A stretch of 64,000 bases of DNA, taken from positions 124,001 through 188,000 of the forward strand of contig DASXVU010000048.1 of the NCBI GenBank assembly GCA_036504055.1, given 5' to 3'. This DNA is from Methanomassiliicoccales archaeon. Its GTDB lineage: Archaea > Thermoplasmatota > Thermoplasmata > Methanomassiliicoccales > UBA472. The translations under genes and the position numbers were made by a program. Shown one piece after another: positions 1 through 64,000 of this stretch; positions within the stretch are counted from its first letter, which is position 1; every line of letters begins with the position of its first letter. The notes under the pieces were generated by a model, which was not told the origin of the DNA, made no database searches, and was given only the letters and a program-made list of their open reading frames with translations.

Positions 1-1284
1 TTTCATTGGATTATTTCTATACAAAAAGAACATCTTGCGCCCAGATTTCCTCATATCCAAGAACCCGAGTTTGGTCAGAAGGAGCAGGTCTGTCCTCGCT
101 GTTTGATGGACGACATTGAATTTGGAGACAATCTCGGCCACTGTTACAGCCGTATCCTTACGCTTGAGAAAATCCTTGAGGATCTCAGCCTGTCTGAAGT
201 TCAATTCTGGGTGCATCTCGACGATCGCTGTCGCCGTTCTGGCCTCCTCCTGTTTCCTTTTGATGTACGCCTTCGTATTCTCCAAGGCCTTCTCCATGCA
301 CTCAAGATTGAAATTTATGAAATATGTCACATCATTTTCATCCGTCTCGGTATAGAGGTAGGCAAGGTTGTACCGGCCCCGACTTTGTTTGATAACCTTC
401 GAGACAGCCATATATTCGAAGAGCCAGTAGCCAGATCTCATGGCTTTCCAGTACATCAGCGCCCTTGCCAATCGACCATTGCCATCGACGAATGGATGGA
501 GATATCCGATCATGAAATGGATCACGATCGCCTTTAATAGCGGGTGCAGATAGCCACCGGAATCGTCATCGTTCGCAAATGCGCATAGCTTCTCCATGTA
601 TTCCGGGATCTTGACATGGGATGGCGGTTGGTGGTATATCGTACCCTCCAGGGGGTCCATGACGACCGTCTCGTCATCCTGCCTGAACCGTCCTTCGAAT
701 TTTGGGTCATCAAGGGTATCATGCGTTATTAGCCGGTGGAGTTCCAGGATGGATGATTCCGTCAATGTCCGGTCAGCCATCTCCTTGATCCTTTGCATAG
801 TGACATAATCATTGACGATCATCCTCTCGGAATGGGAGCGGGGTCTCCTTCCCTCTCTAAGCATGCGCTTCGCTTCCTTGGTGGTCGTAACAGCCCCTTC
901 CAGTTGACTTGAGGCTATCGCTTCCTCCATCAGCGAACTCACTATGTACCGTTCCATCTCCGATTCATGAAGGGGCTCAGCAACCACGATCGATCCAGAC
1001 GCTCCGATATCAAGGATGTGGAGGATACGATGGGCCTCCTTGGTGATGTTGTACTGGAGCTCTACATCTCCAAAATCGATGGGATAGGAATTGCCCATCC
1101 TCGACAATTTCACAAGGGCCCAGGTATATTCGGGGTCTTGGAGGTCTTTTCTTCTAAGCTCATCCCAATGGATGTAGTCCTCGTCGTAACGTTTTGCCAA
1201 TTCCAAGGACTTCTTGAATAGACCTTCTTTGATAATTCTGTCCTGCAATTGACTGTAGGGTATTGGCTTCTCAGGCATCTTCAT
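1..1284 (-). CDS. Fic family protein (partial, C-terminus beyond window)
   Basis: Fic proteins transfer AMP or another nucleotide monophosphate to target hydroxyl groups. Reading down the minus strand from ATG at 1284 the frame stays open to base 1, so the C-terminus is cut by the window edge (428 codons seen). The core Fic motif HPFVDGNGRLAR is at residues 263-274, with the catalytic His and the phosphate-binding GNGR. An N-terminal helix motif SSQLEG (125-130) matches the inhibitory [ST]xxxE[GN] signature, so this is an auto-inhibited (class II type) Fic protein. Residues about 375-418 look like a winged helix, a common C-terminal add-on in this family. No antitoxin partner is visible upstream. 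Family assignment is firm; the target is unknown. Confidence 0.9.
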   Translation of the reverse strand, partial: MKMPEKPIPYSQLQDRIIKEGLFKKSLELAKRYDEDYIHWDELRRKDLQDPEYTWALVKLSRMGNSYPIDFGDVELQYNITKEAHRILHILDIGASGSIVVAEPLHESEMERYIVSSLMEEAIASSQLEGAVTTTKEAKRMLREGRRPRSHSERMIVNDYVTMQRIKEMADRTLTESSILELHRLITHDTLDDPKFEGRFRQDDETVVMDPLEGTIYHQPPSHVKIPEYMEKLCAFANDDDSGGYLHPLLKAIVIHFMIGYLHPFVDGNGRLARALMYWKAMRSGYWLFEYMAVSKVIKQSRGRYNLAYLYTETDENDVTYFINFNLECMEKALENTKAYIKRKQEEARTATAIVEMHPELNFRQAEILKDFLKRKDTAVTVAEIVSKFNVVHQTARTDLLLLTKLGFLDMRKSGRKMFFLYRNNPMK

Positions 1285-1330
1285 CTTAGCACTATTCGAT
1301 AAGTAATATCGAACTGGACATAATAACCTA

Positions 1331-1355
1331 TTGCTAATACAATACATTTTAGCAA
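1331..1355. promoter_or_regulatory. Small inverted repeat upstream of fic
   Basis: TTGCTAA (1331-1337) and TTAGCAA (1349-1355) form a 7-bp inverted repeat with an 11-nt spacer; another TTAGCA follows at 1359-1364. It lies 47 bp upstream of the fic start, in AT-rich sequence, where an operator or promoter would be expected. Confidence 0.35.
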
Positions 1356-1378
1356 TAATTAGCATTTCCACAAACTAC

Positions 1379-1417
1379 ATGATTACTACTAATCTGACAT
1401 TGATTAGCAGTAATCAT
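1379..1417. promoter_or_regulatory. 16-bp near-perfect palindrome between cooC and fic
   Basis: Arms 1379-1394 and 1402-1417 are inverted repeats of 16 bp with one mismatch and a 7-nt spacer. The site lies 75 bp past the cooC stop and 95 bp before the fic start. It could act as an operator for fic or as a hairpin in the cooC 3' UTR; no T-run follows on the minus strand, so a plain terminator is less likely. Confidence 0.5.
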
Positions 1418-1491
1418 CAATGCCGGTATAAGCGCATCCATCTTCACAAATGGCCAATATATGGTCTAAACGGACTCATTGCGATTGTCGG

Positions 1492-2274
1492 TCACGAATC
1501 GATACGGTCCTTGATGAACTGGATTATCGGCAGGAGCGGTTCGATCCCGGGCATGTCCATCGGCGAAACACCGAGCAGGTCCGCGCCCTTGACCACGTTC
1601 GAGTTCGGCAGCGTCGCGATGAGCAGCAGGTGCTCCTTCTTCAGCTCCTTGGCCACCAGCGCTTCCTCGTTCTCCGTAGAACACTTGTTCAAAACGACGA
1701 AAATGTTCCCGACCCCAATCTCCTTGGCCATCCGGGCGATGGTGATGGCGGTGTCCACCGACCTCATTCCCGGTTCCACCACTATCAGCATGACGTCGAC
1801 GTTCCTGGCGGTGGAGCGGCCCAGATGCTCCAGTCCCGCCTCCATGTCCATGATGACGACCTCTTCTCCGGACAGGACGTGGGACATGAGCGCTTTCAGA
1901 AGCGAGGATTCCGGACAGAAGCATCCGCTTCCCGGCGTCTCGATCGTCCCGAGGACCAGCAACGTCACGCCATCCGGTGCCCGGAGGCCGTAATGGTCAA
2001 CGATGTCGTCCACCTTCGGGTTCAGCTTGAACATGCCGCCGTAGCTCGACCCGGGCCGTGCCCCGGTCCGTTCCTCGATCAGGTCCAGCATCCCGGACAG
2101 CGGCGTGATCGATTCACGTTCGTTCCTATGCACGCCCAGTGCCGACGCCAAACTGGTGGCCGGGTCGGCGTCGATGGCTATCACCTTGCTGCCCTGGCGG
2201 GCATAGAGTCGGGCGAGCATCGCGGCGACGGTGGTCTTGCCCACCCCGCCCTTGCCCGCTACGGCGATCTTCAT
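1492..2274 (-). CDS. cooC: CooC-type nickel-insertion ATPase (CODH maturation)
   Basis: CooC/AcsF proteins are MinD-type ATPases that help insert nickel into carbon monoxide dehydrogenase. The deviant Walker A KGGVGKTT is at residues 8-15, followed by the IDADP switch region and a DMEAGLEHLGR segment typical of CooC. The frame could begin at 2304, but ATG 2274 is preferred: it gives the usual MKIAVAGKGG start, has AGGAAG upstream, and begins 4 bp after the stop of the preceding cooT gene. The 260-residue length is normal. The pair cooT-cooC is co-transcribed. No CODH gene is in the window, so the client enzyme must be elsewhere. Confidence 0.88.
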   Translation of the reverse strand: MKIAVAGKGGVGKTTVAAMLARLYARQGSKVIAIDADPATSLASALGVHRNERESITPLSGMLDLIEERTGARPGSSYGGMFKLNPKVDDIVDHYGLRAPDGVTLLVLGTIETPGSGCFCPESSLLKALMSHVLSGEEVVIMDMEAGLEHLGRSTARNVDVMLIVVEPGMRSVDTAITIARMAKEIGVGNIFVVLNKCSTENEEALVAKELKKEHLLLIATLPNSNVVKGADLLGVSPMDMPGIEPLLPIIQFIKDRIDS

Positions 2275-2278
2275 CGTG

Positions 2279-2470
2279 CTACTTCCTGATGAATACGATC
2301 CCATGGCTCATCAGGTTGGCCTCCTTCAGCGTGACCCCGGTCAATACCTTTCGCTGACCGAGGATGTCGATGAAGACCGTCTCGTCACCGTTGATGACGA
2401 TCCTTGACACATCCTTCATGACCTCCTTCACTCCCCCGTCCTCCTCCATGAAGACCGTCGACTCGCACAT
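2279..2470 (-). CDS. cooT: CooT family nickel-binding protein
   Basis: A 63-residue protein starting Met-Cys-Glu-Ser. CooT is a small dimeric Ni(II)-binding chaperone for carbon monoxide dehydrogenase, and Cys2 is its known nickel ligand; the MC start decides the start codon here (the frame is open further up to 2578, but that extension has no family resemblance). The body (DVSRIVI, FIDILGQRKVLTG, H near the end) fits the short beta-rich CooT fold. A T/A-rich TATA-like stretch about 25-30 nt upstream suggests a nearly leaderless transcript shared with cooC, which begins 4 bp downstream. Confidence 0.82.
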   Translation of the reverse strand: MCESTVFMEEDGGVKEVMKDVSRIVINGDETVFIDILGQRKVLTGVTLKEANLMSHGIVFIRK

Positions 2471-2665
2471 GATGATGCCATTGCAGGAACGATACTTAAA
2501 TTGGTCGGATATTTCCAGGAATGCATGAAATGAGAGGTGTGGCATCCAGTTTTGCATGGTGGGGAACCATAAGCTCAAAACGACTCAGGACGCCACAGAG
2601 GAAAAATTACGAAATCAGGGGTATATGATATCTTGCCTTGGTTTAATAATCCGATAATGCAAGGA

Positions 2666-3121
2666 TCAGGCGAACTTCCACTGCGAGAATTTTCCGTTGG
2701 ACTTCCGGCGCGGCGGTCTGGGGATCTCCTCGATCAATGCGTTGAAGATGTAACGCACCGGTACCCGCTTCATCTGTCCGGTCCAGTAGGGGCATTTGGT
2801 GCACCGGAACCCGAGGTCCACCTTCTCGTCGAAAAGGGTCTTGTTCCTTATCTGCACGGTCTCCGAACCGCACACCGGGCACTTGCCCTTGGTGGATGTC
2901 TCGGTAGTCTCGCGATAATGGATGTGGAGCTTGATGGGCGCCTTGAGCACGGCCGCCTTGCGGATGCGGATCTCGCTCGCGGTGAAGTCCGAATCCCTCT
3001 TCTTCAGCGCTTTGTGCACCAGCTCGGTGAGCATCCTCTGGGAGTCGACGGTCTGCTTCTCCCGGATAACCTCGGATATCGCCTCTACCAATATCTTAGA
3101 CGGCGGTATGCGGTAGCTCAT
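2666..3121 (-). CDS. Zn-ribbon protein of unknown function
   Basis: A 151-residue protein with a four-cysteine zinc ribbon: C81, C84 (CPVCG) and C107, C110 (CTKC). The N-terminal 60 residues are helical and charged. ATG 3121 is chosen over an upstream start at 3172 because the extra 17 residues are Cys/His-rich junk and a TATA-like AAAAATATG lies about 25-30 nt upstream of 3121. It resembles small archaeal conserved hypotheticals that may bind nucleic acid, but nothing in the sequence fixes a role. It stands alone between cooT and an EamA transporter on the same strand. Confidence 0.7.
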   Translation of the reverse strand: MSYRIPPSKILVEAISEVIREKQTVDSQRMLTELVHKALKKRDSDFTASEIRIRKAAVLKAPIKLHIHYRETTETSTKGKCPVCGSETVQIRNKTLFDEKVDLGFRCTKCPYWTGQMKRVPVRYIFNALIEEIPRPPRRKSNGKFSQWKFA

Positions 3122-3227
3122 TCGGGCCCACAATAATCTGTGAGTACACATATTTTTCCGATGATGTGACACTTCGTTCGTGCACCGGTCTTCATCATCC
3201 GTTCCGGACCCGGCGTCTACGGAAGGC

Positions 3228-4097
3228 TCACCGTTCCCGCATGACCAGACGTTCCGATACGTAGATGCCGAGGATGATCAATGCCATGCCGGCGAAGGTG
3301 AACACGGTCACCGCCTCCCCGAGCACGAGGGCGGCCAGAAGAACGCCGGCCAACGGGTTCAGGTAGATGAACATGCCCACGGTGGAGGCGGGCAGCTTCT
3401 CCACTCCGTTGTTGTACATGAAGAACGCCGCCAGCGAACAGAATATGGTCAGGAAGGCCATCGCGATCCAGGTGTCGCCCACGAACGCCGTGGGCGGGGT
3501 CATCGGTGAGAGCAGCAGGAACGGTAGCATCTCCAGCGCCCCGAAGATGAACACGTAGTTCAGCACCGTCAGCGTCGTGTACCTCTGGTTGATCGGCTTG
3601 CCGATGACGGTGTAGACGGCCCAGACCACGCAGCTGAGCAATGCCACGCCGTCGCCGAGCAGGTTGGCGGATAACGCGAACCCTCCGGACATGACCACGA
3701 AGGCGACGCCGGCGAACGCCATCACGGTCCCGAGCAGCTTGTTCCGGGTGACCTTCTCCTTGGTCATCAGGGACGAACCGAAAATAATGAAGAAAGGGGC
3801 CAGGCAGAAGATGAGCGTGAAATTGGTGACGCTGGTGTTTTCCAGCGCAAGCACCTGCAGGAGGAACTCCAGCGGGATGCCCAGGAACGCCAGCACCGCG
3901 AGCAGCGGAAGGTCCCTCATCTTTACGGCCAGCGCCTTGCGCCCCTTCCACAGCGAGGTGATGGCGAACAGTATGATCGCCGCCACGGAGAACCGATAGG
4001 CCACGATCTCGAAGATGTCCAGCTGGGTGAGCGCTACTTTGACCGCCACCCCGGACGCGCCCCAGAAGATGTTGGTCAGGACCAGCCCGATGAACAA
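3228..4097 (-). CDS. EamA/DMT-family membrane transporter
   Basis: A member of the drug/metabolite transporter superfamily with two EamA repeats: first half roughly residues 1-135, second roughly 145-285, about ten membrane helices. The motif WGASGVAVK in helix 1 and the ALENTSVTNFTLIFCLAPFF stretch are typical. Substrate cannot be told. The start is uncertain: the only usual start in frame is TTG 4095-4097, which falls inside the first membrane helix. The frame stays open upstream and encodes SDGWAFW just before it, which completes helix 1, so the true start may be a non-standard codon or lie across a frame error. Confidence 0.85.
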   Translation of the reverse strand: MFIGLVLTNIFWGASGVAVKVALTQLDIFEIVAYRFSVAAIILFAITSLWKGRKALAVKMRDLPLLAVLAFLGIPLEFLLQVLALENTSVTNFTLIFCLAPFFIIFGSSLMTKEKVTRNKLLGTVMAFAGVAFVVMSGGFALSANLLGDGVALLSCVVWAVYTVIGKPINQRYTTLTVLNYVFIFGALEMLPFLLLSPMTPPTAFVGDTWIAMAFLTIFCSLAAFFMYNNGVEKLPASTVGMFIYLNPLAGVLLAALVLGEAVTVFTFAGMALIILGIYVSERLVMRER

Positions 4098-4308
4098 CCA
4101 GAACGCCCAGCCATCGCTATGACGCCTGTCGGTTTCTTTGGGGACCTCATCAGAGCTAACGGTATCGCCAGGCCCTCGAACACGCTCCCCATATTTGATG
4201 CTTCCAAGATAACCGATTCGTCATAAGAATGGCTGAACTCCCCTGGCCACATGATATCCGCCTACTGAAAAAAGAAATAGCCAAGGCATCCATTGATTCC
4301 GGGATATC

Positions 4309-5664
4309 ATGTCAAAGGCTAGGGTCATCATCATGGGAGCGGCAGGCCGGGACTTCCACAACTTCAACACCTACTTCCGGGACAACGAATCGTACGAAGT
4401 GGTGGGCTTCACCGCCGCTCAGATCCCGAACATCTCCGACCGGAAATACCCTGCGGAGCTGGCCGGTAAGCTTTACCCTGACGGGATCTTGATCCATCCG
4501 GAATCGGACCTGGTGTCGCTCATTCATAAGGAGAGGATCGAACAGGTGGTGTTCGCCTATTCCGACATCTCCCACATCGACCTGATGCACAAGGCGTCGC
4601 TGGTGCTGGCGAACGGCGCGGATTTCCGGCTGATGGGGAATCCGGCGATCACCCTCCAGTCATCCAAACCGGTGATCAGCGTCTGTGCCGTACGTACCGG
4701 GGCGGGCAAGAGCCAGACCACCCGGAAGATCTGCCGTTTCCTGAAGAAGAAGGACCTGAGGGTGACCGCGGTGAGGCATCCGATGCCCTATGGCGACCTG
4801 GTGAAGCAGGCGGTGCAGCGTTTCGCCACGTACGAAGATCTTGACAAGAACGATTGCACCATCGAGGAACGCGAGGAGTATGAGCCGCTCATCGACAACG
4901 GCATCGTGGTATACGCCGGGGTCGACTACGAGAAGATCCTTCGGGAAGCGGAGAAGGAGTCGGACGTGATCATCTGGGACGGGGGGAACAACGACACCTC
5001 GTTCTACAAGTCCAACATCCATATCGTGATCGCCGACCCGCATCGGCCGGGGCATGAGCTGACCTATCATCCGGGAGAGACGAACGTGCGCATGGCGGAC
5101 GTGGTGGTCATCAACAAGGTGAACACCGCGGACCGGAAGGACATCCTGACGGTGAAGGAGAACGTGAGACTATTGAACCCTGGTGCCCAGATCATCGAGG
5201 CGGCCTCGCCGATAAAGGTGGACGACCCGTCGATGATCCGCGGCAAGCGTGTCCTGGTGGTGGAGGACGGTCCGACGGTGACGCACGGCGGAATGGCCTA
5301 CGGGGCCGGCACGATCGCCGCCGAGGACAACGGGGCGAAGGAACTGGTCGATCCGCGGAAATATGCCGTCGGCTCGATAGCCGAGACCTTCCGGAAGTTC
5401 ACCAACCTGGGGCCGATACTGCCGGCTATGGGCTATAGTGAGTTACAGGTCCATGAGCTTCAGGAGACCATCAACAACACCGAATGCGACGTGGTGGTGG
5501 CCGGCACCCCGATCGACCTGAACCGGGTGATAAAGGTGAACAAGCCGATAGTCCGCGTGCATTACGAGCTGGCGGAGATAGGCCATCCGACCCTGGAGGA
5601 GTACATCGACCAGAGCCTGGGGCCGCTGCTGGAGAAGTGCGACGACATGTGCAAGATACTGTGA
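4309..5664 (+). CDS. cpgS: Cyclic 2,3-diphosphoglycerate synthase
   Basis: The enzyme closes 2,3-bisphosphoglycerate to the cyclic anhydride cDPG with ATP; cDPG is a potassium-balanced compatible solute and phosphate store of methanogens. The 451-residue length matches the family (also annotated as predicted GTPase, COG2403). Visible features are an N-terminal Rossmann-like segment (MGAAGRDFHNF), a P-loop RTGAGKSQTTRK near residues 128-139, and IWDGGNNDTSF with DPHRPG in the nucleotide-binding half. The start ATG follows GGGATATC, a spacing seen before other genes here. It is transcribed divergently from the EamA gene. Confidence 0.85.
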   Translation: MSKARVIIMGAAGRDFHNFNTYFRDNESYEVVGFTAAQIPNISDRKYPAELAGKLYPDGILIHPESDLVSLIHKERIEQVVFAYSDISHIDLMHKASLVLANGADFRLMGNPAITLQSSKPVISVCAVRTGAGKSQTTRKICRFLKKKDLRVTAVRHPMPYGDLVKQAVQRFATYEDLDKNDCTIEEREEYEPLIDNGIVVYAGVDYEKILREAEKESDVIIWDGGNNDTSFYKSNIHIVIADPHRPGHELTYHPGETNVRMADVVVINKVNTADRKDILTVKENVRLLNPGAQIIEAASPIKVDDPSMIRGKRVLVVEDGPTVTHGGMAYGAGTIAAEDNGAKELVDPRKYAVGSIAETFRKFTNLGPILPAMGYSELQVHELQETINNTECDVVVAGTPIDLNRVIKVNKPIVRVHYELAEIGHPTLEEYIDQSLGPLLEKCDDMCKIL

Positions 5665-5688
5665 TGGTTCGGTCGACCGGACCCAGTT

Positions 5689-5931
5689 TCACTCAACGAT
5701 GTCCGGCAGGACCCGCTCTTCGGGATCATCGTAATGTTCCACTTCGATGGTCACGTTAGGCTTGATTCCGGCCAGGGCAGGCAGGACGTGATTGAGGATC
5801 TGTTCGGCGGTCGCCTTGAATCTCCGCCCTCGCATGCTCACCTTGCACCAGCCGTCCTTATCCTTGTAATAGAACTCGGTGGAGTTCTTGCCCTTGATCT
5901 TGATGACATAGGTCTCGTTGGTCAGGTTCAT
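5689..5931 (-). CDS. Small conserved hypothetical protein
   Basis: An 80-residue acidic protein with beta-strand pattern (YVIKIKG, TEFYYKD, WCKVSMRGRRF) and a helix near TAEQILNHVLPAL. ATG 5931 is preferred over 5961 because the upstream ten residues are Arg-rich read-through of the 5' region and AGGCG precedes 5931. It is convergent with cpgS, 24 bp apart. I do not recognise the family; the compact strand-helix-strand composition suggests a folded cytoplasmic protein. Confidence 0.6.
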   Translation of the reverse strand: MNLTNETYVIKIKGKNSTEFYYKDKDGWCKVSMRGRRFKATAEQILNHVLPALAGIKPNVTIEVEHYDDPEERVLPDIVE

Positions 5932-6123
5932 GGTTCGCCTATGGCGAGTCCGAATCATCAAGATTTTGCCAACCTATTCACAGCTGGTGGAAGTTGGACT
6001 GGCGAAATGGTTGGATCCTTAGGAAATATAGAGGCAAGAATGATACCCATCATGAACTGCCAAGGTACTTTGTATTCTATCCAAAAAGAATGAAATAGTG
6101 TCTACCGCATCGACTGGATGCTT

Positions 6124-6207
6124 GCGGGGGTAGCCAAGCTCGGCCAACGGCGCAGGACTTAAGATTCTGTCCCTAGCGGTTCGCGGGTTCGAATCCCACC
6201 CCCCGCA
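6124..6207 (+). tRNA. tRNA-Leu (UAA)
   Basis: An 84-nt class II tRNA. Acceptor stem GCGGGGG/CCCCCGC pairs fully, discriminator A6207, anticodon stem CAGGA/TTCTG around loop CTTAAGA with anticodon TAA, a long variable arm as expected for Leu, and T-loop TTCGAAT. CCA is not encoded. The T stem GCGGG/CCCAC has a C-A mispair at its second position, a minor oddity. The gene borders the AT-rich accessory stretch that follows. Confidence 0.93.
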
Positions 6208-6595
6208 CTTTTAGCTCCGGGGTTATATCCATATTGAACAAATGTCCCATTTTATAATAATTCTAACAATATAATGAACAATTAATAGCCCCTTTATGTC
6301 GTCGCCTTCGGGGTCTATTCAGACGTCAGCAGTCGCTTCAAAATACCCCTGAATGTATAGTAATTATTGACATTTGTCAGCGGTGAATTTGCGAATGAAT
6401 AACATTGTTCCTTCAATGTACGAAATCGACCTTAATGTTGACAATGGACGGTTGGTGGGAACGTCCCTCGGACAGAACCCGAAAACAACATGACTAAAGA
6501 TCTAATTGGCGATCATTAAGGTCCGTAAGGCAGGATAATCTCTAAGTTAGGATAATGATATGATATTTTGATTATTAATTGAAAGGTCTCTATCT
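6208..6595. other. AT-rich intergenic region after tRNA-Leu
   Basis: 388 bp with no credible gene. It is clearly richer in A and T than the flanks, as are the next two genes. I looked for a copy of the tRNA 3' end (an attachment-site repeat) downstream and did not see one. AAAGGT lies ahead of the next start. Confidence 0.6.
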
Positions 6596-7720
6596 ATGGC
6601 AGTAAGATTGGAGCAATTGGATTCAGGATTCGATTTCGAAGCCCATAAAAGGAAGGCCATGGAAGACTATGGTAAAATCCGCCTTTTGTATCTGCAATTT
6701 TCCAATGTGGTCAAACATATCATGGAAAAGGCCTTGGCTGAAAAAAAGGTTAAAGTCAGTTCGATAGAGACACGGGCAAAAAGCATTCAAAGTTTCGGAG
6801 AGAAGGCTGGGGAATCGTCAAAGAATAACCCAAACCAACCCAAATATGCCACACCGATGAAGGATATTAATGATATGGCAGGGATCAGAGTCATAATATT
6901 TTTCCCAAATGATATAAAAAGAGTGGACGATTGTATAAGGACTGAGTTCGGCGTCGAAAAATATGTGGAGCATTCCTCTTCGAAGTTTCAGGAGGAGCAA
7001 GGGCACTTTGGTTATCAAAGTAAGCATTTTATAATTCGTCTAAAGAGTCGACGAACCGTTCTTCCGGAATATCGACCATATAAGGACCTGAGAGCCGAGA
7101 TCCAGGTTCGAACGGTCCTCCAACATGCATGGGCTGAGATAGAACATGATATCCAGTACAAGTCACCAACTAACATTCCTGAGGAACTGAAGGGGCGGTT
7201 TTCGGAATTGGCGAAAGTGCTAAATAACGCAGATGATGAATTTCAAGACATTCAAAAGACAGATGACATTTTACGGACAACGGCTCGGGCATCTGTAAAA
7301 CTTGGTGATTACGATCAGGTCGAGATCACTCCGGATTCTCTTAGAACATATCTTAACAAGCGTTTTGGTTCAGAGAATACCAATATTGACATTTTTTATG
7401 ACCAGGAAACAGATGTCTTACACTATCTCGGTTTCTCTAACTTGGGACAGGTAGAAGAATGCATAAAGGGTAACGATAACGACAAGATAAGCAGGTTATT
7501 GAATTCCGGAAGGTTAATAGATAATCAAAAGGTCCGATTTGAGGATGCGTTGATTGCTGCAATGGGGGAGTCATATCTGAAGGATCATCCTTTGGCATCA
7601 AAGACCTTTTTTCAAGGTGATGTCAAGAGGAAGATCAAGATCTTGAAAGAGAACAATATGGTCGTTGGTTCCTATCGCCCTAAGAACCTTGATTCCGAGC
7701 AAGATCACTTGGACCAATGA
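6596..7720 (+). CDS. RelA/SpoT-domain (alarmone synthetase-like) protein
   Basis: The N-terminal 240 residues form a RelA/SpoT nucleotidyltransferase domain, which moves pyrophosphate from ATP to a guanosine (or, in toxic relatives, to other substrates). Diagnostic motifs are DINDMAGIRVI (about residue 91), GYQSKH (about 137), and EIQVRTVLQHAWAEIEHDI (about 166-184). No HD hydrolase, TGS or ACT domain is present, so it is a small-synthetase type. The C-terminal 130 residues are unassigned. Base composition is lower in GC than cpgS, consistent with transfer. It is convergent with a TIR gene. It could be a stress synthetase or a toxin of the toxSAS/CapRel kind. Confidence 0.85.
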   Translation: MAVRLEQLDSGFDFEAHKRKAMEDYGKIRLLYLQFSNVVKHIMEKALAEKKVKVSSIETRAKSIQSFGEKAGESSKNNPNQPKYATPMKDINDMAGIRVIIFFPNDIKRVDDCIRTEFGVEKYVEHSSSKFQEEQGHFGYQSKHFIIRLKSRRTVLPEYRPYKDLRAEIQVRTVLQHAWAEIEHDIQYKSPTNIPEELKGRFSELAKVLNNADDEFQDIQKTDDILRTTARASVKLGDYDQVEITPDSLRTYLNKRFGSENTNIDIFYDQETDVLHYLGFSNLGQVEECIKGNDNDKISRLLNSGRLIDNQKVRFEDALIAAMGESYLKDHPLASKTFFQGDVKRKIKILKENNMVVGSYRPKNLDSEQDHLDQ

Positions 7721-7854
7721 ACATTGCTCTTCATGGCTCGTGCCGGGATTCCAGCAGCCATAGAGTGATAGGGTATGTCCCTGGACACCACCGACCTGGC
7801 CGCAAACCGAACCGTCGCCGGCATATACACCTTTATGATCGTCCATGAAATCAT

Positions 7855-8388
7855 TCATAGCAATGGAGGGGGCAGTTCATTTTTCGATGAAGGATTGCTA
7901 ACCCTGGGCTCTCCATTTCTTGTAAGGAAGTACAACGTCAACACTGCAACCAATCCAACCCCAGCCCCGATTATTAGGTGAAATATTGCCTGTGACGTAG
8001 TCTCATGTTCCACATAGCGAGTGAAGACGACAGATAGGGTATCGAACCCTTTCTTTGAATCCGGCTCGTCGAGCTTTATATATTCCATTCCCACCAAGAA
8101 TCCTCCAGGGGTGCTCCTGCCCACTATCAATGTAATGATCTGCTTGTTGAGGGCATAAGCGAAAGCTACCTCTTGTTGTACTATTTGGGAGGATGCGCTT
8201 GATTCGGTGCAGAGGTAAACAAGGATATCGGAGGAACGGATAGCAAGATCAAGCTTTAGCGGCAGACGCTGTCCGGGTCTTGGGTCGTCCTCGGCCATAT
8301 AGACGGATACCCCGAGCCCTTCGATCTTATCTTTAATTACTCTCGCAAGGGCCTCATCCAAATTGGAATGGCTTAGGAAGACCTTCAT
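7855..8388 (-). CDS. TIR-domain protein with C-terminal membrane anchor
   Basis: TIR domains of this type often cleave NAD+ or make cyclic ADP-ribose signals in immunity. Residues 1-125 are TIR: start MKVFLSHSNLDE, then SSDILVYLCTESS and QQEVAFAYA, whose Glu sits where the catalytic Glu of enzymatic TIRs lies. One membrane helix (about AIFHLIIGAGVGLVAVLTLY) follows near residue 140, with a short polar tail. ATG 8388 is chosen, with GGGGAT ahead; the frame is open to 8625 but the extension looks non-coding. AT-rich like its convergent neighbour. Role in defence is inferred from family and context. Confidence 0.85.
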   Translation of the reverse strand: MKVFLSHSNLDEALARVIKDKIEGLGVSVYMAEDDPRPGQRLPLKLDLAIRSSDILVYLCTESSASSQIVQQEVAFAYALNKQIITLIVGRSTPGGFLVGMEYIKLDEPDSKKGFDTLSVVFTRYVEHETTSQAIFHLIIGAGVGLVAVLTLYFLTRNGEPRVSNPSSKNELPPPLL

Positions 8389-8702
8389 TGTTAATCCCCA
8401 TGCATCAGCGCCCTCTTCCCGATTTAACTCCATCGGGCTGCGCATCACAAGGTGGTAATTATATCGGCCTTGGCCAAATTGCATGATGCCGTTCACTCGT
8501 CCCGGACACTTCGTCATGCCCTTCATAAGGTAATGACAATAGTCTGGGCAAACGGTGAAGACGATTCTGATAAGCCTAGTGGTTTCCTCGACGGTCCGGA
8601 AAAATAGGTTCATTAGCATTATCACCGAAGTGGATATGGTCTGGCACAGAAGAATGAAACAATACGGTTGTCAGTTGTATTGTTTGAAGGATTTGTCTGT
8701 TG

Positions 8703-11700
8703 CTACTTATTTCTCCTCCGTTTGTATATTAATACAACCGCTACCACCGATAGTGCAGCGATCGCCATCACTCCCAAAAAGACAGGGGTTGTATCGCTTG
8801 CATTGGCATCGCTGGTGCTGGCGATACTACCAGTCGCCTGCACGATTTTGTAATCGCCAGTAGTTGGATTGGTCGATCTAAAGATCTTGACTTGAAAGTC
8901 TCTAGGAAGAGATGAGAGCTTAATGTACAACGGGTCGCCATATAACTGGTTCACGTTCTGATCAATCGTGGCCTTCGAGCGATGAAGGATGGATTGCCCT
9001 GAAAATCCCGTTATGTCGATCTCCCAATAACTCATGGGGAACGTATCATAAATCTCGTGGGCCCTTCTGCCTGGCAGCCCGCCCTGAGCCTGCCATTCAT
9101 ATGGATCAATCACAACAAAAATCTCATTCCCGACCTGAAAGCGATAGATATCCATCCAAACCTGCCAGGTATTGTCTCCAAGCAACCCCATCCTGATTTC
9201 ACCGACCATCAATTCCAGCTTATCGCTCTTCAAAATGGGAATTGCAGGAGGAGCCACTTGCCACTTCCGTATTGAAGGATCGAGCTTCATGATGAGCTTG
9301 TTGAACACATTAAATTGGGTGGAATCAATATTCCTTGCCAAGGCCAATCGCTCCCGACCATATTCTCTTAGTTTGGAAGCCATCTCGGATGGCGATTTCG
9401 ACCCCTCGAATTGTGGAAGTTTCATAGCCGCTCCCCACATGTACGTTTCGTAACTCATCGCAGCGCAGAAATATGCCTGTGCCTCAATGTCGAGGACAAA
9501 GGCCGCGAAAGGATTGCAATAGAACGAAGGTATACCGGTCGCCTCCGCACATAATCTCGAGAGAGAAGAGAGCTTGTTCATCACCCAAGCGGACAACGTT
9601 TGGGCTTTGAGGAGCTGTTCCTTCACCTCCTCCAATGCCATCACCTTGCTTACTGCCTGGATGAACTTTATTGGTGCCGTTGCGGCATACATCACAGTAC
9701 CAAATGCATATGTAACCATGCCATGCACAGCAAGGGTGGCTCCAAGCAATTGCTTCCCAACAAGTCCAAACAAGCCATCTCCAAGGAATACCCAATTGAC
9801 TACTTTACTCACAATCAAATCTGCCAGGCCATTAACTCCAGCGTTGACTCCAGCATTCACTACAGCCGTGGTTAGTTCTTTAATAAACACAGAATGATCT
9901 TGTTGCTCGGTATCTCCATTAACTTTCAATTCTAGGCCGGATATTGTTTGACTGATAGCAAGGTTGAGACCGGCGTCTTTAAGTGTCGGCCCTGCAACCT
10001 CTAGGAAGACCCTCATCTTATTCAATGCACTTAGCCATACATACTGGGTCAATTCCTCGAGGCTAACCGAACCACTTAGAATATCCTTCCCATAATAGGC
10101 CATCGCCGAATCGATTTCGTTCATGAGGCGGTCCGAGTGCATCTTTTTCAGCTCAGTGTTATATGCCTTACCTACATCCAGAATGACTGATTCTCCAAAG
10201 CTGGATATTGTCTTCTGAATAAAATTATTATTAATTCGATCATATCTTAATTTGATAAATCCTCCCGATCCGTCGTTTAGCGGAATAAAAATATCAGTCC
10301 ATTTACCATACTGATTGCCGGAGTTCTGATATTTGATTCCCGACATAAGTTCCTTGGATTTCGATGGCAGAGTATTTACGTCGAATGCGGGTGCGCCAGT
10401 GCCAATATCCGAGCACAAGGATGCCACTTCAACCAGGGCCATCGCACCACCGAGGACCAAATGCGTCTGATCCACCGTTGGTTCTTGCTCCATCAACGCC
10501 TGCATGAGCAGTTGTCCCAGAATAAAATAAGGATCAACGTCACTAGGAAAGCCGCGTTTCAATGAATCTAGGTATTCATCGTTGAGCGATATGCTGCCGA
10601 GCGTTTCCATCAACTGCGAGTCAATTATGAAGGTGTGCGTATCCTCTTGAACGACCTCGAGCAGTCCCCTGGGAACCATTCCCTGCTTAGAATTGGAGAA
10701 CTTGATTGACATCTCATATAGAACGTTCCCTATCGTTAGACCTTCAAGAACTTCACGTCCAGAGGTCGAAACCTTAAGCGATCCTGGTAAAAGATAGGCA
10801 AGGAATGTCGGATCCTTCGCATTGTATTTATCGATAATTGCATTTGCATCATTGTGATTCTGGACCATGCAATTAATTTCATAATTTAGACCGTTTATGA
10901 CTACTCGATCTAACGCAACGCCTATTGGCACATTGGCATCGACCTTTGCCAAGGTTTCCGAAGATTTTAACCCTTCTAGTTGAGAATTGTACGCGCTGAC
11001 CTGATAATAATATGTCTGCCCAGATACAACATTTGAATCAGTGTACGAATTCACATTAAAAGTTGCATATGGTGTATTTCCTTCTCCACCGCTTGAAAAT
11101 CCTCTGTATATCTTATATCCAAGAATAATGGAACTCCCGGAAGACGGAGTATCCCAAGTTAGGAATATTTGATTGTTTGAAACCGTTGCCCTGAGATTCT
11201 GTATAATAGAAGGTGCGACGTTATTAGGACCGCCGGCAGTAGCAGACACCTCTGATGAGTATGGTCCTTCGCCGAAAGAGTTGAACGCCTTGATCTTGTA
11301 ATAATAGGTTGTCCCCGTAGTCAAAGAGTTATCATGATAGGTCAAACCTGCAGTGACAGTGTAATAGTAATCAGCGTTCTGATTGTTGCTGGTCGTAGAC
11401 CAGTAAATATTGTACCCTTGAATTGACGAACTACCAGAAGCAATTGGTACGTCCCACGACAGGACGATCTCGGCTTGATTTGGAGTTGGGACGGCATTGA
11501 AGTTTATGGGTTCCGAAGGGCTGTTTGAAGGATCTATGGTTGTGCCCATCATCAGTCCATAGAAAATGTCTCCACTTGCAGGGAAATTCGAGTTAGAATA
11601 TGCATGCCCCCTGATTGTGGTGGGAGTCCCCTGTATCCAGTTCTGATTGCCCACGGTCGGTGCTACCAGTCCTTGGAATGTTATCGAGGTAAGAGCGGTA

Positions 11701-14237
11701 CAATAGGAGAAAGCGACTGACCCGATGTAAGTCACGCTGGCAGGGATGGTAATGGATGTCAACAAAGTGCATAGTTCAAAGGCCGTGTTTCCGATTGAGG
11801 TCACGCCAGTTACGATGGTAACGGAAGTCAATGATTCACATTGATAGAACGCCTGATCCCCTATGGAGAGGAGGCTTGATGGCATGATCACGGATGCGAC
11901 CAGATGACCATGTACACTGTTGAAGGCATTGTCACCGATGGCAACCACCGGATAATTTCCTAATGTCGAGGGGATTGTGATCGCTCCGCCCGCTCCTGTG
12001 TATCCGGTAATTGTAGATCTTCCATCATTGACCGTGAAAGTATAATCCGATGGTGCATCAGTGTATTCACCCATCACCAGTCCGTAAAAATCGCTTCCAG
12101 GGGCAGGGAAATTCGAAGCAGCATAGGCATGGCCTCTGATTCCCAATCCTGTGCCTAGGATCCAATTCTCGCCGATGCTGGTCGGGGCAGCAAGTCCCAA
12201 GAATGTTATTGAAGCCAGGGAGGTACATACTTCGAACGCATAGTCACCTATTATCCTCACGTTGCTCAGGATGGTCAGGGAGGAAAGAGAACTGCAGAAA
12301 GCGAAGGCCAACTCTCCGATAGAGTTGACCCCAGTCCCAATAACCACCGATGTCAGATTGTTGCACTCATAGAATGCCTGGTTGCCGATGGTCTTTAAAT
12401 TATCAGGAATCACAATCGATGTCAGTGAACTGCATCGGTAGAACGCTGACATCTCTATAGACGTTAAACTATCCGGCATCGAAATTGAGGTCAAGTAGAT
12501 GCAATGGTAGAAAGAAGAATAGGCGATAGAAGTAACTCCGTCAGGAATGGTAATCGCGCCAACTTTCCCTTGCGGACACTGGATTAATGAAATCAATAAT
12601 TTATTGTATAACACCCCGTCAACGCTTGCATAATTCTGGTTGTCCTTATTGACGTTGATTGCAGTCATGGATGTACATTCATAGAACGGAGTGGATCCTA
12701 TTGAAGTAACATCGATGGGAATGATGATGGAGGATAAGGCGGTGCAATATGCGAACGAAAAGTCCCCGATAGTTTTCACGCTATCAGATAGGATTACAGA
12801 TGTCAAAGAAGCACATTCATAAAACGAATCATTACCGATCGACATTATGGTATCTGGAATGGTCACAGAAATCAATGAGGTGTGGGACATGAATGCATTA
12901 TTCCCGATGGCCACGACGGAATAACCCCCTAGAGTTTCAGGGATCTTGATCACCCCTTCTTTACCTATATATCCAGTGATCGTGGCCTTTCCATCGCTGA
13001 CCGTAAAAATGTAATCTGACGATACATCTTTAGCAATAGGAAGATGGTCCATCGCTCCAGCCGCACCATCGATGTGATATGGAGAATCGACGATTCCATC
13101 GCCATTAATATCCGGAGCGGTCCAATCTCCCCAATAATTGCCGCCTGTTGTAGAATTCCAGTAATTCGCCCCGTCATCATATGCTTGAACAAATGAGGGA
13201 GGTGGGATCGAATTGGCCATATTATTGTCAATCAGAGTATTTCCCTCGATATTGTTGCTGTTGGTGGCCGAATCTAGCCAGATGCCGTACATCTCGTTAC
13301 CAATGACACGATTGTCAGTGATTTCGTTGTTTGAGCCAGTGATTAGGTGGATCCCATAGACAATGTTGTCATGAATGTCATTATCCGAAATCGTGTTATG
13401 TGTCGAGTTATCCAGTATAACGCCTTTTTGACTGTTGTTTAATGAATTGGCTCTAATGATGTTATAATCACTCGAATCAAGCAAGGCGTCGTGATAAGCG
13501 CTGCCATTAAAATTGTTGTTTAATATAATATTATAGTCCGAGAAAAATAAACTGAGACCATCGCGTCCACTACATGAGTTGTTGGACAGCGTATTGAAGC
13601 TAGAGGATGAAAGAATAATGGCGTCAAATCTACCGGCTACAAAGTTGTTGGATAACGTATTGTGGTCAGAGGATTCAAAGGTGATACCATATTCAGTACT
13701 GACATTGTTGTTAGCTATTGTATTGTTGGCTGCATGGCTGAGATAGATACCTGTTCTTACAGAATAGAGACATGTGTTACTATCGATAATGCAGTTCTCA
13801 CTATTGAGTAGCCATATTCCCCTACTACCTTGACTGATGGGGGATGTGTCATGCAACCAGCAGTTGCGAATGACGAGGTATGAGCTTACATTCCCGATAT
13901 GGATGGCAGCCGTGCGACCTATTGCGTCAATTTCCAGGTTCTCGATAAGATAGGGATAGTCTTTCGACCCGTCACCTTTCCAACCATTTGCGGTCGCCGC
14001 TGCACCCAATTCCCCGTCATTGTTGATGACGATCGGTTCAGAGATAACCCTGTCCCCTGAAGGTGTCGCACTTTCAGTTATCTTTGCAGGCGTGGTCACT
14101 CCCAAAATCATACTATTGTCAATAATTTGATTAGTGGAATCGTCCACCAAAGGCAACCCAGTTATGGTGGAACTTGTTAGAACAAATATCGCGACAATAA
14201 ATTCGAGAATACATTTGGTTTTCTTGCTGACAGCCAT
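8703..14237 (-). CDS. Giant composite surface protein (beta-helix, BspA LRR, Fn3)
   Basis: An 1844-residue exported protein. Order: signal peptide (about 1-28); right-handed parallel beta-helix with PbH1/NosD repeats (about 95-400), ending in a WGDWTAPDINGDGIVD motif; two blocks of BspA-type leucine-rich repeats (about 410-725 and 731-900), each introduced by a FTVxDGxxTITGY lead-in; two fibronectin type III domains (about 906-1002 and 1004-1101); a 700-residue region with no recognised domain; one membrane helix (about 1818-1838) and a KRRRNK tail. So the bulk faces outside, anchored at the C-terminus. ATG 14237 follows AGGGGGAT. Probably adhesion or cell-surface interaction; the 1102-1810 region is unassigned. 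Confidence 0.88.
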   Translation of the reverse strand: MAVSKKTKCILEFIVAIFVLTSSTITGLPLVDDSTNQIIDNSMILGVTTPAKITESATPSGDRVISEPIVINNDGELGAAATANGWKGDGSKDYPYLIENLEIDAIGRTAAIHIGNVSSYLVIRNCWLHDTSPISQGSRGIWLLNSENCIIDSNTCLYSVRTGIYLSHAANNTIANNNVSTEYGITFESSDHNTLSNNFVAGRFDAIILSSSSFNTLSNNSCSGRDGLSLFFSDYNIILNNNFNGSAYHDALLDSSDYNIIRANSLNNSQKGVILDNSTHNTISDNDIHDNIVYGIHLITGSNNEITDNRVIGNEMYGIWLDSATNSNNIEGNTLIDNNMANSIPPPSFVQAYDDGANYWNSTTGGNYWGDWTAPDINGDGIVDSPYHIDGAAGAMDHLPIAKDVSSDYIFTVSDGKATITGYIGKEGVIKIPETLGGYSVVAIGNNAFMSHTSLISVTIPDTIMSIGNDSFYECASLTSVILSDSVKTIGDFSFAYCTALSSIIIPIDVTSIGSTPFYECTSMTAINVNKDNQNYASVDGVLYNKLLISLIQCPQGKVGAITIPDGVTSIAYSSFYHCIYLTSISMPDSLTSIEMSAFYRCSSLTSIVIPDNLKTIGNQAFYECNNLTSVVIGTGVNSIGELAFAFCSSLSSLTILSNVRIIGDYAFEVCTSLASITFLGLAAPTSIGENWILGTGLGIRGHAYAASNFPAPGSDFYGLVMGEYTDAPSDYTFTVNDGRSTITGYTGAGGAITIPSTLGNYPVVAIGDNAFNSVHGHLVASVIMPSSLLSIGDQAFYQCESLTSVTIVTGVTSIGNTAFELCTLLTSITIPASVTYIGSVAFSYCTALTSITFQGLVAPTVGNQNWIQGTPTTIRGHAYSNSNFPASGDIFYGLMMGTTIDPSNSPSEPINFNAVPTPNQAEIVLSWDVPIASGSSSIQGYNIYWSTTSNNQNADYYYTVTAGLTYHDNSLTTGTTYYYKIKAFNSFGEGPYSSEVSATAGGPNNVAPSIIQNLRATVSNNQIFLTWDTPSSGSSIILGYKIYRGFSSGGEGNTPYATFNVNSYTDSNVVSGQTYYYQVSAYNSQLEGLKSSETLAKVDANVPIGVALDRVVINGLNYEINCMVQNHNDANAIIDKYNAKDPTFLAYLLPGSLKVSTSGREVLEGLTIGNVLYEMSIKFSNSKQGMVPRGLLEVVQEDTHTFIIDSQLMETLGSISLNDEYLDSLKRGFPSDVDPYFILGQLLMQALMEQEPTVDQTHLVLGGAMALVEVASLCSDIGTGAPAFDVNTLPSKSKELMSGIKYQNSGNQYGKWTDIFIPLNDGSGGFIKLRYDRINNNFIQKTISSFGESVILDVGKAYNTELKKMHSDRLMNEIDSAMAYYGKDILSGSVSLEELTQYVWLSALNKMRVFLEVAGPTLKDAGLNLAISQTISGLELKVNGDTEQQDHSVFIKELTTAVVNAGVNAGVNGLADLIVSKVVNWVFLGDGLFGLVGKQLLGATLAVHGMVTYAFGTVMYAATAPIKFIQAVSKVMALEEVKEQLLKAQTLSAWVMNKLSSLSRLCAEATGIPSFYCNPFAAFVLDIEAQAYFCAAMSYETYMWGAAMKLPQFEGSKSPSEMASKLREYGRERLALARNIDSTQFNVFNKLIMKLDPSIRKWQVAPPAIPILKSDKLELMVGEIRMGLLGDNTWQVWMDIYRFQVGNEIFVVIDPYEWQAQGGLPGRRAHEIYDTFPMSYWEIDITGFSGQSILHRSKATIDQNVNQLYGDPLYIKLSSLPRDFQVKIFRSTNPTTGDYKIVQATGSIASTSDANASDTTPVFLGVMAIAALSVVAVVLIYKRRRNK

Positions 14238-14794
14238 CCGAATCCCCCTATCTCATTTCCAATTGTCAAGGTTGATAATAGAGAATTGTGGAATGTATAA
14301 AGGTTGCTGTCGAAAGAAAGATCGAGCTCTTTCCTCTAAAGATATTGAGTTGTAACATCATCGCGGTGCATAGGTCGGGCACAAGAAATGTTAACATGGC
14401 TCGACCAGCCGGTTGGCTATATCTGACGATATGGATAATGCTCCGATCCAGGACACTTCTTCATGCCTGTCGTCAACCGGTGACCGCGCGCCTCGAACAT
14501 TCCTGAATGAATGCTCGTTGAGGATACACATCGTTGGAGGCGGGCGTCGGAACCAACTAGTTTCCGTCCTTTCTTGAGATAGAGAGCGTCCCTTCCGTCC
14601 AGTATGAGGATTTGATTTGAATACTGATCGCTCACATAGTAACTGCATAGACTCGTACCGGACCATCCATTTGCATCCGACTTGCTTTCGTTAGCACCTT
14701 GCAAACGGAGATCTGAATAAAGTGGAATGCGTCGATGATGGAGTCCTCGAAGGAGATCGGGCCGATAACCTGATCCATAGAATAAGGCGAAACG
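14238..14794. other. 557-bp gap without a credible gene
   Basis: Short frames exist on the minus strand (14391-14704), but none has a ribosome site, family resemblance or codon pattern worth calling. The left part holds the promoter region of the giant surface gene, the right part that of the response regulator, whose start is preceded by AAGGCGA. Confidence 0.5.
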
Positions 14795-15220
14795 ATGACC
14801 GAACCGACCCTGGGCGTGCTCATAGTGGACGACAACCCCTTCGATGTGAGGCTGTTAAAGGAACTGATCGGGGAGACCAAGGTTCCGGTAACTATCAGGA
14901 TCGCCAAGAATGGAGAGCAGGGGATGTCCGAGCTCTTGGAGATGATCAAGAAGCCCCCTCTCCCCGACCTGGTCTTTCTTGACCTGAACATGCCGGGAGA
15001 AAGCGGGCATTACGTACTCAATTTCATCAGAAGCAAGGAGGCCCTGGCGAAGGTCAAGGTCATCATCTATACGGGTTCGGTATACCAATCTGATGAATAT
15101 CGGGCTTGGAAGAACAGGGCGGACGGCTACCTGGTCAAGCCCTCAGGCAGGGTCGAGATGGAGAAAATGACCGAGAAATTACGGCGCATCCTGGAGGCAC
15201 TTCAGGCCTCCAAGGGCTGA
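14795..15220 (+). CDS. Single-domain response regulator
   Basis: A 141-residue stand-alone receiver domain. Acidic pocket D12/D13 (VDDNP), phospho-acceptor D63 in VFLDLNMPG, T93 in IYTGS and K115 in YLVKPSG are all present, so it should be phosphorylated. The larger loop after NGEQGMSELLEM and the LNMPGESGHY pattern resemble the Rcp1/CheY-like regulators that pair with bacteriophytochrome-type or PAS histidine kinases. No output domain and no kinase nearby; the partner must be encoded elsewhere. Confidence 0.92.
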   Translation: MTEPTLGVLIVDDNPFDVRLLKELIGETKVPVTIRIAKNGEQGMSELLEMIKKPPLPDLVFLDLNMPGESGHYVLNFIRSKEALAKVKVIIYTGSVYQSDEYRAWKNRADGYLVKPSGRVEMEKMTEKLRRILEALQASKG

Positions 15221-15335
15221 ACACCAACGGCCATGCCACGAATGGGGTTTCTGGTCGACGGGGAAGTCGAGCCGTACGGCTTTGGAATTTAGATCGAGGC
15301 CGTTGATATTGGCCCTCCCGCAAAATATGTAATAC

Positions 15336-15363
15336 CACGGTATGATACAGGATAACACGGTAT
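15336..15363. promoter_or_regulatory. Paired CACGGTAT direct repeats
   Basis: CACGGTAT occurs at 15336-15343 and again at 15356-15363, exactly 20 bp apart (about two helical turns), 56 bp upstream of the Ldh2-family gene. The spacing fits a dimeric regulator binding one face of the DNA. No more than a candidate operator. Confidence 0.3.
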
Positions 15364-15418
15364 CTGCCGACTGGCGGCGGGACTTTTACGCCAAATCCAA
15401 ATTCCGGAGGTAAGATCC

Positions 15419-16417
15419 ATGATGATATCCATCGCTGAACTAAGGGACCTGACCACGAAGGCCATTGCCGGCTTCGGCTATAACGAAGAGGAGACCGCGG
15501 CGATACGCGAGATCCTTCTGTATGCCCAACTGCGCGGCAACAATCAGGGGGTGGTGAAATTGATCGGTAAGGGGATCCCCAGGGATCCTGCTGCCAGAGA
15601 GATCGTCATCGAAAAGGAAACGCCCCTCTCGGCGCGCATCAACGGCAACCGCAACCATGCTATGATCGTAGTGCGCAAGGCACTGGAGATAGTCACGGCA
15701 AAGGCGGAGAAGAACGGATTCGGTATCGCGGGATCATTCAACACCAACACATCCTCCGGCGCCATTGGCTACGTCGCCTCCGAACTGGCTCGAAGGGGGT
15801 TCATCGGTTTCGTGTTTGGCAGGTCGCCGGAACGCGTGGCCATGCAAGGCTCCTATGAACCGATCTTCGGCACCAACCCGTTGGCGATCGGAATCCCGAC
15901 CGGGGATGAGCCGATCGTGCTGGACATGTCCACGGCGGCAACATCCTACTTCGGGCTGGTGGAGGCGGTGACCAAGGGGAGCGACATCCCCGGGGACATG
16001 GCGTACGATGCCAGCGGCCAGCCGACCACGAGCCCCGCGCAAGCGATCAAGGGGGCGATCCGTTCCTTCGACCGGGGGTACAAAGGTTCGGCCCTGGGCA
16101 TGATCGGTGAGATCCTGGCCGGTCCGCTGGTCGGGGCGGCGTTCTGTGGCCTCGGCGACAGCAAAGGAAACTGGGGGCATCTGATCTTCGCCATCGACCC
16201 GGATCTCCTCGGTGACCGCGATGAATTCCAGGCCAATGTGAAGCAGGTCATCGGCCGGGTCAGATCAACCAAGCGTCTGCCGGGAGTGGACGAGATCCTG
16301 GTGCCGGGGGAACGCGGTTCCCGCACCGCACGGGAATGTCTGGAGAAAGGGGAGATCGATATCGAGGACAACCTGCTCGTGGAGCTGCGCAAGGTCGCCG
16401 GGCGGCAGCCTTCATAA
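15419..16417 (+). CDS. Ldh2-family (malate/sulfolactate-type) oxidoreductase, divergent active site
   Basis: A 332-residue protein of the NAD(P)-dependent LDH2/MDG superfamily (malate, L-sulfolactate, ureidoglycolate dehydrogenases). Family marks are FGTNPLAIGIP, LDMSTAATSY, YKGSALGMIGEIL and the C-terminal ILVPGER. The usual catalytic motif SHG near residue 43 reads NQG (Q43), and the second family His in NSNHFG reads NTNTSS (T111). So either a distinct subfamily with other chemistry or substrate, or a non-dehydrogenase. GGAGG lies 8 nt before the start. A lone gene; the substrate cannot be told. Confidence 0.8.
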   Translation: MMISIAELRDLTTKAIAGFGYNEEETAAIREILLYAQLRGNNQGVVKLIGKGIPRDPAAREIVIEKETPLSARINGNRNHAMIVVRKALEIVTAKAEKNGFGIAGSFNTNTSSGAIGYVASELARRGFIGFVFGRSPERVAMQGSYEPIFGTNPLAIGIPTGDEPIVLDMSTAATSYFGLVEAVTKGSDIPGDMAYDASGQPTTSPAQAIKGAIRSFDRGYKGSALGMIGEILAGPLVGAAFCGLGDSKGNWGHLIFAIDPDLLGDRDEFQANVKQVIGRVRSTKRLPGVDEILVPGERGSRTARECLEKGEIDIEDNLLVELRKVAGRQPS

Positions 16418-16752
16418 CAGTAGCGGCTCCACTCGGTAACGATGGTCAAGGATATGGTGACGGTCAGACAACCAACCATTATGATCATGGAATTAGGATA
16501 TTCTTGGTCAAATATAATTTCCCGGATGATGAACAAGGCCTGGAAGAATCAATGACCCATTCATGAAGCGAGTAATTTCTAATATTATTTTTGTGGGCAT
16601 TCCCGACTAGGAACGTTCCTTCGATTGGTGAACAAGATATGGTCTGGAAGAATACTTGTTAAGGTATCCTTCCAGCATCAAAGGGCCTGTGATGGCCGAT
16701 CTCGTTCACTGTGAATGTGGACGCCGTATTGCCCGATCCTGGTGGCGTTGGC
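16418..16752. other. 335-bp gap between convergent genes
   Basis: No gene seen. The sequence lies between the Ldh2-family stop and the stop of a minus-strand repeat protein, so it holds only 3' regions. I see no clear hairpin-plus-T-run terminator. Confidence 0.5.
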
Positions 16753-19359
16753 TCACCCTGTCATAAGCCTCACAGATGTCCCGTAGATGCTTTCATGAGC
16801 GCCGTCGTCCTGTTGCCATACCACCATGGCTTTGCAGTTGCCATCCATGGCGACCTGTGCATTCGAGGCATCGCCGGCTCCATGCTCCAGGACGACTGCC
16901 TCCCAAGTTCCACCAGCGTACAGGCTGGCTATGATGCTTTCCCAGACGCCGTCATATTGGCACACCACCATGGCGTTGCCGTTATCATCCATGGCGACCT
17001 GCGCTGAAGAAATTCCTCCAAACACGTTCGCCAGTTCGTTCATTGCACTCCAGACACCTGATTCATATCTTATGGCGTGCACTGCCCTGATATCCAGGCT
17101 GGCCCTCCATAACCAGACCACCGTCGCATCCCCATTGCCATCCATGGCGATCCGGGGGTCATAGAAGTAATTGTTCGCACTGTTGTTCTCAAGCAGTTGG
17201 GGTGTTCCCCAGGTTCCCGACGAGAAACGATCGGAATAGATGCCGCTGAGTTCTTGTCCGCCGTCGGTCGGCCACCAAGTTTGACTCCACACCACCATGG
17301 CGTTGCCGTTGCCATCCATGGCGACCTGAGCACAGGACGCATCTCCTGCTCCGGTCTTCAGTGGCATGACCTCTCCCCAGGTCTCGGAAGAGAAATACAT
17401 GGCATAGACGCTCATGTGGGACAGGCTGTCCAGCTGGGACCATACCGCCATTGCGTTGCCGTTTCCATCCATGGCCACTTGCGGGCTCCAGGCGTTTCCG
17501 GTTCCATATTCCAGGAGTGCGACCGCCCCCCATGCTCCGGATGAGAAATACCTGGCATAGATGCTCAAATGCGAGGAGCAATCATACTGGGACCATACCA
17601 CCATGGCGTTACCATTGTCATCCATTGCCACTTGCGGGCTCCAGGCATTTCCGGTTCCGTACTCCAGGAGCGTGACCTCTCCCCAGGTCCCGGACGAGAA
17701 ATACCTGGCATAGAGGTTCAAGTGAGAGGAGTCATCGAACTGCTGCCAGACTACTACGGCATTGCCTTCACGGTCCATCGCCACCTGCGGGCTCCAGGCA
17801 TTTCCGGTTCCGTACTCCAGGAGCACGACCGGCCCCCAGACCCCAGCAACATACATTCTGGCATAGATGCTGTCATGAGCGCCATCATATTGCTGCCAGA
17901 CCACTACGGCATTACCATTAATGGCCGCAGCTACCTGGGGCTTGCTGGCATATCCTGACCCATATTCCAGGAGCTCTACCGTTCCTGATGCGCCTGGTAT
18001 GAACCTCAGGGCGAAGATGCTACTTCCTCCCCAGACCGCGATAGCCTCGCCATTGACGTCCATGGCGATCTGTAATTCAGGGGCGACATTATCCATCAGT
18101 TTTATATTGGAACCCCAGACCCCAGCGTGATATCTGGCATAGTAGGTGTCTTCCACAGTCCGGATATCATTGTCGAAATCTGTGTAGCTTTCCGACCAAA
18201 CCACCAAAATATTGTCATCATTGTCGATGACGACTTGCCAATCAAAGAGCATTACCTCACTCGCACCAGTGAGATCTACGACCGGACTCCATATGCCTGA
18301 TGCAAATGTTGTGCCGCTCAAGATAACGGTGCTCATCCAGAACCCTTTTTCCCAGATCACCGCTGCATCGCCCTTGCTGTTCATGACTATCTCGGGGCTA
18401 TTATAGCTGAAATCATTGTCGCTTTCTGAAATCTGCTTGGGCGTTCCCCAGGCTCCCGATGAGAAACGATCAGCATAGATGCCGTTGAGTTGCCAATCAT
18501 CGATCGACCACCACGTTTGACTCCACACCACCATGGCATTGCCATTTCCATCCATAGCCACCTTGGGGCTCTGAACATCCCCGGCCGCGTTCGCAAGCAG
18601 CGTGACCTCTCCCCAGGCCCCGGAAGAGAAATGCCTGGCATAGACGCTCATGTGGGATAGGCTGTCCAGCTGGGACCACACCACCATGGCATTGCCGCAG
18701 CTGTCCATCGCCACCTGCGGGCTCCAGACATCCCCGGTTCCGCACTCCAAGAGCTTCGGCGTCATCCATACTCCTCCCGAGAAACCAGCGGCATAGGCGC
18801 TAGGATGGGAATCGCTGTCATTTTGGACCCACACCACCATGGCGTTGCCATTGCTGGACATGGCGATCTGAGGCGATTTGGCCTCACCTGCTTCCGTCTC
18901 GATCGTATGGGCTGTTCCCCACACACCGGCGGACAGACGGTTAGAATAGATGCTCTGGTGACCAGAGCAGTCCACCTGTTGCCAGACGGCGATGGCGTTA
19001 CCGTTATTGTCCATAACGACCTGTGGTGAGCTGGCGTCTCCGGTCCCGATATCGATCATCTTGGCCGTTCCCCAGACACCGGCGGACAGACAATTGGCAA
19101 AGATTCTGGTGTGGGCACCATCGAGTTGTTGCCAAACCACAACTGCGTTACCGTTATTGTCCGTGGCGATCTGAGGGTTATTGGCCGCTCCTGAACCGGT
19201 CCCCAGCGAACTTGTTGAACTGACCCAACTCTCCGGTGCAGCACCGGCGTTTGAAGGTATCGAGATCATCGTCATGAAGAACGATCCGACTATTACGAAC
19301 GCGATCATTCTTCTTACATTCCCATTGATTCTAGTGGCCTTCAGAATGATATCCCCCAA
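16753..19359 (-). CDS. Secreted protein of 16 tandem 'NGNA-VVW' repeats
   Basis: An 868-residue exported protein made almost wholly of about 16 repeats of 45-60 residues. The consensus is PQVAMDxNGNAMVVW, then Q-D, SIYA, a Ser/Gly turn, WG and LLExGxGDA. Such Asp/Asn-Gly turns and Trp-ended strands suggest beta-propeller blades, like BNR/sialidase or TolB-type folds. A hydrophobic signal (MIAFVIVGSFF) follows a basic stretch; there is no C-terminal anchor, so it is released or bound to other surface proteins. The TTG at 19359 overlaps the GGGGGAT ribosome site; by analogy with cpgS and the gene at 34450 the codon placed as start is ATT at 19345-19347. The same repeat makes up the C-terminal part of the protein at 30367-33294. 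Confidence 0.83.
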   Translation of the reverse strand: MGDIILKATRINGNVRRMIAFVIVGSFFMTMISIPSNAGAAPESWVSSTSSLGTGSGAANNPQIATDNNGNAVVVWQQLDGAHTRIFANCLSAGVWGTAKMIDIGTGDASSPQVVMDNNGNAIAVWQQVDCSGHQSIYSNRLSAGVWGTAHTIETEAGEAKSPQIAMSSNGNAMVVWVQNDSDSHPSAYAAGFSGGVWMTPKLLECGTGDVWSPQVAMDSCGNAMVVWSQLDSLSHMSVYARHFSSGAWGEVTLLANAAGDVQSPKVAMDGNGNAMVVWSQTWWSIDDWQLNGIYADRFSSGAWGTPKQISESDNDFSYNSPEIVMNSKGDAAVIWEKGFWMSTVILSGTTFASGIWSPVVDLTGASEVMLFDWQVVIDNDDNILVVWSESYTDFDNDIRTVEDTYYARYHAGVWGSNIKLMDNVAPELQIAMDVNGEAIAVWGGSSIFALRFIPGASGTVELLEYGSGYASKPQVAAAINGNAVVVWQQYDGAHDSIYARMYVAGVWGPVVLLEYGTGNAWSPQVAMDREGNAVVVWQQFDDSSHLNLYARYFSSGTWGEVTLLEYGTGNAWSPQVAMDDNGNAMVVWSQYDCSSHLSIYARYFSSGAWGAVALLEYGTGNAWSPQVAMDGNGNAMAVWSQLDSLSHMSVYAMYFSSETWGEVMPLKTGAGDASCAQVAMDGNGNAMVVWSQTWWPTDGGQELSGIYSDRFSSGTWGTPQLLENNSANNYFYDPRIAMDGNGDATVVWLWRASLDIRAVHAIRYESGVWSAMNELANVFGGISSAQVAMDDNGNAMVVCQYDGVWESIIASLYAGGTWEAVVLEHGAGDASNAQVAMDGNCKAMVVWQQDDGAHESIYGTSVRLMTG

Positions 19360-19759
19360 TTATTATTTACTGCGATTGTATTTTATAGTTTGTAATGTAG
19401 AATAATAAAATGTCTATAGAATTATTACATTCTGAAGAAATTTCATAGCATCAATTAAGATAGAATTTATTTGGTCTGGATATTTATTTCCAAATCAAAA
19501 GCAGAACTATTAGGAGGCATTTAATATGAACATTTTATTAATCAAATCCAAATATTTTTTGTGGCCACATATGACGAATTTGACGTGATTGGAATCACCA
19601 TGAAGGAGGGCACATTCGAATGCCTCGCACACAACGAAGATGACCTTGTTGGGGATCCGGGCACAAAAATATCAATTTAAGCAACTTGAGTGATGCTGGT
19701 GGATGTTCTGGACCATATTATTGCCGAGCTTAGAACGAAAAAAAGGAACAGGAAAGAGT
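19360..19759. other. 400-bp AT-rich gap
   Basis: No gene seen. The left half is strongly AT-rich (19360-19570) and probably holds the promoter of the 16-repeat secreted protein, transcribed leftwards. The right part is the 3' region of the next minus-strand gene. Confidence 0.5.
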
Positions 19760-20743
19760 TTAGAAAGAGGCCGTAGCGATCGTGTCCGCATTGTTGAACG
19801 TCAGTATGGTCGGCTCCGAAGTCTGCGATATCTCAAAGGCGACGTTCAACACAAGCGATGCCCCCGCCTGCAACCCGGATGGAACAGCCGGGGTGTTCGG
19901 AAGATAGGTCGAACTGTGGACCAGCCCGTCGGCGGTGTTGACCTCGAAGTAGTACGAACTGAGAGTCAGGGTCGTGGTCTCAAGGTTGGTCACCTTTACC
20001 GTCACGTTGATGAACCGGTTACCTGCATCTGGCGTTATGTAGGGATTGCCACTGGCAGTCACCTGATAGCTCAGTCCCGTGAGGAGGACCTTTGCCGGCT
20101 CCGTTATCGCGGTCGAGCTCCAGACGCTGGTCAACGACGCAGAGCAGGTATGTGTGGAAAACAGGTCAGAATAATCGATTGAGGACGCTGTCACACCCAC
20201 AGGGACCAGGAAGTAGATCGTCACGGGCTCCTTTCCACCTGCAGCCACCGCCGAAGCCATGTTATAATCGATCAGCCACGAATACGTGTAAGAGATGCCG
20301 TCCGAACCGGTGAGCTTGAAGTAAATGGGATTCAGCGGTATTTCGCTTATCAGTCCATTTGATATGTTCAGCGACACCATCACATATCTCATCCCGTTCG
20401 CCGGCTGCCATAGCGCATCGTTTGTGACGTAGGGCCTTGCCGAGCTCGCCGTCATGCTCACCTTTCCAAAGATAGAACCGCCATTGTTTCCGTTGTTCGA
20501 GGCCGAGCTCATCACGACAGCGGCTGCGATCGCAGCGATAACGACCAGCAGGATCACGACCACCGCCACGATCATCAGGGTCTTTTTCTTCTTCGCCGGC
20601 GCCACAGGCGGGGCGCCATAGATCATATGAGGCGCGGGACTGTACTGTTGTCCGCCAGGTGGCTGAGCGTTCAAGGGCAATGCGCAATTAATGCAGAATC
20701 CGTTGGCATCTTCATTTAAGGTGCCACACCTGGGACAGATCAA
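19760..20743 (-). CDS. Zinc-ribbon, membrane-anchored protein with two DUF4352-like domains
   Basis: A 327-residue protein. It starts with a zinc ribbon (CPRCG and CINC, residues 3-20), a Pro/Gln-rich linker, KKKK and one membrane helix (about 54-78). The outer part holds two similar Ig-like domains (about 90-205 and 215-327), each with NGMRYVMVSLNISN or GNRFINVTVKVTN, which is the pattern of DUF4352 extracellular domains. The ribbon is cytosolic and the two domains face outside. A sensor or surface-assembly role is possible; no neighbour gives a clue. AT-rich TATA-like sequence sits just upstream. Confidence 0.82.
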   Translation of the reverse strand: MICPRCGTLNEDANGFCINCALPLNAQPPGGQQYSPAPHMIYGAPPVAPAKKKKTLMIVAVVVILLVVIAAIAAAVVMSSASNNGNNGGSIFGKVSMTASSARPYVTNDALWQPANGMRYVMVSLNISNGLISEIPLNPIYFKLTGSDGISYTYSWLIDYNMASAVAAGGKEPVTIYFLVPVGVTASSIDYSDLFSTHTCSASLTSVWSSTAITEPAKVLLTGLSYQVTASGNPYITPDAGNRFINVTVKVTNLETTTLTLSSYYFEVNTADGLVHSSTYLPNTPAVPSGLQAGASLVLNVAFEISQTSEPTILTFNNADTIATASF

Positions 20744-21058
20744 TTATTTACCTCGGCGGTAAATAAATTAACTCAATATTTAATTAAGACCGAGCCATTC
20801 CGAAAAATGTAATCTGTTTTATGATCAAGGAATCTTCGATCTTGGATTATCCAACAGAGAAAGAAGGCTATGCTTTCGAGCTTGTTACCGCACCCGGGGC
20901 ATCAATCATCCCTCTCTCCTACAGCATCCGTAATTCAGTCATTTGCTGGCATAGACTCGGATAAGACATCTTAGAAACCGAAGCAGTCTTGGATGATGAT
21001 CATTTCTGGGGCCAAAGGTGTTACCTCGTACACGGTTGATCAAGAGGTCACCATGGTT
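20744..21058. other. 315-bp gap
   Basis: No gene seen. The left 70 bp are AT-rich and form the upstream region of the zinc-ribbon gene; the remainder is the 3' flank of the beta-helix gene. A short frame at 20993-21208 has no support. Confidence 0.5.
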
Positions 21059-22495
21059 TCAAACACCTTTCCATTTTCTCCTCACCACAACGATAAATGC
21101 GATCATCGCAGCAGCCAGGAGCGCCACGACTCCGATGAGGAGGGCTGGGACGTCGTTCATCGGGGACGCCCTCGCTCCATTGTAGACGTTCCCGTACATC
21201 TGGGATGAGCCGGTCACCAGGGTTCCCACTGTACAGTTGTGGAAGACGTTGTTGGTTATGGTGGTATCCTGGCTTCCCTGGTTGGCCGTGATCCCGTATG
21301 CCCAGCCGATGACTGTGTTGCCCTCTATGATGTTGTGCGTGGATGTGCCTCCAGATGCGGAGACGATTATGCCGTAGTTCGATCTCGATCCTGTCATGTC
21401 CGCAACCGTGTTGTTGCTGATGTTGAACAAATTGCAATTGACCCCGGCGAAGGCCGTCTGCGAGAGCGTTCCGATGTTGTTCTCGGTTATCTGGCATGAA
21501 GTGGTGTCGGTACAGTAGATGGCGGCCCCGTAGCTGGCGGTGTATCTCAGCCAATTCTGACTTATGATGGAGTTGCTGCTTTCGGACAGGTAGACGAACT
21601 CACCGAACGCCCCTTCCATGGTGTTGTGCGTTATGACGATGCCCTCATTGGGGGCATAGCCTGAGATAGGGTAGGAGGTGATCACCGGGTTGGGGACGTT
21701 CTGCCAGGTCCTGGCCTCGGTGAAACGGCAGTTCGATATGGTCACGTGATTGGCCGGTTCCAGGTCGATCGATGACATGGAACAGGCGGCGATCGAGCAG
21801 TTGTCGATGAGGATGTCCGAGGACGCCGTCGTGCGCTGCTCGCCGAAGGCAATGCCGCTGCCGTAGTTGCCCAGCTTGCCCGAGCCCCGGTTGTCACCGA
21901 TGTCACGGATCCACGAATCCCTGACCGTGCAGTGCTGGCTGTTGGCCATATAGACTCCCTGGCCGCTGATGATGTCATGGATGTAGACGTTCTCCACCAC
22001 GCAATCGACCGCATCCAGGAACGATATTCCCCGGATGGTGTCCCCGTATGACTGGTTGGTCCGGTTGCCGTCGATCTGCAGGTCGCTGATGGTGATGCCG
22101 CTGGGCCGGGCACCATCCGGATCGGTCGATATCATGATGACCGCCTCGTTCAGTCCGCGATGTGCTATCAGATTGGAGCTGTTGCCCATCCCCCTGATCG
22201 AGGCGCCGGACGTGTGGATGGTGCTCTGAACGTCGTAATTGCCGGCCTCGATCCAGATGGTGCCATTGTTGCTGGAGTCGATCGCCTGCTGGATGACCTC
22301 TCCGGCGATCGTGCCGCTGATCTCGATCTGGGAGGTGTCCATGTTCACCGCCACGGTCTCCCCGGTCGACAACCGATAGATGGTGTAGTCATGAGAATTG
22401 ATGTCGGAAGGCTTGGCCACACCTAACAACAGGATGCCGGCGCAGACGACCGCGAACACCAGGACGATTGTCACTAATCTTCGCAAGTTTAACAC
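21059..22495 (-). CDS. Membrane-anchored right-handed beta-helix protein
   Basis: A 478-residue exported protein: signal helix (about 5-28), pectate-lyase-like parallel beta-helix (about 65-440), membrane helix (about 448-470) and RRKWKGV tail. It is a clear relative of the two tandem proteins at 36879 and 38863, sharing GQGVYMANSQHC, YGSGIAFGE, SMSSIDLEPANHV and GYAPN. Those two lack the anchor. No catalytic residues of pectate lyases are evident. GTG 22493-22495 overlaps the GAAGG ribosome site; TTG at 22484-22486, 8 nt from GAAGG and just after the stop of the upstream frame, may be the real start. Confidence 0.85.
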   Translation of the reverse strand: MLNLRRLVTIVLVFAVVCAGILLLGVAKPSDINSHDYTIYRLSTGETVAVNMDTSQIEISGTIAGEVIQQAIDSSNNGTIWIEAGNYDVQSTIHTSGASIRGMGNSSNLIAHRGLNEAVIMISTDPDGARPSGITISDLQIDGNRTNQSYGDTIRGISFLDAVDCVVENVYIHDIISGQGVYMANSQHCTVRDSWIRDIGDNRGSGKLGNYGSGIAFGEQRTTASSDILIDNCSIAACSMSSIDLEPANHVTISNCRFTEARTWQNVPNPVITSYPISGYAPNEGIVITHNTMEGAFGEFVYLSESSNSIISQNWLRYTASYGAAIYCTDTTSCQITENNIGTLSQTAFAGVNCNLFNISNNTVADMTGSRSNYGIIVSASGGTSTHNIIEGNTVIGWAYGITANQGSQDTTITNNVFHNCTVGTLVTGSSQMYGNVYNGARASPMNDVPALLIGVVALLAAAMIAFIVVVRRKWKGV

Positions 22496-22950
22496 CTTCG
22501 GGCCCCCATTGCGATAACGGACGAAAGGCCCGCTCTGGTGCCCAATGGTCCCGTCATCGGTATCGTGACCTTGAATTCGGTCCTGCCGATGGTTATGGGG
22601 GCGATCTCCTCGCCTCTGCCGTTCCCATTGGGATTGGATCCAATTGAAAGCGGATCGGTAAAATCGCTTCCTGAATGGCTGGCCAGGCTCGGATTGCGGG
22701 CCGTGGTAAGGTTAGTGCTTCTGCTGGATGCCGGGGAGTAGGCGCTGCCGTTTCTCCCATTATTGCCTGGGCTGATGGTAAAGGTCTGTCCCCAATACGT
22801 GCCCACCGCAACATTACTTGATTGGTTATGGATCGTATTACCCAACACGGAAAATAACTTAATAAAGAAATGGTAGACCACGTCAAACCGCGGTGGTCCT
22901 ATTTTGCGCATATTGAATGTTGCTGCACATCGCTTTGTCATCTCTTTCAT
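22489..22950 (-). CDS. Possible small gene upstream of beta-helix gene
   Basis: A 153-codon frame with ATG preceded by GAGGATGAG, ending just at the start of the beta-helix gene, as in an operon. The product is basic at the N-terminus and Ser/Asn/Gly-rich later, with no signal peptide, membrane helix or recognised domain. Overlap geometry recalls the small-gene/beta-helix pairs at 36674-40008, but I see no sequence similarity to those small proteins. It may be non-coding. Confidence 0.3.
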   Translation of the reverse strand: MKEMTKRCAATFNMRKIGPPRFDVVYHFFIKLFSVLGNTIHNQSSNVAVGTYWGQTFTISPGNNGRNGSAYSPASSRSTNLTTARNPSLASHSGSDFTDPLSIGSNPNGNGRGEEIAPITIGRTEFKVTIPMTGPLGTRAGLSSVIAMGARRC

Positions 22951-23191
22951 CAACTCATCCTCATCTCTCTCGGAAACAGGCAGGCACTCAGTTCACACTC
23001 CCTAATGATTCAAAGGCCCCAGAACGAAGAAACAATCGATCGGTCTGGATAGAACACCGATGGTGTCAAATCCTGATCAAGGATCGTTCGTTTTAAAAAT
23101 CAGAATTATCGGACAAAGTAGAAATCGAAGTTATATGATTTCCCACCAGCGGTTGAGAAATTAGGGCACCATTTGAATTGGTGTTTTTGGA

Positions 23192-24139
23192 ATGGGCGAC
23201 CGTGAATCTTCGAAGAATCTGGCAACTATCATGAGATCCAAACTATTGATCGGCATATTATCTGCTCTTTTGTTTTTGAACTCCACTGTTGTACTGATCC
23301 CTTCTACTGCGGGCGCTACGCTCGCGCTTTCTGATCCGATTTACATATACAGCAACAATGACCTTGTGGCCCAAGCTGATCTGAACGGCTGGCCAGGAAA
23401 CGGGACTATTACTAACCCCTTTGTCATCGCTGACATGAGGTTCGAGGACAGTTCCTACACCGCCATCATAATATCCAGGGTCGACATGAACGTCATTATT
23501 CGCAATTGTACCTTCATCAATACCACTGTCGCTATTGAGATGGACCTGTCGAACAACATCACCATTACCGATAATATTATAACCGGCGGATATGAAGGGA
23601 TTGTAATATGGAATGGATCTGGCCTTATCATTCACAACAATACCATCAAGGGCGTGAGCTATGGCCTCTATTTCACTGAGACGGACGGCAACATAGTCAG
23701 CAACAATACCATAAGCAACATTGAGGATGTCGGCATCCTCCTGGAGTCGAGTGACTTTAACACCATTACCGACAATGATTTCTACGATTCCGCATGGAGT
23801 GGCATCAGCCTAGCGGCCTCCAATAACAATACCATCTCTGGAAACTACATGATCAATGTGGATATGGGCATCTATCTGGAGTACAAGGGCTACGACAACG
23901 TCATCATAAACAATTCTGTCCTCAGGTGCCCTTCTGAGTATGATGGAATAACGATAGCCGATACGCCCAGCTACAACACTGTCACCAACAACACCATCAC
24001 CTTCGTGGACGACAGGTCAGGATTAAACAACGAACTGCTGATCGGGTCTTTGGTTGTAGTGATCGTCATTTTGCTCATCCTGCTGCTCATAGTCTACAGC
24101 AGAATGAAGAAGGGCATAGAGCCGACCGAGAAACCTTAA
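23192..24139 (+). CDS. Membrane-anchored NosD-type beta-helix protein
   Basis: A 315-residue exported protein: signal (about 15-42), a short lead-in (IYSNNDLVAQADLNGWPGNG, shared in style with the giant protein), 8-9 PbH1 turns rich in NNTIS/NTITDN (about 75-275), and a membrane helix (about 281-303) ending in a basic tail. The Asn-ladder repeats are typical of NosD/periplasmic copper-binding-like parallel beta-helices. The start may be ATG 23231 (MRSKLLIG) since the first 13 residues are polar. Likely surface-attached carbohydrate-binding or structural protein; the ligand is unknown. Confidence 0.85.
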   Translation: MGDRESSKNLATIMRSKLLIGILSALLFLNSTVVLIPSTAGATLALSDPIYIYSNNDLVAQADLNGWPGNGTITNPFVIADMRFEDSSYTAIIISRVDMNVIIRNCTFINTTVAIEMDLSNNITITDNIITGGYEGIVIWNGSGLIIHNNTIKGVSYGLYFTETDGNIVSNNTISNIEDVGILLESSDFNTITDNDFYDSAWSGISLAASNNNTISGNYMINVDMGIYLEYKGYDNVIINNSVLRCPSEYDGITIADTPSYNTVTNNTITFVDDRSGLNNELLIGSLVVVIVILLILLLIVYSRMKKGIEPTEKP

Positions 24140-24289
24140 CACCGAGGCACTCATCCTCACTTTCCTTCCATGTTGAAGGGGTCCTTCGCTAGTGAGGATT
24201 CCTCGACACCTATTTTTCGATTTCCCGACTCCCTTACGATGTTGATTTCAGCGTCGAAAACATAGGTTGAAGCGCATCAAGATACACGG

Positions 24290-24997
24290 CTAAGTCTTCG
24301 TGGCCCAAACCAGGCCAGCGGTCTCGAAGCTGAGCCGCCTGCTATGGATCTCATCGTAATCGTATTTCCTGAGTGTTTCCACGAAGGCATCGACCCAATG
24401 CGTTCTGCGGACCAATCCGAATCCTTCACTGAATGCGGTATGCCACTCGGGGAACAGAACGGGACCGATATGGTTCATCGCCCAGGTATATGCAAGCCAT
24501 GAGGCTAGATACAGATGGTTTGACGGCAGGATGAAGTCGTGAGCGATGAAGACCCCGCCACTCTTCAGATGGGGCGTGACGTTTCTGACGAGCACATCCG
24601 GATCAACGTATTTTGCGAGGTACGAGGAGGCGACCACATCGAACTCGCAATCCAGTGCAACCGTCTCGGCGTTTGCAAGGATCGAACGGGCCCGTATCCA
24701 GGGCTTTCTTCTCTGGCGTTCGTTATAGGCTGCGAGATAGTCAGGGGTAAGATCGACCCCCACAATCTCTGCATTGGGGTTTTTCATCGCCAGGTATTCC
24801 GTGAGGATGCCGGTGCCGCAGCCCAGGTCCAATATCCTTTTCGAATCGGGCACCAGCTTCACAATCTCCGCCTTCCAGTAGTTATCCAGTCCAAGGGTGA
24901 ATAGATTGGCGACCTTGTCGTAGCTCCTGCCGTTCCCGGAGAAGAAGGAGCTGACCAGACTCTCTCTGGCGGTAGGCATATCCTCAATGTCGATCAT
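24290..24997 (-). CDS. Class I SAM-dependent methyltransferase
   Basis: A 235-residue methyltransferase. Motif I is ILDLGCGTGILTEYLA (about residues 55-70), motif II EIVGVDLT, and a post-motif FDVVASSYLAKYV with GGVFIAHDF, which places it near the UbiE/MenG-like small-molecule methyltransferases. The C-terminal part (LASWLAYTW, FPEWHTAF) may form the substrate pocket and is moderately hydrophobic. It stands alone and convergent with the preceding beta-helix gene. The substrate cannot be inferred. Confidence 0.88.
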   Translation of the reverse strand: MIDIEDMPTARESLVSSFFSGNGRSYDKVANLFTLGLDNYWKAEIVKLVPDSKRILDLGCGTGILTEYLAMKNPNAEIVGVDLTPDYLAAYNERQRRKPWIRARSILANAETVALDCEFDVVASSYLAKYVDPDVLVRNVTPHLKSGGVFIAHDFILPSNHLYLASWLAYTWAMNHIGPVLFPEWHTAFSEGFGLVRRTHWVDAFVETLRKYDYDEIHSRRLSFETAGLVWATKT

Positions 24998-25241
24998 CCA
25001 TTACCGCCTCGTTAGGAAAGGTTCTCTCGTTCATGGATCAGATCCTGATATCCCGCACCAGCATCACAACCTTCATCTTCGTTTCCTCATTCGTCCATAA
25101 TCCTTCAGCTTGCCAGACAGTCAATGGATTCTACACATCCGGTTGTATTTGAAGTGTCTTGATGAGTCATGGATCGACCTAGAACGGTGTCATTAGATCA
25201 GCCCAAATAAGAACGACAAGCTCGAGATAGCTTATTGGAAT

Positions 25242-25279
25242 AAAAAAAGGGTCGGGGGATCCTTCGTTCGAAGGATTCC
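25242..25279 (-). terminator. Hairpin terminator of the channel-like gene
   Basis: Stem ATCCTTCG/CGAAGGAT (25259-25266 and 25269-25276), extendable by two pairs, followed on the minus strand by a run of seven T (plus-strand A at 25242-25248). It lies 36 bp past the stop at 25315. Confidence 0.6.
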
Positions 25280-25314
25280 TTTCAACATGGAAGGAAAAAG
25301 GAAAGGAGTAGAGT

Positions 25315-26154
25315 TCACTCCATCTGTTTGTACATCTTCTTGGTCAGGGCATATGCTATCGGCAATAACATGATTGCCAGAGCGATGGCGAAAGCCCAGG
25401 AGATGTTGGCGATGATGGTCGTGACCCCGGGGAAGGTGGCAAATACCGCCCCCGTACCGATTATCAGGAAGATGGAGTAGAGCACGAACTTCGCATAGCC
25501 TGCCACGTCCTTGAACTCAGCATGATCCGCTATGATCGACTTCATCAGGATGTCGGTCAGGGATATTCCCATGCCGATGACCACGAAGCCGAGTATTAGG
25601 GGGTAGATCAAGCCGCTGGATAGGCTCATCGTATCGAGGGCCATCAAGAGCACGAGCGCGATGAAGCCTATGAACAGCATGTTCCTGAGCGCGTCCGCCA
25701 CCTCACCCTTCTCCGGCGAGAATGATGGCCTTACTATTTTCCCGATGAACGATGCCAGGAAATCCGCAAATATCACGCCTAGGATGATGATCAAGATCCC
25801 TGCGAGCAATCTGGGCAGATAGCTCGCTATCCCGCTCAGGCTGGAGCCGAATGCCCCTCCAATGTTCAGTAGGTCTATGGCGTATACTATGGACAGGACT
25901 ATGATGAGGACCTTGGCGATCGAACCCATCAGGTTCGTCGGATCCATACCGGCGGATCTCAGCGATCTTCCGACACTGGTCTGGTCAGCTACTTTCTCAA
26001 ATCCCATTTTCTTGACGATCATGTTGACCAGTTTACCGATCAGCGTTCCTACGATTATGCCCAATACGATCACGATGATCGCGGCAAGGATCGAGGGAAT
26101 TGCGGCGATGATGTTATTCCACATGTTGTTCAGCAAAGCACCTAAGTCAGCCAT
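25315..26154 (-). CDS. Conserved-TM-helix (MscS-related) membrane protein
   Basis: A 279-residue integral membrane protein with about six helices. It contains copies of the 'conserved TM helix' module known from MscS-like and CmpX-type proteins: IPSILAAIIVIVLGIIVGTLIGKLV (near 20-45) and LPRLLAGILIIILGVIFADFL (near 113-135), each followed by a short basic amphipathic segment. It lacks the cytosolic beta domain of MscS, so it is a channel-like protein of the CmpX type. GGAG lies 8 nt before ATG 26154. The terminator at 25242-25279 closes the unit. Role is probably in osmotic or envelope stress. Confidence 0.82.
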   Translation of the reverse strand: MADLGALLNNMWNNIIAAIPSILAAIIVIVLGIIVGTLIGKLVNMIVKKMGFEKVADQTSVGRSLRSAGMDPTNLMGSIAKVLIIVLSIVYAIDLLNIGGAFGSSLSGIASYLPRLLAGILIIILGVIFADFLASFIGKIVRPSFSPEKGEVADALRNMLFIGFIALVLLMALDTMSLSSGLIYPLILGFVVIGMGISLTDILMKSIIADHAEFKDVAGYAKFVLYSIFLIIGTGAVFATFPGVTTIIANISWAFAIALAIMLLPIAYALTKKMYKQME

Positions 26155-26286
26155 AGGAATGTCTCCGCTTGAAAACCTGGCTGTAATTATAAAATGCTAC
26201 TCTGGATATTTATCCATTAAATATCAAATAAAATAAATAATAAATATATTATAAAATTGGTGCACATCAAATCATAGGGGGCATGT

Positions 26287-26333
26287 CCTTCGTATAAGCG
26301 GGGGTCATACGAAGGGATGTAAAAGAACATCCC
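26287..26333. promoter_or_regulatory. Two overlapping hairpins behind the winged-helix gene
   Basis: Stem 1: CCTTCGTAT (26287-26295) with ATACGAAGG (26307-26315). Stem 2: GGGATGT (26314-26320) with ACATCCC (26327-26333). They share bases 26314-26315, so only one can be complete. They lie 25-71 bp past the stop of the regulator gene and upstream of the channel-like gene. Confidence 0.5.
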
Positions 26334-26357
26334 TGCCGTCAGGAACGAGCCGTGGCG

Positions 26358-26987
26358 TTATCCGGCGGCGCGATGATAACTTGACCATGCCAGCAAGTTC
26401 GTGCCTTGCATGTGTTCCCGACTGTCCTGCCAGGGTTCGGTCAGGTAGCCGAAGACCTTCTGAGCCCCTATGAGCGCTTCGATCTGGCGGTCCCGGTCGA
26501 CCGCGTCCGTCTCCACTCTCACCTGTCCCCAGGTAAGATGGAGCACGACCTCCACTCCCGTGCTCTCGGTCACCCATCGCAGGGCGATCCGATCACCGTC
26601 ATCCTTGATCCCCTGCCACCTCAGGTTATGGAACCATCGTCCCTCGAGATGTCGGGCCATGGTGGCTGGGCTCATATCACCGGGGAGAAAGGATTGCAGG
26701 ATGGTGTTGTAGGCCTTGGGCGGTTCGATCAGCCATTGCTGTGCCAGGCAGGACCCTTTCTGGGTCAGTACATACCCCTTCTGCGTATGCTGGACGTAAC
26801 CATCCTCTTTCAGCCTCTGGAGCGCACGGGACAGTGTTTCCTGGTGTATGTTCATCCTTCGGCGGATCCCCTGGAACGCCATGGTCCCCCCGTCGGCCTC
26901 CAGCGCTCTGATGATGCCCTGATCGGGCTCCTGTATCGCCTGCGTCTTACATTCCGTCGTCATCTGTGTGGTCATCATCAATTCCAT
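26358..26987 (-). CDS. Winged-helix transcriptional regulator
   Basis: A 209-residue protein. Residues about 20-78 form a winged helix-turn-helix: GIIRALEADGG, FQGIRRRMNIHQETLSRALQRLKEDGYV, then the wing with QKGYVLTQKG. The remaining 130 residues (EGRWFHNLRW, IALRWVTESTGVEVVLHLTWGQVRVETD) are probably a ligand-binding or dimerisation domain I do not recognise. Several Met codons crowd the start (1, 4, 5, 9). It follows the HtrA-like gene on the same strand, with a small AAAAAGG palindrome directly before it, which could be its own operator. Confidence 0.83.
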   Translation of the reverse strand: MELMMTTQMTTECKTQAIQEPDQGIIRALEADGGTMAFQGIRRRMNIHQETLSRALQRLKEDGYVQHTQKGYVLTQKGSCLAQQWLIEPPKAYNTILQSFLPGDMSPATMARHLEGRWFHNLRWQGIKDDGDRIALRWVTESTGVEVVLHLTWGQVRVETDAVDRDRQIEALIGAQKVFGYLTEPWQDSREHMQGTNLLAWSSYHRAAG

Positions 26988-26995
26988 CCCGTGTG

Positions 26996-27013
26996 AAAAA
27001 GGTTTGCCTTTTT
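26996..27013. promoter_or_regulatory. AAAAAGG/CCTTTTT palindrome before the regulator gene
   Basis: AAAAAGG (26996-27002) and CCTTTTT (27007-27013) with a 4-nt loop, 9 bp upstream of the regulator's start. On the minus strand it reads as a short hairpin ending in T, so it may terminate the HtrA transcript or bind the regulator. Confidence 0.4.
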
Positions 27014-27097
27014 GATGCCCCCTATCGAGGCATTCCAGGGAGGCCCGGGCTCCGCCGAGGGGGCGGGAGCGGGGAAGGGGCCCAGGGGTCCCTCGGT

Positions 27098-28030
27098 CTA
27101 ATAGGGGCGGGTCCCGAGGGTGACACGGACGGCCTCCGTCCTTCCGTTTCGTCTTACTTTCACGTCGATCTCCTGGCCGGATTTCATGCCAGTAAGGGCC
27201 GTCAACAGGTCCGATACGTTTCCCACGTGCTTGTCGTCTAGGCTTAGAACGACATCGCCCATGTGCAGGCCCGCGGTCTCCGCCGGCCCTTCCGGTGCCG
27301 TCTCGGCCACGAACGCTCCGTCCGTGTCGGGAAGCTGGAACTGATAGGCAAGGGCGGTTGTGACGTCATAGGCGGTCACTCCGAGCCATGCCCTCTGAAC
27401 CTTGCCGTGCTCGATGATCTGCGCCGCGATGCTCTTGGCCATATTGACCGGAATCGCCTGGCCCATCCCTTCTGCGTAGGGGGCTCGAACCGCGTTGACG
27501 GCAATTACATTGCCATCCAAATCGACCAGTGCGCCGCCTCTGTTCCCCGGGTTGATCGTGGCATCGGTCCATAGGGCTATCATGCCCTCATGGCCGCTCA
27601 GTCCGCGAGGCAGGTAGCTTACAACGCCAGATGTGACCACAGGTCCATGTGGAAGACCAAAGGAATTGCCCATGGCCAATATCGGCTGCCCGAGTTTCAG
27701 ATCGTCGGAATCTGCCAGAACGGCGGGAACGAGCTCATCCGATTCGATCTTGACAACCGCGATGTCCGTGCGCTGGTCTCCGCCTACGACCTTCCCGGTG
27801 AACACGTGGCCGTTGCCCATGATCACGGTGACCGAGTCCATATCGCATACCACATGATGGTTCGTGAGGATGTGGCCCTTGTCATCCAGGACCAGCCCCG
27901 ACCCTGAACCCATCCTATGGAACGGTCCGCAGCATGCACCTCCATGGGATGTCCCGGAACGAACGTTCACGATACTTGCACCGGCCTTCTCAACGGCTTG
28001 GACATGTCTTTCTTCGAATTCTGCGGTCAT
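27098..28030 (-). CDS. HtrA/DegP-like protein with PDZ domain, catalytic Ser replaced
   Basis: HtrA proteases degrade or refold damaged proteins. This 310-residue homologue has the chymotrypsin fold with His59 (TNHHV) and Asp89 (RTDIAVVKI) of the triad, and a PDZ domain at about 210-310. The third member, normally Ser in GNSGG, is Arg164 (NPGNRGG, codon AGA at 27539-27541). It should therefore lack protease activity and may act as a chaperone or binding protein. ATG 28030 is preferred over GTG 28123, since the upstream 31 residues are Cys-rich and unlike a signal peptide. There is no signal or membrane helix, so it is cytosolic. A winged-helix regulator follows. Confidence 0.87.
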   Translation of the reverse strand: MTAEFEERHVQAVEKAGASIVNVRSGTSHGGACCGPFHRMGSGSGLVLDDKGHILTNHHVVCDMDSVTVIMGNGHVFTGKVVGGDQRTDIAVVKIESDELVPAVLADSDDLKLGQPILAMGNSFGLPHGPVVTSGVVSYLPRGLSGHEGMIALWTDATINPGNRGGALVDLDGNVIAVNAVRAPYAEGMGQAIPVNMAKSIAAQIIEHGKVQRAWLGVTAYDVTTALAYQFQLPDTDGAFVAETAPEGPAETAGLHMGDVVLSLDDKHVGNVSDLLTALTGMKSGQEIDVKVRRNGRTEAVRVTLGTRPY

Positions 28031-28431
28031 TACTCTCAGGAGTGCATGACCTCGGGCGGATTTGTTGACCAGGTCGGCACACCCCCGGTCACAACATTTC
28101 CCTTCTTCCCGAAATATCCTCACTAGGATCCGACGGCACCTATGTTCCTAGGATGCGGTCGCGATGGATCGGCACGAGAAGAGAGCGAGGAGCAGGATTC
28201 TCGTGAGCCGGGTATGGCGGTCCAACATCAGAGCGGTAATGTGGACATCCTAACCATCATGGAAACCAAGTCATATTGTTCCTTGGTCGCAATTATCGAT
28301 GAAATCTCGACCTTCCATGGTGTGCGCTTGAAATATTGCTTGTTGTCAACCTGAATTCACTTGCGTTTTGGACCGATCATCGGGTCATCGATCCAGTGAA
28401 CGGTCATTAAGCGCTAGAAAGGAGTGGTTCG
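28031..28431. other. 400-bp gap between divergent genes
   Basis: If the HtrA-like gene starts at 28030, this stretch holds both divergent promoters. The first 93 bp are also an open extension of the HtrA frame. No other gene is credible; AAAGGAG stands 6 nt before the next start. Confidence 0.45.
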
Positions 28432-28716
28432 ATGATACATGCAATAGTAAGGCAGAATGTGAAGGATTTCGATGCGTGGAAGAAGGTATTCGATGAGGAT
28501 GCGGGCAACAGGAAGACGGGAAGTTCAAAGGGCGGGCATCTCTTTCGCGCTCTGGACGATCCCAACAATGTTTTCCTGCTTCTGGAATATGAAGATCTGG
28601 ATAAAGCGAAGAAGTTCATGAATTCAGATGAGCTGAAAGAGGCAATGAAGAAGGCCGGAGTGGTTGGAAAACCAGACATATATCTGTTGGACGAAGGCAT
28701 CAGGATCAAAGTGTAG
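28432..28716 (+). CDS. Dimeric alpha-beta barrel (ABM-like) protein
   Basis: A 94-residue protein with ferredoxin-like alpha-beta barrel pattern: MIHAIVRQNVKDFDAWKKVF, then HLFRALDDPNNVFLLLEYEDLDKAKKFM and the helix DELKEAMKKAGV. This is the layout of the antibiotic-biosynthesis-monooxygenase/cyclase-like superfamily, whose members dimerise and act on varied small molecules or simply bind them. AAAGGAG precedes the ATG. Its small size and isolated position do not point to a substrate. Confidence 0.78.
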   Translation: MIHAIVRQNVKDFDAWKKVFDEDAGNRKTGSSKGGHLFRALDDPNNVFLLLEYEDLDKAKKFMNSDELKEAMKKAGVVGKPDIYLLDEGIRIKV

Positions 28717-28841
28717 CCACCGTTCCGGTGGCGATTCTTTTTGCCAGGAAACGTCATTGAAGGATCGTCACGGTTATCCATCCATACTCTTCGGCCAACT
28801 GGCGTCTGCTTTTCTATACGCGGCGATCTATCTCAGTTTGG

Positions 28842-29240
28842 TCAATTTTTGTCGTAGATCCTGGTCCCGTACAGCATATAACCGATCCCCACCAGGACGA
28901 GGATGAGCTCACCGGCGGTGACGGCCGGCGGGGGAGCGACGGTGAAGAAGAACATCGCCTGGTCAGCAGGAGCGGTGAGGAACATGAATGCAGCATCGAC
29001 CATCACCAGAACAGCCGCGATCTTTGGCTTTCGGAACAGAAGGATCAGCCCGGCTATCGGGAGCAGCAATCCCACGACTATGAAGAACCCTGCGAACGCC
29101 ACTGTCCGCAGCTCATTCATCCGGGTCTCGAATCCCAACGGGGTCAACAGGAAGCCCAGGACGATCCCAAACACTAACAGGGCTGCCAATATCCGCTCTG
29201 CCTTTCCGAGAGACATCTTTGATGTCGATGTAACTGTCAT
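28842..29240 (-). CDS. Four-helix membrane protein of unknown function
   Basis: A 132-residue protein with four predicted membrane helices: about 17-34, 46-68, 73-90 and 105-124, short loops and a charged N-terminus (SLGKAERI). The gap between helices 3 and 4 is Pro/Ala-rich. I do not recognise the family; the size resembles small DUF4293-like or DoxX-like proteins but no diagnostic motif is seen. It is convergent with the ABM-like gene. Confidence 0.65.
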   Translation of the reverse strand: MTVTSTSKMSLGKAERILAALLVFGIVLGFLLTPLGFETRMNELRTVAFAGFFIVVGLLLPIAGLILLFRKPKIAAVLVMVDAAFMFLTAPADQAMFFFTVAPPPAVTAGELILVLVGIGYMLYGTRIYDKN

Positions 29241-29636
29241 ACGTTTATCTCCTCATATTGAAATTCAACGTCATTGGAACACCATCATCGAAGTCATTAA
29301 CCGCTATCCACTAGAGCGAACCAATTCACACATCCGATAGCATAAATGCTTGTCGGCTCCGACCTGCCTTCGCCTCCAAAGCCAGGAGGCGAAGCTCTTT
29401 GATATCCCTTAACAGCCGTTTTTAAATTAAGAACGAACTAGCATCAGAATGACCGGAAGCTCATTCACTGGTATGTCATGTCGAGCGCTAGCAAATCAAA
29501 CCAATGTCGCAAGGGCCTCCTTTCAAATCATAAAACTCTGGAAATCCGTGGCCCAGCTTTCGAAGTCGGTCGTCCGTCGTTTCGAAATGATAACTTGAAT
29601 AATTGAAATGCGGTTGAGAGGCCGAGGAGAAGGTAG
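29241..29636. other. Divergent intergenic region with strong hairpins
   Basis: 396 bp without a gene. At 29352-29363 GTCGG/CCGAC forms a short hairpin, and at 29368-29394 CTTCGCCTCC pairs perfectly with GGAGGCGAAG over a 7-nt loop. The region lies between two divergent genes, so a plain 3' terminator is not expected; a leader structure or small RNA is possible. Confidence 0.45.
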
Positions 29637-30242
29637 TTGGATAACGCACATCAAAATGATCCCGTTGATCGCCAGGGGTCGAAATTGCTCGGGATCGCGA
29701 AGGCTTTCGTATTCGCCACCGGGATGTATGGCCTGCTGTTCACCATCTATGTAGTATTCAGGCTGACATTCAATCCAGATATTGTGCATCTGGACGATCT
29801 TTTCATCGACTACATTCCATATTTTACGTTCTATATAACCGGATTATTGATGTTTGCGGTGTTTCTCGTCTCCATCTGCTTATACGCAGTGATCGGGCAT
29901 TTCTCGAGGTCCAAGCAAGGACCGAAAGGAATTGTCAGGTTCCAAGGGTTCTGGAAGTGGATATCCAAGAGGCCGGATGGGACAAAAAGCAGAAGTGTTC
30001 TGATCGGTCAACTGGTGTCAGAACGGCTCGGCATCATCGGGCTGTTGGCTCTGATCATCTGGTTGATCAGCACGTCAGTATGGGCCTATAATTGTTACTT
30101 GGTGGTGTCCAATCCCATCGGTTACTTCACCATGCCTCACGCTCTGACCGCCCTGCGCTGGCCTACTGCAATAACCATGTTCGTGATCAGTTTCTTCTCA
30201 ATGATGGTATTGCACTACAGGGTCTCTCAACAACATAAATAG
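29637..30242 (+). CDS. Four-helix membrane protein of unknown function
   Basis: A 201-residue protein with four predicted membrane helices (about 20-42, 62-90, 131-152 and 175-196) and a basic cytosolic loop (SKQGPKGIVRFQGFWKWISKRPDGTKSR broken into charged patches at about 93-120). The start is TTG 29637, supported by GGAGAAGG 4-5 nt upstream; no in-frame ATG is closer. Nothing in the sequence or neighbourhood fixes a function. Confidence 0.65.
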   Translation: MDNAHQNDPVDRQGSKLLGIAKAFVFATGMYGLLFTIYVVFRLTFNPDIVHLDDLFIDYIPYFTFYITGLLMFAVFLVSICLYAVIGHFSRSKQGPKGIVRFQGFWKWISKRPDGTKSRSVLIGQLVSERLGIIGLLALIIWLISTSVWAYNCYLVVSNPIGYFTMPHALTALRWPTAITMFVISFFSMMVLHYRVSQQHK

Positions 30243-30366
30243 TCTTCATTTCTAGACTGATGAATAGAAGATCGGGCCTTCATCACGACCGAGAAGTGAA
30301 GTGGGTGGTTTTCAGCACGATGAGGCCACACCGTGCTGCCCCAAATTGGGGATGACGCCGGTTCAC

Positions 30367-33294
30367 TCACGCATTGGCGCCATAGGTGTTCCCATAGATG
30401 CTCAGATGCGACCCATCGTTCTGCTGCCATACGGCCAAGGCATTGCCCGAACCATCCATGGCGACCTGGGGGACGAATGCATCCTTGGCGCCGGTCTCGA
30501 TTAGCTTTGCCGTTCCCCATGCTCCCGCCGAATACCGGTTGGCATAGATGCTGCCGCCCTGTGCCCATATGGCCACCGCGTTGCCATTGTTGTCCATGGC
30601 CACCTGGGGGGTCATGGCCCAGCCTGCGGACGTGTTCAGTAGCTTTGCCGTTCCCCACGCTCCCGCCGAATACCGGTTGGCATAGATGCTGCCGCCCTGT
30701 GCCCATATGGCCACCGCGTTGCCATTGTTGTCCATGGCCACCTGGGGGCTCGATCCCCAGACAGTGGAGGTCTTGATTGGCTGTGCCGTTCCCCACGCTC
30801 CCGCCGAATACCGGTCGGCATAGATCATACCGGCCTGTACCCATACCACGATCGCGTTGCCATTGTTGTCCATGGCCACCTGGGGGCTGCCAGCATCCAC
30901 ATTGGAGGTCTCCAGCAGTTGCGTCGTTCCCCAGCCGATGGCATTGGTATACTTGGAGGCATAGATGCTAAGGCGCCAGACGTTGTCCAGCTGTACCCAT
31001 ACCACGATCGCGTTGCCATTGTTGTCCATGGCTACCTGCGGTATCTGGGCATCGCCCTTGGCCGTCTCTATCAGCTTGGCGGCTCCCCAGGCACCAGCAG
31101 TGTATCTGTTGGCATACGTGCTGTAATAGGCACCGTCATACTGCCCCCATACCGCCACGGCGTTGCCATTGTTGTCCATGGCGACCTGCGGTGTCTTAGC
31201 GTCTCCCGTGGCTGTCTCCAGTAGCTGGGCGGTTCCCCAGGCCCCCGCGGCATACGTGTTGGCGTATATGCTGTAATAGGCACCGTCATACTGCCGCCAT
31301 ACCGCCACCGCATTGCCGTTGTTATCCATGGCGATCTGCGGTGAGTCAGCTGAACCGCTAATGGTTTCGATCAGGGTGACCGTTCCCCAGGCTCCAGACG
31401 AATAGCTACTGGCGTAGATGTTGTAATAGGTGCCGTCATACTGCTGCCAGACGACCATGGCATTGCCGTCGGTGCCCACAGCCACCTGGGGGGTCGAGGC
31501 ATCTCCAGAACCTGTCTCCAGTAGCTTGGCGGTCCCCCAACCCAATGTGATGCTCGGGACGTTCACCGGCGTCGAACTTACGGTCGATGTCTGAGCTCCG
31601 GTCCCGGCAGCGTTGTGCGCCGTGACCTTGAATGAATAGGACTGCCCGCCTGTGAGGCCAGCCACCGTGTATGACGTACTCGAGGCATGCTTAACATCGG
31701 CGCCGTCCTGATAGATCACGTAATAGTCGATCGCTGTCCCGCCGTTGGAGGAGGGGGCGGTCCAGTTCAATGACACCCGACCAGTTCCCGCAATGGCCTT
31801 GAGACCGGTCGGGACACCAGGCACCGTAAACGGTATTGAAACGACCGGTGATGACTGAGTACCGATACCTGCGGAACCATGTGCAGAGACGGCGAACGAG
31901 TAGCTCTGACCGTTCACAAGACCGGTGATCGTGGTCGATGTGGAAGCGACATGGGCGACATCGATCCCGCCCTGGTACACGATGTAATGGTCGATCGCTG
32001 TTCCACCATTGAAGGAAGGAGCCGTCCAGTTCAATGCCACCTGCCCGTTTCCTGCGATGGCGGTCAGACCGGTGGGAACATTGGGCACGCTTATCGGTGT
32101 TGAACTGACAGACGATGTCTGGGCCCCGGTCCCAGCGGGGTTGTGGGCCGCGACCGTGAACGAATAGCTATGGCCGTTCGCAAGACCGGCCACAGTGTAG
32201 GTCGTACCCGAGATGTGCTTTACATCAGCGCCTCCCTGGTAGACGATGTAGTAGTCGATCGCCGCCCCACCGTTGCTGCTCGGCGCGCTCCATACAAGAC
32301 CTACCTGTCCATTGCCGGCGGTGGCGATCAGACCGGTCGGGACGCCTGGAATGGTCGGACCGGGGACATTTATGCTTGCCAGGGGGTAGTAGTCCTTGCT
32401 GCTGCCCTCTCCGATCGGATAGGGTCTATCGATTATCCCATCTGCGTTGGCATCCGGCGTCGTCCAGTCGCTCCAGTAATTGCCGTATGAACCGGTGTTC
32501 CAATGGTTACCCACTCCGGTATCGGCGCATTGCTGGTGCAACGCATTATAGACGGACGTCGACTTGTTGTTCACGATCAATACGTTGCCGTATAGGTTGT
32601 TGAAGTCGGAGTCTGCAAGATGGATGCCGTGCCCCTTGTTGTTCTTCAAGGTGTTGTTCGATATGGTATTGCGGTCAGAATGCAGCACATAGATGCCATT
32701 GTCACCGCTTGAGTAGCAGGTGTTGTTGGAAATAACGTTCCTGTTGGAGTCTTTGTCCAGCATTACTGCGCATGCCCTGGTCGCCCGGCAGGTGTTATTG
32801 TTTATGATGTTGTCATACGCGGCAGACGTGTAGATGCCGTGAGCGGCGTCTATGCAGACATTGTTTGTTACGGTGTCGTTTCCCGTGCTGCGCAGCCAGA
32901 TGCCATATGGATCATTTCCGCTGCAGTTGTTGTTGGTCACGGTGACATAGTTGGATCTTATCACTTCGATGCCATAATTGTTACCATGCAGGTAGCTGTT
33001 GCTGATGACCAGCCGGACAGTTATATTCGCAACATAAATGCATGCGCCGCCCGTGCCAGATATATCGTACCCGTTGATGACATAAGGGTCGTTCGCGGTC
33101 CCCGATCCGGTGCAACCGCCTGCTGCTCTCAGGCTCAGCAGATCATTGTTATTGTCAATGTGGATGGTCGAATGTGGAATATAAGTCGGCCCGCTCGCCT
33201 GTACGACACCGATCGTTCCCACCGAAGAGAAGATCGACACGACCAACGAGAATGTTACTAGAATCAGAAGTCCCTTGCTGCCTGCTATCTTCAT
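30367..33294 (-). CDS. Secreted beta-helix / triple Fn3 / repeat protein
   Basis: A 975-residue exported protein in three parts. After the signal (about 8-34), a NosD/PbH1 beta-helix runs from about 50 to 300 and ends in the YWSDWTTPDANADGIID motif, also found in the giant protein. Three near-identical fibronectin III domains follow (about 316, 405 and 492 to 577), each with VPTGL at the start and GQSYSF in the middle. The last 400 residues are eight 'NGNA-VVW' repeats of the same kind as the protein at 16753-19359. No C-terminal anchor. ATG 33294 follows GGGGG. Likely a surface adhesin or carbohydrate-binding protein. Confidence 0.87.
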   Translation of the reverse strand: MKIAGSKGLLILVTFSLVVSIFSSVGTIGVVQASGPTYIPHSTIHIDNNNDLLSLRAAGGCTGSGTANDPYVINGYDISGTGGACIYVANITVRLVISNSYLHGNNYGIEVIRSNYVTVTNNNCSGNDPYGIWLRSTGNDTVTNNVCIDAAHGIYTSAAYDNIINNNTCRATRACAVMLDKDSNRNVISNNTCYSSGDNGIYVLHSDRNTISNNTLKNNKGHGIHLADSDFNNLYGNVLIVNNKSTSVYNALHQQCADTGVGNHWNTGSYGNYWSDWTTPDANADGIIDRPYPIGEGSSKDYYPLASINVPGPTIPGVPTGLIATAGNGQVGLVWSAPSSNGGAAIDYYIVYQGGADVKHISGTTYTVAGLANGHSYSFTVAAHNPAGTGAQTSSVSSTPISVPNVPTGLTAIAGNGQVALNWTAPSFNGGTAIDHYIVYQGGIDVAHVASTSTTITGLVNGQSYSFAVSAHGSAGIGTQSSPVVSIPFTVPGVPTGLKAIAGTGRVSLNWTAPSSNGGTAIDYYVIYQDGADVKHASSTSYTVAGLTGGQSYSFKVTAHNAAGTGAQTSTVSSTPVNVPSITLGWGTAKLLETGSGDASTPQVAVGTDGNAMVVWQQYDGTYYNIYASSYSSGAWGTVTLIETISGSADSPQIAMDNNGNAVAVWRQYDGAYYSIYANTYAAGAWGTAQLLETATGDAKTPQVAMDNNGNAVAVWGQYDGAYYSTYANRYTAGAWGAAKLIETAKGDAQIPQVAMDNNGNAIVVWVQLDNVWRLSIYASKYTNAIGWGTTQLLETSNVDAGSPQVAMDNNGNAIVVWVQAGMIYADRYSAGAWGTAQPIKTSTVWGSSPQVAMDNNGNAVAIWAQGGSIYANRYSAGAWGTAKLLNTSAGWAMTPQVAMDNNGNAVAIWAQGGSIYANRYSAGAWGTAKLIETGAKDAFVPQVAMDGSGNALAVWQQNDGSHLSIYGNTYGANA
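30503..30747. repeat. 138-bp tandem duplication inside the repeat protein
   Basis: Bases 30503-30609 and 30641-30747 are almost identical (one difference seen by eye), with a period of 138 bp or 46 codons. It is a recent in-frame duplication of one repeat unit. Confidence 0.8.
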
Positions 33295-33543
33295 GTCCCC
33301 CGCCCCCTTACCTCAATGAGGATCGGGTCTTTGTGGGAATTTCAATACTTAATGGTAACGCATAGCTATTAAAATCCGGTAGAAGCGAAGAATCAGTAAA
33401 TCGGCTTCGCATCCCAGCGAATCTCCTTCTTATTGCTGCTGACCGCCAAGATCGAATATAGAATATCATATCTTAGCTGATCCTCCGATATGTGGTAATC
33501 TATAACTATAGAATATCCTCATTGACGCTAATGGGGGTCGAGT

Positions 33544-34134
33544 GTGTCAGACGTAATTGGACTTCTTGGGGTCGTGGTGTCCATGATATCGGTCCTGGCA
33601 ACTCTTTACGGCACTTATTATACCAAGTGGCTGGAACGCGGACGATTGAATAAATGGATATCGGGCATCATCATCATCGTCCTCCTGGCATTCATGTCGA
33701 TCATGATCTATCCTTTGCTGACACAAGCGCAGACGCCAGCCCAAAATGAGCCTCCCCTGTCCACTCCCTCAACGCTCAATTCAACAACCCCCGTGGTCTC
33801 GATCACCAGCGTGAATTGTCAAATAACGTATACGAAGCCATGGTATCTTCCTACCTCAGATAGTTACTTTGACACCAGAACGACAGGGAATATAACCACC
33901 GCACCCGGAGGCAATTTTTCCATCCCTATCGTGTTTACCAGTCATGCCTCTACGCTGAATCACACAGTAGATTCAGTATCAATCAGTCCATTAGAGTTTT
34001 CTCTTCTTTCTGTTTCGCTAGAATTGCCGTCAACGAAAATAGCTCCTGGATCAAGTCTAACAATAACATTGAAGATACAGGCACCGTCATCTGCCTATTC
34101 CGGACCATTGATCATCAATGTATCCGCTTCCTAA
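33544..34134 (+). CDS. Membrane-anchored extracytoplasmic protein of unknown function
   Basis: A 196-residue protein with two N-terminal membrane helices (about 4-24 and 38-58) separated by a short basic loop (KWLERGRLNKW). A Pro/Ser/Thr linker follows, then an outer beta-sandwich domain from about 80 on (GGNFSIPIVFTSH, KIAPGSSLTITLKIQAPS, GPLIINVSAS), the pattern of archaeal Ig-like domains that sum two sheets. The start is GTG 33544, with GGGGGT a few bases upstream. No close family is recognised. Confidence 0.65.
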   Translation: MSDVIGLLGVVVSMISVLATLYGTYYTKWLERGRLNKWISGIIIIVLLAFMSIMIYPLLTQAQTPAQNEPPLSTPSTLNSTTPVVSITSVNCQITYTKPWYLPTSDSYFDTRTTGNITTAPGGNFSIPIVFTSHASTLNHTVDSVSISPLEFSLLSVSLELPSTKIAPGSSLTITLKIQAPSSAYSGPLIINVSAS

Positions 34135-34449
34135 TTCCAGAAGCCATTTAATCGATCTGGCTAACTTGGGTTCATTCACTTCAGTAACTGTCCCTTTTCA
34201 GGACCTTCATGAAAGACCCAATAAGTTATTCGAACGATCCATCTTCCTTTGCTATCTATTGCTTACTCGTGAAAAATGTCCTGGAACATGTCGATCTCGG
34301 CTTGGCAATCTCCCGGTTTTCCTGATCCTGGACATTCACGATCGGCTTCCCAAGTTCATTATCAAATATCACATTCTGATGCTAATTTTCTTTATTAGGA
34401 ATCACGTGTGAGCTTACCTGGGGCATCCTCTAGGGAAGATTGGGATATC
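34135..34449. other. 315-bp gap
   Basis: No convincing gene. An overlapping frame (34118-34411) has no support. The right end carries GGGATATC directly before the next start. Confidence 0.5.
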
Positions 34450-36117
34450 ATGAATCATAAGAAGCTCACCGCCTTGCTGGCAACGCTCATGCTCTTATCA
34501 CCGATTGTCACGTTGACAGTTGGATCGATGGTCGGCACGGTGTCCGCTGAGGTAAGCGGCAGTTTCGAATATTCACTCAACAGCGATGGAACGGCGGTTG
34601 AGATCACTAGATATAACGGCACAGGTACAAGCGCGGTCATTCCCAGCGTGATCGCCGGCAAGCCAGTCACCTCCATCGGGGAGCGGGCTTTTAGCAATTG
34701 TACTGCCTTGACGGCCGTGACCATCCCCAACAGCGTCCTGACCATCGGAGCGGGCGCTTTCCAGAACTGCTATTCCTTGACAGCCCTGACAATACCGAAC
34801 AGCGTCTCAAGCATCGGGGAGGGGGCGTTCTACGATGTCGGCCTTCGTTCGGTCGTCATCCCGAACAGCATGAAGGTCATCGAGGACAACCTGTTCTTCG
34901 ACTGCTATTCCCTGACCTCGGTGACGATTCCAGTCAGCATAACCAGCATCGGGGACTATTCGTTCGGCAACTGCTACCAGCTGAGCAGCATCATTATTCC
35001 CAAGAGCGTCACCAACATAGGCGCCGGTGCATTCTCTAACTGCGGCCTGAAGACGGCGGTCATACCGGAGAGCGTCAGCGCGATCAAGGATCGCTGCTTT
35101 CAGGGCTGTTATGCCCTGACCTCGGTGACCATACCCGTCAGCGTCACAAGCCTTGGCAATTATTCTTTCAACAATTGCTATGCACTGTCTTCCATCACGA
35201 TCCCCAGCAACGTAACGAGCCTGGGGGATTACCTTTTCAGTAACTGTTACAAACTGAAATCGGCGGCCATTATGGGAAGTGTCTCGAACATAGGGGCTGG
35301 CGCTTTCTCAAACTGTTACGAGCTGGCCGCGATCACCTTCTATGACAACGCACCCTCCATGGGGGTTGGCTGGAAGACCGGATGCGGGGGAAATTTGACG
35401 GTCTCTTACTACCAAGGAGCGACCGGATTCACCGACCTGTCATGGAGCGGAGTGATACTCCATCAAATGACGTCGCCCAACGCCCCCCGGAACCTTACCG
35501 CAGTGACTGGAGACAGCAGAGTGACCTTATCATGGAAGGTCCCGAGCGGCCCCCTTGGCATTTCCACCGCGAGCTATCTTGTCTATCAGAACGATATCTG
35601 TGTCGAGCGGGTGGTCGGTACCTCGGAGAAGATCAGCGGCCTGACGAATGGATTGTCCTACAACTTCACCGTCGTCCTCACCAACACAAAGGGAAATCTG
35701 CTTAATTCCACCTCCATCGTGGTCAGGGTGCCCATCATAGGGGTCGCGGTCGATGGGACGGCCAACGATATCGACGGAAACCCGATTGCGAACGCCACCG
35801 TTACTCTAAGCAACGGCACGGTCGTGATGACGAACGAATACGGGCAATTCATGATCCTTGGGGTCAAGGCAGGCAATTATAGTCTCACCATTGCCAAGGA
35901 CGGTTACTCGACCATCACGCAGAACGTGACGGTCACATCCGAAAAGAATGCCGATCTCGATTCCGTCGTCCTTCAGGCTATCGATCCTCCCGCCAGCAAT
36001 GGGTCGGGTTCAGGTGACCTGACCCTGATCATCGCCGCCGTGGCCATAGCGGCCGTCATCGCCGTATACTTCCTTTTCTTCCGTAAGCCAAAGGCTAGCG
36101 GCCGGCGCAAGAAGTAG
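34450..36117 (+). CDS. BspA-type LRR surface protein with Fn3 and CarboxypepD_reg domain
   Basis: A 555-residue exported protein: signal (about 5-35), about nine BspA-like leucine-rich repeats (about 60-340; consensus LTSVTIPxSVTSIGxxAFxNC), a fibronectin III domain (about 355-440), a carboxypeptidase-regulatory-like beta-sandwich (about 443-520, TANDIDGNPIANATVTLSNG), and a C-terminal membrane helix (about 527-546) with basic tail. ATG 34450 follows GGGATATC and is preferred over 34408, which would add 14 polar residues ahead of the signal. Probably an adhesin or receptor displayed on the cell surface. Confidence 0.87.
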   Translation: MNHKKLTALLATLMLLSPIVTLTVGSMVGTVSAEVSGSFEYSLNSDGTAVEITRYNGTGTSAVIPSVIAGKPVTSIGERAFSNCTALTAVTIPNSVLTIGAGAFQNCYSLTALTIPNSVSSIGEGAFYDVGLRSVVIPNSMKVIEDNLFFDCYSLTSVTIPVSITSIGDYSFGNCYQLSSIIIPKSVTNIGAGAFSNCGLKTAVIPESVSAIKDRCFQGCYALTSVTIPVSVTSLGNYSFNNCYALSSITIPSNVTSLGDYLFSNCYKLKSAAIMGSVSNIGAGAFSNCYELAAITFYDNAPSMGVGWKTGCGGNLTVSYYQGATGFTDLSWSGVILHQMTSPNAPRNLTAVTGDSRVTLSWKVPSGPLGISTASYLVYQNDICVERVVGTSEKISGLTNGLSYNFTVVLTNTKGNLLNSTSIVVRVPIIGVAVDGTANDIDGNPIANATVTLSNGTVVMTNEYGQFMILGVKAGNYSLTIAKDGYSTITQNVTVTSEKNADLDSVVLQAIDPPASNGSGSGDLTLIIAAVAIAAVIAVYFLFFRKPKASGRRKK

Positions 36118-36271
36118 GTCTGCAGTCTTTCATGTTGGATAGATATGTCAAATTATCTTGACGCTATTGTCTCTCGATCCAGATCATGCCCCGGCCAATG
36201 TCATTTCGACGTTCAACGATCTGGAACAGCAGTTTCCCTTCTCTAAAGTCGTCGATCGTTCGAGCGGGAGG

Positions 36272-36673
36272 CATATTATAAGAAAATGGCGATTTCATAT
36301 GTTAAATTATTATCAATATTATGCATATTTTCAGGAACAAAACGCTATTCAGCGATTATTATCATGATTATTTTGTATATAATTTTGTTTATATCGTATT
36401 ACCCAATTCCCTTCCTTAAGAGTAGTTCAAAACGGAAGAGCCCTCACCGAGGGAATGAACTCTCTGCTGCCAGAAAAGTGACTCTGACGGATCAGTTGCA
36501 ATCAACATCTCGGGATCGATTTTTTTGATCCAGATGTTCAGGCTGCATGCCCATTGAGCGATTCCTTCCGATCGCGTTTAAACACGAGCCAGCCCCGATG
36601 CGGATAAACGTATCGTCCGGGTAACTGGCTCCGTTCAGTCTGCCCAGTGAAACCTAACAAGGAGCTGATAAGC
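36272..36673 (+). promoter_or_regulatory. Structured leader A (promoter plus conserved hairpins)
   Basis: About 400 bp, aligned with leader B at roughly 90% identity over the first 130 bp. TATATAA at 36376-36382 predicts transcription from about 36403 and a 5' UTR of about 270 nt. Hairpins: CCCTC/GAGGG (36441-36453); AACATCT-cg-GGATC/GATCC-AGATGTT (36504-36538); GCGAT/ATCGC near 36558-36575; and GAGCCAG/CTGGCTC (36586-36592, 36625-36631) enclosing CGATGCG/CGTATCG (36596-36615). All recur in leader B, the last with a compensatory base-pair change. It ends in GGAGCTGAT before the small gene. A short hydrophobic frame (36286-36528) also lies in it. Confidence 0.7.
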
Positions 36674-36886
36674 ATGAGAATGGGATCTTCATCGAAGAAG
36701 GACATTCGCGGGACGGGCATCATGATGGCCGTCCTTGTTGCGGCTGGACGTGCTGCGACCGTCGATCTGTCCGTTTTGAACAGCGTATCGAACAAATCGA
36801 AGGACCGGTCCTGGAAGATCGGCGATCAGGCGATGAAAAAGACCGGAAATACCCCTGCCATGACCAGAGGCTGTTTGCATGAGTAA
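36674..36886 (+). CDS. Small conserved protein A, coupled to beta-helix gene
   Basis: A 70-residue protein starting at ATG 36674 behind GGAGCTGAT. It aligns along its whole length with small protein B at 38654 (core AATVDLSVLNSV, KDR-WK-GDQAM). Most base differences between the two are at third codon positions, so it is truly coding. The protein is basic, with a mildly hydrophobic stretch (about 14-30) but no clear membrane helix or signal. Its stop overlaps the beta-helix start by 8 nt, implying translational coupling. I know no family for it. It may be a regulator, chaperone or partner of the exported protein. Confidence 0.75.
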   Translation: MRMGSSSKKDIRGTGIMMAVLVAAGRAATVDLSVLNSVSNKSKDRSWKIGDQAMKKTGNTPAMTRGCLHE

Positions 36887-38036
36887 ATTCCAGTTCAAAA
36901 GTAGGTCCTTGACGTTCCTATCCTTCTTGTTTGTGGGAGCGTTGATCGGTATGTCTTTCATGGGTGCTGTGCCCGTCCAAGCGCTTTCGGCTCCGGTGGG
37001 CGATGGAACGTCGGTCTCCGTGGCCTACACCATCTACAAGGATGGCAGCGGTTACACCTGCGCAAAGAACAGCGCGACCGGGGCCATCGATTATAGGAAC
37101 ACCAACTCGAAATGGGTGATCCAGAAGGCCATCGACAAGCTTTCGGGCGGTTATATCCTGATCAAAGCCGGAAAATATGACATAACCCAGACCATCTACA
37201 CCAACAAGGTGTCGATCATCGGCGAGGGGAACGCGACGGTGTTGGACGCCACCACCGCCTGCACTGGTGCGGTCATTAGGGTGTGCAATAACTACTGGAC
37301 ACTAGATTACAGATACATGTCCGCACGCCCCAACGGGATAACCATCGGCAACATGCAGATCGACGGCAACCGTGCGGTCCGGACCAATGGATTGCTGGAA
37401 GGGGTCGGCTTCATAAACTGCCTCAATAGCCACATGGTCAGGATCTATGCGCATGACATCATCGGCGGGCAGGGACTGTACATGTCCAACTCTCAGTACT
37501 GTACCATCGTCGATTGTCAGATCTACAACGTCGGAGACAACACCGCGGCCCATTACGGATCGGGCATAGCGTTCGGCGAGGCATCTGAGATCAAGGTCCC
37601 GTGCTCGTACATCACGATCGACAACTGTCTGATATCCAGGGCCTCGATGTCATCGATCGACCTGGAGCCGGCCAACAACGTGGTCATAAAGAACTGCGTT
37701 TTCCGTGAGGCTACCACCTGGAAGGGATATCCCACCCCGGTGATCACGGAATACGCGGTATATGGATACGCTCCAGCGAACGACTACATCACCGTGACCG
37801 GATGCAACGTCAACGGTGCGTTCAGTGAGTTCGTCGTTCTGACCCCGAGCAGCCACTCGGTGATCAAGAACAACGTCGTCACTCAGACCGCGGGCACGAC
37901 CACGGCGATATACTCGACCAACTCGCACTCGAACACGATCACCGGTAACGTGATCAAGACCGCCTCGCCCAGGCCGATCCAACTCGTGGGCTGCACTTCG
38001 TGCACGGTCTCGGGCAACACGATCCTGGCCAGATGA
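36879..38036 (+). CDS. Secreted right-handed beta-helix protein (copy A)
   Basis: A 385-residue exported protein: signal (about 10-33, ending near VQALS), then a pectate-lyase-like parallel beta-helix to the C-terminus. Key segments are GGYILIKAGKYDITQ, IIGEGNATVL, NGITIGNMQIDGN, GQGLYMSNSQYC, YGSGIAFGE and SMSSIDLEPANNV. It has many Cys (CAKN, TACTGA, VCNNY, GCTSCTVSG), so disulphides are likely. No membrane anchor, unlike the relative at 21059. It is a tandem paralogue of copy B. Overlap with the small gene upstream and a terminator downstream define a two-gene unit. Catalytic residues are not evident. Confidence 0.87.
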   Translation: MSKFQFKSRSLTFLSFLFVGALIGMSFMGAVPVQALSAPVGDGTSVSVAYTIYKDGSGYTCAKNSATGAIDYRNTNSKWVIQKAIDKLSGGYILIKAGKYDITQTIYTNKVSIIGEGNATVLDATTACTGAVIRVCNNYWTLDYRYMSARPNGITIGNMQIDGNRAVRTNGLLEGVGFINCLNSHMVRIYAHDIIGGQGLYMSNSQYCTIVDCQIYNVGDNTAAHYGSGIAFGEASEIKVPCSYITIDNCLISRASMSSIDLEPANNVVIKNCVFREATTWKGYPTPVITEYAVYGYAPANDYITVTGCNVNGAFSEFVVLTPSSHSVIKNNVVTQTAGTTTAIYSTNSHSNTITGNVIKTASPRPIQLVGCTSCTVSGNTILAR

Positions 38037-38052
38037 GCGTCGTTGTGCCGTT

Positions 38053-38103
38053 GGACAGGACCTCGCGGGTCGCAGGAGGTCCGCCCGTCCTAAAACCATT
38101 TTT
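38053..38103 (+). terminator. Terminator after beta-helix copy A
   Basis: GGACCT (38058-38063) pairs with AGGTCC (38077-38082), flanked by an outer GGAC/GTCC (38053-38056, 38087-38090), followed by TTTTT at 38099-38103. It starts 16 bp after the stop. Confidence 0.55.
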
Positions 38104-38129
38104 CCCTCTCTCTTGATCCAGCTCTTTTT

Positions 38130-38244
38130 TCAAGACCTCGTCCTCATTCCATAGCTCATTCATCGGATCAAGGCAACGGCCGCCGGGATCACGAAGAAGG
38201 TCAAAACCCGGATCAGTGCCGAGACCATCGAGTAGGCGAAATAG
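38130..38244 (-). pseudogene. Broken 3' end of the downstream membrane-protein gene
   Basis: About 38 codons that align with the C-terminus of the membrane protein at 40138-40707 (DYFAYSM-SALI-VL--F-IPAA-AL), including the position of the natural stop (38130-38132). A premature TGA stands at 38160-38162 where the intact gene has TGG. The rest of the gene is missing, and sequence switches at about 38245 to leader B. It is the scar of the tandem duplication. Confidence 0.85.
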
Positions 38245-38250
38245 TCGGAG

Positions 38251-38653
38251 CATACTATAAGAAATTGGCGATTTCATATGTTAAATTATTATCAATATTA
38301 TGGATATTTTCAGGAACAAAACGCCACTCAGTGATTATTATGATGATATTTTTCTATATAATTTTGTTTATATCGCATAACTCCAATTCCCTTATTCACG
38401 AGAGTTCAAAACGGAAGAGCCCTCATCGAGGGCAACGGACTCTCGGCCGTTAGAGCAGAACTCTCACGGATCAATTGCAATCAACATCTCGGGATCCATT
38501 TTTGATCCAGATGTTCAGGCTGTATGCCCCATTGAGCGATTTCTTCCGATCGCGTGTAAATACGAGGCAGGCCCCGGGACGATCACTGAATCGTCCGGGT
38601 ACCTGCCTCCGTTCAGTCTGTCCAGTGCAACGTAATGAAAGGAGCTGATAAGC
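38251..38653 (+). promoter_or_regulatory. Structured leader B (promoter plus conserved hairpins)
   Basis: Second copy of the leader, 403 bp. TATATAA at 38355-38361. Hairpins match leader A: CCCTC/GAGGG; AACATCT-cg-GGATC/GATCC-AGATGTT (38483-38515); GCGAT/ATCGC; and GAGGCAGG/CCTGCCTC (38564-38571, 38602-38609) enclosing GGACGAT/ATCGTCC (38577-38596) with a 6-nt loop. In the outer stem the fourth pair is G-C here and C-G in leader A, so both sides changed together. It runs to GGAGCTGAT before small gene B. Confidence 0.7.
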
Positions 38654-38863
38654 ATGAGAATGGTATCTTCATCGAAGGACATGCGCGGGATGGGCGTCAC
38701 GACGGCCATCCTGGTCGCGGCAGGACGTGCTGCGACGGTCGACCTGTCCGTTTTGAACAGTGTTGCGAACAAAGCAAAGGACCGCGCCTGGAAGCTCGGC
38801 GATCAGGCGATGAGAAAGTGCATCGGCGGAGATGCCTCCGCCATCAACAGAGGCTGTATCTAA
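38654..38863 (+). CDS. Small conserved protein B, coupled to beta-helix gene
   Basis: A 69-residue paralogue of small protein A, with the same ribosome site (GGAGCTGAT, 4 nt before ATG). The N-terminal (SSSKDMRGMG) and core (AATVDLSVLNSVANKAKDRAWKLG split here only for reading) regions are conserved; the C-terminus varies but both end in RGC plus two to four residues. The stop TAA shares its last A with the ATG of the beta-helix gene (TAATG), an overlap different from copy A yet again coupling translation. No known family. Confidence 0.75.
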   Translation: MRMVSSSKDMRGMGVTTAILVAAGRAATVDLSVLNSVANKAKDRAWKLGDQAMRKCIGGDASAINRGCI

Positions 38864-40008
38864 TGACATTTTTCAGGTTCAAGGGCAGGTCCCTGACGTT
38901 CCTGACCATCATGTTCGTGGGAGTTTTGATCGGAACATCGGTCTTGGGTGCGATGCCGGCCCAAGCGGCGACGATCGCCCCGGTGGGGAATGGAACATCG
39001 GTCTCAGTGGCGTACACTATCTACAAGGACAGCAGCGGTTACACCTGTGCGAAGAACTGCGCCAACGGTGCCATCGATTTCCGTAACACGAACTCGAGAT
39101 GGGTAATTCAAAAGACCATCGACAAGCTGTCGGGCGGTTACATATTGATCAAGGCCGGAACCTATGCGATTACCCAGACGATCTACACCAACAAGGTGTC
39201 GATCATCGGTGAGGGTAACGCAACCATCCTGAAGGCCAGCGGCAATGTGGGAGGCGGTATGATCAAGGTGACCGATGGCTACTGGACACTGGACTACAGG
39301 TTGATGTCGAGTCGCCCGAATGGAATAACCATCGGCAATCTGCAGATCAATGGCCTGGGCGGTGGATCGATGAAAGGGGTCGCCTTCATTGATTGCCTCA
39401 ACAGCAAGATGGTCCGCATCTATGTCCATGACATATTGGCCTGTCAGGGGCTCTACATGTCCAACTCGCAATATTGTAGCATCTCCCGTTGCCAGATCTA
39501 CAACGTCGGGGACAACACAGCAGCCCATTACGGATCGGGAATAGCTTTCGGTGAGGCGTCATCGACGAAGGTCGCTTCCTCCTATATCACCATCGATAAC
39601 TGCCTGATAAGCAAGACATCGATGTCCTCGATAGACCTGGAGCCGGCCAACCACGTGACCATCACCAACTGCGTGTTCCGCGAGGCCGCCATGTGGAAGA
39701 ACTACTACAACCCGGTGATAACGGAGTATCGGGTGTCAGGGTATGCAGCAAATGACTACATCACAGTGAGCGGATGCAACGCCAACGGCGGATTCAATGA
39801 ATTCATCGTTCTGACGCCAAGCAGCCATTCCGTGGTCAAGAACAACGTCATTACGCAAACCCGCGGTTCGTGCACCCCTATCTACGTGACCTACTCGCAA
39901 TACGACACGATCACCGGAAACAAGATCACGACCGCTTCGAGCCAGCCGATCCACCTTGTGGGTTGCAGTTCATGCACTGTCTCGGGCAACACGATCATCA
40001 AGCGGTGA
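38863..40008 (+). CDS. Secreted right-handed beta-helix protein (copy B)
   Basis: A 381-residue exported protein, homologous end to end with copy A: signal (about 10-33, ending near AQAAT), TIYKDSSGYTCAKN, GGYILIKAGTYAITQ, GQGLYMSNSQYC, YGSGIAFGE, SMSSIDLEPANHV, final SCTVSGNTI. The frame is open to 38635, but ATG 38863 is set by homology to copy A and by the TAATG overlap. Differences cluster in turns (for example LGGGSMKG against AVRTNGLLEG), as expected for surface loops under diversifying use. It is followed by a strong terminator. Confidence 0.87.
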   Translation: MTFFRFKGRSLTFLTIMFVGVLIGTSVLGAMPAQAATIAPVGNGTSVSVAYTIYKDSSGYTCAKNCANGAIDFRNTNSRWVIQKTIDKLSGGYILIKAGTYAITQTIYTNKVSIIGEGNATILKASGNVGGGMIKVTDGYWTLDYRLMSSRPNGITIGNLQINGLGGGSMKGVAFIDCLNSKMVRIYVHDILACQGLYMSNSQYCSISRCQIYNVGDNTAAHYGSGIAFGEASSTKVASSYITIDNCLISKTSMSSIDLEPANHVTITNCVFREAAMWKNYYNPVITEYRVSGYAANDYITVSGCNANGGFNEFIVLTPSSHSVVKNNVITQTRGSCTPIYVTYSQYDTITGNKITTASSQPIHLVGCSSCTVSGNTIIKR

Positions 40009-40066
40009 TCGGGTCGAGCGGTTCAGAAGACCGCTGACCGCGTGGATAACGGTCGGACGATATCAA

Positions 40067-40123
40067 GATGGGCCGGACTTCCGGAAGTTACGGAACGGCC
40101 CATCCAAACCGTTTCATTTTTTT
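40067..40123 (+). terminator. Strong terminator after beta-helix copy B
   Basis: GATGGGCCG (40067-40075) pairs with CGGCCCATC (40096-40104), with an inner TTCCG/CGGAA (40079-40083, 40091-40095), followed by TTTTTTT around 40117-40123. It sits between convergent genes and may serve both. Confidence 0.7.
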
Positions 40124-40137
40124 CTATTCATGACCCT

Positions 40138-40707
40138 TCATGATTTTGTCTTCATCCCGTAACGCATCCATAGGACCAAGGCGATGGCCGCAGGGATCCC
40201 GAAGATGATCAATACCCATATCAGCGCCGAGATCATCGAGTAGGCGAAATAGTCAAACGACCAGGTAGAGATCGCGGCGTTCCAGTTGCCATCGACGTAT
40301 ATCTTGATGCAGAAGGCTATGAAGACCAGGAATGAGAACGCGTTTCCCCCGCTGGATGACTTGGAGCGGGGGCCGAACATGTGATACTCCTGCTTCCGCT
40401 CGTCCAGCAGTCTCTTCCACCATTGCCATACCGCAATTACTGCCACGATGATCGGGATCCCGATCAGAAGGATCTCCCAGAAGGCCAGATTTATCAAGAA
40501 GTTCACGATGTTCCCCATGGTCCAGAGACCAAGGGTCAATGGTATCATCCCGGTCGACTGAGCGTTTCCGATGAACCACAGGAAGACAAGGACTGCCCCC
40601 ACAAACGCCAGAACGACTCCGACCACGAATAGCATGAACAGCCTCCAGTGATCCTTGATGAATCTTCTCCAATCCTCAGAACCCTTTCCCGACCTAGTCT
40701 CAAACAT
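40138..40707 (-). CDS. Membrane protein of unknown function (intact parent of remnant)
   Basis: A 189-residue protein with four predicted membrane helices (about 20-43, 58-80 with 82-100, and near 128-145 and 155-178) and a basic loop WQWWKRLLDERKQEY. ATG 40707 is fixed by a very strong AGGAGGAAA ribosome site 3-4 nt upstream; the frame is open to 40809 but the extra 34 residues lie upstream of that site. Its C-terminal 38 codons are duplicated in broken form at 38130-38244. Family unknown. Confidence 0.75.
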   Translation of the reverse strand: MFETRSGKGSEDWRRFIKDHWRLFMLFVVGVVLAFVGAVLVFLWFIGNAQSTGMIPLTLGLWTMGNIVNFLINLAFWEILLIGIPIIVAVIAVWQWWKRLLDERKQEYHMFGPRSKSSSGGNAFSFLVFIAFCIKIYVDGNWNAAISTWSFDYFAYSMISALIWVLIIFGIPAAIALVLWMRYGMKTKS

Positions 40708-40980
40708 TAATTTCCTCCTACGGATTTGACCATTTCTGCTATAATATTCGGTTGGATTTATTGGTTGGCTAAAAATATAATATTTCACTGATTTTGTCAA
40801 TTCGTTCAATAGGTCGCAATTAGAGAAGATTTTGGGGGTGGACTTTCACATCTATGATATCCGACCCATTGTGTCGGGGGAATTCAGGTTCAGGCGTTTT
40901 CAACGTCGCAGTTCTACTGATGGCCATGATGATCCTAGAATTTGCCACATAACTATTCATCCTTGTATCCGCATGTATCG

Positions 40981-41118
40981 ATGATTAATATGGCAAAACT
41001 CAAAAAGAAAAAGGATGCAGATGTACCGCCAGTGAACAAGAACAGGTCGGATTCCAAGAACACAAAGACCTCGTCCATTGTCACCCCCCCGGAAAAGGCA
41101 ACCAAGAAAAAGAAGTAA
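40981..41118 (+). CDS. Lys-rich 45-residue miniprotein
   Basis: A short frame from ATG 40981 (or 40990) to TAA 41118. The product starts MINMAKLKKKKDA and ends KATKKKK, with a Ser/Asn/Thr middle. Such highly basic, low-complexity miniproteins occur in archaea as possible nucleic-acid binders, but compositional bias alone could also produce this. No ribosome site is visible. Confidence 0.4.
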   Translation: MINMAKLKKKKDADVPPVNKNRSDSKNTKTSSIVTPPEKATKKKK

Positions 41119-41392
41119 CCGGAACGCGGGAATCCAGTGACTTTATCTAACATCGGATCTTACACTGGACCATCATTTTTCAAATCCTCCAGAAGGATTC
41201 TTGGCCGGCGATCTGAGCGCCCGACCCTTTCTTCGATCAGATCCTAAAGGGAACCAGATGCCTGGGAATTGTCGCTAGGTCGCTAGAAAATCTAGCCCTC
41301 ACAGGCTCGATAATTGATCGCCTCATTGTAGTAATTGATAACCGTGGACCTGTCCATAAATATCGAAACGTTCGTCTCAGAACCGTTCTGAA

Positions 41393-42175
41393 ATGACCTC
41401 CAAAGAGATACATGTCCTTGTCGTCGATGATGAACAGGAATTATGCGAACTGACAAAGGCATATCTGGATCTTCAAGGGGAAATGGTGGTGGACACCGCC
41501 TTCTCAGCGCAGGGAGCCAGAGATATCCTTACATACAAACGCTATGACATCGTTCTATCCGACTACATGTTGCCGGGGGAGAACGGCATCCAATTCCTGA
41601 CCTCCCTGAGAACGGCAGGCAACAGGATCCCGTTCATCCTATTCACCTGCAAGGAACGGGAAGAGATCATCATCGATGCCCTGAACAGCGGTGCGAACGG
41701 CTACATGCAGAAGGGCGGCAGCGCGGTAACTCAGTACAAGGAACTTGAGAACCTGATCCGCACGCTGGTCCAGCAAAACCGGACCGAGGAGGCCTTGAAA
41801 GATAGCGAGGCACGCTATCGGGACATGGTGGAGCTGATACCGGCGGCCATCTTCGAGATGGACCTGAGCGGCAATTTCACTTTCCTGAACCATTTCGCCC
41901 TCGAGCTGTTCGGCTACACCAGCAAAGAATTCGGTGAAGGTATCGAGGCCATGGACGTCCTGGTGCCAGAGGATAGTACCCGGGTCTTTGAGAACCTGCA
42001 GAGGATCCTCCAGAAGAACGGGACAAGCTCTGAGGAATACACTGCGCTAAAGAAGGACGGAACGAAGTTACCCATATCTATGACCTCCTCGATCATTCTC
42101 CATCATGGACACCCGGTCGGTCTGAGAGGGGTCGTCAACGCGATCCGGTCCACAGGACCAGTTGTGATGAGTTAA
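41393..42175 (+). CDS. Response regulator with PAS domain
   Basis: A 260-residue protein: receiver domain (1-125; VDDEQ, phospho-acceptor D57 in LSDYMLPG, T85, K107) followed by a short helix and one PAS domain (about 138-250; FEMDLSGNFTFLNHFALELFGYTSKEF). In related archaea this layout usually continues into a histidine kinase; here the protein stops after PAS, so it must pass its signal through partner binding. The start ATG has no ribosome site and looks leaderless. No kinase is adjacent. Confidence 0.9.
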   Translation: MTSKEIHVLVVDDEQELCELTKAYLDLQGEMVVDTAFSAQGARDILTYKRYDIVLSDYMLPGENGIQFLTSLRTAGNRIPFILFTCKEREEIIIDALNSGANGYMQKGGSAVTQYKELENLIRTLVQQNRTEEALKDSEARYRDMVELIPAAIFEMDLSGNFTFLNHFALELFGYTSKEFGEGIEAMDVLVPEDSTRVFENLQRILQKNGTSSEEYTALKKDGTKLPISMTSSIILHHGHPVGLRGVVNAIRSTGPVVMS

Positions 42176-42281
42176 GCAACGATAGGGCGAGTTGGCTGGT
42201 CTCCTCATTTGCCAGTTGGTCTGCCCTTCTCTTTCCGGCAATGCGATCACCGAGGTCGGCCGGAAAATAGTCACGAATGTC

Positions 42282-43424
42282 TCAGGCGCTTTCCTTCCTC
42301 CTTCCCACGAAGCACATTACCGCGCCCATGGCCGTCAAGGCAGCCACAAGGGAGGTCGCCACAATGATGCTCTCCGAACTGCCGACGGCGCCAGGCGTTT
42401 CATTGATCGGTGAGGTCTTCTCCACCATCAACTGTTTTCCAGGAGTGACAAAAACTTCTGTGGAATTGGGTCCATCACCAAGCGAATTGTGCGCCGATAC
42501 CGTGAACATGTAGGTCTGGTTGTTCCCCAGGCCGGTGATATTGGCTGCATTGGCGATCGTCGTGGCGACAGCGATTCCGTTCTGGTATGCTGTGTATCGG
42601 TCGATCGGAGAACCGCCATCGTCGGGCACGTTCCATGTGAGCACCGCATACTGGTCCCTGTGGCTTGATATCATCAGGTCGGGGGCGGCCGGCGCTCTCA
42701 ACAGACAAACGGTGGCCGCGCCGTTCCAGCTGGGAGCGAACCCGGTCGCTCCGTGATAGTAGTTGACGATGAGCCCAGGTGTTCCCGGGATCACGTTGCG
42801 TTGATAGGTCCAATCGGCGCCGACCGACGGCGCGTTGCCATTGAACGTTACCGTGTTCAGGCCGAAACAGTAGGCGAACGCCATCTCTCCGATGCTGGTG
42901 ACGTTCTGCGGTACGGTCAACGATGACAGAACGTAGCAATACCCGAATGCCCTCATTCCGATGGTGTCCGTCGCATCTCCCAACCTGACGGTGGAAAGGG
43001 AGAAGCAACCTTCGAAGGCCTCATCCTGAATGGCGGCGACACCGTTGCCGATCGTGACGGATGTTAGAGAGCCGCAGAACCCGAACGCCCTGATGCCAAT
43101 GGCGGTCACGCTATCTGGAATGGTGACCGAGGTCAGAGTGCCGCAGAAATAGAACGCGTCCTGACCAATGCTGGTAACGGGAACGCCGTCGATTGAGTCT
43201 GGAATGACGACATCGCCGCCCGGTCCATGGTATTCGGTTATCTCTACCCCTGTCTCCGCTTCGACAGGCTCCCAATCCAGGTATCCGATTATCTCGGATC
43301 TCGTCTCATAGCTGAAATCGCCGCTGGTCTGGGCGGACGCTGTGCTGGAGGAGATGATCAAGACGGTGGAAGAGAATGAAAACAGCATCAAAACGGCCAA
43401 TAGTATGGAAGTTGACTTGTGCAC
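42282..43424 (-). CDS. BspA-type LRR surface protein with Fn3
   Basis: A 380-residue exported protein, a shorter relative of the one at 34450: signal (about 6-32), about six BspA-like leucine-rich repeats (about 70-215; SVTIPDSVTAIGIRAFGFC type), a fibronectin III domain (about 243-330) and a C-terminal membrane helix (about 353-373) with GRRKESA tail. The start is GTG 43424 behind GGGACGATC, a spacing like that of other genes here. Convergent with the response regulator. Surface adhesion is the likely role. Confidence 0.86.
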   Translation of the reverse strand: MHKSTSILLAVLMLFSFSSTVLIISSSTASAQTSGDFSYETRSEIIGYLDWEPVEAETGVEITEYHGPGGDVVIPDSIDGVPVTSIGQDAFYFCGTLTSVTIPDSVTAIGIRAFGFCGSLTSVTIGNGVAAIQDEAFEGCFSLSTVRLGDATDTIGMRAFGYCYVLSSLTVPQNVTSIGEMAFAYCFGLNTVTFNGNAPSVGADWTYQRNVIPGTPGLIVNYYHGATGFAPSWNGAATVCLLRAPAAPDLMISSHRDQYAVLTWNVPDDGGSPIDRYTAYQNGIAVATTIANAANITGLGNNQTYMFTVSAHNSLGDGPNSTEVFVTPGKQLMVEKTSPINETPGAVGSSESIIVATSLVAALTAMGAVMCFVGRRKESA

Positions 43425-43571
43425 GATCGTCCCAACGTGCTCGTATCGATAGGTCCGGACCTATATGTTATGTCGATATTCTCAACGATGATAATCGATC
43501 CAGATGGCGAATTCCAGGGTGATCTGGTCCAGAGGCGTCCCTAAGGATTTCTCACTTCCTTTGCCCCCCGA

Positions 43572-44855
43572 TCACATCGGTATCCGATGGGATACCCTCA
43601 TGGCCAACGCCGCCGTGGTCAGCATGGTGGGCAGACCTTGGGATCGGGGAAGCAGGGAGAGGTCAGCCACCCAAAGCCCCTCCGGCAGGATGGAGGGGTG
43701 CATGCTGTCGACATCTCCCCTATGCAGCGGCACGGTGCCACCAAGGTGTCCTCCGTGCAGTAAACCATTCACATAGGGAGCCTGGACATCTGCCATCTCC
43801 ATCATCTCCCGGACCTCCTGGCAGGCCTTCTCCAGCCTCACACTATCCCACTCTGTCAAGGGCTTTTCCACCGTTCCGTCGGCCAGGACCTTTCCGTTGG
43901 CCGACTCGGCCATCTTCACCATGACCCCTACCCGGTCCTTGAGCCCCACCTTTCTCCAGGGGCGATGGAACCAATGGGAGAGCACATCGAAATAGGGCGA
44001 GATGATGTATCCGTCCCTTTGGCAATACCAGGCCATGGGCGGTTCCTCCAGCTGCCGGGCGCCCTTGAATTTGCCGCCGACCGTGAGGACCAGATCGGCC
44101 CAGAGCGTATCACTGGGGTCGATGCCCGATGCCCTTAGTATCTGGGCTGTGCCGATGCCGCCAGCGGCCAGCACGACCACGTCCGCTTTGATAGCCTCCG
44201 AACGTCCTTCCCTCTCCGCCAGCACTCCGACGGCCTTGCCCGCTTCGAGGACGACCCTTTTCACGGCCGTCCCTTGGCTCGTCGTGCAGCCCATCTTCAC
44301 CGCCTCTGCCAGGAACAGCCGCGAGTCCCATCTGGCACCGGTGGAGCATCCGACCTCGCACAACCCGCAGGAGATGCACCGTTCCATGTTCACCGCCTTC
44401 GGCGTGGGCCGGGGGTCAAGCCCCATTTCCTTGGCCGATTCGAACATCCCTGCGGTGATCGGACGCCATCTCTCCCTCGGGACCGTGCTCACCCTTATCT
44501 GCCCCTCGAGCTCCTCGTACTCGGCGGTCAGGTCGAGCCCGATCTCACGGAGACCGGCGCCTGCCCTTACCAGGTTCCCGCAGGAGACCACGGTGCAGCC
44601 TCCCGCGGCCACGGAACGGACCAGAGCAAGCTCTTCGCCGGAGCGGGTGGTGCGATAGGCCTTGATGAATCGGGAAACGTTCCGTTCGCTTCCGAGCAAC
44701 CCGGCCCGGCGGATCGGTTCCGTCCATCCCACCCTACGGGTGAACGGTTTGAACCTGGTTCCCGCCTCCAGGACAACGACCTCCATCCCCCTCTTGACCA
44801 GCTCCCGGGCGGCGGTCGCTCCGCCCGCTCCCGACCCCACCACTATCGCTCTCAT
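43572..44855 (-). CDS. GMC-type FAD oxidoreductase
   Basis: A 427-residue flavoprotein of the glucose-methanol-choline family, which oxidises alcohols. FAD-binding GSGAGGATAARE (7-18) with VVVLEAG, a SVAAGGCTVVSCGNL motif at the flavin, and the C-terminal GLWVADLSLLPRSQGLPTM with His in HGGHLGGTVP fit. A CxxCxxCxxxC cluster (CISCGLCEVGC, about 160-170) may bind an Fe-S cluster or zinc. Last gene of a four-gene operon; its ATG overlaps the preceding stop by 4 bp. Given the acyl reductase upstream, long-chain alcohol could be the substrate, which is inference. Confidence 0.87.
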   Translation of the reverse strand: MRAIVVGSGAGGATAARELVKRGMEVVVLEAGTRFKPFTRRVGWTEPIRRAGLLGSERNVSRFIKAYRTTRSGEELALVRSVAAGGCTVVSCGNLVRAGAGLREIGLDLTAEYEELEGQIRVSTVPRERWRPITAGMFESAKEMGLDPRPTPKAVNMERCISCGLCEVGCSTGARWDSRLFLAEAVKMGCTTSQGTAVKRVVLEAGKAVGVLAEREGRSEAIKADVVVLAAGGIGTAQILRASGIDPSDTLWADLVLTVGGKFKGARQLEEPPMAWYCQRDGYIISPYFDVLSHWFHRPWRKVGLKDRVGVMVKMAESANGKVLADGTVEKPLTEWDSVRLEKACQEVREMMEMADVQAPYVNGLLHGGHLGGTVPLHRGDVDSMHPSILPEGLWVADLSLLPRSQGLPTMLTTAALAMRVSHRIPM

Positions 44856-45451
44856 AGCCCCTCACCGATCTCGATCATTGCCAAGCACCTCGGTGACCCA
44901 TCAGTGATACGTTCACGGAATCGCATGCGTACGCCCGGGTTGAGGCCGCTGACCGCCCCTTCGTCGACGGCGCTCAGTATGATACACGCCTCCGGTGAAT
45001 AGTGCCGGGACAGAACGCATCGGGTCACTTCCATCATTTCCCCGGCAGGTCCTCCCATCACCGTGAACTCGATGCCCAGTATCCGGTACAGGACCCCTGC
45101 CGCCCGGTACAGGTCCTCCCTGGAGTCATTGACCCCCAGCCGCCGCTTGGCATCCCTACCCAGGTCCAGGCCGGTCCGGAACAGCGTCTCCCTCCCCGAT
45201 CTGACCGCCTCGTCCCGGCCCACGGCCTCGATCAGCGCCCTGACCCTTCTGTTATGGCCCAGGGCCATGGCCTCCCTCTGCTCCTCCAGCCGACCACTCG
45301 GTCGGACCTTCTCTTCCTTGCGGAACGTCGGGGCATGCTCGGATATAAGCGAATCGAGCGCGTCGTCCGTGACCGACCGGATCCTCTCGATCTCCTTGGC
45401 CATCATGAACCCGGGCATCCACAGGGAGGCCACCCGCAGCCGGGCGCTCAT
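44852..45451 (-). CDS. ATC-hydrolase-like protein
   Basis: A 199-residue protein, mostly helical in its first half, then a domain with VMGGPAGEMMEVTRCVLSRHYSPEA and a C-terminal DGSPRCLAMIEI. Two Cys in such positions, with a late SPRC strand, recall the L-2-amino-thiazoline-4-carboxylate hydrolase-like family, whose members often accompany other enzymes as cofactor or thiol-binding partners. Similarity is by pattern only. It overlaps both neighbours by ATGA junctions (45448-45451 and 44852-44855), so the three are translated together. Confidence 0.65.
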   Translation of the reverse strand: MSARLRVASLWMPGFMMAKEIERIRSVTDDALDSLISEHAPTFRKEEKVRPSGRLEEQREAMALGHNRRVRALIEAVGRDEAVRSGRETLFRTGLDLGRDAKRRLGVNDSREDLYRAAGVLYRILGIEFTVMGGPAGEMMEVTRCVLSRHYSPEACIILSAVDEGAVSGLNPGVRMRFRERITDGSPRCLAMIEIGEGL

Positions 45452-48177
45452 GGTCCCCTCTCCGCCCTGCCGATGTGGATCGCCTCACCGGGGACCGTTG
45501 ATCCAGAGTAAATGGCCTCGATGACCGGGGCAAAGCGCTCCATGACCCGTGACCTTCTGAGTTTCATGTTGGCCGTCAGCTCGCCCCCTTCGACGGAAAG
45601 GTCGTTCGAGAGCACCGCCCAGGCCTTCACCTGCTCCGGATGTGACAGGTCCGTGTTCATGCCCCCGACCAGGGCGTCTATTTCAAGGGTCACACCTTTC
45701 TCAGGCCAGACCAGTGCGGAACAGTACGGCCGTCCTTCCCCCACTATCATGGCCTCGAACACCCCGGGAAGGTCTCGCAACCTTGTCTCCGCGTTCAGCG
45801 GGTTCACGAACTTGCCGTACGAGGTCTTGATGAGCTCCTTCTTGCGGCCTTCGAGGACCAGGCCGCCTTCGGGTGTAAGGTGGCCGATATCCCCGGTCAG
45901 CAGGTGACCGTCCCGGAACGGTTGTTCGACATCTCCCAGATAGCCGCAGGTCACCTGCGGTCCCTTGACCAGGACCTCGCCGTCGGCGGCTATTTTCACT
46001 TCGGTCGACGGAAGCGGCTCGCCCACCGTGCCGAACCGGTTGCGGCCCGGGTAGTTGATGGTGACCAGGGGCGCTTCGGTCAGCCCGTAGGCGTTGTGCA
46101 CCTCGATGTCCAGCTTGTGAAGGCCGGTCAGGATGTCCGTGCTCATGCGGCCGGAACCGGAGATGAGGTAGGCGCACCGGTCCAGACCCGCGGAGCGCAA
46201 CGCCCTGCGCCTGATTATGGGTGCCATTATCAGCCCGCTGATTCCGCCCGCACCCTCCAGGTACCTCTTGGCCCGGGGGTTGGCGAGCAGGGTGTCCCAC
46301 ATCTTCTCATAGAAACGGGGGACCGAGAAGAACACGGTGGGCCTCACCTTCAGCAATGCCGCCTTAAGTCCGCCGAAGTCCTTCAGGAAATAGAGGTTGA
46401 TAGGGGCGGGCGCGTAGAAGGGGGAATAGGTGGCCAATATCCCTTCGACCACGTGGTTCATGGGCAGGAAGGAAAGGTAGAACACCTCTGAGTTGCGGGC
46501 CTCCCAGGGAGGCAGCGACGCGGTGGACTCGGCCATATATCGCAGGTGCTCGTGCTTGAACAGAACCCCTTTGGCCTTCCCGGTGGTGCTGGACGTGTAC
46601 CGTAACGTGGCCAGGTCACCGAACCCCGCTGGCGACCGATCGGCCGCCTCTCCGCCCAGTTCCAGGAAGTCCTCCCATTTCATCACCCTGTCCGCCAGTT
46701 CCTCGGGCACGGAGCCGCAGAACGAGACCGCTGGCACGGCGACGCTCATCTCTCCGAACCTCTTCAGGACCGCCTCCGAGCCGATCAGCACGATCTTCGC
46801 CCGGCTGGACCCGACGAGCTCGCTCAGCTCCTTGGGCGGGCTGGTATAGTACAGCGGCACGCTCACTCCTCCGACCAGACCGATGGCCACGTCCAGGACC
46901 AGGTACCGGATGCTGTTCGAGCCGACGATCGCCACTCGGTCTCCCGGGACGATCCCCAATGACCGGAGCGCTGCGCTCGCCATGAGCATCTCCCCCCTTA
47001 CTTCCTCGGCCGGTCTGGACACAACCGAACCGTCCACGATATCGAACAGCCGGACCGGCCTCCTCTTGCTCTTGAGACGGAACAGGACCTGTTCATGCAC
47101 TGTTCGTTCCGACCTGTGCAGGAAACCGTTGTAGGTCCCGAACTCCAGCAGCCGGGGAAGGAGATGGTGCCAGTCTATACTGTAGACACCCATCAGTTCG
47201 TCGACGTTGTCCCGCCGGAACGCCCGGCGCTCCTGCAGGTAGGGAGCGATGACCTTGAGGTCTTCCGACGCACGGCCCATCAGGCCAGCCATGGGAACGA
47301 ACACCGGCCTGGGAAGCTCGACGCCCAATCTCTCCTTGGCCCAGGTCCTTGTGAAAATGATCGCCTCCTTCACCGTCGGTAGCGCATCCAAAACACCCAC
47401 CAGATGGAACGTTCGGCCTTCCGCCCGACGGTCCAGGGTAAGGCGTCCGATCGCCTCTGCTATATAGTCGACCGGAACCAGGTTGACCTTCTGCGATGCG
47501 GAGAGGGGAACGACCTTCAGTTTGCCGGTGAGGTACAGGCGGAGAGGATAGTACAAGGTGTTGAAGGTGCGGACATGACCATCCTCGGAGCTGCCGACCA
47601 CCATGCCAGGACGGAAGATCGAGACCGGCAGATGCTTGGCCGCTCTCACCAGCCTCTCGCCTTCGAACTTGCTGATCTCATAGTTGCTGAGGAAGCCGTA
47701 GCGGTCGGTCAGGTCCTCCTCCGGGATGACACCTTTACGCGCTCCGGCCACGTATGCTGTGGAGATGTGTGAGAAACGCTCCAGCCCGTGGTGTCCCTGA
47801 ACATCGTCCGCTAGCCTGAGGACGTTCCTCACCCCTTCCACATTGGTCCTTCTCAGATCCTCCAAGGGTGCATTGAGCCTGATGTCGGCTGCGGCATGGA
47901 TGATCGTGCCGACCTCGGCGATCACACGCTCATAACTGTCAGCGGCCAGGCCCAGGCCTTCGACGGTCACGTCACCGGCAATGACCCGGACCCTGTCGTC
48001 CAATGCCTGGATCAGTTCCTGGCGGTCCCACCACGCCCTCGACAGACGGTTCTTTGCCTCCTCATCGTTCTCCGCCCTCACCAGGACGATGATGGGACGT
48101 TCGGTGTTCATGATCAGCCAGCGCGCCACATAGGTGCCGATGAACCCGGTCCCTCCGGTGAGCAGGACGGCGTTCAT
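45448..48177 (-). CDS. Fused acyl reductase (N) and acyl-AMP ligase (C)
   Basis: A 909-residue two-domain enzyme. N-terminal extended SDR/thioester-reductase domain (1 to about 360): TGGTGFIG at 7-14 for NAD(P), catalytic Y166 and K170 (YEISK). C-terminal ANL adenylation domain (about 390-900): TSSTTGKAKG near 525, NAYGLTE near 696, LLTGD, and catalytic Lys in NMKLRR near 871. Order is reductase-ligase and no carrier-protein domain lies between, the reverse of carboxylic acid reductases. It could activate a fatty or other acid and reduce it to aldehyde or alcohol. ATG 48177 gives an ATGA overlap with the gene upstream. Confidence 0.9.
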   Translation of the reverse strand: MNAVLLTGGTGFIGTYVARWLIMNTERPIIVLVRAENDEEAKNRLSRAWWDRQELIQALDDRVRVIAGDVTVEGLGLAADSYERVIAEVGTIIHAAADIRLNAPLEDLRRTNVEGVRNVLRLADDVQGHHGLERFSHISTAYVAGARKGVIPEEDLTDRYGFLSNYEISKFEGERLVRAAKHLPVSIFRPGMVVGSSEDGHVRTFNTLYYPLRLYLTGKLKVVPLSASQKVNLVPVDYIAEAIGRLTLDRRAEGRTFHLVGVLDALPTVKEAIIFTRTWAKERLGVELPRPVFVPMAGLMGRASEDLKVIAPYLQERRAFRRDNVDELMGVYSIDWHHLLPRLLEFGTYNGFLHRSERTVHEQVLFRLKSKRRPVRLFDIVDGSVVSRPAEEVRGEMLMASAALRSLGIVPGDRVAIVGSNSIRYLVLDVAIGLVGGVSVPLYYTSPPKELSELVGSSRAKIVLIGSEAVLKRFGEMSVAVPAVSFCGSVPEELADRVMKWEDFLELGGEAADRSPAGFGDLATLRYTSSTTGKAKGVLFKHEHLRYMAESTASLPPWEARNSEVFYLSFLPMNHVVEGILATYSPFYAPAPINLYFLKDFGGLKAALLKVRPTVFFSVPRFYEKMWDTLLANPRAKRYLEGAGGISGLIMAPIIRRRALRSAGLDRCAYLISGSGRMSTDILTGLHKLDIEVHNAYGLTEAPLVTINYPGRNRFGTVGEPLPSTEVKIAADGEVLVKGPQVTCGYLGDVEQPFRDGHLLTGDIGHLTPEGGLVLEGRKKELIKTSYGKFVNPLNAETRLRDLPGVFEAMIVGEGRPYCSALVWPEKGVTLEIDALVGGMNTDLSHPEQVKAWAVLSNDLSVEGGELTANMKLRRSRVMERFAPVIEAIYSGSTVPGEAIHIGRAERGP

Positions 48178-49400
48178 GTCCGCACATCCCATCCTCGGGC
48201 TCTTAGGAACCCGCCCACCAGCAGGCGTGCGCGCAAGGCCCGGTCCTTCTGCTCGCGATGAGCTGCCGCCAGCTTTTCCCTGACCTCAACCGGATCGTCG
48301 AGGAGCCTTCCGGCACGATCCCTTACCGATGGGAAAAGGTTCGGCGCGTCTCGTGGGAAGAAGTAATCCTGTTTCATCCCGATCTCGTCGTAGAGGTCTT
48401 CCAGTCGTACATCGTGGGCGATCGCCACCTGCGGAATGTGGCCTTCCAGGGACAACGCTCCCGCATGATATCGGGAGGTTATGAGCAGGTCCAATCCCCT
48501 CAGCACCGTGGTCATCTGGGAGGCGTTGTATCGACTGGACGAGAAGATGCGAGCGCGGTCCTTGTGCCTCATCCGGCTGCGGATGTCTGCGGCGATGGCA
48601 TCGTCCAAAGATTCCATGCATAGGAGTGCGACGCTCCTGCCATGTTCTTCGACCATCCAGTCCGCCAGTTCCGCAAAGTCCTGGGCCAGCCGGGCCGCTG
48701 CCGCCCTCCTTTCCTTCGTCCAGGAGAAATAGAACGGCCATTTGTAGCATCGTGCCCGGCGACCCCACAGGCGGGGAACGACCGGAAAGAGGTTGAAATC
48801 CACGGCGGCAATGCCCACCACCCCTGATGAGGGGAACTCCTGAACTAGGACGTCCCTGTCGGAAGGATCGGGCTTGAACAGGAAGGCCGTGTCGGCGGCC
48901 ACCTCAATGGGCGCGGTCACCTCCCAATTCCTCAGCCGCTCGGCACTGGCATATGTGCGGGTGATGATCAGATCGGTCTTGCTCGCCTCAACCCTGATCT
49001 TTTCCTGGCTGGCCGGCGAGACCTGTCCCGAGTCGACGGCATACGAGATGCACGGTTTGCCAAACTCGGCCGCGCAATGGGTGGCCCAAAGGTAGGCGTC
49101 CAGCAGGGCCTTGGTGAAGGTCTCGATGTAGCAGCTGCCTTCCACCAGAATGACCAGATCGTGCTCACGCACCAACCGGCGGACGGTCCGTTTGTAGGTG
49201 GTCGGTACCCTGACTATCCTGAGGTTCTCCTCTTCCTTGAGGTAGCGGCGGAGCTTCTTCACGTCGAGGCTGGGAACAGTGAGAATTGCCTTTGGCCCCA
49301 ATAGCGATCTCATGTCCTCTATCGTTGCCAGGAGCTTTGCCTCCGCTCCGGTGTTGTTCGCTCCGTTGTACCCGAACAATAGGACCTTGAGTACGCTCAT
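48174..49400 (-). CDS. Polysaccharide pyruvyl transferase family protein
   Basis: A 408-residue CsaB/WcaK-type enzyme, which adds pyruvate ketals from phosphoenolpyruvate to sugars of polysaccharides or glycolipids. N-terminal LLFGYNGANNTGAEAKL is the usual start motif; later come LVEGSCYI, ITRTYASAERL, and the C-terminal ITSRYHAGALSLEGHIP with the family's RYHAG. ATG 49400 is preferred over 49451, with AGGGCGAG upstream. First gene of the operon, overlapping the fusion enzyme by 4 bp. Together they may build a modified glycolipid or surface polymer, which is inference. Confidence 0.88.
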   Translation of the reverse strand: MSVLKVLLFGYNGANNTGAEAKLLATIEDMRSLLGPKAILTVPSLDVKKLRRYLKEEENLRIVRVPTTYKRTVRRLVREHDLVILVEGSCYIETFTKALLDAYLWATHCAAEFGKPCISYAVDSGQVSPASQEKIRVEASKTDLIITRTYASAERLRNWEVTAPIEVAADTAFLFKPDPSDRDVLVQEFPSSGVVGIAAVDFNLFPVVPRLWGRRARCYKWPFYFSWTKERRAAAARLAQDFAELADWMVEEHGRSVALLCMESLDDAIAADIRSRMRHKDRARIFSSSRYNASQMTTVLRGLDLLITSRYHAGALSLEGHIPQVAIAHDVRLEDLYDEIGMKQDYFFPRDAPNLFPSVRDRAGRLLDDPVEVREKLAAAHREQKDRALRARLLVGGFLRARGWDVRT

Positions 49401-49668
49401 GATGCTCGCCCTTTCTCCCTTCCTATTGAACATATGAAGCGAATTCCGCACTTAAATCTAACCTAGAAGAAACAAGTCGGATTCCGATAAATCAGTCATG
49501 ATGAATGATCGTTCAAACCGCTGCCAGAAAGGTTAGGGACGTGTAACAAAGAACATCTCCATCGGCGTTGTGCTCACGAGCATGCAGCCAGAAGCCGAAA
49601 GCGTATAAGCTCGCCAGGAAACGTCGGTCGCATCAATGGATCCCAACACTTCAAGGATAACGAGATGC

Positions 49669-50157
49669 CTAGGGTGCTGCCAGTATCTGGGCCACGAATG
49701 CCTCCACTCTTTTCTGCCAGCCTTCCTCCAGCGGTCCTTTCAGCGTTTCCGGATTGACAAAAGCCTTCATCTCCGCCACTTTGACCATGCCTTTCCCACT
49801 GAGCTGCTCGTCGAGCATCGGGATCGTCCGGCGCAATTTCTCCATCTCTTCTTCCGAAGGCATCCTTCCCGTCTTCTTATCGGGGATGGTGGCCCCAAAG
49901 GTGCCGAATACCGCATACCTCGCTCCAGGTTGGGGCTCGATCTTCTTCATGAAGCGGACCACCCCTCCTGGGGCTTTCCCGAAACGGGTTGGAGATCCGA
50001 AGACATACAGGTCTGCAGGAGGCACATCCTTTGGGCTCACCTCTTTGATGTGATGGACATCGACCTCGTTGCCTCTGGCCTGCAGGAGCCGTTTGATCTC
50101 ATCCGCCACCCTTTCACCGTTCCCGAATCTTGATGCGTGATATACTTCAACCTTCAT
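49669..50157 (-). CDS. Flavodoxin family protein
   Basis: A 162-residue flavodoxin. FMN-phosphate loop MKVEVYHASRFGNGERVADEI at the start, VFGSPTRFGKAPGG in the 50s-60s loop and FGTFGAT near 105 are typical. The insert DKKTGRMPSEEEMEKLR and the longer C-terminus place it with the flavodoxin/NAD(P)H-dehydrogenase-like single-domain proteins. It carries electrons with low potential; the partner is unknown. GGTGTCATC directly precedes the ATG. A lone gene. Confidence 0.88.
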   Translation of the reverse strand: MKVEVYHASRFGNGERVADEIKRLLQARGNEVDVHHIKEVSPKDVPPADLYVFGSPTRFGKAPGGVVRFMKKIEPQPGARYAVFGTFGATIPDKKTGRMPSEEEMEKLRRTIPMLDEQLSGKGMVKVAEMKAFVNPETLKGPLEEGWQKRVEAFVAQILAAP

Positions 50158-50468
50158 GATGACACCAAATAAAATACGACCTTTCCACTAATTAAGGATG
50201 GCGAATGCTCAGATGACATTCGTATCGATCTCAGTATGGTCCGTATTCGTATTGACAATAATGACCAGAATTTCAGGATTGCCCGGTAAGCTTTCATCGC
50301 ATCTGGCAGACCGACCATGATTCGAAATGGTCTACCCTGCTAGCAATGAAGATAACTTTATCTATGGAATTGGATATGAAATGTTGTGAGATCATGGATA
50401 ATGGCGATGTGCCATATTCTATTAAAATCAATATCACTACATAAATTAGGGAAGGAATGAATTAATAA
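50158..50468. other. 311-bp divergent intergenic region
   Basis: No gene seen. It holds the promoters of the flavodoxin (leftwards) and of the CNNM/CorC gene (rightwards); the stretch 50400-50468 is AT-rich and carries GGGAAGG before the rightward start. Confidence 0.5.
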
Positions 50469-51803
50469 ATGATTATTCTGGATATTCTTTTAGTTGTCTT
50501 CTTCATAGCCATGAACGCGTTTTTCGTCATTGCGGAATTCGCATTGGTCAAGGTCAGGAAATCACAGATAGATGTCCTGGCGGCGGGCGGCGGCATCGGG
50601 GCGAAGTATGCCCAAACAGTGGTCAATGATCTGAATTCCTATCTTTCCGCCTGTCAATTGGGAATAACGGTCGCCTCCCTGGCTCTCGGTTGGATAGGGG
50701 AACCTGCGGTCTCGGCGATGATAGGTCCGATACTCGAGTACGCAGGGTTGGACGCGGGGATGATCCATACGATCTCGATCGTGGTGGGCTTCCTCATGAT
50801 AACCATCCTGCATATCGTGCTGGGTGAGCTCGTCCCCAAGTCCCTGGCGATACTGGATGCGGTCAAGTATTCCACCGCCACAGCGATGCCCCTGGTCTTT
50901 TTCTACAAGATCACCTATCCGATCATGTGGCTGTTCAACCATGCCACGAACGGATTGCTCAGGCTCATGGGACGTTCGATGGCCGAGGACCGCGGATCGG
51001 TCCATTCGGATGAGGAGATCAAGATACTGGCCGAGGAGAGCTACAAGCATGGCCTCATCGACAAGACCGAACTGACCTATGTGGACAACATCTTTGACTG
51101 TTCCGACAAGATCGTTAAGGACGTGATGGTGCCCCGCATGGACATCGTGTGCGTTTTCAAAGGCGACTCCATCGAAAGCGTATTGGAAACCGCCATGCGG
51201 GAGAAATACACCAGATATCCAGTATGCGTGGACAACACCGACAACGTGGTCGGCTTCATCAATATCAAGGATATCTACGAGCACAGGATCCGCGGCGACC
51301 TGAACGGTTTCGACGGCATGATCCGCAACATCATCTCCGTTCCCGAAGGGATGCCGATCAACGATATGCTGAAGAAATTCCAGAAGGAGAAACAGAACAT
51401 TTCCATCGTCGTTGATGAGTACGGTGGAACCGCAGGCATCGTGACCGTCGAGGACATCCTCGAGGAGATCGTCGGGAACCTGAGCGACGAGTTCGATGAA
51501 GAAGAGAAGGAGATCGAACAGACCGATGAGAACACCTACCTGGTGAAGGGAGTCGTCGGTCTGGACAAGATCAGCGATCTCACGGGCGTTCACCTTCCCG
51601 AGGATGAGTATGATACCCTGAACGGCTTCCTCACTGGACAGCTGGGAAGGATACCCGCGGTCAAGGAGAAGCCCACTGTGAACTACGAAGGGCTCGAGTT
51701 CCACGTGGAGAAAGTGGCCGGCAAGCGGATCGTTCAGGTGAGGATAACCGGTGTCAAGAAACAGGAACCAGAGGACGTTGGCCATGAAGGGAAAACGACC
51801 TGA
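50469..51803 (+). CDS. CNNM/CorC-type transporter with CBS domains
   Basis: A 444-residue membrane protein of the hemolysin-C/CNNM family linked to Mg2+ (and Co2+) transport. Domains: DUF21/CNNM transmembrane part (1 to about 180; four helices, SYLSACQLGITVASLALGW), a CBS pair (about 205-325; VPRMDIV, RYPVCVDNTDNVVGFINIKD and VVDEYGGTAGIVTVEDILEEIVG), and a CorC_HlyC domain (about 350-430; DEYDTLNGFLTGQLGRIP). All expected motifs are intact. It is a single gene; the CBS domains suggest adenine-nucleotide control. Confidence 0.92.
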   Translation: MIILDILLVVFFIAMNAFFVIAEFALVKVRKSQIDVLAAGGGIGAKYAQTVVNDLNSYLSACQLGITVASLALGWIGEPAVSAMIGPILEYAGLDAGMIHTISIVVGFLMITILHIVLGELVPKSLAILDAVKYSTATAMPLVFFYKITYPIMWLFNHATNGLLRLMGRSMAEDRGSVHSDEEIKILAEESYKHGLIDKTELTYVDNIFDCSDKIVKDVMVPRMDIVCVFKGDSIESVLETAMREKYTRYPVCVDNTDNVVGFINIKDIYEHRIRGDLNGFDGMIRNIISVPEGMPINDMLKKFQKEKQNISIVVDEYGGTAGIVTVEDILEEIVGNLSDEFDEEEKEIEQTDENTYLVKGVVGLDKISDLTGVHLPEDEYDTLNGFLTGQLGRIPAVKEKPTVNYEGLEFHVEKVAGKRIVQVRITGVKKQEPEDVGHEGKTT

Positions 51804-51954
51804 TTGAGTTCTTGAGGTCAAGTATCGGGAATCGATTCTATCTACAATTGCCATCAAGAGATGACTATCACATTCAGATCGATATTGGGCGTCACGGGGC
51901 GTTCCCATGCCCTTTACGTCGACGCCTCGTCCTTTTTTCTTCTTCAGGATCTCC

Positions 51955-52797
51955 TCAGAGCTTCTCCAGTATCTGTTTCCTCTTCGTGTCGTACTCCTGC
52001 TGGGTCACCAATCCCTTCTGCTTCAGTTCGTCCAGTTCTTTCAGGCGGTCCGAGGTGGAAACGGTCGCAGGCTGCGCGGCCGGCTGGTTGACCACCATGA
52101 CCGGCATGGCGGCTGGATTGACCACGGCGCTGGCGATCTTGTTGACCATAAAGGGCTGGGCCACGTTCTCCCAGCTTACAGCCCCGCCGCTCCTCAATTT
52201 GATACCAGGGGACTCGTAGTCGATCCCTCCCTTCTCTCCGGATGTTGCGAAATAGATATCGCCATAACCGAGGAGCCTTTCATACCATGGCTGGATCACC
52301 GTCACGTTCTGGATCTTGTCGACGCCGACCTCAGCGAAGCGCAGGGAAAAGATGCCGTATCTGGTAATGATCCGGCGGTCGGTGATCAAGAACAGGACCC
52401 TGTTCAGGTAGATGTAATTGAACAGCAGGGCGACGAGAGCGAACGCCAACGGGATGAGGTACCAATATCCCAGTCCGCCGTTGGATATCATGGACACGAC
52501 CGCAATGCCGATGCCTATAAGGCCGCCGAGAAGCCCGAAGCGGCGCTCATCCCATATCATCAGGAGGCACGCTATCACCGCTACTGCGACCGGTAGAAGG
52601 TTCTTCTTGTCTCCGTCGTAGGCAAACATGCTGATCAAATAGATCAAGGCAAAGAAGGTCAACAATAGCCCTCTGCCTAAAATCACGATCGCTGCTGGCT
52701 TGCCGCTCCATTTGATGTCCTCCCCGCTTACTAGATATGCGGACGCGGGTGTTCCGCTGGTTATCTTTGTTGTGACAGATCCCATTTTGCTGTTCAT
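51955..52797 (-). CDS. Membrane protein with bacterial-PH and SHOCT domains
   Basis: A 280-residue protein: two to four membrane helices (about 37-60, 68-85 and 90-130), a bacterial PH-like domain of the bPH_2 type (about 130-230; ITDRRIITRYGIFSLRFAEVGVDKIQNV split in reading, then GYGDIYFATSG), and a C-terminal SHOCT motif (about 250-280; RLKELDELKQKGLVTQQEYDTKR). This module order is frequent in small membrane proteins of unknown role. ATG 52797 is supported by GGGGGATAAAAGG upstream. Convergent with the CNNM gene. Confidence 0.88.
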   Translation of the reverse strand: MNSKMGSVTTKITSGTPASAYLVSGEDIKWSGKPAAIVILGRGLLLTFFALIYLISMFAYDGDKKNLLPVAVAVIACLLMIWDERRFGLLGGLIGIGIAVVSMISNGGLGYWYLIPLAFALVALLFNYIYLNRVLFLITDRRIITRYGIFSLRFAEVGVDKIQNVTVIQPWYERLLGYGDIYFATSGEKGGIDYESPGIKLRSGGAVSWENVAQPFMVNKIASAVVNPAAMPVMVVNQPAAQPATVSTSDRLKELDELKQKGLVTQQEYDTKRKQILEKL

Positions 52798-52997
52798 CCT
52801 TTTATCCCCCCTAACGTTGATTGTCAAATGACCTAAAGTCCCTGTCCTTGGCTAGAAACGCGATGATTATACGAGCCCGTGATTATAAGAATGATTGGAG
52901 CTACACAGAGGACTAGACCAACATCCGAATGGGAGCAATGGGAGGTCCAATCGGTTCAATGGTCATCTGTTTTCCTTGTCCCGTGTTGGGAAATAAT

Positions 52998-53004
52998 TTA
53001 TAAT
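52998..53004 (+). promoter_or_regulatory. TATA box of the ICMT-like gene
   Basis: TTTATAA about 38 nt upstream of ATG 53042, predicting a short 5' UTR that contains AGGGTGA at the right place for ribosome binding. Confidence 0.6.
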
Positions 53005-53041
53005 GGTCTTAAGATTCAATCCTACCTTGTTAGGGTGAACC

Positions 53042-53635
53042 ATGTCCGTCGAAATCCTCACCTCTGACCTAGCTGAAATGGGGTTCTTTGCCGTTTTGGG
53101 TCTGTTCTTCTTGGCCGAATTTCTCGGGGTAATGATCATACCGGCCCTGAAACGGCAGGGAACCAGGGTCCAGCAGAAGAATAGGGGATCGAATCTATTG
53201 GTCATATCCTCATGGATTGTCGCCCTCATAGTGTCCCAATTGTTCGCGAAGAACGATGTTGCCGTTTTGCCAAGCTGGGCCTATTATCTCGGGCTGGTAG
53301 TGATGCTGACCGGCATCGCCTTCAGACAATGGGCCATCGCTGTCCTTGGCCGTTATTTCTCTGGGGTCATAGGTGTACAGGAAGGTCAGAGGGTGGTGGA
53401 ATCCGGTCCGTATAGCTTGATCAGGCATCCTTCCTACACCGGCGCGCTTCTCATAATGGTCGGGATAGGCCTGGCCATGCAATCCTGGGGTGCGGTGCTG
53501 GTCATAATGCTGGTCTTTGCGATCAGTTACGGACATAGAATGCTGGTGGAGGAAAAGGTGTTGGTGGCGAACCTCGGTAAAAGTTACATCGAATATATGG
53601 GAAGGACAAAAAGGGTGATCCCTTTTCTGATTTGA
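53042..53635 (+). CDS. Isoprenylcysteine carboxyl methyltransferase family protein
   Basis: A 197-residue integral membrane methyltransferase of the ICMT/PEMT type. Five membrane helices and the C-terminal signature: GPYSLIRHPSYTG (about 122-134), followed by EEKVLVANLGKSYIEYMGRTKRVIPF, which forms the SAM and substrate site. In archaea the substrate is not known; candidates are isoprenoid or lipid groups. GGTGAACC precedes the start. Single gene. Confidence 0.9.
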   Translation: MSVEILTSDLAEMGFFAVLGLFFLAEFLGVMIIPALKRQGTRVQQKNRGSNLLVISSWIVALIVSQLFAKNDVAVLPSWAYYLGLVVMLTGIAFRQWAIAVLGRYFSGVIGVQEGQRVVESGPYSLIRHPSYTGALLIMVGIGLAMQSWGAVLVIMLVFAISYGHRMLVEEKVLVANLGKSYIEYMGRTKRVIPFLI

Positions 53636-53735
53636 TGCACCAAAGGGATTGCCTTCCAGTTCAAAAGGGAAATAAGTTGGGCACTACCGGCATCGCGGTA
53701 GGTGCATCGAACTCCCGTAGACCTGTCCACCTAGC

Positions 53736-54185
53736 CTAGAACCCTGTCTCAAGCGGTCTCGGTTGGAGGTCATAGTTGATCATCCAGTTGACCCCGAACT
53801 TATCGGCGAATGAAGCATACAACGCACCCCAGAACATCTTCTGCAGGGGCATCGTGACCTTCCCTCCATCCGACAGGCCCTTGAATATGGTCTCCGCCTC
53901 CGCCTCGCTTTCTGCGTTGATCATCATGTGGACGTTGTTGCCCGTGATCACCTTCAGGCCATGCGCCTCTGGGGCGTCGCTGCCCATTATGACTATGCCG
54001 TTGTTTAGGACGAGAGAGACATGCAATATGAGCTCCCTCTCACTCTCCGCGACATCTCCCGAGCCTGGCGGCATGTCCTTGAACCTCTGGAGCATGGTGA
54101 ACTCGCCGCCCAGGACCGACTTGTAGAAATTGAACGCTTCTTCCGTCTTGTCTTTGAAGTTGAGGTATGGGTTTATGGACTTCAT
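53736..54185 (-). CDS. VOC-family (PhnB-like) protein
   Basis: A 149-residue protein of the vicinal-oxygen-chelate superfamily, PhnB/YjdN type. It begins INPYLNFKDKTEEAFNFYKSVLGGEF, has LHVSLVLNNGIVIMGSD in the middle and ends FWGALYASFADKFGVNWMINYD, all typical. The usual length is about 140. Such proteins are annotated as glyoxalase-like but are often without known reaction. Upstream of it on the same strand is a DHFR-family gene 63 bp away. Confidence 0.9.
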   Translation of the reverse strand: MKSINPYLNFKDKTEEAFNFYKSVLGGEFTMLQRFKDMPPGSGDVAESERELILHVSLVLNNGIVIMGSDAPEAHGLKVITGNNVHMMINAESEAEAETIFKGLSDGGKVTMPLQKMFWGALYASFADKFGVNWMINYDLQPRPLETGF

Positions 54186-54248
54186 AGACCGATTTTGGAG
54201 CTAGGCCTACTTAATGATGCCGTGAGGAAGGTCATCGCTCCTTCCGGT

Positions 54249-54821
54249 TCAGGCCGGTCGGTACCTCAGCTGGACCACCCCATTCCCGTATGCTTTGGCA
54301 TCTATGAGCTCAAGGTCCATCTGTTTGATGTTGGCGAAGAAGCTCTTCCCCATTCCCAGGACGATCGGGACCACTATCAATTCGTATTCGTCGATAAGGC
54401 CCAGCTCCGTAAGCTGCCTGACTATGGAACCGCTCCCGATTATGACCATGTCCTTTCCTTTCTGCTTCTTGAGCTTGGTTATGCTGTCTTTCGTGATCTC
54501 CTTCATCAGCGAGACGTTCTTCCAGTTCGGCCCTTCCTCCACGCTCTCGAGCTTTCTGGAGAAGACAATCTTCTCACTGTTGTTCATGACCTTGGCCATC
54601 TCGGGGTCGTTCCTGATCGCTTCCTGTGTGGGCCAGTAGCTCTTCATCATCTCATAGGTCTTGTGTCCTAGGATAACCGTACCCCCCGATTTCGCCTCTT
54701 TATGGGTTACGTTATCGAATTCCTCATCCTTCTTGATCGATTTGAACCAATCCGTGTCCCCAAGTGGTCCGGCAAAGTAACCGTCGAGGGTGACGTAATT
54801 GAACACCGTTATCTTTCTCAT
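54249..54821 (-). CDS. Dihydrofolate-reductase-family (RibD C-domain) protein
   Basis: A 190-residue protein of the DHFR/RibD-C superfamily: start ITVFNYVTLDGYFAGPLGDTDWF, GGTVILGHKTYEMM, VFSRKL, MVIIGSGSIVRQLTELGLIDEYELIVVPIVLGMGKSFF read in pieces. NADPH-dependent reduction is expected, but members of this class are usually of unknown substrate rather than true folate reductases. No ribosome site precedes ATG 54821, so it is probably leaderless. The VOC gene follows on the same strand. Confidence 0.88.
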   Translation of the reverse strand: MRKITVFNYVTLDGYFAGPLGDTDWFKSIKKDEEFDNVTHKEAKSGGTVILGHKTYEMMKSYWPTQEAIRNDPEMAKVMNNSEKIVFSRKLESVEEGPNWKNVSLMKEITKDSITKLKKQKGKDMVIIGSGSIVRQLTELGLIDEYELIVVPIVLGMGKSFFANIKQMDLELIDAKAYGNGVVQLRYRPA

Positions 54822-55056
54822 GATTAATATTAGTCAAGCAGCCTGATTAAATCAGTTTGCATCGGGTCGAAGCGTGCGGCTTGATTCCTTAAGGATATTC
54901 CATGTGGTCAGTCAGGCTGAGCGTGGTGGAGATGGCCTTAGCAAATTCGTCCCATCCGATCTTGGACTGGACATCATTATTTGCCCCTAATGCATTCCCT
55001 CACTGCGGCAAGGATACAATAGAGTACTGCTGTTGGATGGGTCAAGGTGATAGATC

Positions 55057-55497
55057 ATGAACGCGGTTGATATAAGCCGGTGTTTCGGTTGTGGCAAGGA
55101 CAATCCTATCGGTCTCCATTTGAAGAAGGAATATCGCGGTAACAAGGCCCATATCGAGTTCTCGGTCAAGCCTGAGTATACTGGATATCCCGGGTTGATG
55201 CACGGAGGCGTTACCTGTGTCCTGTTCGATGAGGTTATGTACCACGCCGTCGCCAGGAATGAGACGGTTGCGGTCATCGCCAAGATGACGGTCGACTATC
55301 GAAGCCCAGCACTGGTCGGCGACCTTCTAATCTGCGAAGCCGAGGTCGTCAGACGAGAAGGGAGGAAGATCGACGTCTACGCTACCATCGTCAACGGAAC
55401 GACGAACGTTTTGGTCGCTGAAGCAAAGGGATTGTTCATCGAGGTCGATCTAGGGAAGCTCGTCGGAGAGAGAATTCCTGAGAATCCATCCAAATGA
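55057..55497 (+). CDS. PaaI-type hotdog thioesterase
   Basis: A 146-residue hotdog-fold protein. N-terminal CFGCGKDNPIGLHL is the Cys-containing start typical of this thioesterase subfamily; HGGVTCVLFDEVM holds the catalytic Asp/Glu region, and KMTVDYRSPALVGDLLICEAEVV is the following strand pair. It probably hydrolyses an acyl-CoA. GGTGAT lies 5 nt before the ATG. The neighbouring SRPBCC gene on the same strand is 157 bp away, with its own promoter. Confidence 0.92.
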   Translation: MNAVDISRCFGCGKDNPIGLHLKKEYRGNKAHIEFSVKPEYTGYPGLMHGGVTCVLFDEVMYHAVARNETVAVIAKMTVDYRSPALVGDLLICEAEVVRREGRKIDVYATIVNGTTNVLVAEAKGLFIEVDLGKLVGERIPENPSK

Positions 55498-55653
55498 AAT
55501 GATTTCCATAGCGTTGGGAACCGGGCAACGGCTACCTGTCCGATCTCCCCGATATTCCGGCAATGAGCACCATGGATGTCATTATGTTGAATGTATGAGG
55601 TCAATGGACCATCTGAGGCAGGTATATCTAGAGAATCCACGCATCATAATCGC

Positions 55654-56139
55654 ATGGGAGATCCGGACGGGATCCAATGGCCGGAACACTTCGATCCACG
55701 GAACGCACCGGTACACGTCAGGAACGAACTGGTCGTCAAGGCGCCCTGCGATTCGGTGTGGGGATGGCTAGTGCGGGCGGAGCTCTGGCCTACCTGGTAT
55801 ACCAACTCCAAGGATGTTCGTTTCCTGGAGGGATCCCCTCCCGACCTCCAACTCGGGACCAGATTCGCATGGAAGACGTTCGGCCTCGATCTGGTTTCGA
55901 CGGTTGTTGAGTTCGAAACTGGAAAAAGGCTTGCCTGGGATGCAAAAGGCCGAGGGGTCTCAGCATATCACGCATGGCTTCTGCAAGGCACCGACATGGG
56001 ATGCAAGGTGGTGACAGAAGAGACCCATTATGGGTGGCTCGCCAGGCTTAATAACCGGTTTAGGCCCGACAATATGCAAATGAGGCATCAGGAATGGCTT
56101 GAAGGTCTTGCGGACAAGGCCAGGAAAGGACGGCCATGA
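55654..56139 (+). CDS. SRPBCC-family protein
   Basis: A 161-residue START/Bet-v1-like protein: VRNELVVKAPCDSVWGWLVRAELWPTWY is the standard first helix pair, followed by strands RFAWKTFGLDLVSTVVEFE, RLAWDAKGRGVSAYHAWLL and the long C-terminal helix. Such proteins bind lipids or aromatic ligands in a deep pocket. ATG 55654 is preferred over 55591 because the extra 21 residues show no fold and the preferred start fits the first strand. The ligand is unknown. Confidence 0.82.
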   Translation: MGDPDGIQWPEHFDPRNAPVHVRNELVVKAPCDSVWGWLVRAELWPTWYTNSKDVRFLEGSPPDLQLGTRFAWKTFGLDLVSTVVEFETGKRLAWDAKGRGVSAYHAWLLQGTDMGCKVVTEETHYGWLARLNNRFRPDNMQMRHQEWLEGLADKARKGRP

Positions 56140-56335
56140 TCTGGTCGTTCACGATCGTGTTGTCTGTACGACCGACTGAGATTCATTCAATTTTGCAGAT
56201 CCCCATCCTATAGGGCCCTCGCCATTCTTGACCACAATCGACGCCGTTGTTGAAACGTGCTCTCCGACGCCTGATCTCTGACAATGAGTATGGTACCTGC
56301 AATTTTCAAATAGGTGGAGGTAAGAGCAACATTCC

Positions 56336-56734
56336 ATGGCAGAAACACCGCAGGATGACAAGGTTGGAACATGCCGGAAATCCCGTCACAAATGCGACCT
56401 CGAGGAGAAGATCGGTTATGTCCCTCTCGCCCTGACCGGGGCAGGAAAGATCGACGAGGAGATCGGCGGGAACCTGGAGAAGGTCATAGCAGACCTCTAC
56501 GACGATGTATGGAAGGAGGGCGCCTTGACCAGGAAGGAGAAACATCTTATCGCTTTGGCCGTCGCCCTTGCGGAAAGACAGGAGGGCCAGACCCACAAGG
56601 TCCTGGAGAAGGCCAAACGGGCCGGAGCCAGTGACGCAGAGATATACGAAACGCTGAAGCTCGTGCTCTGGCTGAGGGGAGTTCCCTGTTTTGTTCAGGG
56701 AGAAAGGATGCTGGCAGGTATGATCGGTCGATGA
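56336..56734 (+). CDS. Carboxymuconolactone decarboxylase family protein without CxxC
   Basis: A 132-residue all-helical AhpD/CMD-family protein. LTRKEKHLIALAVALAERQEGQTHKVLEKAKRAGASDAEIYET is the core, read in pieces. The normal peroxidase-type CxxC just before the His is replaced by RQEGQTH, so only the His is left. Other Cys are at the N-terminus (GTCRKSRHKC), which might serve instead. Length is normal for the family. It sits upstream of a hemerythrin-domain gene, both plausibly linked to oxidative stress. Confidence 0.85.
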   Translation: MAETPQDDKVGTCRKSRHKCDLEEKIGYVPLALTGAGKIDEEIGGNLEKVIADLYDDVWKEGALTRKEKHLIALAVALAERQEGQTHKVLEKAKRAGASDAEIYETLKLVLWLRGVPCFVQGERMLAGMIGR

Positions 56735-56883
56735 TGCGGTCCGACAATCTGGTCGCCCAGACCTGGCCCTCGTAGTTCCCCAACAGCACTCAGCGGCCAC
56801 CCGAGGGGATCGAATCGGTGGGTCGACCCCCTCTTTTTAATATTCGAGCATATCGTCATTCTTATAATCCATGCAGCAACCAT

Positions 56884-57567
56884 ATGTTCTGCATGCCATC
56901 AGGCTTTGAGCTCTATAAGAACATACACAAAGGCCAGCGCTTTGAGATGTTCCGCATATCAGACCTGGCCGGTCAGGCCGAGCCGGAAGATCCAGAGAGC
57001 CTTACAAGGTTGAGCGCCCGAATAGCAGCGTTCCGAGATGAACTGCGCAATCATGCCCATACTGAGGAGACCTATGTCCATCCTATCCTGGCCCAGCGCG
57101 TTCCCGGAGGTGCCCGTAAACTGGAACAGGACCACACGGTGATGCACAGGCAATTGGATGACCTTGTCGCCATGACGGAAACGATGATGTCGAACAAGTC
57201 CATCCCGTCGACTGAAGGCAAGGCACTGTTCCAGGAACTCTACCTGGCCTGGAACCGCTTCGTGGCTTTCTACCTCGAACACATAGACTACGAAGAGGAA
57301 CAGGCTCAGCCGGAACTTTGGCGGCTGTGCAGCGACGAAGAGGTGAAGGGTATCTTCGGCCATATCATCGGGTCAGAAGCACCCGAGATGCTGGCGTTCG
57401 ACCTGGGCATCATGCTTCCGGCCGTAAGCAGAGGGGAGAGGGTTGAAATGGTCAGGGCCCTGGATAATGCTCCGCCCGAGATGATGAAGATGTTCAGCGG
57501 GATTTCGCAAAAGGTCTTGTCTCCAGAGGATTACGAGGACCTGAGGTCAAGGGGAGGTCTCCCATAG
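56884..57567 (+). CDS. Hemerythrin HHE-domain protein
   Basis: A 227-residue protein with a hemerythrin-like four-helix core that binds a di-iron site. Ligand-like residues occur in order: NIHKGQRFEMF, NHAHTEETYVHP, EQDHTVMHRQLDDL and YLEHIDYEEEQ. The C-terminal 80 residues (LPAVSRGERVEMV, PPEMMKMF) extend beyond the core. ATG 56884 is preferred over GTG 56818, since a TATA-like TTTTTAATATT lies at 56834-56844 within the would-be coding part. Function may be O2 or NO sensing or iron storage. Confidence 0.88.
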   Translation: MFCMPSGFELYKNIHKGQRFEMFRISDLAGQAEPEDPESLTRLSARIAAFRDELRNHAHTEETYVHPILAQRVPGGARKLEQDHTVMHRQLDDLVAMTETMMSNKSIPSTEGKALFQELYLAWNRFVAFYLEHIDYEEEQAQPELWRLCSDEEVKGIFGHIIGSEAPEMLAFDLGIMLPAVSRGERVEMVRALDNAPPEMMKMFSGISQKVLSPEDYEDLRSRGGLP

Positions 57568-57602
57568 GAAGAATGGCAAACTCGTGATCCTCAAGCGCCA
57601 GC

Positions 57603-58718
57603 CTAGTCCTCTCTCCATTTGAAAAGCCTTACCGCCGCAACGAAGACAACTGCCGTTATGACCAGTATAATTGCCATGTCGGCCAGTGCGGCGCCGATGT
57701 TCCCATACACCATGACGTTGTTGATCCCTTCGATCACATAGAACAGCGGCAGCACGTGCGCGATGCCTTGCAGGTACATCGGCATGATGCTGATGGGGAA
57801 GAACGTCCCGGATAGGAACATCATCGGGAAGGTCACGATGTTGCCCACCACGCCGGCCGTCTCCGGGTTCTTGGACACCGTTCCGACCAGCATGCCCAGG
57901 GCTGCGAAGAGCGTAGGGCCTATCAGCAGGAATGGCAGGATCCAGATGGTCAGGGTAATGTGGGCGTCGAACGCCAGGATGCCGACGGTCACCATCAGGA
58001 CGAATGAGATCGCGGACAGGACGATGTACCACATGACCTTCGACAGCAGCCATTCCATCTTCGTCAGCGGCGTGAGGCTGAGCTGCTTGAACAGCTTGGT
58101 CTTCTTATATTCCGAGGAAATGTTGGTAAGGGAGAACATCGGGCTGACCAGTATCGAGAAGCCGATAAGCCCAGGGATCAGGAAATCGATGTATTTGGTC
58201 TGCTGGGTGTTGACCGTGGTCTGCGTCAGGCCGATGACGCTCGTGCCGTTGAAGCGTTGCAGGTTGAACAGGTTGGACACCCCGTTGACCGTTCCGGCGA
58301 CTATGCTGCTGCTGGTCGATGCCGGGTTTCCGAAGACCGTGATGTTCACCTGATGAGCAGCCAGATAGTTGGCCGAGAATCCCGCCGGGATGATGATGCC
58401 GTCAGAGGCGGAATGATCCGCCAGGTATTTGGGCAGGTCCAGAGACGGATCCACCATGATAACTTTCAGGGTGTGGGTGGCGTTCAGCGCTTTCAGGAAT
58501 TGACCCGCGACATTCATCTGCGGCACCGAGAACGGCCCGCTGTCCTGGTTCTGCATATAGACGTCGACGGTGCCGCCCGAATTGCCGGAGAAAATGGCGC
58601 CGAAGATCAGGATCAGGATGACCGGGAAAACCAGTCCGAAGAACAGCCCGATCCGGTTGCGCAGGTAGCCTCTGCTGTAGACCTTGAAATCGGCGAGGAT
58701 GCGTTTTCCGCTGATCAT
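57603..58718 (-). CDS. ABC-2 type transporter permease
   Basis: A 371-residue permease of the ABC2_membrane_3/4 class: one N-terminal helix (about 22-42), a large extracytoplasmic loop (about 45-175), then five helices (about 183-365). The charged KKTKLFKQLSLTPLTKMEWLLSK segment is the coupling region, and FPMMFLSGTFFPISIMP near 305-320 is the family signature. It is the membrane half of the exporter whose ATPase gene precedes it with a 4-bp ATGA overlap. Export of a drug, lipid or polymer is possible; the substrate is not known. Confidence 0.9.
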   Translation of the reverse strand: MISGKRILADFKVYSRGYLRNRIGLFFGLVFPVILILIFGAIFSGNSGGTVDVYMQNQDSGPFSVPQMNVAGQFLKALNATHTLKVIMVDPSLDLPKYLADHSASDGIIIPAGFSANYLAAHQVNITVFGNPASTSSSIVAGTVNGVSNLFNLQRFNGTSVIGLTQTTVNTQQTKYIDFLIPGLIGFSILVSPMFSLTNISSEYKKTKLFKQLSLTPLTKMEWLLSKVMWYIVLSAISFVLMVTVGILAFDAHITLTIWILPFLLIGPTLFAALGMLVGTVSKNPETAGVVGNIVTFPMMFLSGTFFPISIMPMYLQGIAHVLPLFYVIEGINNVMVYGNIGAALADMAIILVITAVVFVAAVRLFKWRED

Positions 58719-59677
58719 TGGCCACCACCTCCTTCCCGAGGCCCGTTGTTCGTTCTCCTCTTCAGCTCTCCACGCTCATCCACGATCCCGCTCACCAGTT
58801 TTACGAACACATCGTCCAGGCTGTCCCTCCGGGTGCGGATGTCGCCCCACTCCATACCCGAGCTCTCGGCCGACTCCAATGCCGTCAAGGCATCCGTCTT
58901 CCGGTCCATTTTGATGCTGATCTCTCCGGTATTGAACGTCACCTTCAGCTTGGTGTTCTCCTGGATGTGATCTGCAAGCTCCTTGCTCCCGCGTATCTCC
59001 AGCCGCTCCCCGGAGCCGTGTTCTCTGATGATCTCGTCCGACGTGCCCATCGCCACGATGCGCCCATGGTCCACGATGGCCACTCGGTCGGAGAGCACCT
59101 GCGCCTCGTCCAGATAGTGGGTGGTGAGCACGATGGTCTTGCCTTTTTCCTTAAGACCCCGGATCACCTCCCAGACCGCCCTCCTGGCGTTGGGGTCCAG
59201 GCCGGTCGTAGGCTCGTCCAGGAACAGAAGCTCCGGAGAGTTGACCAGGGACAGTGCCAGCCCGGTCTTGCGTTTCTGTCCCCCGGAGAGGTTGTCGAAA
59301 TGGACATTGGCCGATTCTTCCAATAGAACATCCTTGAGGATCTTGTCTGGATCGACCTCGATATCAAAGAGCATGGCATAATAGAGGATCGCCTCCCGGG
59401 GGCTGGTCTTGTCGAAGAAGGTGAACTCCTGTGGAATGACGCCGATCTTCCGGTGGAGCTTGTACCCGCTCTCCCACGGGTCCAGGCCGAGCACGGTGGC
59501 CTCTCCGCCATCCTTTTTCCTCAGGCCCTCCAGGATCTCTATGGTGGTGGTCTTTCCGGCCCCGTTCGGTCCCAGGAGGCCGAACACCTCTCCCCCCTTG
59601 ACACTGAACGAGATGCCGTCGACTGCTTTTATGTCACCGTAGTGCTTTTTCAGTTCTGTGACTTCGATAGGGTTCAA
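58715..59677 (-). CDS. ABC transporter ATP-binding protein
   Basis: The ATPase half of an ABC-2 exporter, about 320 residues. Walker A GPNGAGKTTT, Q-loop VIPQE, signature LSGGQKRK, Walker B LLFLDEPT and the switch His in LTTHYLDEAQ are all present. The C-terminal 80 residues are a regulatory extension (DALTALESAESSGM, SLDDVFVKLVSG) as in DrrA-type ATPases. The start is taken as TTG 59677, with GGAG 8 nt upstream; longer forms (ATG 59746, TTG 59791) add a segment without resemblance to the family. The permease gene overlaps by 4 bp. Confidence 0.9.
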   Translation of the reverse strand: MNPIEVTELKKHYGDIKAVDGISFSVKGGEVFGLLGPNGAGKTTTIEILEGLRKKDGGEATVLGLDPWESGYKLHRKIGVIPQEFTFFDKTSPREAILYYAMLFDIEVDPDKILKDVLLEESANVHFDNLSGGQKRKTGLALSLVNSPELLFLDEPTTGLDPNARRAVWEVIRGLKEKGKTIVLTTHYLDEAQVLSDRVAIVDHGRIVAMGTSDEIIREHGSGERLEIRGSKELADHIQENTKLKVTFNTGEISIKMDRKTDALTALESAESSGMEWGDIRTRRDSLDDVFVKLVSGIVDERGELKRRTNNGPREGGGGQ

Positions 59678-59799
59678 ATGTGTGTCTCCGACATTTTCGA
59701 GGCATCGATGCAATTCAACGTCCTGTGCAATATTGGCACACCTCATTTGAAATAACTTTTGGAGCCCGGCCTTTTCTAACCACCCCCCCAAAATCTCTT

Positions 59800-59822
59800 G
59801 TCGATTTAATCGATCGATCGAC
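59800..59822. promoter_or_regulatory. Cluster of ATCGAT palindromes upstream of DUF488 and ABC genes
   Basis: GTCGAT (59800-59805) and ATCGAC (59817-59822) are inverted and enclose ATCGATCG repeats. It lies between the divergent ABC operon and the DUF488 gene and may be an operator; short self-complementary tetranucleotides also arise by chance. Confidence 0.3.
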
Positions 59823-60077
59823 GAGGGTCATCGTCGGCTCTGCCTTCCGTAACAGTCGGCTATCCCTGTCATCTGCTTCTGCTTTATGTAGGAACATAGG
59901 ACAGCAGGTCAGACCTGGCTACTGCCGGGGTTCTGGACCTTTTTATAAATCTATTTCACCCATTGCCCGGCCTCTCAAGCACCAAATGGGAGGAAACCGG
60001 CCGTTCATTCGGAGGAAAACTGACCATCTCCCCGGTCATGCCAAGTATTATTTTGGTCGGGCTCGCACATACCATCG

Positions 60078-60434
60078 ATGATCGGCTTGAAGAGGGTGTA
60101 CGAACCGTCAAGCCCGGATGATGGCACGAGGGTTCTGGTCGACCGGTTATGGCCCAGGGGCGTTTCGAAGTCCAAGGCGGCGGTGGACGTTTGGCTCAAG
60201 GAGGTCGCTCCATCTCCTGACCTCAGAAAGTGGTTCTCGCATGAAGATGCCAAATGGGATGAGTTCCGGGAAAGGTACTGGAAAGAGCTGGAGGCCAATC
60301 CTGCGAACGTCCAGAAATTGAAGGATATGGCCGACAAGGGAAAGATCACCCTGATATTCTCCACCCGGGACGAGGTACGGAACAGTGCTGCCATACTTCG
60401 GGATTTCCTGACCAGGTCCGACGAATCCGGTTGA
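60078..60434 (+). CDS. DUF488 (YeaO-like) protein
   Basis: A 118-residue DUF488 protein. IGLKRVYEPSSPDDGTRVLVDRLWPRG near the start, WLKEVAPSPDLRKWF and FSHEDAKWDEFRERYWKEL are exactly the conserved blocks of YeaO-type members; the C-terminal LIFSTRDEVRNSAAIL completes the fold. The biochemical role of the family is not established. It is a single gene. The ATG directly follows CATACC without an evident ribosome site. Confidence 0.93.
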   Translation: MIGLKRVYEPSSPDDGTRVLVDRLWPRGVSKSKAAVDVWLKEVAPSPDLRKWFSHEDAKWDEFRERYWKELEANPANVQKLKDMADKGKITLIFSTRDEVRNSAAILRDFLTRSDESG

Positions 60435-60523
60435 GGTCGCCCAGTATGGCGTGGAAAGGATCAAAATAGCGTGGGGAGGCATCGAAGACCCAACATTCTC
60501 CTTCCGCGGCAGCGGTCCGATGT

Positions 60524-60865
60524 TCAGTCATCCTTCTTTTCATCCGGTAGGTAATCCTCCCGGACCGGGGAGAAGACCTCGATAGCCACCGAATCTTCCA
60601 GTATGACCGCTCCATGAACGGTGTTGCCAGGTATGTTCCAGCTATCTCCCGGGCCGACCATTGACTCTTCCGTCCCGATGGTCAGGCGCATCGACCCCGA
60701 CACGAGATATCCGGTCTGCTCCTGGAGATGGGAATGGCTGGGAAAGAGGCAGTCCGCCTTCAGTCGGAATTCGGTGAAGAGCGTGTGGTTACCATAGGTA
60801 AGCGTCTTCCGCGATATCCCTGGCGCCCTGGTCCTATAGCCGTCATCACATCTTCGATAGAACAT
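60524..60865 (-). CDS. Cupin-domain protein
   Basis: A 113-residue single cupin. Metal-binding motifs HSHLQEQTGYLVSGSMRLTIG (H-x-H, E) and GDSWNIPGNTVHGAVILED (PxxxxH) are complete, so it should bind a metal ion. Such small cupins serve as isomerases, dioxygenases or storage-like sensors; the substrate is not evident. It is convergent with the DUF488 gene and has its own upstream region (60866-61153 holds no other gene). Confidence 0.9.
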   Translation of the reverse strand: MFYRRCDDGYRTRAPGISRKTLTYGNHTLFTEFRLKADCLFPSHSHLQEQTGYLVSGSMRLTIGTEESMVGPGDSWNIPGNTVHGAVILEDSVAIEVFSPVREDYLPDEKKDD

Positions 60866-61153
60866 GCAATGGTAACTGGCACATGGCGTTATAGTTCTTA
60901 CCGCTGAGGTCGTAGAAGGTCACTTCACCTCGGCGTCCAACACCATTCGGTGTCGGCCTTTCCTTAGGCCAGACGTGTCAAACCTTCGTTCCCATCGACA
61001 TGGAGAAATGTAGCAAGATACCAGACCGTGAGTGTGAGGTGCTGGGAACGGATCGTTTTTCATTACCTTCTCGAGATGAGAGCTGATATGGATCGAGAAA
61101 GGTGGCCAGGCATCCGCAGCGCCCGATCGGCGATCCCCAGCCCTCCTATTCGA

Positions 61154-61819
61154 TCATTGAACATCCATGGTCCCGGCCTCTTTCAGGGCCTTCACCGCCG
61201 CTATGGCCTCGGCCTTCTTCTTGGTCCGGCCCTCGCCCTCCACCGTTCTCCCGTTTATCGTGGTCGTATGGCGGAAGATCAGCTGTCCATCTTCGGTGCG
61301 CTCGGACACGTTATGGGTGACGACCAGTTCCCGGTTCCGGTCCACCAGTTCCTTCAGGTCCGTGATCGGTCCCTTGCCGCTGGTCGAGCCCGACAAGAGG
61401 TCATCCGTCAGAAGGAACCGGTCAATGAAACCGCTCGCCGCCTCATACCCCACGTGCTGGTATAGCATCCCGACGATCGCTTCGAATGCCGTCGACACCA
61501 TCTTGTCGGTGACCTTGGCCCCCGCATCTCCGTGATGCATGGCCAGCATTACGGCGAGTCCGCCCTCCCTACCCGCCATGACCAGGACCGGGTTGCTTCT
61601 AAGATAATTGCACATCAGGGACATGGTGCCCGGCGCGAACTCCTGTTCCAGGTCAAAGATGGCCTCGGCCACTCGCATGTTGAGAACGGCATTGCCCAGG
61701 AATTCCAGCCTTTCGTTGTTCGGCACTCCGGCAGATTTGGGGGTCAATGCCTGTGCCAGGATCTTTCCGTCGCTGTCCGTTACCAGCAGGTCCTTGACGT
61801 ACTCCTCGATGGTCTCCAT
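61154..61819 (-). CDS. RNase III-like protein, catalytic Asp residues replaced
   Basis: A 221-residue protein with an RNase III domain (about 1-145) and a C-terminal double-stranded-RNA-binding domain (about 155-220; GEGRTKKKAEAIAAVKAL). In the signature the first catalytic Asp is Asn43 (NERLEFLGN; E. coli D45) and the second is Thr110 (STAFEA; E. coli D114), while Glu39 and Glu113 (E41, E117) remain. Magnesium-dependent cleavage is therefore doubtful and it may be a dsRNA-binding scaffold. ATG 61819, 8 nt after GGGAGAG, is preferred to earlier Met codons up to 61897. Confidence 0.85.
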   Translation of the reverse strand: METIEEYVKDLLVTDSDGKILAQALTPKSAGVPNNERLEFLGNAVLNMRVAEAIFDLEQEFAPGTMSLMCNYLRSNPVLVMAGREGGLAVMLAMHHGDAGAKVTDKMVSTAFEAIVGMLYQHVGYEAASGFIDRFLLTDDLLSGSTSGKGPITDLKELVDRNRELVVTHNVSERTEDGQLIFRHTTTINGRTVEGEGRTKKKAEAIAAVKALKEAGTMDVQ

Positions 61820-61904
61820 TCGATTCATCTCTCCCTGGCGGATATGTGGAAGGTCCATTAAACACTGCCGTGATCGTTCTTTGTTCGGATCGACCATGGT
61901 CGTC

Positions 61905-62723
61905 CTATGGATGGTTCATGACCTTACGCTCCAAGATCTCCTCTCCTTCGTATACGAACAGCCTTGGTCTCCCCGCCTGCAGGACGACATAGGTGTTGGG
62001 AGGCGTCCCTTCGGTGACCCATGAACCGGTGTTGATCAGGTTCCCCTCCTGACTGATGAACGGATTATGCGTATGGCCGAACACCAGGATCTCTTTCGGC
62101 CTCCCATGGACCTCGGCATAGGCAAGTTTCTCGATGCCTTCGATGCGGTTCTTCAGCCTTATCTCGGGCCCGTCCTCGATGCTCCCGGTGGTCAGCTTGA
62201 GCTTCCCTTCCTCCCCCCGCTCGGCGATGACGGAGTACTGCACGTCGCCCATCTTCTTGGCCAGGTATGTCCAGACGTCGTCCTTCGGTATTCCATCGGA
62301 ATCAGACATGACATGGCACAGGATCTCGAGTATCGGCCTGATGAACTTGGTCTCGCTCCCGTACTCGAACTCATATCCGTGCATGAAGCGGTAGGTATGC
62401 AGCCCATCCGTCAGTTCCAGGGTCTCATGGAACTCGAACGGGTAGTTGTAATGCGGGGCCCGGTTCTTCAGTTTCAATAGGTGGTAGTCGTGGTTGCCCG
62501 CCACCCAGTGGACGTTCATCCTTTCCTTGAGCGCCAAGAGCAATTCCATCGTGTCCATGTTCTCCAGGAACACGCCCGACGCATCCCGATGCCACATCTC
62601 CACGATATCGCCCAGGAGCACCAGGTCGGTCAGTTCTCCATCTTCGAGGAGAGATCGCAGGAACGATTTGAAGGGATCTTTATGGCTGTTCACGCTCCCC
62701 AGGTGGACATCGGATACTACCAC
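61905..62723 (-). CDS. Metallophosphoesterase (paralogue 1)
   Basis: A calcineurin-like phosphoesterase of about 272 residues. Motifs SDVHLGS, LGDIVEMW, AGNHDYH, MHGYEFEYG and FGHTHNP supply the di-metal ligands; it is near UDP-diacylglucosamine-hydrolase-type or phosphodiesterase members. It is a close relative of paralogue 2, about 65-70% alike by eye. GTG 62723 is the usual choice. The ribosome site GGTGAT (62736-62741) suggests that the codon GTC at 62730-62732 (VKVVVVSDVHLG) is placed as the true start. TATA box TTTATATA is at 62765-62772. Confidence 0.9.
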   Translation of the reverse strand: MVVSDVHLGSVNSHKDPFKSFLRSLLEDGELTDLVLLGDIVEMWHRDASGVFLENMDTMELLLALKERMNVHWVAGNHDYHLLKLKNRAPHYNYPFEFHETLELTDGLHTYRFMHGYEFEYGSETKFIRPILEILCHVMSDSDGIPKDDVWTYLAKKMGDVQYSVIAERGEEGKLKLTTGSIEDGPEIRLKNRIEGIEKLAYAEVHGRPKEILVFGHTHNPFISQEGNLINTGSWVTEGTPPNTYVVLQAGRPRLFVYEGEEILERKVMNHP

Positions 62724-62760
62724 GACTTTGACGGTATCACCATGAAATGAAGTCTTGCCC

Positions 62761-62772
62761 GGAATATATAAA
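62761..62772 (-). promoter_or_regulatory. TATA box of metallophosphoesterase 1
   Basis: TTTATATATTCC on the minus strand; transcription should start near 62740, almost at the ribosome site. The flanking CACCGGG resembles that of paralogue 2. Confidence 0.6.
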
Positions 62773-62864
62773 CCCGGTGAGGTAAGGAATGGGTAGATGC
62801 GTACAATTATGCCATCACGGGCAATGTCATTAATTTGGACAAGACCTATTCGGTCCGGGGATAA

Positions 62865-63116
62865 ATGACGATGGGCGTCAATGACAAGATCAGATTGACC
62901 AAGGAGCAAAGGACAGACATGATAACCTCGATCAAGAGGTATTTCCAAAAGGAAAGGGGGGAGGCGATCGGCGATCTCGGGGCCGGCCTGCTGCTGGACT
63001 TCATCATTGAGAGACTGGCCCCGGAGTTCTACAACCAGGGGGTCAACGATTCGGCGAAGTACATCGGCGATAGGATAGAGGACATGATGTCTATCCAGAT
63101 CATAAGACCGAAGTGA
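62865..63116 (+). CDS. DUF2164 family protein
   Basis: An 83-residue protein matching DUF2164: IRLTKEQRTDMITSIKRYF, ERGEAIGDLGAGLLLDFII and FYNQGVNDSAKYIGDRIEDM are its conserved blocks. It is mainly helical and cytosolic with no known reaction. GGGGATAA stands 3 nt before the ATG. It lies between the two metallophosphoesterase genes, divergent from paralogue 1 and convergent with paralogue 2 (4 bp apart). Confidence 0.9.
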   Translation: MTMGVNDKIRLTKEQRTDMITSIKRYFQKERGEAIGDLGAGLLLDFIIERLAPEFYNQGVNDSAKYIGDRIEDMMSIQIIRPK

Positions 63117-63119
63117 ATT

Positions 63120-63932
63120 CTAGGGTATCTCCTGCCTATCCATGATCTCGCCTCCCCCATACACGAACAGGTGCGGCCTTCCTCCTTCCAGCACCACATA
63201 GGTCTTGTAGATCTTCGACTCGGTCACCCACGAGCCGGTGTTGACCAGATCCTCTCCTTTGCTGATGAAAGGGTGATGTGTGTGGCCGAAGACAAGGAGT
63301 TGGCCAGGTTTGCTCCGCACCTCCTCATGGGCGCGCTTCTCGACCACCTCAAGCCGGTTCTGTGCCAGTCTTTCCTCGGGTCCATCATTCAGGCTCCGGG
63401 ACCGCCTTTTGAGCCGCCTCTCCAGGTGTTGGGTGAAAACAGTATAATGTAGGTCCAGGAATCTTCTCCGCAGGTAGGTCCACAGTTCCTCCTCCCGGAC
63501 CCCATCAACGTCGGACATGAAGTGGCACAGGATATCCATCGAAGGTCTTATGATCCTGAGTTCATGCCCATATTCGAACTCGTAGCCATGCATGAACCTG
63601 ATGGTACGGCCGCTGTCTACCAGTTCCAATTCTTGTTTGAACTCGAAAGGATACCGGTAATGCGGGGCCCGGTTCTTCAATTTCAGTAGGTGATAGTCAT
63701 GATTTCCGGCCACCCAATGCACTTTTATTTTTCCCTGCAGGTCCTTGATGAGCTGTATGGTGTCCATGTTCTCCAGGAACACACCCGAGGCGTCCCTCCG
63801 CCACATGTCCACGATGTCCCCCAGGAGCACAAGGTCCGTGATCTCAGGGTCTTCGCGCAGGGAACTTAGGAACGAGTTGAAGGAAGCCCGGTCACAACTC
63901 GCGCTGCCTAGATGGACATCAGAAACGACCAC
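63120..63932 (-). CDS. Metallophosphoesterase (paralogue 2)
   Basis: A 270-residue calcineurin-like phosphoesterase with the same motifs as paralogue 1: SDVHLGS, LGDIVDMW, AGNHDYH, MHGYEFEYG and FGHTHHP. GTG 63932 is the canonical start. Upstream, GGTGATATC precedes ATC AAG ATC GTG, so in frame the protein would read (Met)KIVVVSDVHLG if ATC at 63939-63941 starts translation; this is the usual N-terminus of the family. TATA box TTTATATA is at 63973-63980. Substrates may be phosphodiesters; the two copies suggest dosage or divided roles. Confidence 0.9.
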   Translation of the reverse strand: MVVSDVHLGSASCDRASFNSFLSSLREDPEITDLVLLGDIVDMWRRDASGVFLENMDTIQLIKDLQGKIKVHWVAGNHDYHLLKLKNRAPHYRYPFEFKQELELVDSGRTIRFMHGYEFEYGHELRIIRPSMDILCHFMSDVDGVREEELWTYLRRRFLDLHYTVFTQHLERRLKRRSRSLNDGPEERLAQNRLEVVEKRAHEEVRSKPGQLLVFGHTHHPFISKGEDLVNTGSWVTESKIYKTYVVLEGGRPHLFVYGGGEIMDRQEIP

Positions 63933-63970
63933 GATCTTGATGATATCACCGGTAAATCAGTCCAGCGCGC

Positions 63971-63980
63971 TGTATATAAA
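63971..63980 (-). promoter_or_regulatory. TATA box of metallophosphoesterase 2
   Basis: TTTATATACA on the minus strand, preceded by CACCGA as in paralogue 1, about 40 nt before the GTG start. Transcription should begin near 63950, at the ribosome site. Confidence 0.6.
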
Positions 63981-64000
63981 TCGGTGGGGGCTCCGCATGG

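Follow-up and report, generated by a model that had tools for sequence, protein, structure and literature searches.

Genomic locus and the four copies

The window analysed, a stretch of 64,000 nt, comes from a 2.66-Mb archaeal genome that encodes methyl-coenzyme M reductase and archaellins, from which the host is taken to be a methanogen. Two leaders, A (36272-36673) and B (38251-38653), lie where they had been predicted and can be aligned end to end. When the whole genome was searched with leader A, four copies rather than two were recovered: A and B in the window, and copies C (G000:C38:59110-59515) and D (G000:C45:89816-90194) on other contigs. The order of elements is the same in all four: a promoter block of about 125 bp, a leader of about 255 nt, a Shine-Dalgarno (SD) sequence, an open reading frame (ORF) of 68-72 codons, and a gene for a secreted beta-helix protein. 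Copies C and D had been missed in the original prediction, as had the covarying hairpins within the small ORF. The features in the window are collated below.

36271-36397, plus strand: promoter block A, AT-rich, with two overlapping TATA-like boxes (approx. 36376-36396) and no conserved fold
36420-36490, plus strand: 5' half of leader A, three helices or hairpins (column-shuffle z given in the text)
36420-36428/36457-36464, plus strand: helix GAGuAGUUC/GAACUCUC in the 5' half of leader A
36441-36453, plus strand: hairpin CCCUC/GAGGG in the 5' half of leader A
36467-36490, plus strand: third hairpin in the 5' half of leader A, missing from copy D
36495-36653, plus strand: 3' structured domain (R1) of leader A, the 157-nt domain of the fold tests
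36586-36592/36625-36631, plus strand: GAGNCAG/CUGNCUC stem of R1, copy A
36660-36664, plus strand: SD sequence AGGAG of small ORF A, 9 nt 5' of the ATG, kept in the four copies (GGAG)
36674-36886, plus strand: small ORF A (70 codons), of archaellin N-terminal origin
36700-36772, plus strand: covarying hairpins within small ORF A, with double changes in 7 of 26 pairs
36700-36704/36768-36772, plus strand: closing helix GGACA/UGUCC in small ORF A
36710-36721/36724-36735, plus strand: hairpin 1 of small ORF A
36737-36745/36751-36759, plus strand: hairpin 2 of small ORF A
36866-36870, plus strand: SD-like AGAGG for beta-helix gene A, among the final codons of the small ORF
36879-38036, plus strand: protein A, a secreted right-handed beta-helix of 385 aa with signal peptide (PF13229, 2.5e-16)
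38250-38376, plus strand: promoter block B, 91% identity to A
38474-38632, plus strand: R1 of leader B
38654-38863, plus strand: small ORF B, sharing the hairpins of A
38863-40008, plus strand: secreted beta-helix protein B (PF13229, 2.9e-13), its TAATG start overlapping the small ORF

The 118 bp directly 5' of copy B (38129-38246) repeat positions 40137-40254 at 81%, and the source of this repeat is the 3' end of a minus-strand gene (40138-40809); A and B are therefore read as a tandem duplication of the module together with the beta-helix gene and a fragment of the neighbour. The upstream neighbour of copy A (34408-36117) encodes a surface protein in which BspA-type leucine-rich repeats are combined with a fibronectin type III and a carboxypeptidase-regulatory-like domain. 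Copy C is flanked by two paralogous, polysaccharide flippase-like multi-pass membrane proteins (L014:3295-4803 and 7209-8729; G000:C38), which suggests a surface-polysaccharide region. Copy D starts about 120 bp past a tRNA-like gene (L015:3631-3698; G000:C45; read by eye), possibly an insertion site.

Known families and homologues were searched for at several depths. Against the 4227 Rfam families at their gathering thresholds the leader was unmatched, the sole match in the window being a tRNA elsewhere, and permissive thresholds returned chance-level matches only. When the leader DNA was compared with 198 relatives, the matches were all short and of a chance-like kind (best E 3e-4 over 22 nt). 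No convincing copy of R1 was found in overlapping draws of 299 genomes of the class (one weak match, E 0.05), 389 of the phylum and 21 of the family; a sister species of the same genus was absent from these sets, so a genus-level family is possible. In GTDB r220 an exact 18-mer had six matches, in unrelated phyla and roughly as many as chance would give; viral contigs contained none. A distant blastn search of plasmid and phage collections returned no homologue, and a literature search found nothing on the leader module.

Fold and covariation of the leader and the small ORF

Promoter blocks are 71-91% identical among the four copies, and the TATA-like stretch ATATAATTTTGTTTATA (approx. 36377-36393 in A) is invariant in all of them; the box, from which a 5' UTR of 270 nt had originally been predicted, is compatible with one of about 255-270 nt. 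The block has no fold by the column-shuffle test (z = +0.8) and served as the negative control. For the 5' half of the leader the evidence of a fold is weaker than for R1, with a column-shuffle z of -2.0 over the four copies and of -3.6 over A, B and C (D being without one hairpin).

The 3' domain R1 of copy A comprises a closing helix GUUGCA/UGAAAC, the P2 hairpin, the pairing CAGGCUG/CAGUCUG, a GCGAUU hairpin and the GAGNCAG/CUGNCUC stem. The base-pair exchange described in the original prediction is exact: the outer stem reads GAGCCAG/CTGGCTC in A and GAGGCAG/CTGCCTC in B, a C-G pair having been changed to G-C on both sides. Over the four copies this pair varies, with C-G in A, G-C in B, A-U in D and a U.U mismatch in C, which makes two compensatory states past the first and one mismatch. 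The inner stems proposed for A (CGATGCG/CGTATCG) and B (GGACGAT/ATCGTCC) both pair, and the AACATCT-cg-GGATC hairpin is retained with a loop that differs between A and B. All four copies can form the inner stems and the P2 hairpin, with a shifted register in C (P2) and in A (P5 tip), and the P1 helix carries one mismatch in A and one in B.

Leaders A and B have minimum free energies below those of dinucleotide shuffles (z = -2.8 and -4.0, respectively), and the consensus energy of R1 over the four copies gave a z of -6.0 that was matched by none of 300 column-shuffled alignments. In a random-mutation test, in which the observed number and kind of changes were placed at random starting from each copy, the real relative folded better in every one of the 12 directions (z = -2.2 to -5.0). 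Cells of the pair table were paired in 92% of cases, as compared with 28-36% when the partners were slid, and four pairs were changed on both sides. In tree-based null simulations, in which each branch received its observed substitutions, 92% pairing was reached in 0 of 2000 and four double-change pairs in 48 of 2000. From A, B and C alone the column-shuffle z for R1 was just -2.9; among 13 control windows in the beta-helix genes the average was -0.1 and the minimum -3.0, and the claim for R1 accordingly rests on the four copies and on the pair counts. Two copies by themselves are weak evidence for a conserved fold, and C and D are needed.

The strongest covariation of the module lies in the small ORF, outside the interval of the original prediction. 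For copies A to D in turn, the arms of hairpin 1 are GGACGGGCAUC/GAUGGCCGUCC, GGAUGGGCGUC/GACGGCCAUCC, GGAUGGGCGUU/GACGGCCAUUC and GGACGGCUGUC/GACAGCUGUUC, with a single internal G.G mismatch in A, B and C. Those of hairpin 2 are, for A, B and C in turn, GUUGCGGC/GCUGCGAC, GUCGCGGC/GCUGCGAC and UCCGCAUC/GGUGCGGA; D has two mismatches among the same eight positions. The seven double-changed pairs were equalled in none of 500 shuffles and none of 2000 tree-based nulls (null maximum 6), the real level of paired cells was likewise reached in 0 of 2000, and the column-shuffle z was -4.7. Folding energy relative to synonymous resampling was modestly low and uneven (z = -0.7 to -2.8), so that the argument is carried by covariation and not by stability. 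Because the hairpins continue through the archaellin-derived ORF, the structured unit is larger than the leader.

Claims of RNA covariation should rest on sufficient depth and power and be set against a phylogenetic null (PMC11234323); the evidence here comes from four paralogues of one genome, and the phylogenetic null was approximated by the tree-based simulation. On sequence evidence the element is a candidate cis-acting structured leader, in that compensatory changes preserve a fold upstream of a same-strand gene in four paralogues.

That the RNA has no function, the copies being recent duplicates kept alike by duplication or gene conversion and the hairpins being due to chance, is improbable. 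Every copy is indeed a paralogue within one genome, A and B are a tandem duplication, and their synonymous difference is lower in the small ORF (0.21) than in the beta-helix genes (0.49), as would be seen under conversion. Conversion does not, however, make matched changes in the two arms of hairpins in divergent copies (68-84% small-ORF identity); the tree-based nulls reached the observed share of paired cells and the double changes of the ORF in 0 of 2000, and the promoter block, which is shared as well, is without a fold.

A separate non-coding RNA, processed out of the leader or transcribed through it and acting in trans with the beta-helix genes as mere neighbours, is little more than a slim prospect. 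It would suit the compact 3' domain, which is better kept in D than the adjoining parts. The hairpins nevertheless run on into the small ORF, to which the start of the next gene is coupled; the element stands in sense orientation before a beta-helix gene in all four places, and a terminator is absent at the end of the domain.

Archaellin origin of the small ORF and its probable coupling to the next gene

A profile of the four small ORFs matched archaellin N-termini at 1.7e-10 in this genome and down to 6e-6 in relatives. At the DNA level the small ORFs are 62-67% identical to two tandem archaellin genes over approx. 190-210 nt, from near the SD sequence to about codon 60, and reading frame and start region agree (archaellin MKMRTSWKKDKRAEMGVG, copy C MRMGSSWEKDKLRMGV). 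None of the four ORFs matched Pfam or NCBIfam, the archaellin model (PF01917) included, whereas the archaellins of the same genome match PF01917 at 1.9e-27 and 1.7e-26. The small ORFs thus share DNA and frame with these archaellin genes and differ from them in having lost the hydrophobic helix and in being without the globular part; the archaellin genes, for their part, have no R1 leader. Read at the level of sequence, the small ORF is descended in frame from the first approx. 60 archaellin codons and is itself not an archaellin.

Many of the hairpin pairs are broken in the archaellin genes, which indicates that the hairpins arose after the divergence; inheritance of the hairpins from archaellin was rejected on the same ground. 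Descent of the leader from an archaellin 5' UTR was also rejected, since detectable homology begins only near the SD sequence. The small ORF thus offers an example of a coding sequence, the archaellin start, that has shed protein features and acquired conserved RNA hairpins with its frame still open, and the intact archaellin genes in the same genome allow the origin of a regulatory RNA from coding DNA to be studied by comparison.

The three codon positions of the small ORF change about equally, with a dN/dS of 0.39-0.62 as against 0.22 in the beta-helix genes. All four frames are open, and the indels keep the frame. In neutral simulations (substitutions only) four frames all stayed open in 5% of cases, so the open frame was not accepted as proof of translation, to which the frame-keeping indels add support. 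The simplest reading is that the ORF is kept open for translation while its RNA structure is constrained more than its peptide sequence; the small protein is probably dispensable and the ORF a translational platform. It is very unlikely that the ORF encodes a functional peptide (e.g., an archaellin-like membrane or chaperone peptide) to which the RNA fold is secondary: the frames open in 4/4 copies, the frame-keeping indels and the dN/dS would agree with such a peptide, and the flat codon-position changes, the lost hydrophobic helix, the absence of a Pfam/NCBIfam match and the reduction of the ORF to a remnant of about 35-36 codons before paralogue E (see below) speak against it.

The ATG of the beta-helix gene overlaps the end of the small ORF in A, B and D and follows it after a 2-nt gap in C, and an SD-like AGAGGYTGY stands among the final ORF codons in all four copies, 8-9 nt 5' of this ATG. 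Small ORF and beta-helix gene thus have the layout of a predicted coupled pair, with an overlapping or close stop-start and an internal SD sequence. The ATGA overlap retained with the ORF remnant before paralogue E (described below) also favours coupling. Of 14 overlapping gene pairs tested in Haloferax and E. coli, 13 were strictly coupled, and base pairing inside an upstream ORF can control initiation at the gene that follows (PMC6728339). The present pairs resemble those in their ATGA/TAATG overlaps (2-nt gap in C) and in the SD sequence within the upstream ORF; they differ in that the upstream ORF is the degenerate beginning of an archaellin gene, carries covarying hairpins and is apparently not a functional partner gene. 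Comparison of the beta-helix protein with solved structures gave no sequence match.

Proposed function and possible exchange of the module

With moderate confidence, the module is considered a lineage-specific cis-acting structured leader, made up of promoter, folded 5' UTR and coupling ORF, that precedes secreted beta-helix genes. The mRNA would be transcribed from the conserved TATA element; ribosomes would start on the small ORF and reach the beta-helix gene through translational coupling, either by termination-reinitiation or by opening of the hairpins, and the folded leader would set the number of entering ribosomes or the lifetime of the mRNA, perhaps in response to a protein, an ion or temperature. 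Several points count against this explanation: the small number of copies (four paralogues in one genome), the U.U mismatch in C, the P1 mismatches in A and B, the modest folding energy of the ORF, the z of -3.0 in one beta-helix control window, and the fact that the paralogues E and F manage without the leader.

A structured leader RNA that belongs with the small gene and with the gene of the secreted beta-helix, as originally proposed, is now better supported; its possible designation as a new riboswitch or attenuator class was not borne out, neither a wider family nor a conserved switch having been found. A riboswitch, in which the 3' domain would be a metabolite or ion aptamer that switches access to the SD sequence of the small ORF, has a very low probability: the domain is multi-branched, highly conserved, placed directly before the SD sequence and provided with conserved unpaired stretches, yet it is without an Rfam match, a homologue was seen in no other searched genome (most described classes occur in many species), and the downstream genes give no metabolic clue. 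A conserved SD-sequestering helix was not found either: the helix between the 5' end of the leader and the SD sequence was rejected as a switch, since it did not exceed shuffles in A, B and C and was strong only in D, and the SD sequence is partly paired in the predicted ensembles with a partner that is not common among the copies. Attenuation, by which ribosome progress on the small ORF or the U-rich P2 loop would decide whether the polymerase reads on into the beta-helix gene, is hardly to be expected, since, for all the translated-looking ORF that overlaps the hairpins and the 5-7 U in the P2 loop, no terminator with a U-run was seen in the stretch from the ORF hairpins to the beta-helix start (judged from folds and sequence, archaeal terminators being poorly predictable), a regulatory codon run is absent, and the U-stretch sits inside a UTR loop.

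As regards the favoured cis-acting leader, long 5' UTRs are known from a studied methanogen: in Methanolobus psychrophilus 24% of mRNAs have a 5' UTR of >150 nt, for which post-transcriptional roles have been proposed (PMC5378194). The present leaders are similar in exceeding 150 nt, in belonging to a methanogen and in having a structure with a proposed effect on translation or stability, and differ from the individual leaders of that organism in that one fold is common to four operons and extends into a coding ORF. Like the surveyed archaeal RNA motifs, e.g., flpD and crcB (PMC2864571), the element is a candidate structured RNA obtained by sequence comparison; unlike these, it lies outside the Rfam families and was seen in one genome only. 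The module is of interest as a folded leader common to related and to barely related secreted-protein genes. Few archaeal cis-regulatory RNAs have, to our knowledge, been described.

The module behaves as a unit, as is seen from copy D, whose R1 is its best-kept part although the downstream protein is barely related. The protein of D aligns with that of A at 28% over just 107 aa and has no paralogue in the genome; its 3' domain is 86% identical to that of B and 81% to that of A, and the promoter block (71-76%), the 5' half (56-64%) and the small ORF (70-74%) are less well kept.

A more elaborate account of the module's history is possible but doubtful. According to this account, a regulatory RNA module recruited the 5' part of an archaellin gene, which lost its protein role, gained covarying hairpins and was joined to an unrelated folded 5' UTR, giving an exchangeable expression leader for different secreted beta-helix proteins in which translation of the decayed ORF would work an RNA switch.

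Neither E (G000:C38:42708-43886) nor F (window 21059-22495, minus strand), two paralogues akin to the A-B-C protein, has the R1 leader. Before E lies a small-ORF remnant of about 35-36 codons, MKLMKMGLSWKDRDMRAGNGTKAIGDKSTKKGGCYT (L072:2092-2199, G000:C38; translated by eye), which retains both ends and the ATGA overlap, lacks the hairpins and stands under a different leader. The GTG start of F is overlapped by an upstream ORF of 154 aa (22489-22953, minus strand), a similar coupled layout of unrelated sequence.

Follow-up and report, generated by a model that had tools for sequence, protein, structure and literature searches.

A decayed archaellin fragment as a candidate coupled leader ORF of secreted beta-helix genes in a methanogenic archaeon

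In a stretch of 64,000 nucleotides from a Methanomassiliicoccales genome (hereafter, the window), two genes for predicted secreted beta-helix proteins are each preceded, and slightly overlapped, by a short open reading frame (ORF) that is a degraded archaellin N-terminus. From these sequences, we consider it reasonably likely that the decayed archaellin 5′ fragment has been retained as a translationally coupled leader cistron of the beta-helix genes. The genome (2.66 Mb) encodes McrA as well as archaellin genes (PF01917), which marks the organism as a methanogenic archaeon, and contains four full copies of the short ORF, with the three others being 72, 55, and 48% identical to copy 1. The archaellin origin accounts for what otherwise looks like an orphan family of small proteins, and it implies that a fragment of a structural gene could be reused as a translational leader.

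Short ORFs and their junctions with beta-helix genes

Table 1. Features of the two short ORF loci within the window
Feature	Coordinates	Strand	Remarks
Promoter-like block, copy 1	36270..36405	+	AT-rich (TATATAATTTTGTTTATA); homology between copies starts here; promoter function putative
Structured leader, copy 1	36408..36673	+	Several predicted hairpins, core 36497-36662; fold, model R1
Short ORF, copy 1	36674..36886	+	70 aa; derived from archaellin N-terminus
Right-handed beta-helix protein, predicted secreted	36879..38036	+	385 aa; Pfam PF13229, E 2.5e-16; 8-nt overlap with short ORF
Promoter-like block, copy 2	38250..38383	+	Alignment of copies
Structured leader, copy 2	38388..38653	+	Core 38476-38640; fold, model R1
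Short ORF, copy 2	38654..38863	+	69 aa
Beta-helix protein, predicted secreted	38863..40008	+	381 aa; PF13229, E 2.9e-13; TAATG overlap with short ORF

Both window frames are present as an earlier sequence-only reading described them (Table 1), the ribosome site GGAGCTGATAAGCATGAG and the start codon are identical in the two copies, as it had stated, and the junctions with the beta-helix genes are those that it gave (ATGAGTAA at 36879 and TAATG at 38863). Full copies in the genome are 68 to 72 aa long and end at the beta-helix start. Their stop codons are TAA or TGA and are differently placed, yet they fall near the beta-helix start in five of five copies, when a shortened copy (see below) is included: the overlaps are 8, 1, 4, and 4 nt, and there is one gap of 2 nt. 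The gap belongs to copy 4, which does not overlap its beta-helix gene and where the beta-helix start is uncertain. In every copy, a short frame joins a predicted exported beta-helix start (the signal peptide of the 385-aa protein was judged by eye), as would be expected of the translational coupling originally proposed. The short ORF ends in a conserved RGC that overlies AGAGGYTG, probably the ribosome site of the following gene. Copy 3 (L003, C45) departs from the others in that its first ATG is replaced by ATT and its ribosome site is altered, such that its ORF may start at an inner ATG or be translated poorly.

Two other arrangements were considered and rejected. The short ORF could have been fused to the beta-helix gene, and in copy 2 the frame does run open across the short ORF; in copy 1 it is broken, with several upstream stops in the beta-helix frame across the short ORF. 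A hairpin sequestering the downstream AGAGG ribosome site was discarded because the predicted pairing differs inconsistently between copies.

Relative to the beta-helix protein of copy 2, identity is 74% for that of copy 1 and 71% for that of copy 4, and two further paralogues in the genome share 49 and 44% identity. The protein that follows copy 3 is also a beta-helix protein (PF13229, E 3e-7), although a paralogue search at E ≤ 0.01 did not recover it; a copy of the leader thus precedes a protein without recognizable kinship to the others by this search. The absence of the short frame beside related beta-helix genes had been named in advance as evidence against the pairing. Among five homologues in this genome, three have the full frame, one has a shortened frame, and one has none. 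The last is the 44%-identity paralogue (L034, 21404-22396, minus strand), which is without short frame, leader, or a junction of the short-ORF type. The start of this paralogue lies across the final bases (GTGTTAA) of a 154-aa frame that is unrelated and has no Pfam match. Elsewhere in the window, positions 30367-36117 hold a predicted surface-protein cluster encoding a 975-aa protein with beta-helix and fibronectin III domains and a leucine-rich-repeat protein of the BspA type that also carries fibronectin III and carboxypeptidase-regulatory domains.

Upstream of the 49%-identity paralogue is a frame of 33 to 36 aa whose sequence is similar to the beginning of copy 4 and which meets the beta-helix gene in an ATGA junction. 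This frame is probably a fifth copy with an internal deletion, having lost the whole middle while retaining the start-like end and the junction. Its homology is clear against copy 4 only (equaled by 1 of 2,000 shuffles); against archaellin (16 of 2,000) and copy 3 (19 of 2,000) it is weaker, and with copies 1 and 2 (204 and 114 of 2,000, respectively) it does not reach significance; the leader covariance model recognized no leader there.

Archaellin origin of the short ORF

The sequence-only reading regarded the short ORF as an unknown family, a view superseded by profile comparison, shuffle tests, and blastn, all of which point to a degraded archaellin N-terminus. When a profile of the four copies was compared with four archaellins (hhalign), the alignment had a probability of 97.1% (E 5.9e-11, 60 columns), with 38% identical columns over the first ~60 archaellin residues. 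All four proteins score 69 to 94 against archaellin versus shuffle maxima of 40 to 54, beating all 1,000 shuffles. At the DNA level, every copy beats all codon shuffles when compared with archaellin 1; against archaellin 2, copies 2 and 3 fail to do so. A blastn comparison of copy 4 with archaellin (E 3.7e-11) detects similarity from the start codon onward, and a search of the genome with the short ORF returns six matches: the four short ORFs themselves and two weak hits located within archaellin genes. The archaellin at L005 matches PF01917 with an E value of 1.9e-27; for the two short ORFs in the window, Pfam (including PF01917) returned no family. A third archaellin-like frame, open over 235 aa (G000:C31:52735-52899, minus strand), occurs outside the two-archaellin locus.

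The short ORF has nothing that corresponds to archaellin past approximately residue 62, and in all four copies the hydrophobic helix is broken by charged or proline residues, with a best 19-residue hydropathy of 0.91 to 1.67 versus 3.01 in archaellin. Homology across the archaellin signal and helix region could be taken to mean that class III signal peptidase still processes the product, which would then enter a filament as a minor archaellin or pilin, but the broken helix and its low hydropathy, a fifth copy that has no helix region, and the failure of both tested window copies to match PF01917 make this very improbable.

A duplicated promoter-like block and structured leader

Homology among the four full copies begins abruptly ~400 bp upstream and continues through the AT-rich block and a leader of ~200 nt into the ORF, with identity between copies rising from 17 to 32% before the block to 62 to 81% within it. 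Because these ~400 bp are also duplicated, the conserved unit comprises more than the short ORF.

The four leaders have fold z scores of −3.15, −4.09, −3.07, and −1.81 (for copies 1 and 2, 0 of 200 shuffles each were as good), compared with −0.41 to −0.05 for upstream control stretches; three downstream control stretches are unremarkable and one has a z score of −2.69. An RNA model (R1), built from the four leader copies themselves, matches copies 1 and 2 with 162.9 and 189.6 bits. RNAalifold predicts 71 pairs, 8 of them with double changes, with a covariation term of +1.5, which is unfavorable and comes from four related sequences only. At one position of hairpin P4 (row 215/255 of the RNAalifold prediction), the copies, read by hand, display a mismatch and three Watson-Crick pairs that differ from one another; in four sequences, such changes are suggestive of kept pairing, but only that. 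The leader of copy 3 is without a 19-nt stretch that folds into a hairpin in the remaining copies. A search of L001 to L006 against Rfam 15 gave no family match for the leader at E values up to 5.

Distribution of the short ORF and leader

Within this genome, a DNA search found the leader at the four copies, plus 8 fragments of ≤20 bases with E values above 1.5, and the leader covariance model found the four copies only. In the 146 other genomes of the order, we found no clear copy of the short ORF or leader. As a DNA query at E ≤ 0.05, the leader has matches in 10 of 147 genomes, but those outside this genome are fragments of 18 to 41 bases (E 0.0015 to 0.046) that we take to be chance similarities; under stricter filters, the leader RNA model matches this genome alone (1 of 147). 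Profile A3 of the short ORF has matches in 15 of 147 genomes: of the 20 listed matches that lie in other genomes, 19 are in open frames of 188 to 276 aa, which we take to be archaellin-like by their length (Pfam was run on L005, with which L007 and L010 were aligned), and the remaining one is in a 68-aa frame at the edge of a contig. A collection of genome contigs (peptide patterns confirmed with tblastn) yielded no relative of the short ORF, and neither did viral contigs, where nothing turned up for the beta-helix protein or for an exact 24-base pattern from the leader either.

Selection on the short ORF and competing readings

The window copies had been said to differ mostly at third bases, which does not hold: they differ at 11, 7, and 13 sites in codon positions 1, 2, and 3 (13 of 31 third-base). 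The accompanying claim that the reading frame is kept survives in that indels in the short ORF preserve the frame in net, whereas most leader indels have lengths not divisible by three. Over the four copies, a codon model estimates an omega of 0.49 (likelihood ratio test [LRT], P = 0.0014), indicating moderate constraint and lying away from the value near 1 that the sequence-only reading had named as adverse. Since the four copies are paralogues of one genome that may have exchanged sequence, they are not independent.

An omega below 1 makes a function of the peptide itself possible. The 70-aa product would then be a working small protein that regulates the beta-helix protein, acts as its chaperone, or helps in its assembly, which would agree with its basic composition (read from the sequence), with the conservation of W and GDQAM in all four copies, and with the fact that overlapping gene pairs often encode partners, as reported in PMC10666635. 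The GDQAM stretch, however, has an omega (0.67, P = 0.49) indistinguishable from 1; the protein has no family above the cutoff and no confident fold (AlphaFold mean pLDDT of 53, from a four-row alignment), copy 3 has lost its start, and the fifth copy, without its middle, retains only 33 to 36 aa. The evidence for a working protein is thus weak, and the regulator, chaperone, or secretion helper suggested earlier is poorly supported; we regard such a product as improbable.

A different possibility is that only the promoter and leader matter, and that the archaellin fragment is a passive relic, decaying as it is carried along with a duplicated promoter-leader cassette. The broken hydrophobic core, the loss of ATG in copy 3, and the well-folded leader would all be expected of such a relic; moreover, in neutral simulation without indels from three starting sequences, none of the four frames was closed in 175, 25, and 123 of 3,000 runs, so openness alone is only modest evidence of maintenance. 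Set against this are the frame-keeping indels, the omega of 0.49, and the proximity of stop to start in five of five copies with different stops, including a fifth copy that is without a recognizable leader. On balance, we judge a passive relic to be rather unlikely.

The same observations of proximity and frame-keeping indels, together with the ATGA junction kept by the fifth copy, favor the coupled leader ORF. Under this model, transcription would begin downstream of the AT-rich block, ribosomes would enter the short ORF through its strong GGAG site, stop at the junction, and reinitiate at the beta-helix start, whose own Shine-Dalgarno-like AGAGG sits within the short ORF. The leader RNA may modulate ribosome loading, possibly setting expression, and translating the short ORF would count for more than its peptide. 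Several features count against the model: the omega of 0.49, which hints at some constraint on the peptide, the ATT start of copy 3, the gap in copy 4, the inconsistent pairing of AGAGG, and the partial homology of the fifth copy.

Experiments in Haloferax volcanii and Escherichia coli reported in PMC10666635 indicate that reinitiation depends strongly on such short distances and that the final 15 nt of the upstream gene are enough in two E. coli pairs; according to PMC6728339, an internal Shine-Dalgarno motif aids reinitiation to a variable extent. If so little is needed for coupling, a leader frame would require little protein sequence of its own, which fits the observed decay.

On a broader and doubtful but conceivable reading, the whole unit would be a portable cassette, comprising a promoter, an undescribed signal-sensing RNA, and a ribosome-passing leader ORF, that has been copied before different beta-helix genes of one methanogen. 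If so, several surface proteins would come under one control. In any case, the four surface-protein genes appear to have in common a structured leader that is undescribed.

Comparison with known systems

Like archaellin (Arch_flagellin, PF01917; FlaB/ArlB), the short ORFs align over the N-terminal ~60 residues, with DNA similarity beginning at the start codon; they differ in their broken hydrophobic assembly helix, in being without the C-terminal outer domain (archaellin totals ~200 aa), and in preceding beta-helix genes rather than residing in the archaellum operon. Regulatory upstream ORFs and leader peptides likewise place a short frame and structured RNA before a main gene, and a Salmonella case (PMC8092293) reportedly has such an ORF within a structured 5′ leader; here, the system is archaeal and derives from a known structural gene, and, unlike in regulatory leader-peptide systems, we found no ligand, stalling motif, or switch for the short ORF or leader. 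The beta-helix adhesin-like proteins of Methanomassiliicoccales (PMC7883539) correspond to the downstream genes in being secreted parallel beta-helix proteins, although the main text of that study, by term search, mentions neither archaellin nor flagellin. In the portions of the literature covered, we found no description of an archaellin-derived short ORF and leader before beta-helix genes. Another parallel is with coupled overlapping gene pairs as presented in PMC6728339 and PMC10666635: whereas the upstream frame here is a degraded fragment of an unrelated protein and not a partner subunit, with coupling predicted from sequence, it has in common with those pairs the short overlaps, including ATGA and TAATG, and a Shine-Dalgarno-like site within the upstream frame.

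Follow-up and report, generated by a model that had tools for sequence, protein, structure and literature searches.

A conserved four-gene cassette around a putative carrier-free reductase-ligase fusion in archaea and bacteria

What might be made by a group of tightly coupled genes in a Methanomassiliicoccales archaeon, in which an acid-activating and an acyl-reducing domain are fused in an unusual order? A sequence-only reading of the window (i.e., the whole analysed stretch of 64,000 nucleotides) had assigned these genes to one operon of an undescribed lipid, wax or surface-glycolipid pathway and had linked them to the peculiarities of archaeal membranes.

Four genes are situated on the minus strand within positions 43572-49451, in the order PPT (pyruvyl transferase family), FARL (reductase-ligase fusion), ATCH (PF14196 family), and GMC (flavoprotein). 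Open reading frames and overlaps, read directly from the sequence, confirm that all four are tied by 4-bp overlaps, each of the three junctions consisting of the bases ATGA (Table 1). The span given earlier (45448-49400) includes PPT and FARL, whereas ATCH and GMC lie outside it, at 43572-45451. FARL comprises 909 aa from the overlapping ATG and 914 aa from an in-frame ATG further upstream. Elsewhere, the window encodes many surface-type proteins, which contain BspA-type leucine-rich repeats and domains of the NosD/beta-helix and fibronectin III types (34408-40008 on the plus strand; 8703-14237, 21059-22495, 30367-33294, and 42282-43424 on the minus strand); two of them, at 36879 and at 38635, are beta-helix proteins that resemble each other and are encoded side by side.

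Table 1. Positions of the cassette genes, their domains, motifs and overlaps within the window.
Feature	Position	Strand	Characteristics
PPT, gene 1	48174..49400	-	start ATG 49400; frame open to GTG 49451; PF04230
FARL, gene 2, 909-aa reductase-ligase fusion	45448..48177	-	ORF, Pfam, NCBIfam, alignment, structure model
FARL residues 1-265, NADPH thioester-reductase domain	47383..48177	-	TGxxGFxG; Y166-x3-K170 invariant
FARL residues 266-372, reductase C-terminal part	47062..47382	-	neither 4'-PP motif nor invariant Ser; model positions 4-370 covered by stand-alone reductases
FARL residues 374-909, AMP-forming ligase domain	45451..47058	-	RYTSSTTG, YGLTEA, TGD, K872
ATCH, PF14196 protein, predicted TRAPP/V4R fold	44852..45451	-	invariant C145, C156, C189
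GMC flavoprotein	43572..44855	-	FAD GxGxxG; H370 invariant
CISCGLCEVGC in GMC, [4Fe-4S]-type invariant Cys motif	44346..44378	-	Fer4 match; alignment
ATGA overlap PPT/FARL	48174..48177	-	PPT ends 48174, FARL starts 48177; NTGA end in 17/22 other loci
ATGA overlap FARL/ATCH	45448..45451	-	FARL ends 45448, ATCH starts 45451; NTGA end in 17/22 other loci
ATGA overlap ATCH/GMC	44852..44855	-	ATCH ends 44852, GMC starts 44855; NTGA end in 12/22 other loci

In FARL, Pfam assigns residues 11-248 to NAD_binding_4 (E 3e-57) and residues 403-752 to AMP-binding (E 4e-48), the latter followed by AMP-binding_C_3 (914-aa numbering), and this domain order bears out the description of a 909-residue fusion with an N-terminal reductase and a C-terminal ligase. 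The NCBIfam thioester reductase model TIGR01746 matches below its cutoff. Among 29 FARL homologues, little or no variation is seen in the reductase motifs TGxxG and YxxxK and in the ligase motifs A3, A5, A7, A8, and A10, K872 included. By profile comparison, the nearest solved structures are for the reductase the MxaA R domain, followed by PKS and CAR reductase domains, and for the ligase the A domains of CAR, nearly tied with feruloyl-CoA, fatty-acyl and succinylbenzoate ligase structures; the structure model of FARL reaches a pLDDT of 88 and a pTM of 0.87. The R domains nearest to the reductase serve in the release of acyl thioesters. As the top-ranked NCBIfam models for the ligase are FadD11 and a long-chain-fatty-acid ligase (PRK06187), and as CAR and fatty-acyl ligases are among its structure matches, a long-chain acid would be the favoured substrate.

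Between the two domains, FARL possesses a stretch of about 106-130 aa that might be suspected to hold a carrier. Pfam, however, finds no PP-binding domain in FARL, and neither this stretch nor the C-terminal tail contains a 4'-phosphopantetheine motif or an invariant Ser in the 29 homologues, such that the reported lack of a carrier domain stands. Since stand-alone reductases of Chloroflexota (about 420-445 aa) match model positions 4-370, the linker can be regarded as the C-terminal part of the reductase, and a hidden carrier domain was rejected on these grounds. A carrier protein acting in trans was rejected as well: a whole-genome search detected no PF00550 protein, whereas 11 of 14 control genomes were positive. 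Nor does the genome contain a convincing ketosynthase, the only match being fragmentary (21.7 bits). With no carrier detected in FARL or the genome, the acyl group is most likely handed on via CoA. That FARL by itself is a carrier-free acid reductase we consider probable, and better supported than the lipid reading of the whole cassette discussed below.

The first gene, PPT, matches the pyruvyl transferase family PF04230 (E 1e-16; 61.8 bits vs a cutoff of 25.3). Its residues R165, R327-x-H329, and R349 (numbering of the 425-aa form) are invariant in the homologue alignment and correspond, by motif and spacing rather than by structure, to R148, R306-x-H308, and K328 of CsaB, where R148, R306, H308, and K328 bind PEP (PMC10435577). 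The last gene, GMC, encodes a FAD GxGxxG motif, a GMC_oxred_N domain, and an invariant H370, and scores only 61 bits against the MftG model (cutoff 387). The four cysteines C160-x2-C163-x2-C166-x3-C170 are invariant in 17/17 aligned rows, including a divergent form from Chloroflexi; this CxxCxxCxxxC motif points to a [4Fe-4S] cluster and to electron transfer without oxygen. On the Photobacterium plasmid pDA100 (L112, 7806-9122), a DUF3047 gene adjoins that of a distantly related GMC whose Cys-rich motif is similar, such that this GMC subfamily is present in Vibrionaceae, too. Known plasmid-borne relatives amounted to CARs and distant GMCs only, and no related partners are encoded around the GMC of Photobacterium.

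ATCH had been described as an ATC-hydrolase-like protein, PF14196 being the family named after L-2-amino-thiazoline-4-carboxylate hydrolase. Its membership in PF14196 holds by way of its homologues, 17 of 22 of which match that model (best E 1e-11), the copy of the window itself remaining below the threshold (E 0.008); the name, however, is a family label only, and the predicted fold is of another kind. Structures similar to the model (pLDDT 94) are those of TRAPPC3/Bet3, with a palmitoylated entry among them, and of the V4R domains of PoxR and MopR, with Z scores of 9-11.5 over 140-160 residues (11.5 to Bet3-type chains) at an identity under 18%. These proteins are known to bind hydrophobic ligands, the V4R domains of PoxR and MopR being sensors of phenol. 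ATCH is thus predicted to have a TRAPP/V4R ligand-binding fold, a likeness that is no proof of a ligand-holding role.

Of 150 relatives, about 15, belonging to four families, have FARL in full-length or fragmented form, and its partners are always the same as far as the contigs reach. When 84,980 species genomes were scanned, 44 loci were obtained, 43 with FARL and one with the ligase only. The complete order PPT-FARL-ATCH-GMC occurs in about 22 of the 43, about 13 are consistent but limited by their contigs, two are rearranged (L063, L074), five contain FARL alone, and one (L058) is too short to judge. Recurring in dozens of loci, the arrangement is not due to chance; the same domain order and four-gene synteny were encountered in distant archaea and bacteria, in line with the view of one operon acting as a unit. 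By record, the hosts are Methanomassiliicoccales, Methanobacteriaceae, Thermoplasmata, MCG-6, Chloroflexi, Spirochaetes, KSB1, Bipolaricaulota, Firmicutes, and more, nearly all being metagenome bins of which some taxon labels may be wrong; bacterial hosts are nevertheless supported by a LuxR/MalT-type regulator beside one FARL (L049) and an NTE-type patatin beside another (L056). A tie specific to archaeal membranes is not supported, the cassette being found equally in Chloroflexi, Spirochaetes, KSB1, Bipolaricaulota, and others. In the FARL tree, the sequence of the window groups with Methanomassiliicoccales. This group falls within a starred set to which Bipolaricaulota/Thermotoga bins belong as well, and most Chloroflexi sequences are placed elsewhere.

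Several bins carry FARL split into two frames (L036/L073, L044/L082, L089), and on the chromosome of Methanomassiliicoccales bin396 it is shortened to a 751-aa frame (L076), owing to sequencing errors or decay. Among the matches listed from 331 Chloroflexota genomes, two are full-length FARL, the others being mostly stand-alone ligases, along with two stand-alone reductases. The stand-alone AMP-ligase subfamily (about 600-700 aa, 290-375 bits to the FARL profile; L097-L101, L135-L162) is frequent in Chloroflexota and also occurs in other Thermoplasmatota; in several of its members, the matching region has an in-frame stop close to one of its ends.

Of the 389 Thermoplasmatota genomes of one sample, 6 possess a full FARL, the same 6 possess PPT, and 5 of these possess GMC, the sixth genome being 72% complete with a contig that ends after ATCH. 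Outside the FARL genomes of this sample, GMC is absent and PPT is represented by a single divergent copy. The hypergeometric probability of such co-occurrence with FARL is 8e-11 for GMC and 1.5e-12 for PPT if genomes are treated as independent and kinship is ignored. Judged from gene content, PPT and GMC depend on FARL, whereas FARL is separable from them, as neither was detected anywhere in the five genomes having FARL alone. One partnerless FARL, in Thermoplasmata bin33 (L083, 3228-9490), is flanked by the gene of an aldehyde ferredoxin oxidoreductase and, on the opposite strand, by one of the pyruvate-ferredoxin-oxidoreductase type, and a divergent PPT without FARL (L130, 5611-6876, in G358) adjoins DUF362, MMPL, and SDR epimerase genes, which give no functional hint.

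These patterns bear on a catabolic or redox-balancing role, in which acid, aldehyde, and alcohol would be interconverted in connection with ferredoxin, e.g., for disposal of reductant or use of scavenged fatty acids, PPT being incidental. The iron-sulfur motif of GMC fits such a module, as do the neighbourhood of the solo FARL in bin33 and a genome without detected ACP or ketosynthase, where acids would be scavenged; the association of PPT with FARL and GMC, however, is no less strict than that between those two, and the patchy distribution better fits specialised biosynthesis, such that we regard this role as very unlikely.

Beside the cassette, no fifth gene recurs, the neighbours being scattered (e.g., an FMN reductase-type gene in 4 loci), and this includes genes for glycosyltransferases, acyltransferases, lipid export, and alkylglycerone-phosphate synthase. 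Such a self-contained cassette, in which PPT comes first and its gene overlaps that of FARL, and a ligase profile that does not single out one substrate class, would agree with FARL reducing the product of PPT itself, i.e., the pyruvate-ketal carboxylate on a small polyol or sugar, to yield a small metabolite, signal or cofactor instead of a lipid. In the five genomes where FARL occurs without detectable PPT, however, the acid need not be derived from PPT, and the best family models are fatty-acid ligases; this explanation appears distinctly unlikely.

The most likely function of the cassette, tentatively held and based on domains, conserved active-site residues, the missing carrier site, linkage, and co-occurrence at the level of sequence, is to make an anionic, pyruvate-capped lipid from a reduced acid. 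The cassette would be a self-contained, horizontally mobile, biosynthetic unit of anaerobes. FARL would adenylate a carboxylic acid, probably a long-chain acyl or isoprenoid one, with ATP and transfer the acyl group to coenzyme A as the presumed acceptor, whereupon its N-terminal domain would reduce the thioester with NADPH to the aldehyde, perhaps to the alcohol. GMC, with its putative iron-sulfur cluster, may perform a further redox step on alcohol or aldehyde, ATCH may serve as its partner or as a lipid-holding subunit, and PPT would place a pyruvate ketal from PEP onto a diol of the headgroup. Both the order of steps and the pyruvate-capped product are what we infer, and a lipid or surface-glycolipid role, as originally suggested, is our best guess.

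Several points count against the lipid reading. As no glycosyltransferase, acyltransferase or lipid-export gene recurs, headgroup and attachment are unaccounted for. GMC enzymes usually form aldehydes, and the direction of flux is ambiguous, given that FARL, too, yields an aldehyde. The near-tie of CAR, feruloyl-CoA and fatty-acyl ligases and the five FARL genomes without detectable PPT or GMC weigh in the same direction. A connection to the butanetriol/pentanetriol tetraethers of Methanomassiliicoccus was dropped, as most genomes of the order have no FARL and bacteria do have it; a near-complete 2.6-Mb genome of the Methanomassiliicoccus family (G043) is also without FARL. A far bolder form of the lipid reading, which we strongly doubt, would be a new lipid class of archaea and bacteria in which PPT closes a reduced diol chain into a pyruvate-ketal carboxylate headgroup, without glycosyltransferase, glycerol phosphate or ACP, a TRAPP/V4R-fold protein holding the intermediate.

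The conserved four-gene cassette is real and apparently undescribed as far as the open-access literature shows, the search of which returned no publication on it, as had been expected. Its presence across anaerobic archaea and bacteria points to a compound made by both domains. FARL is a candidate carrier-free carboxylic acid reductase, and such a biocatalyst would need no phosphopantetheinylation; furthermore, the cassette constitutes a defined set of proteins for studying acid activation in an archaeon without detectable acyl carrier protein, and ATCH offers a test case for the TRAPP/V4R fold in a pathway role.

Compared to known systems, PPT shares with the ketal-pyruvyl transferases CsaB and Pvg1p the family PF04230 and the PEP-binding Arg, RxH, and basic residue at +20, whereas it remains below the cutoff of the CsaB equivalog TIGR03609 (76.4 vs 213.1 bits) and has no S-layer or glycan locus. 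GMC resembles MftG and FAD glucose dehydrogenases in its FAD motif, GMC_oxred_N domain, and conserved His near the C-terminus, but is shorter and carries the CxxCxxCxxxC motif within its chain. ATCH agrees with Bet3/TRAPPC3, PoxR, and MopR in predicted fold, whereas its sequence groups with PF14196.

In CAR (e.g., MmCAR, 5MSO), homologous adenylation and thioester-reductase domains are likewise united in one polypeptide, whereas their order (A-PCP-R) is reversed in FARL, which has no phosphopantetheine carrier domain. The order is thus inverted relative to CAR, but it is not without precedent: the myxobacterial ElbD, which Myxococcus needs for its ether lipids, is described as having a FAR-like domain at its N-terminus, with ACS, ACP, and AGPAT-like acyltransferase domains behind it (PMC9131029). 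According to this published description, ElbD equals FARL in the reductase-like domain preceding ACS and differs in its additional ACP and AGPAT-like domains and in its operon partners ElbA-C and E. The precedent raises the alternative of an ElbD-like pathway in reduced form that leads to ether lipids of the alkyl (or vinyl) type, in which FARL would provide fatty aldehyde or alcohol and the other genes would modify the lipid. Several phyla hosting FARL also overlap those reported with ElbD matches (PMC11868695); nevertheless, the ACP and acyltransferase domains are missing from FARL, neither an acyltransferase nor an alkylglycerone-phosphate synthase is a recurrent neighbour, and ether lipids of archaea are made otherwise, which leaves this route unlikely. 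ElbD-like FAR-ACS-ACP-AT proteins are absent among the matches listed from the 331 Chloroflexota genomes. FcrA of wax-ester haloarchaea, a homologue of HMG-CoA reductase, reduces fatty acyl-CoA (PMC11948995) and thus parallels the putative FARL reaction in an archaeon, whereas the two proteins are unrelated.
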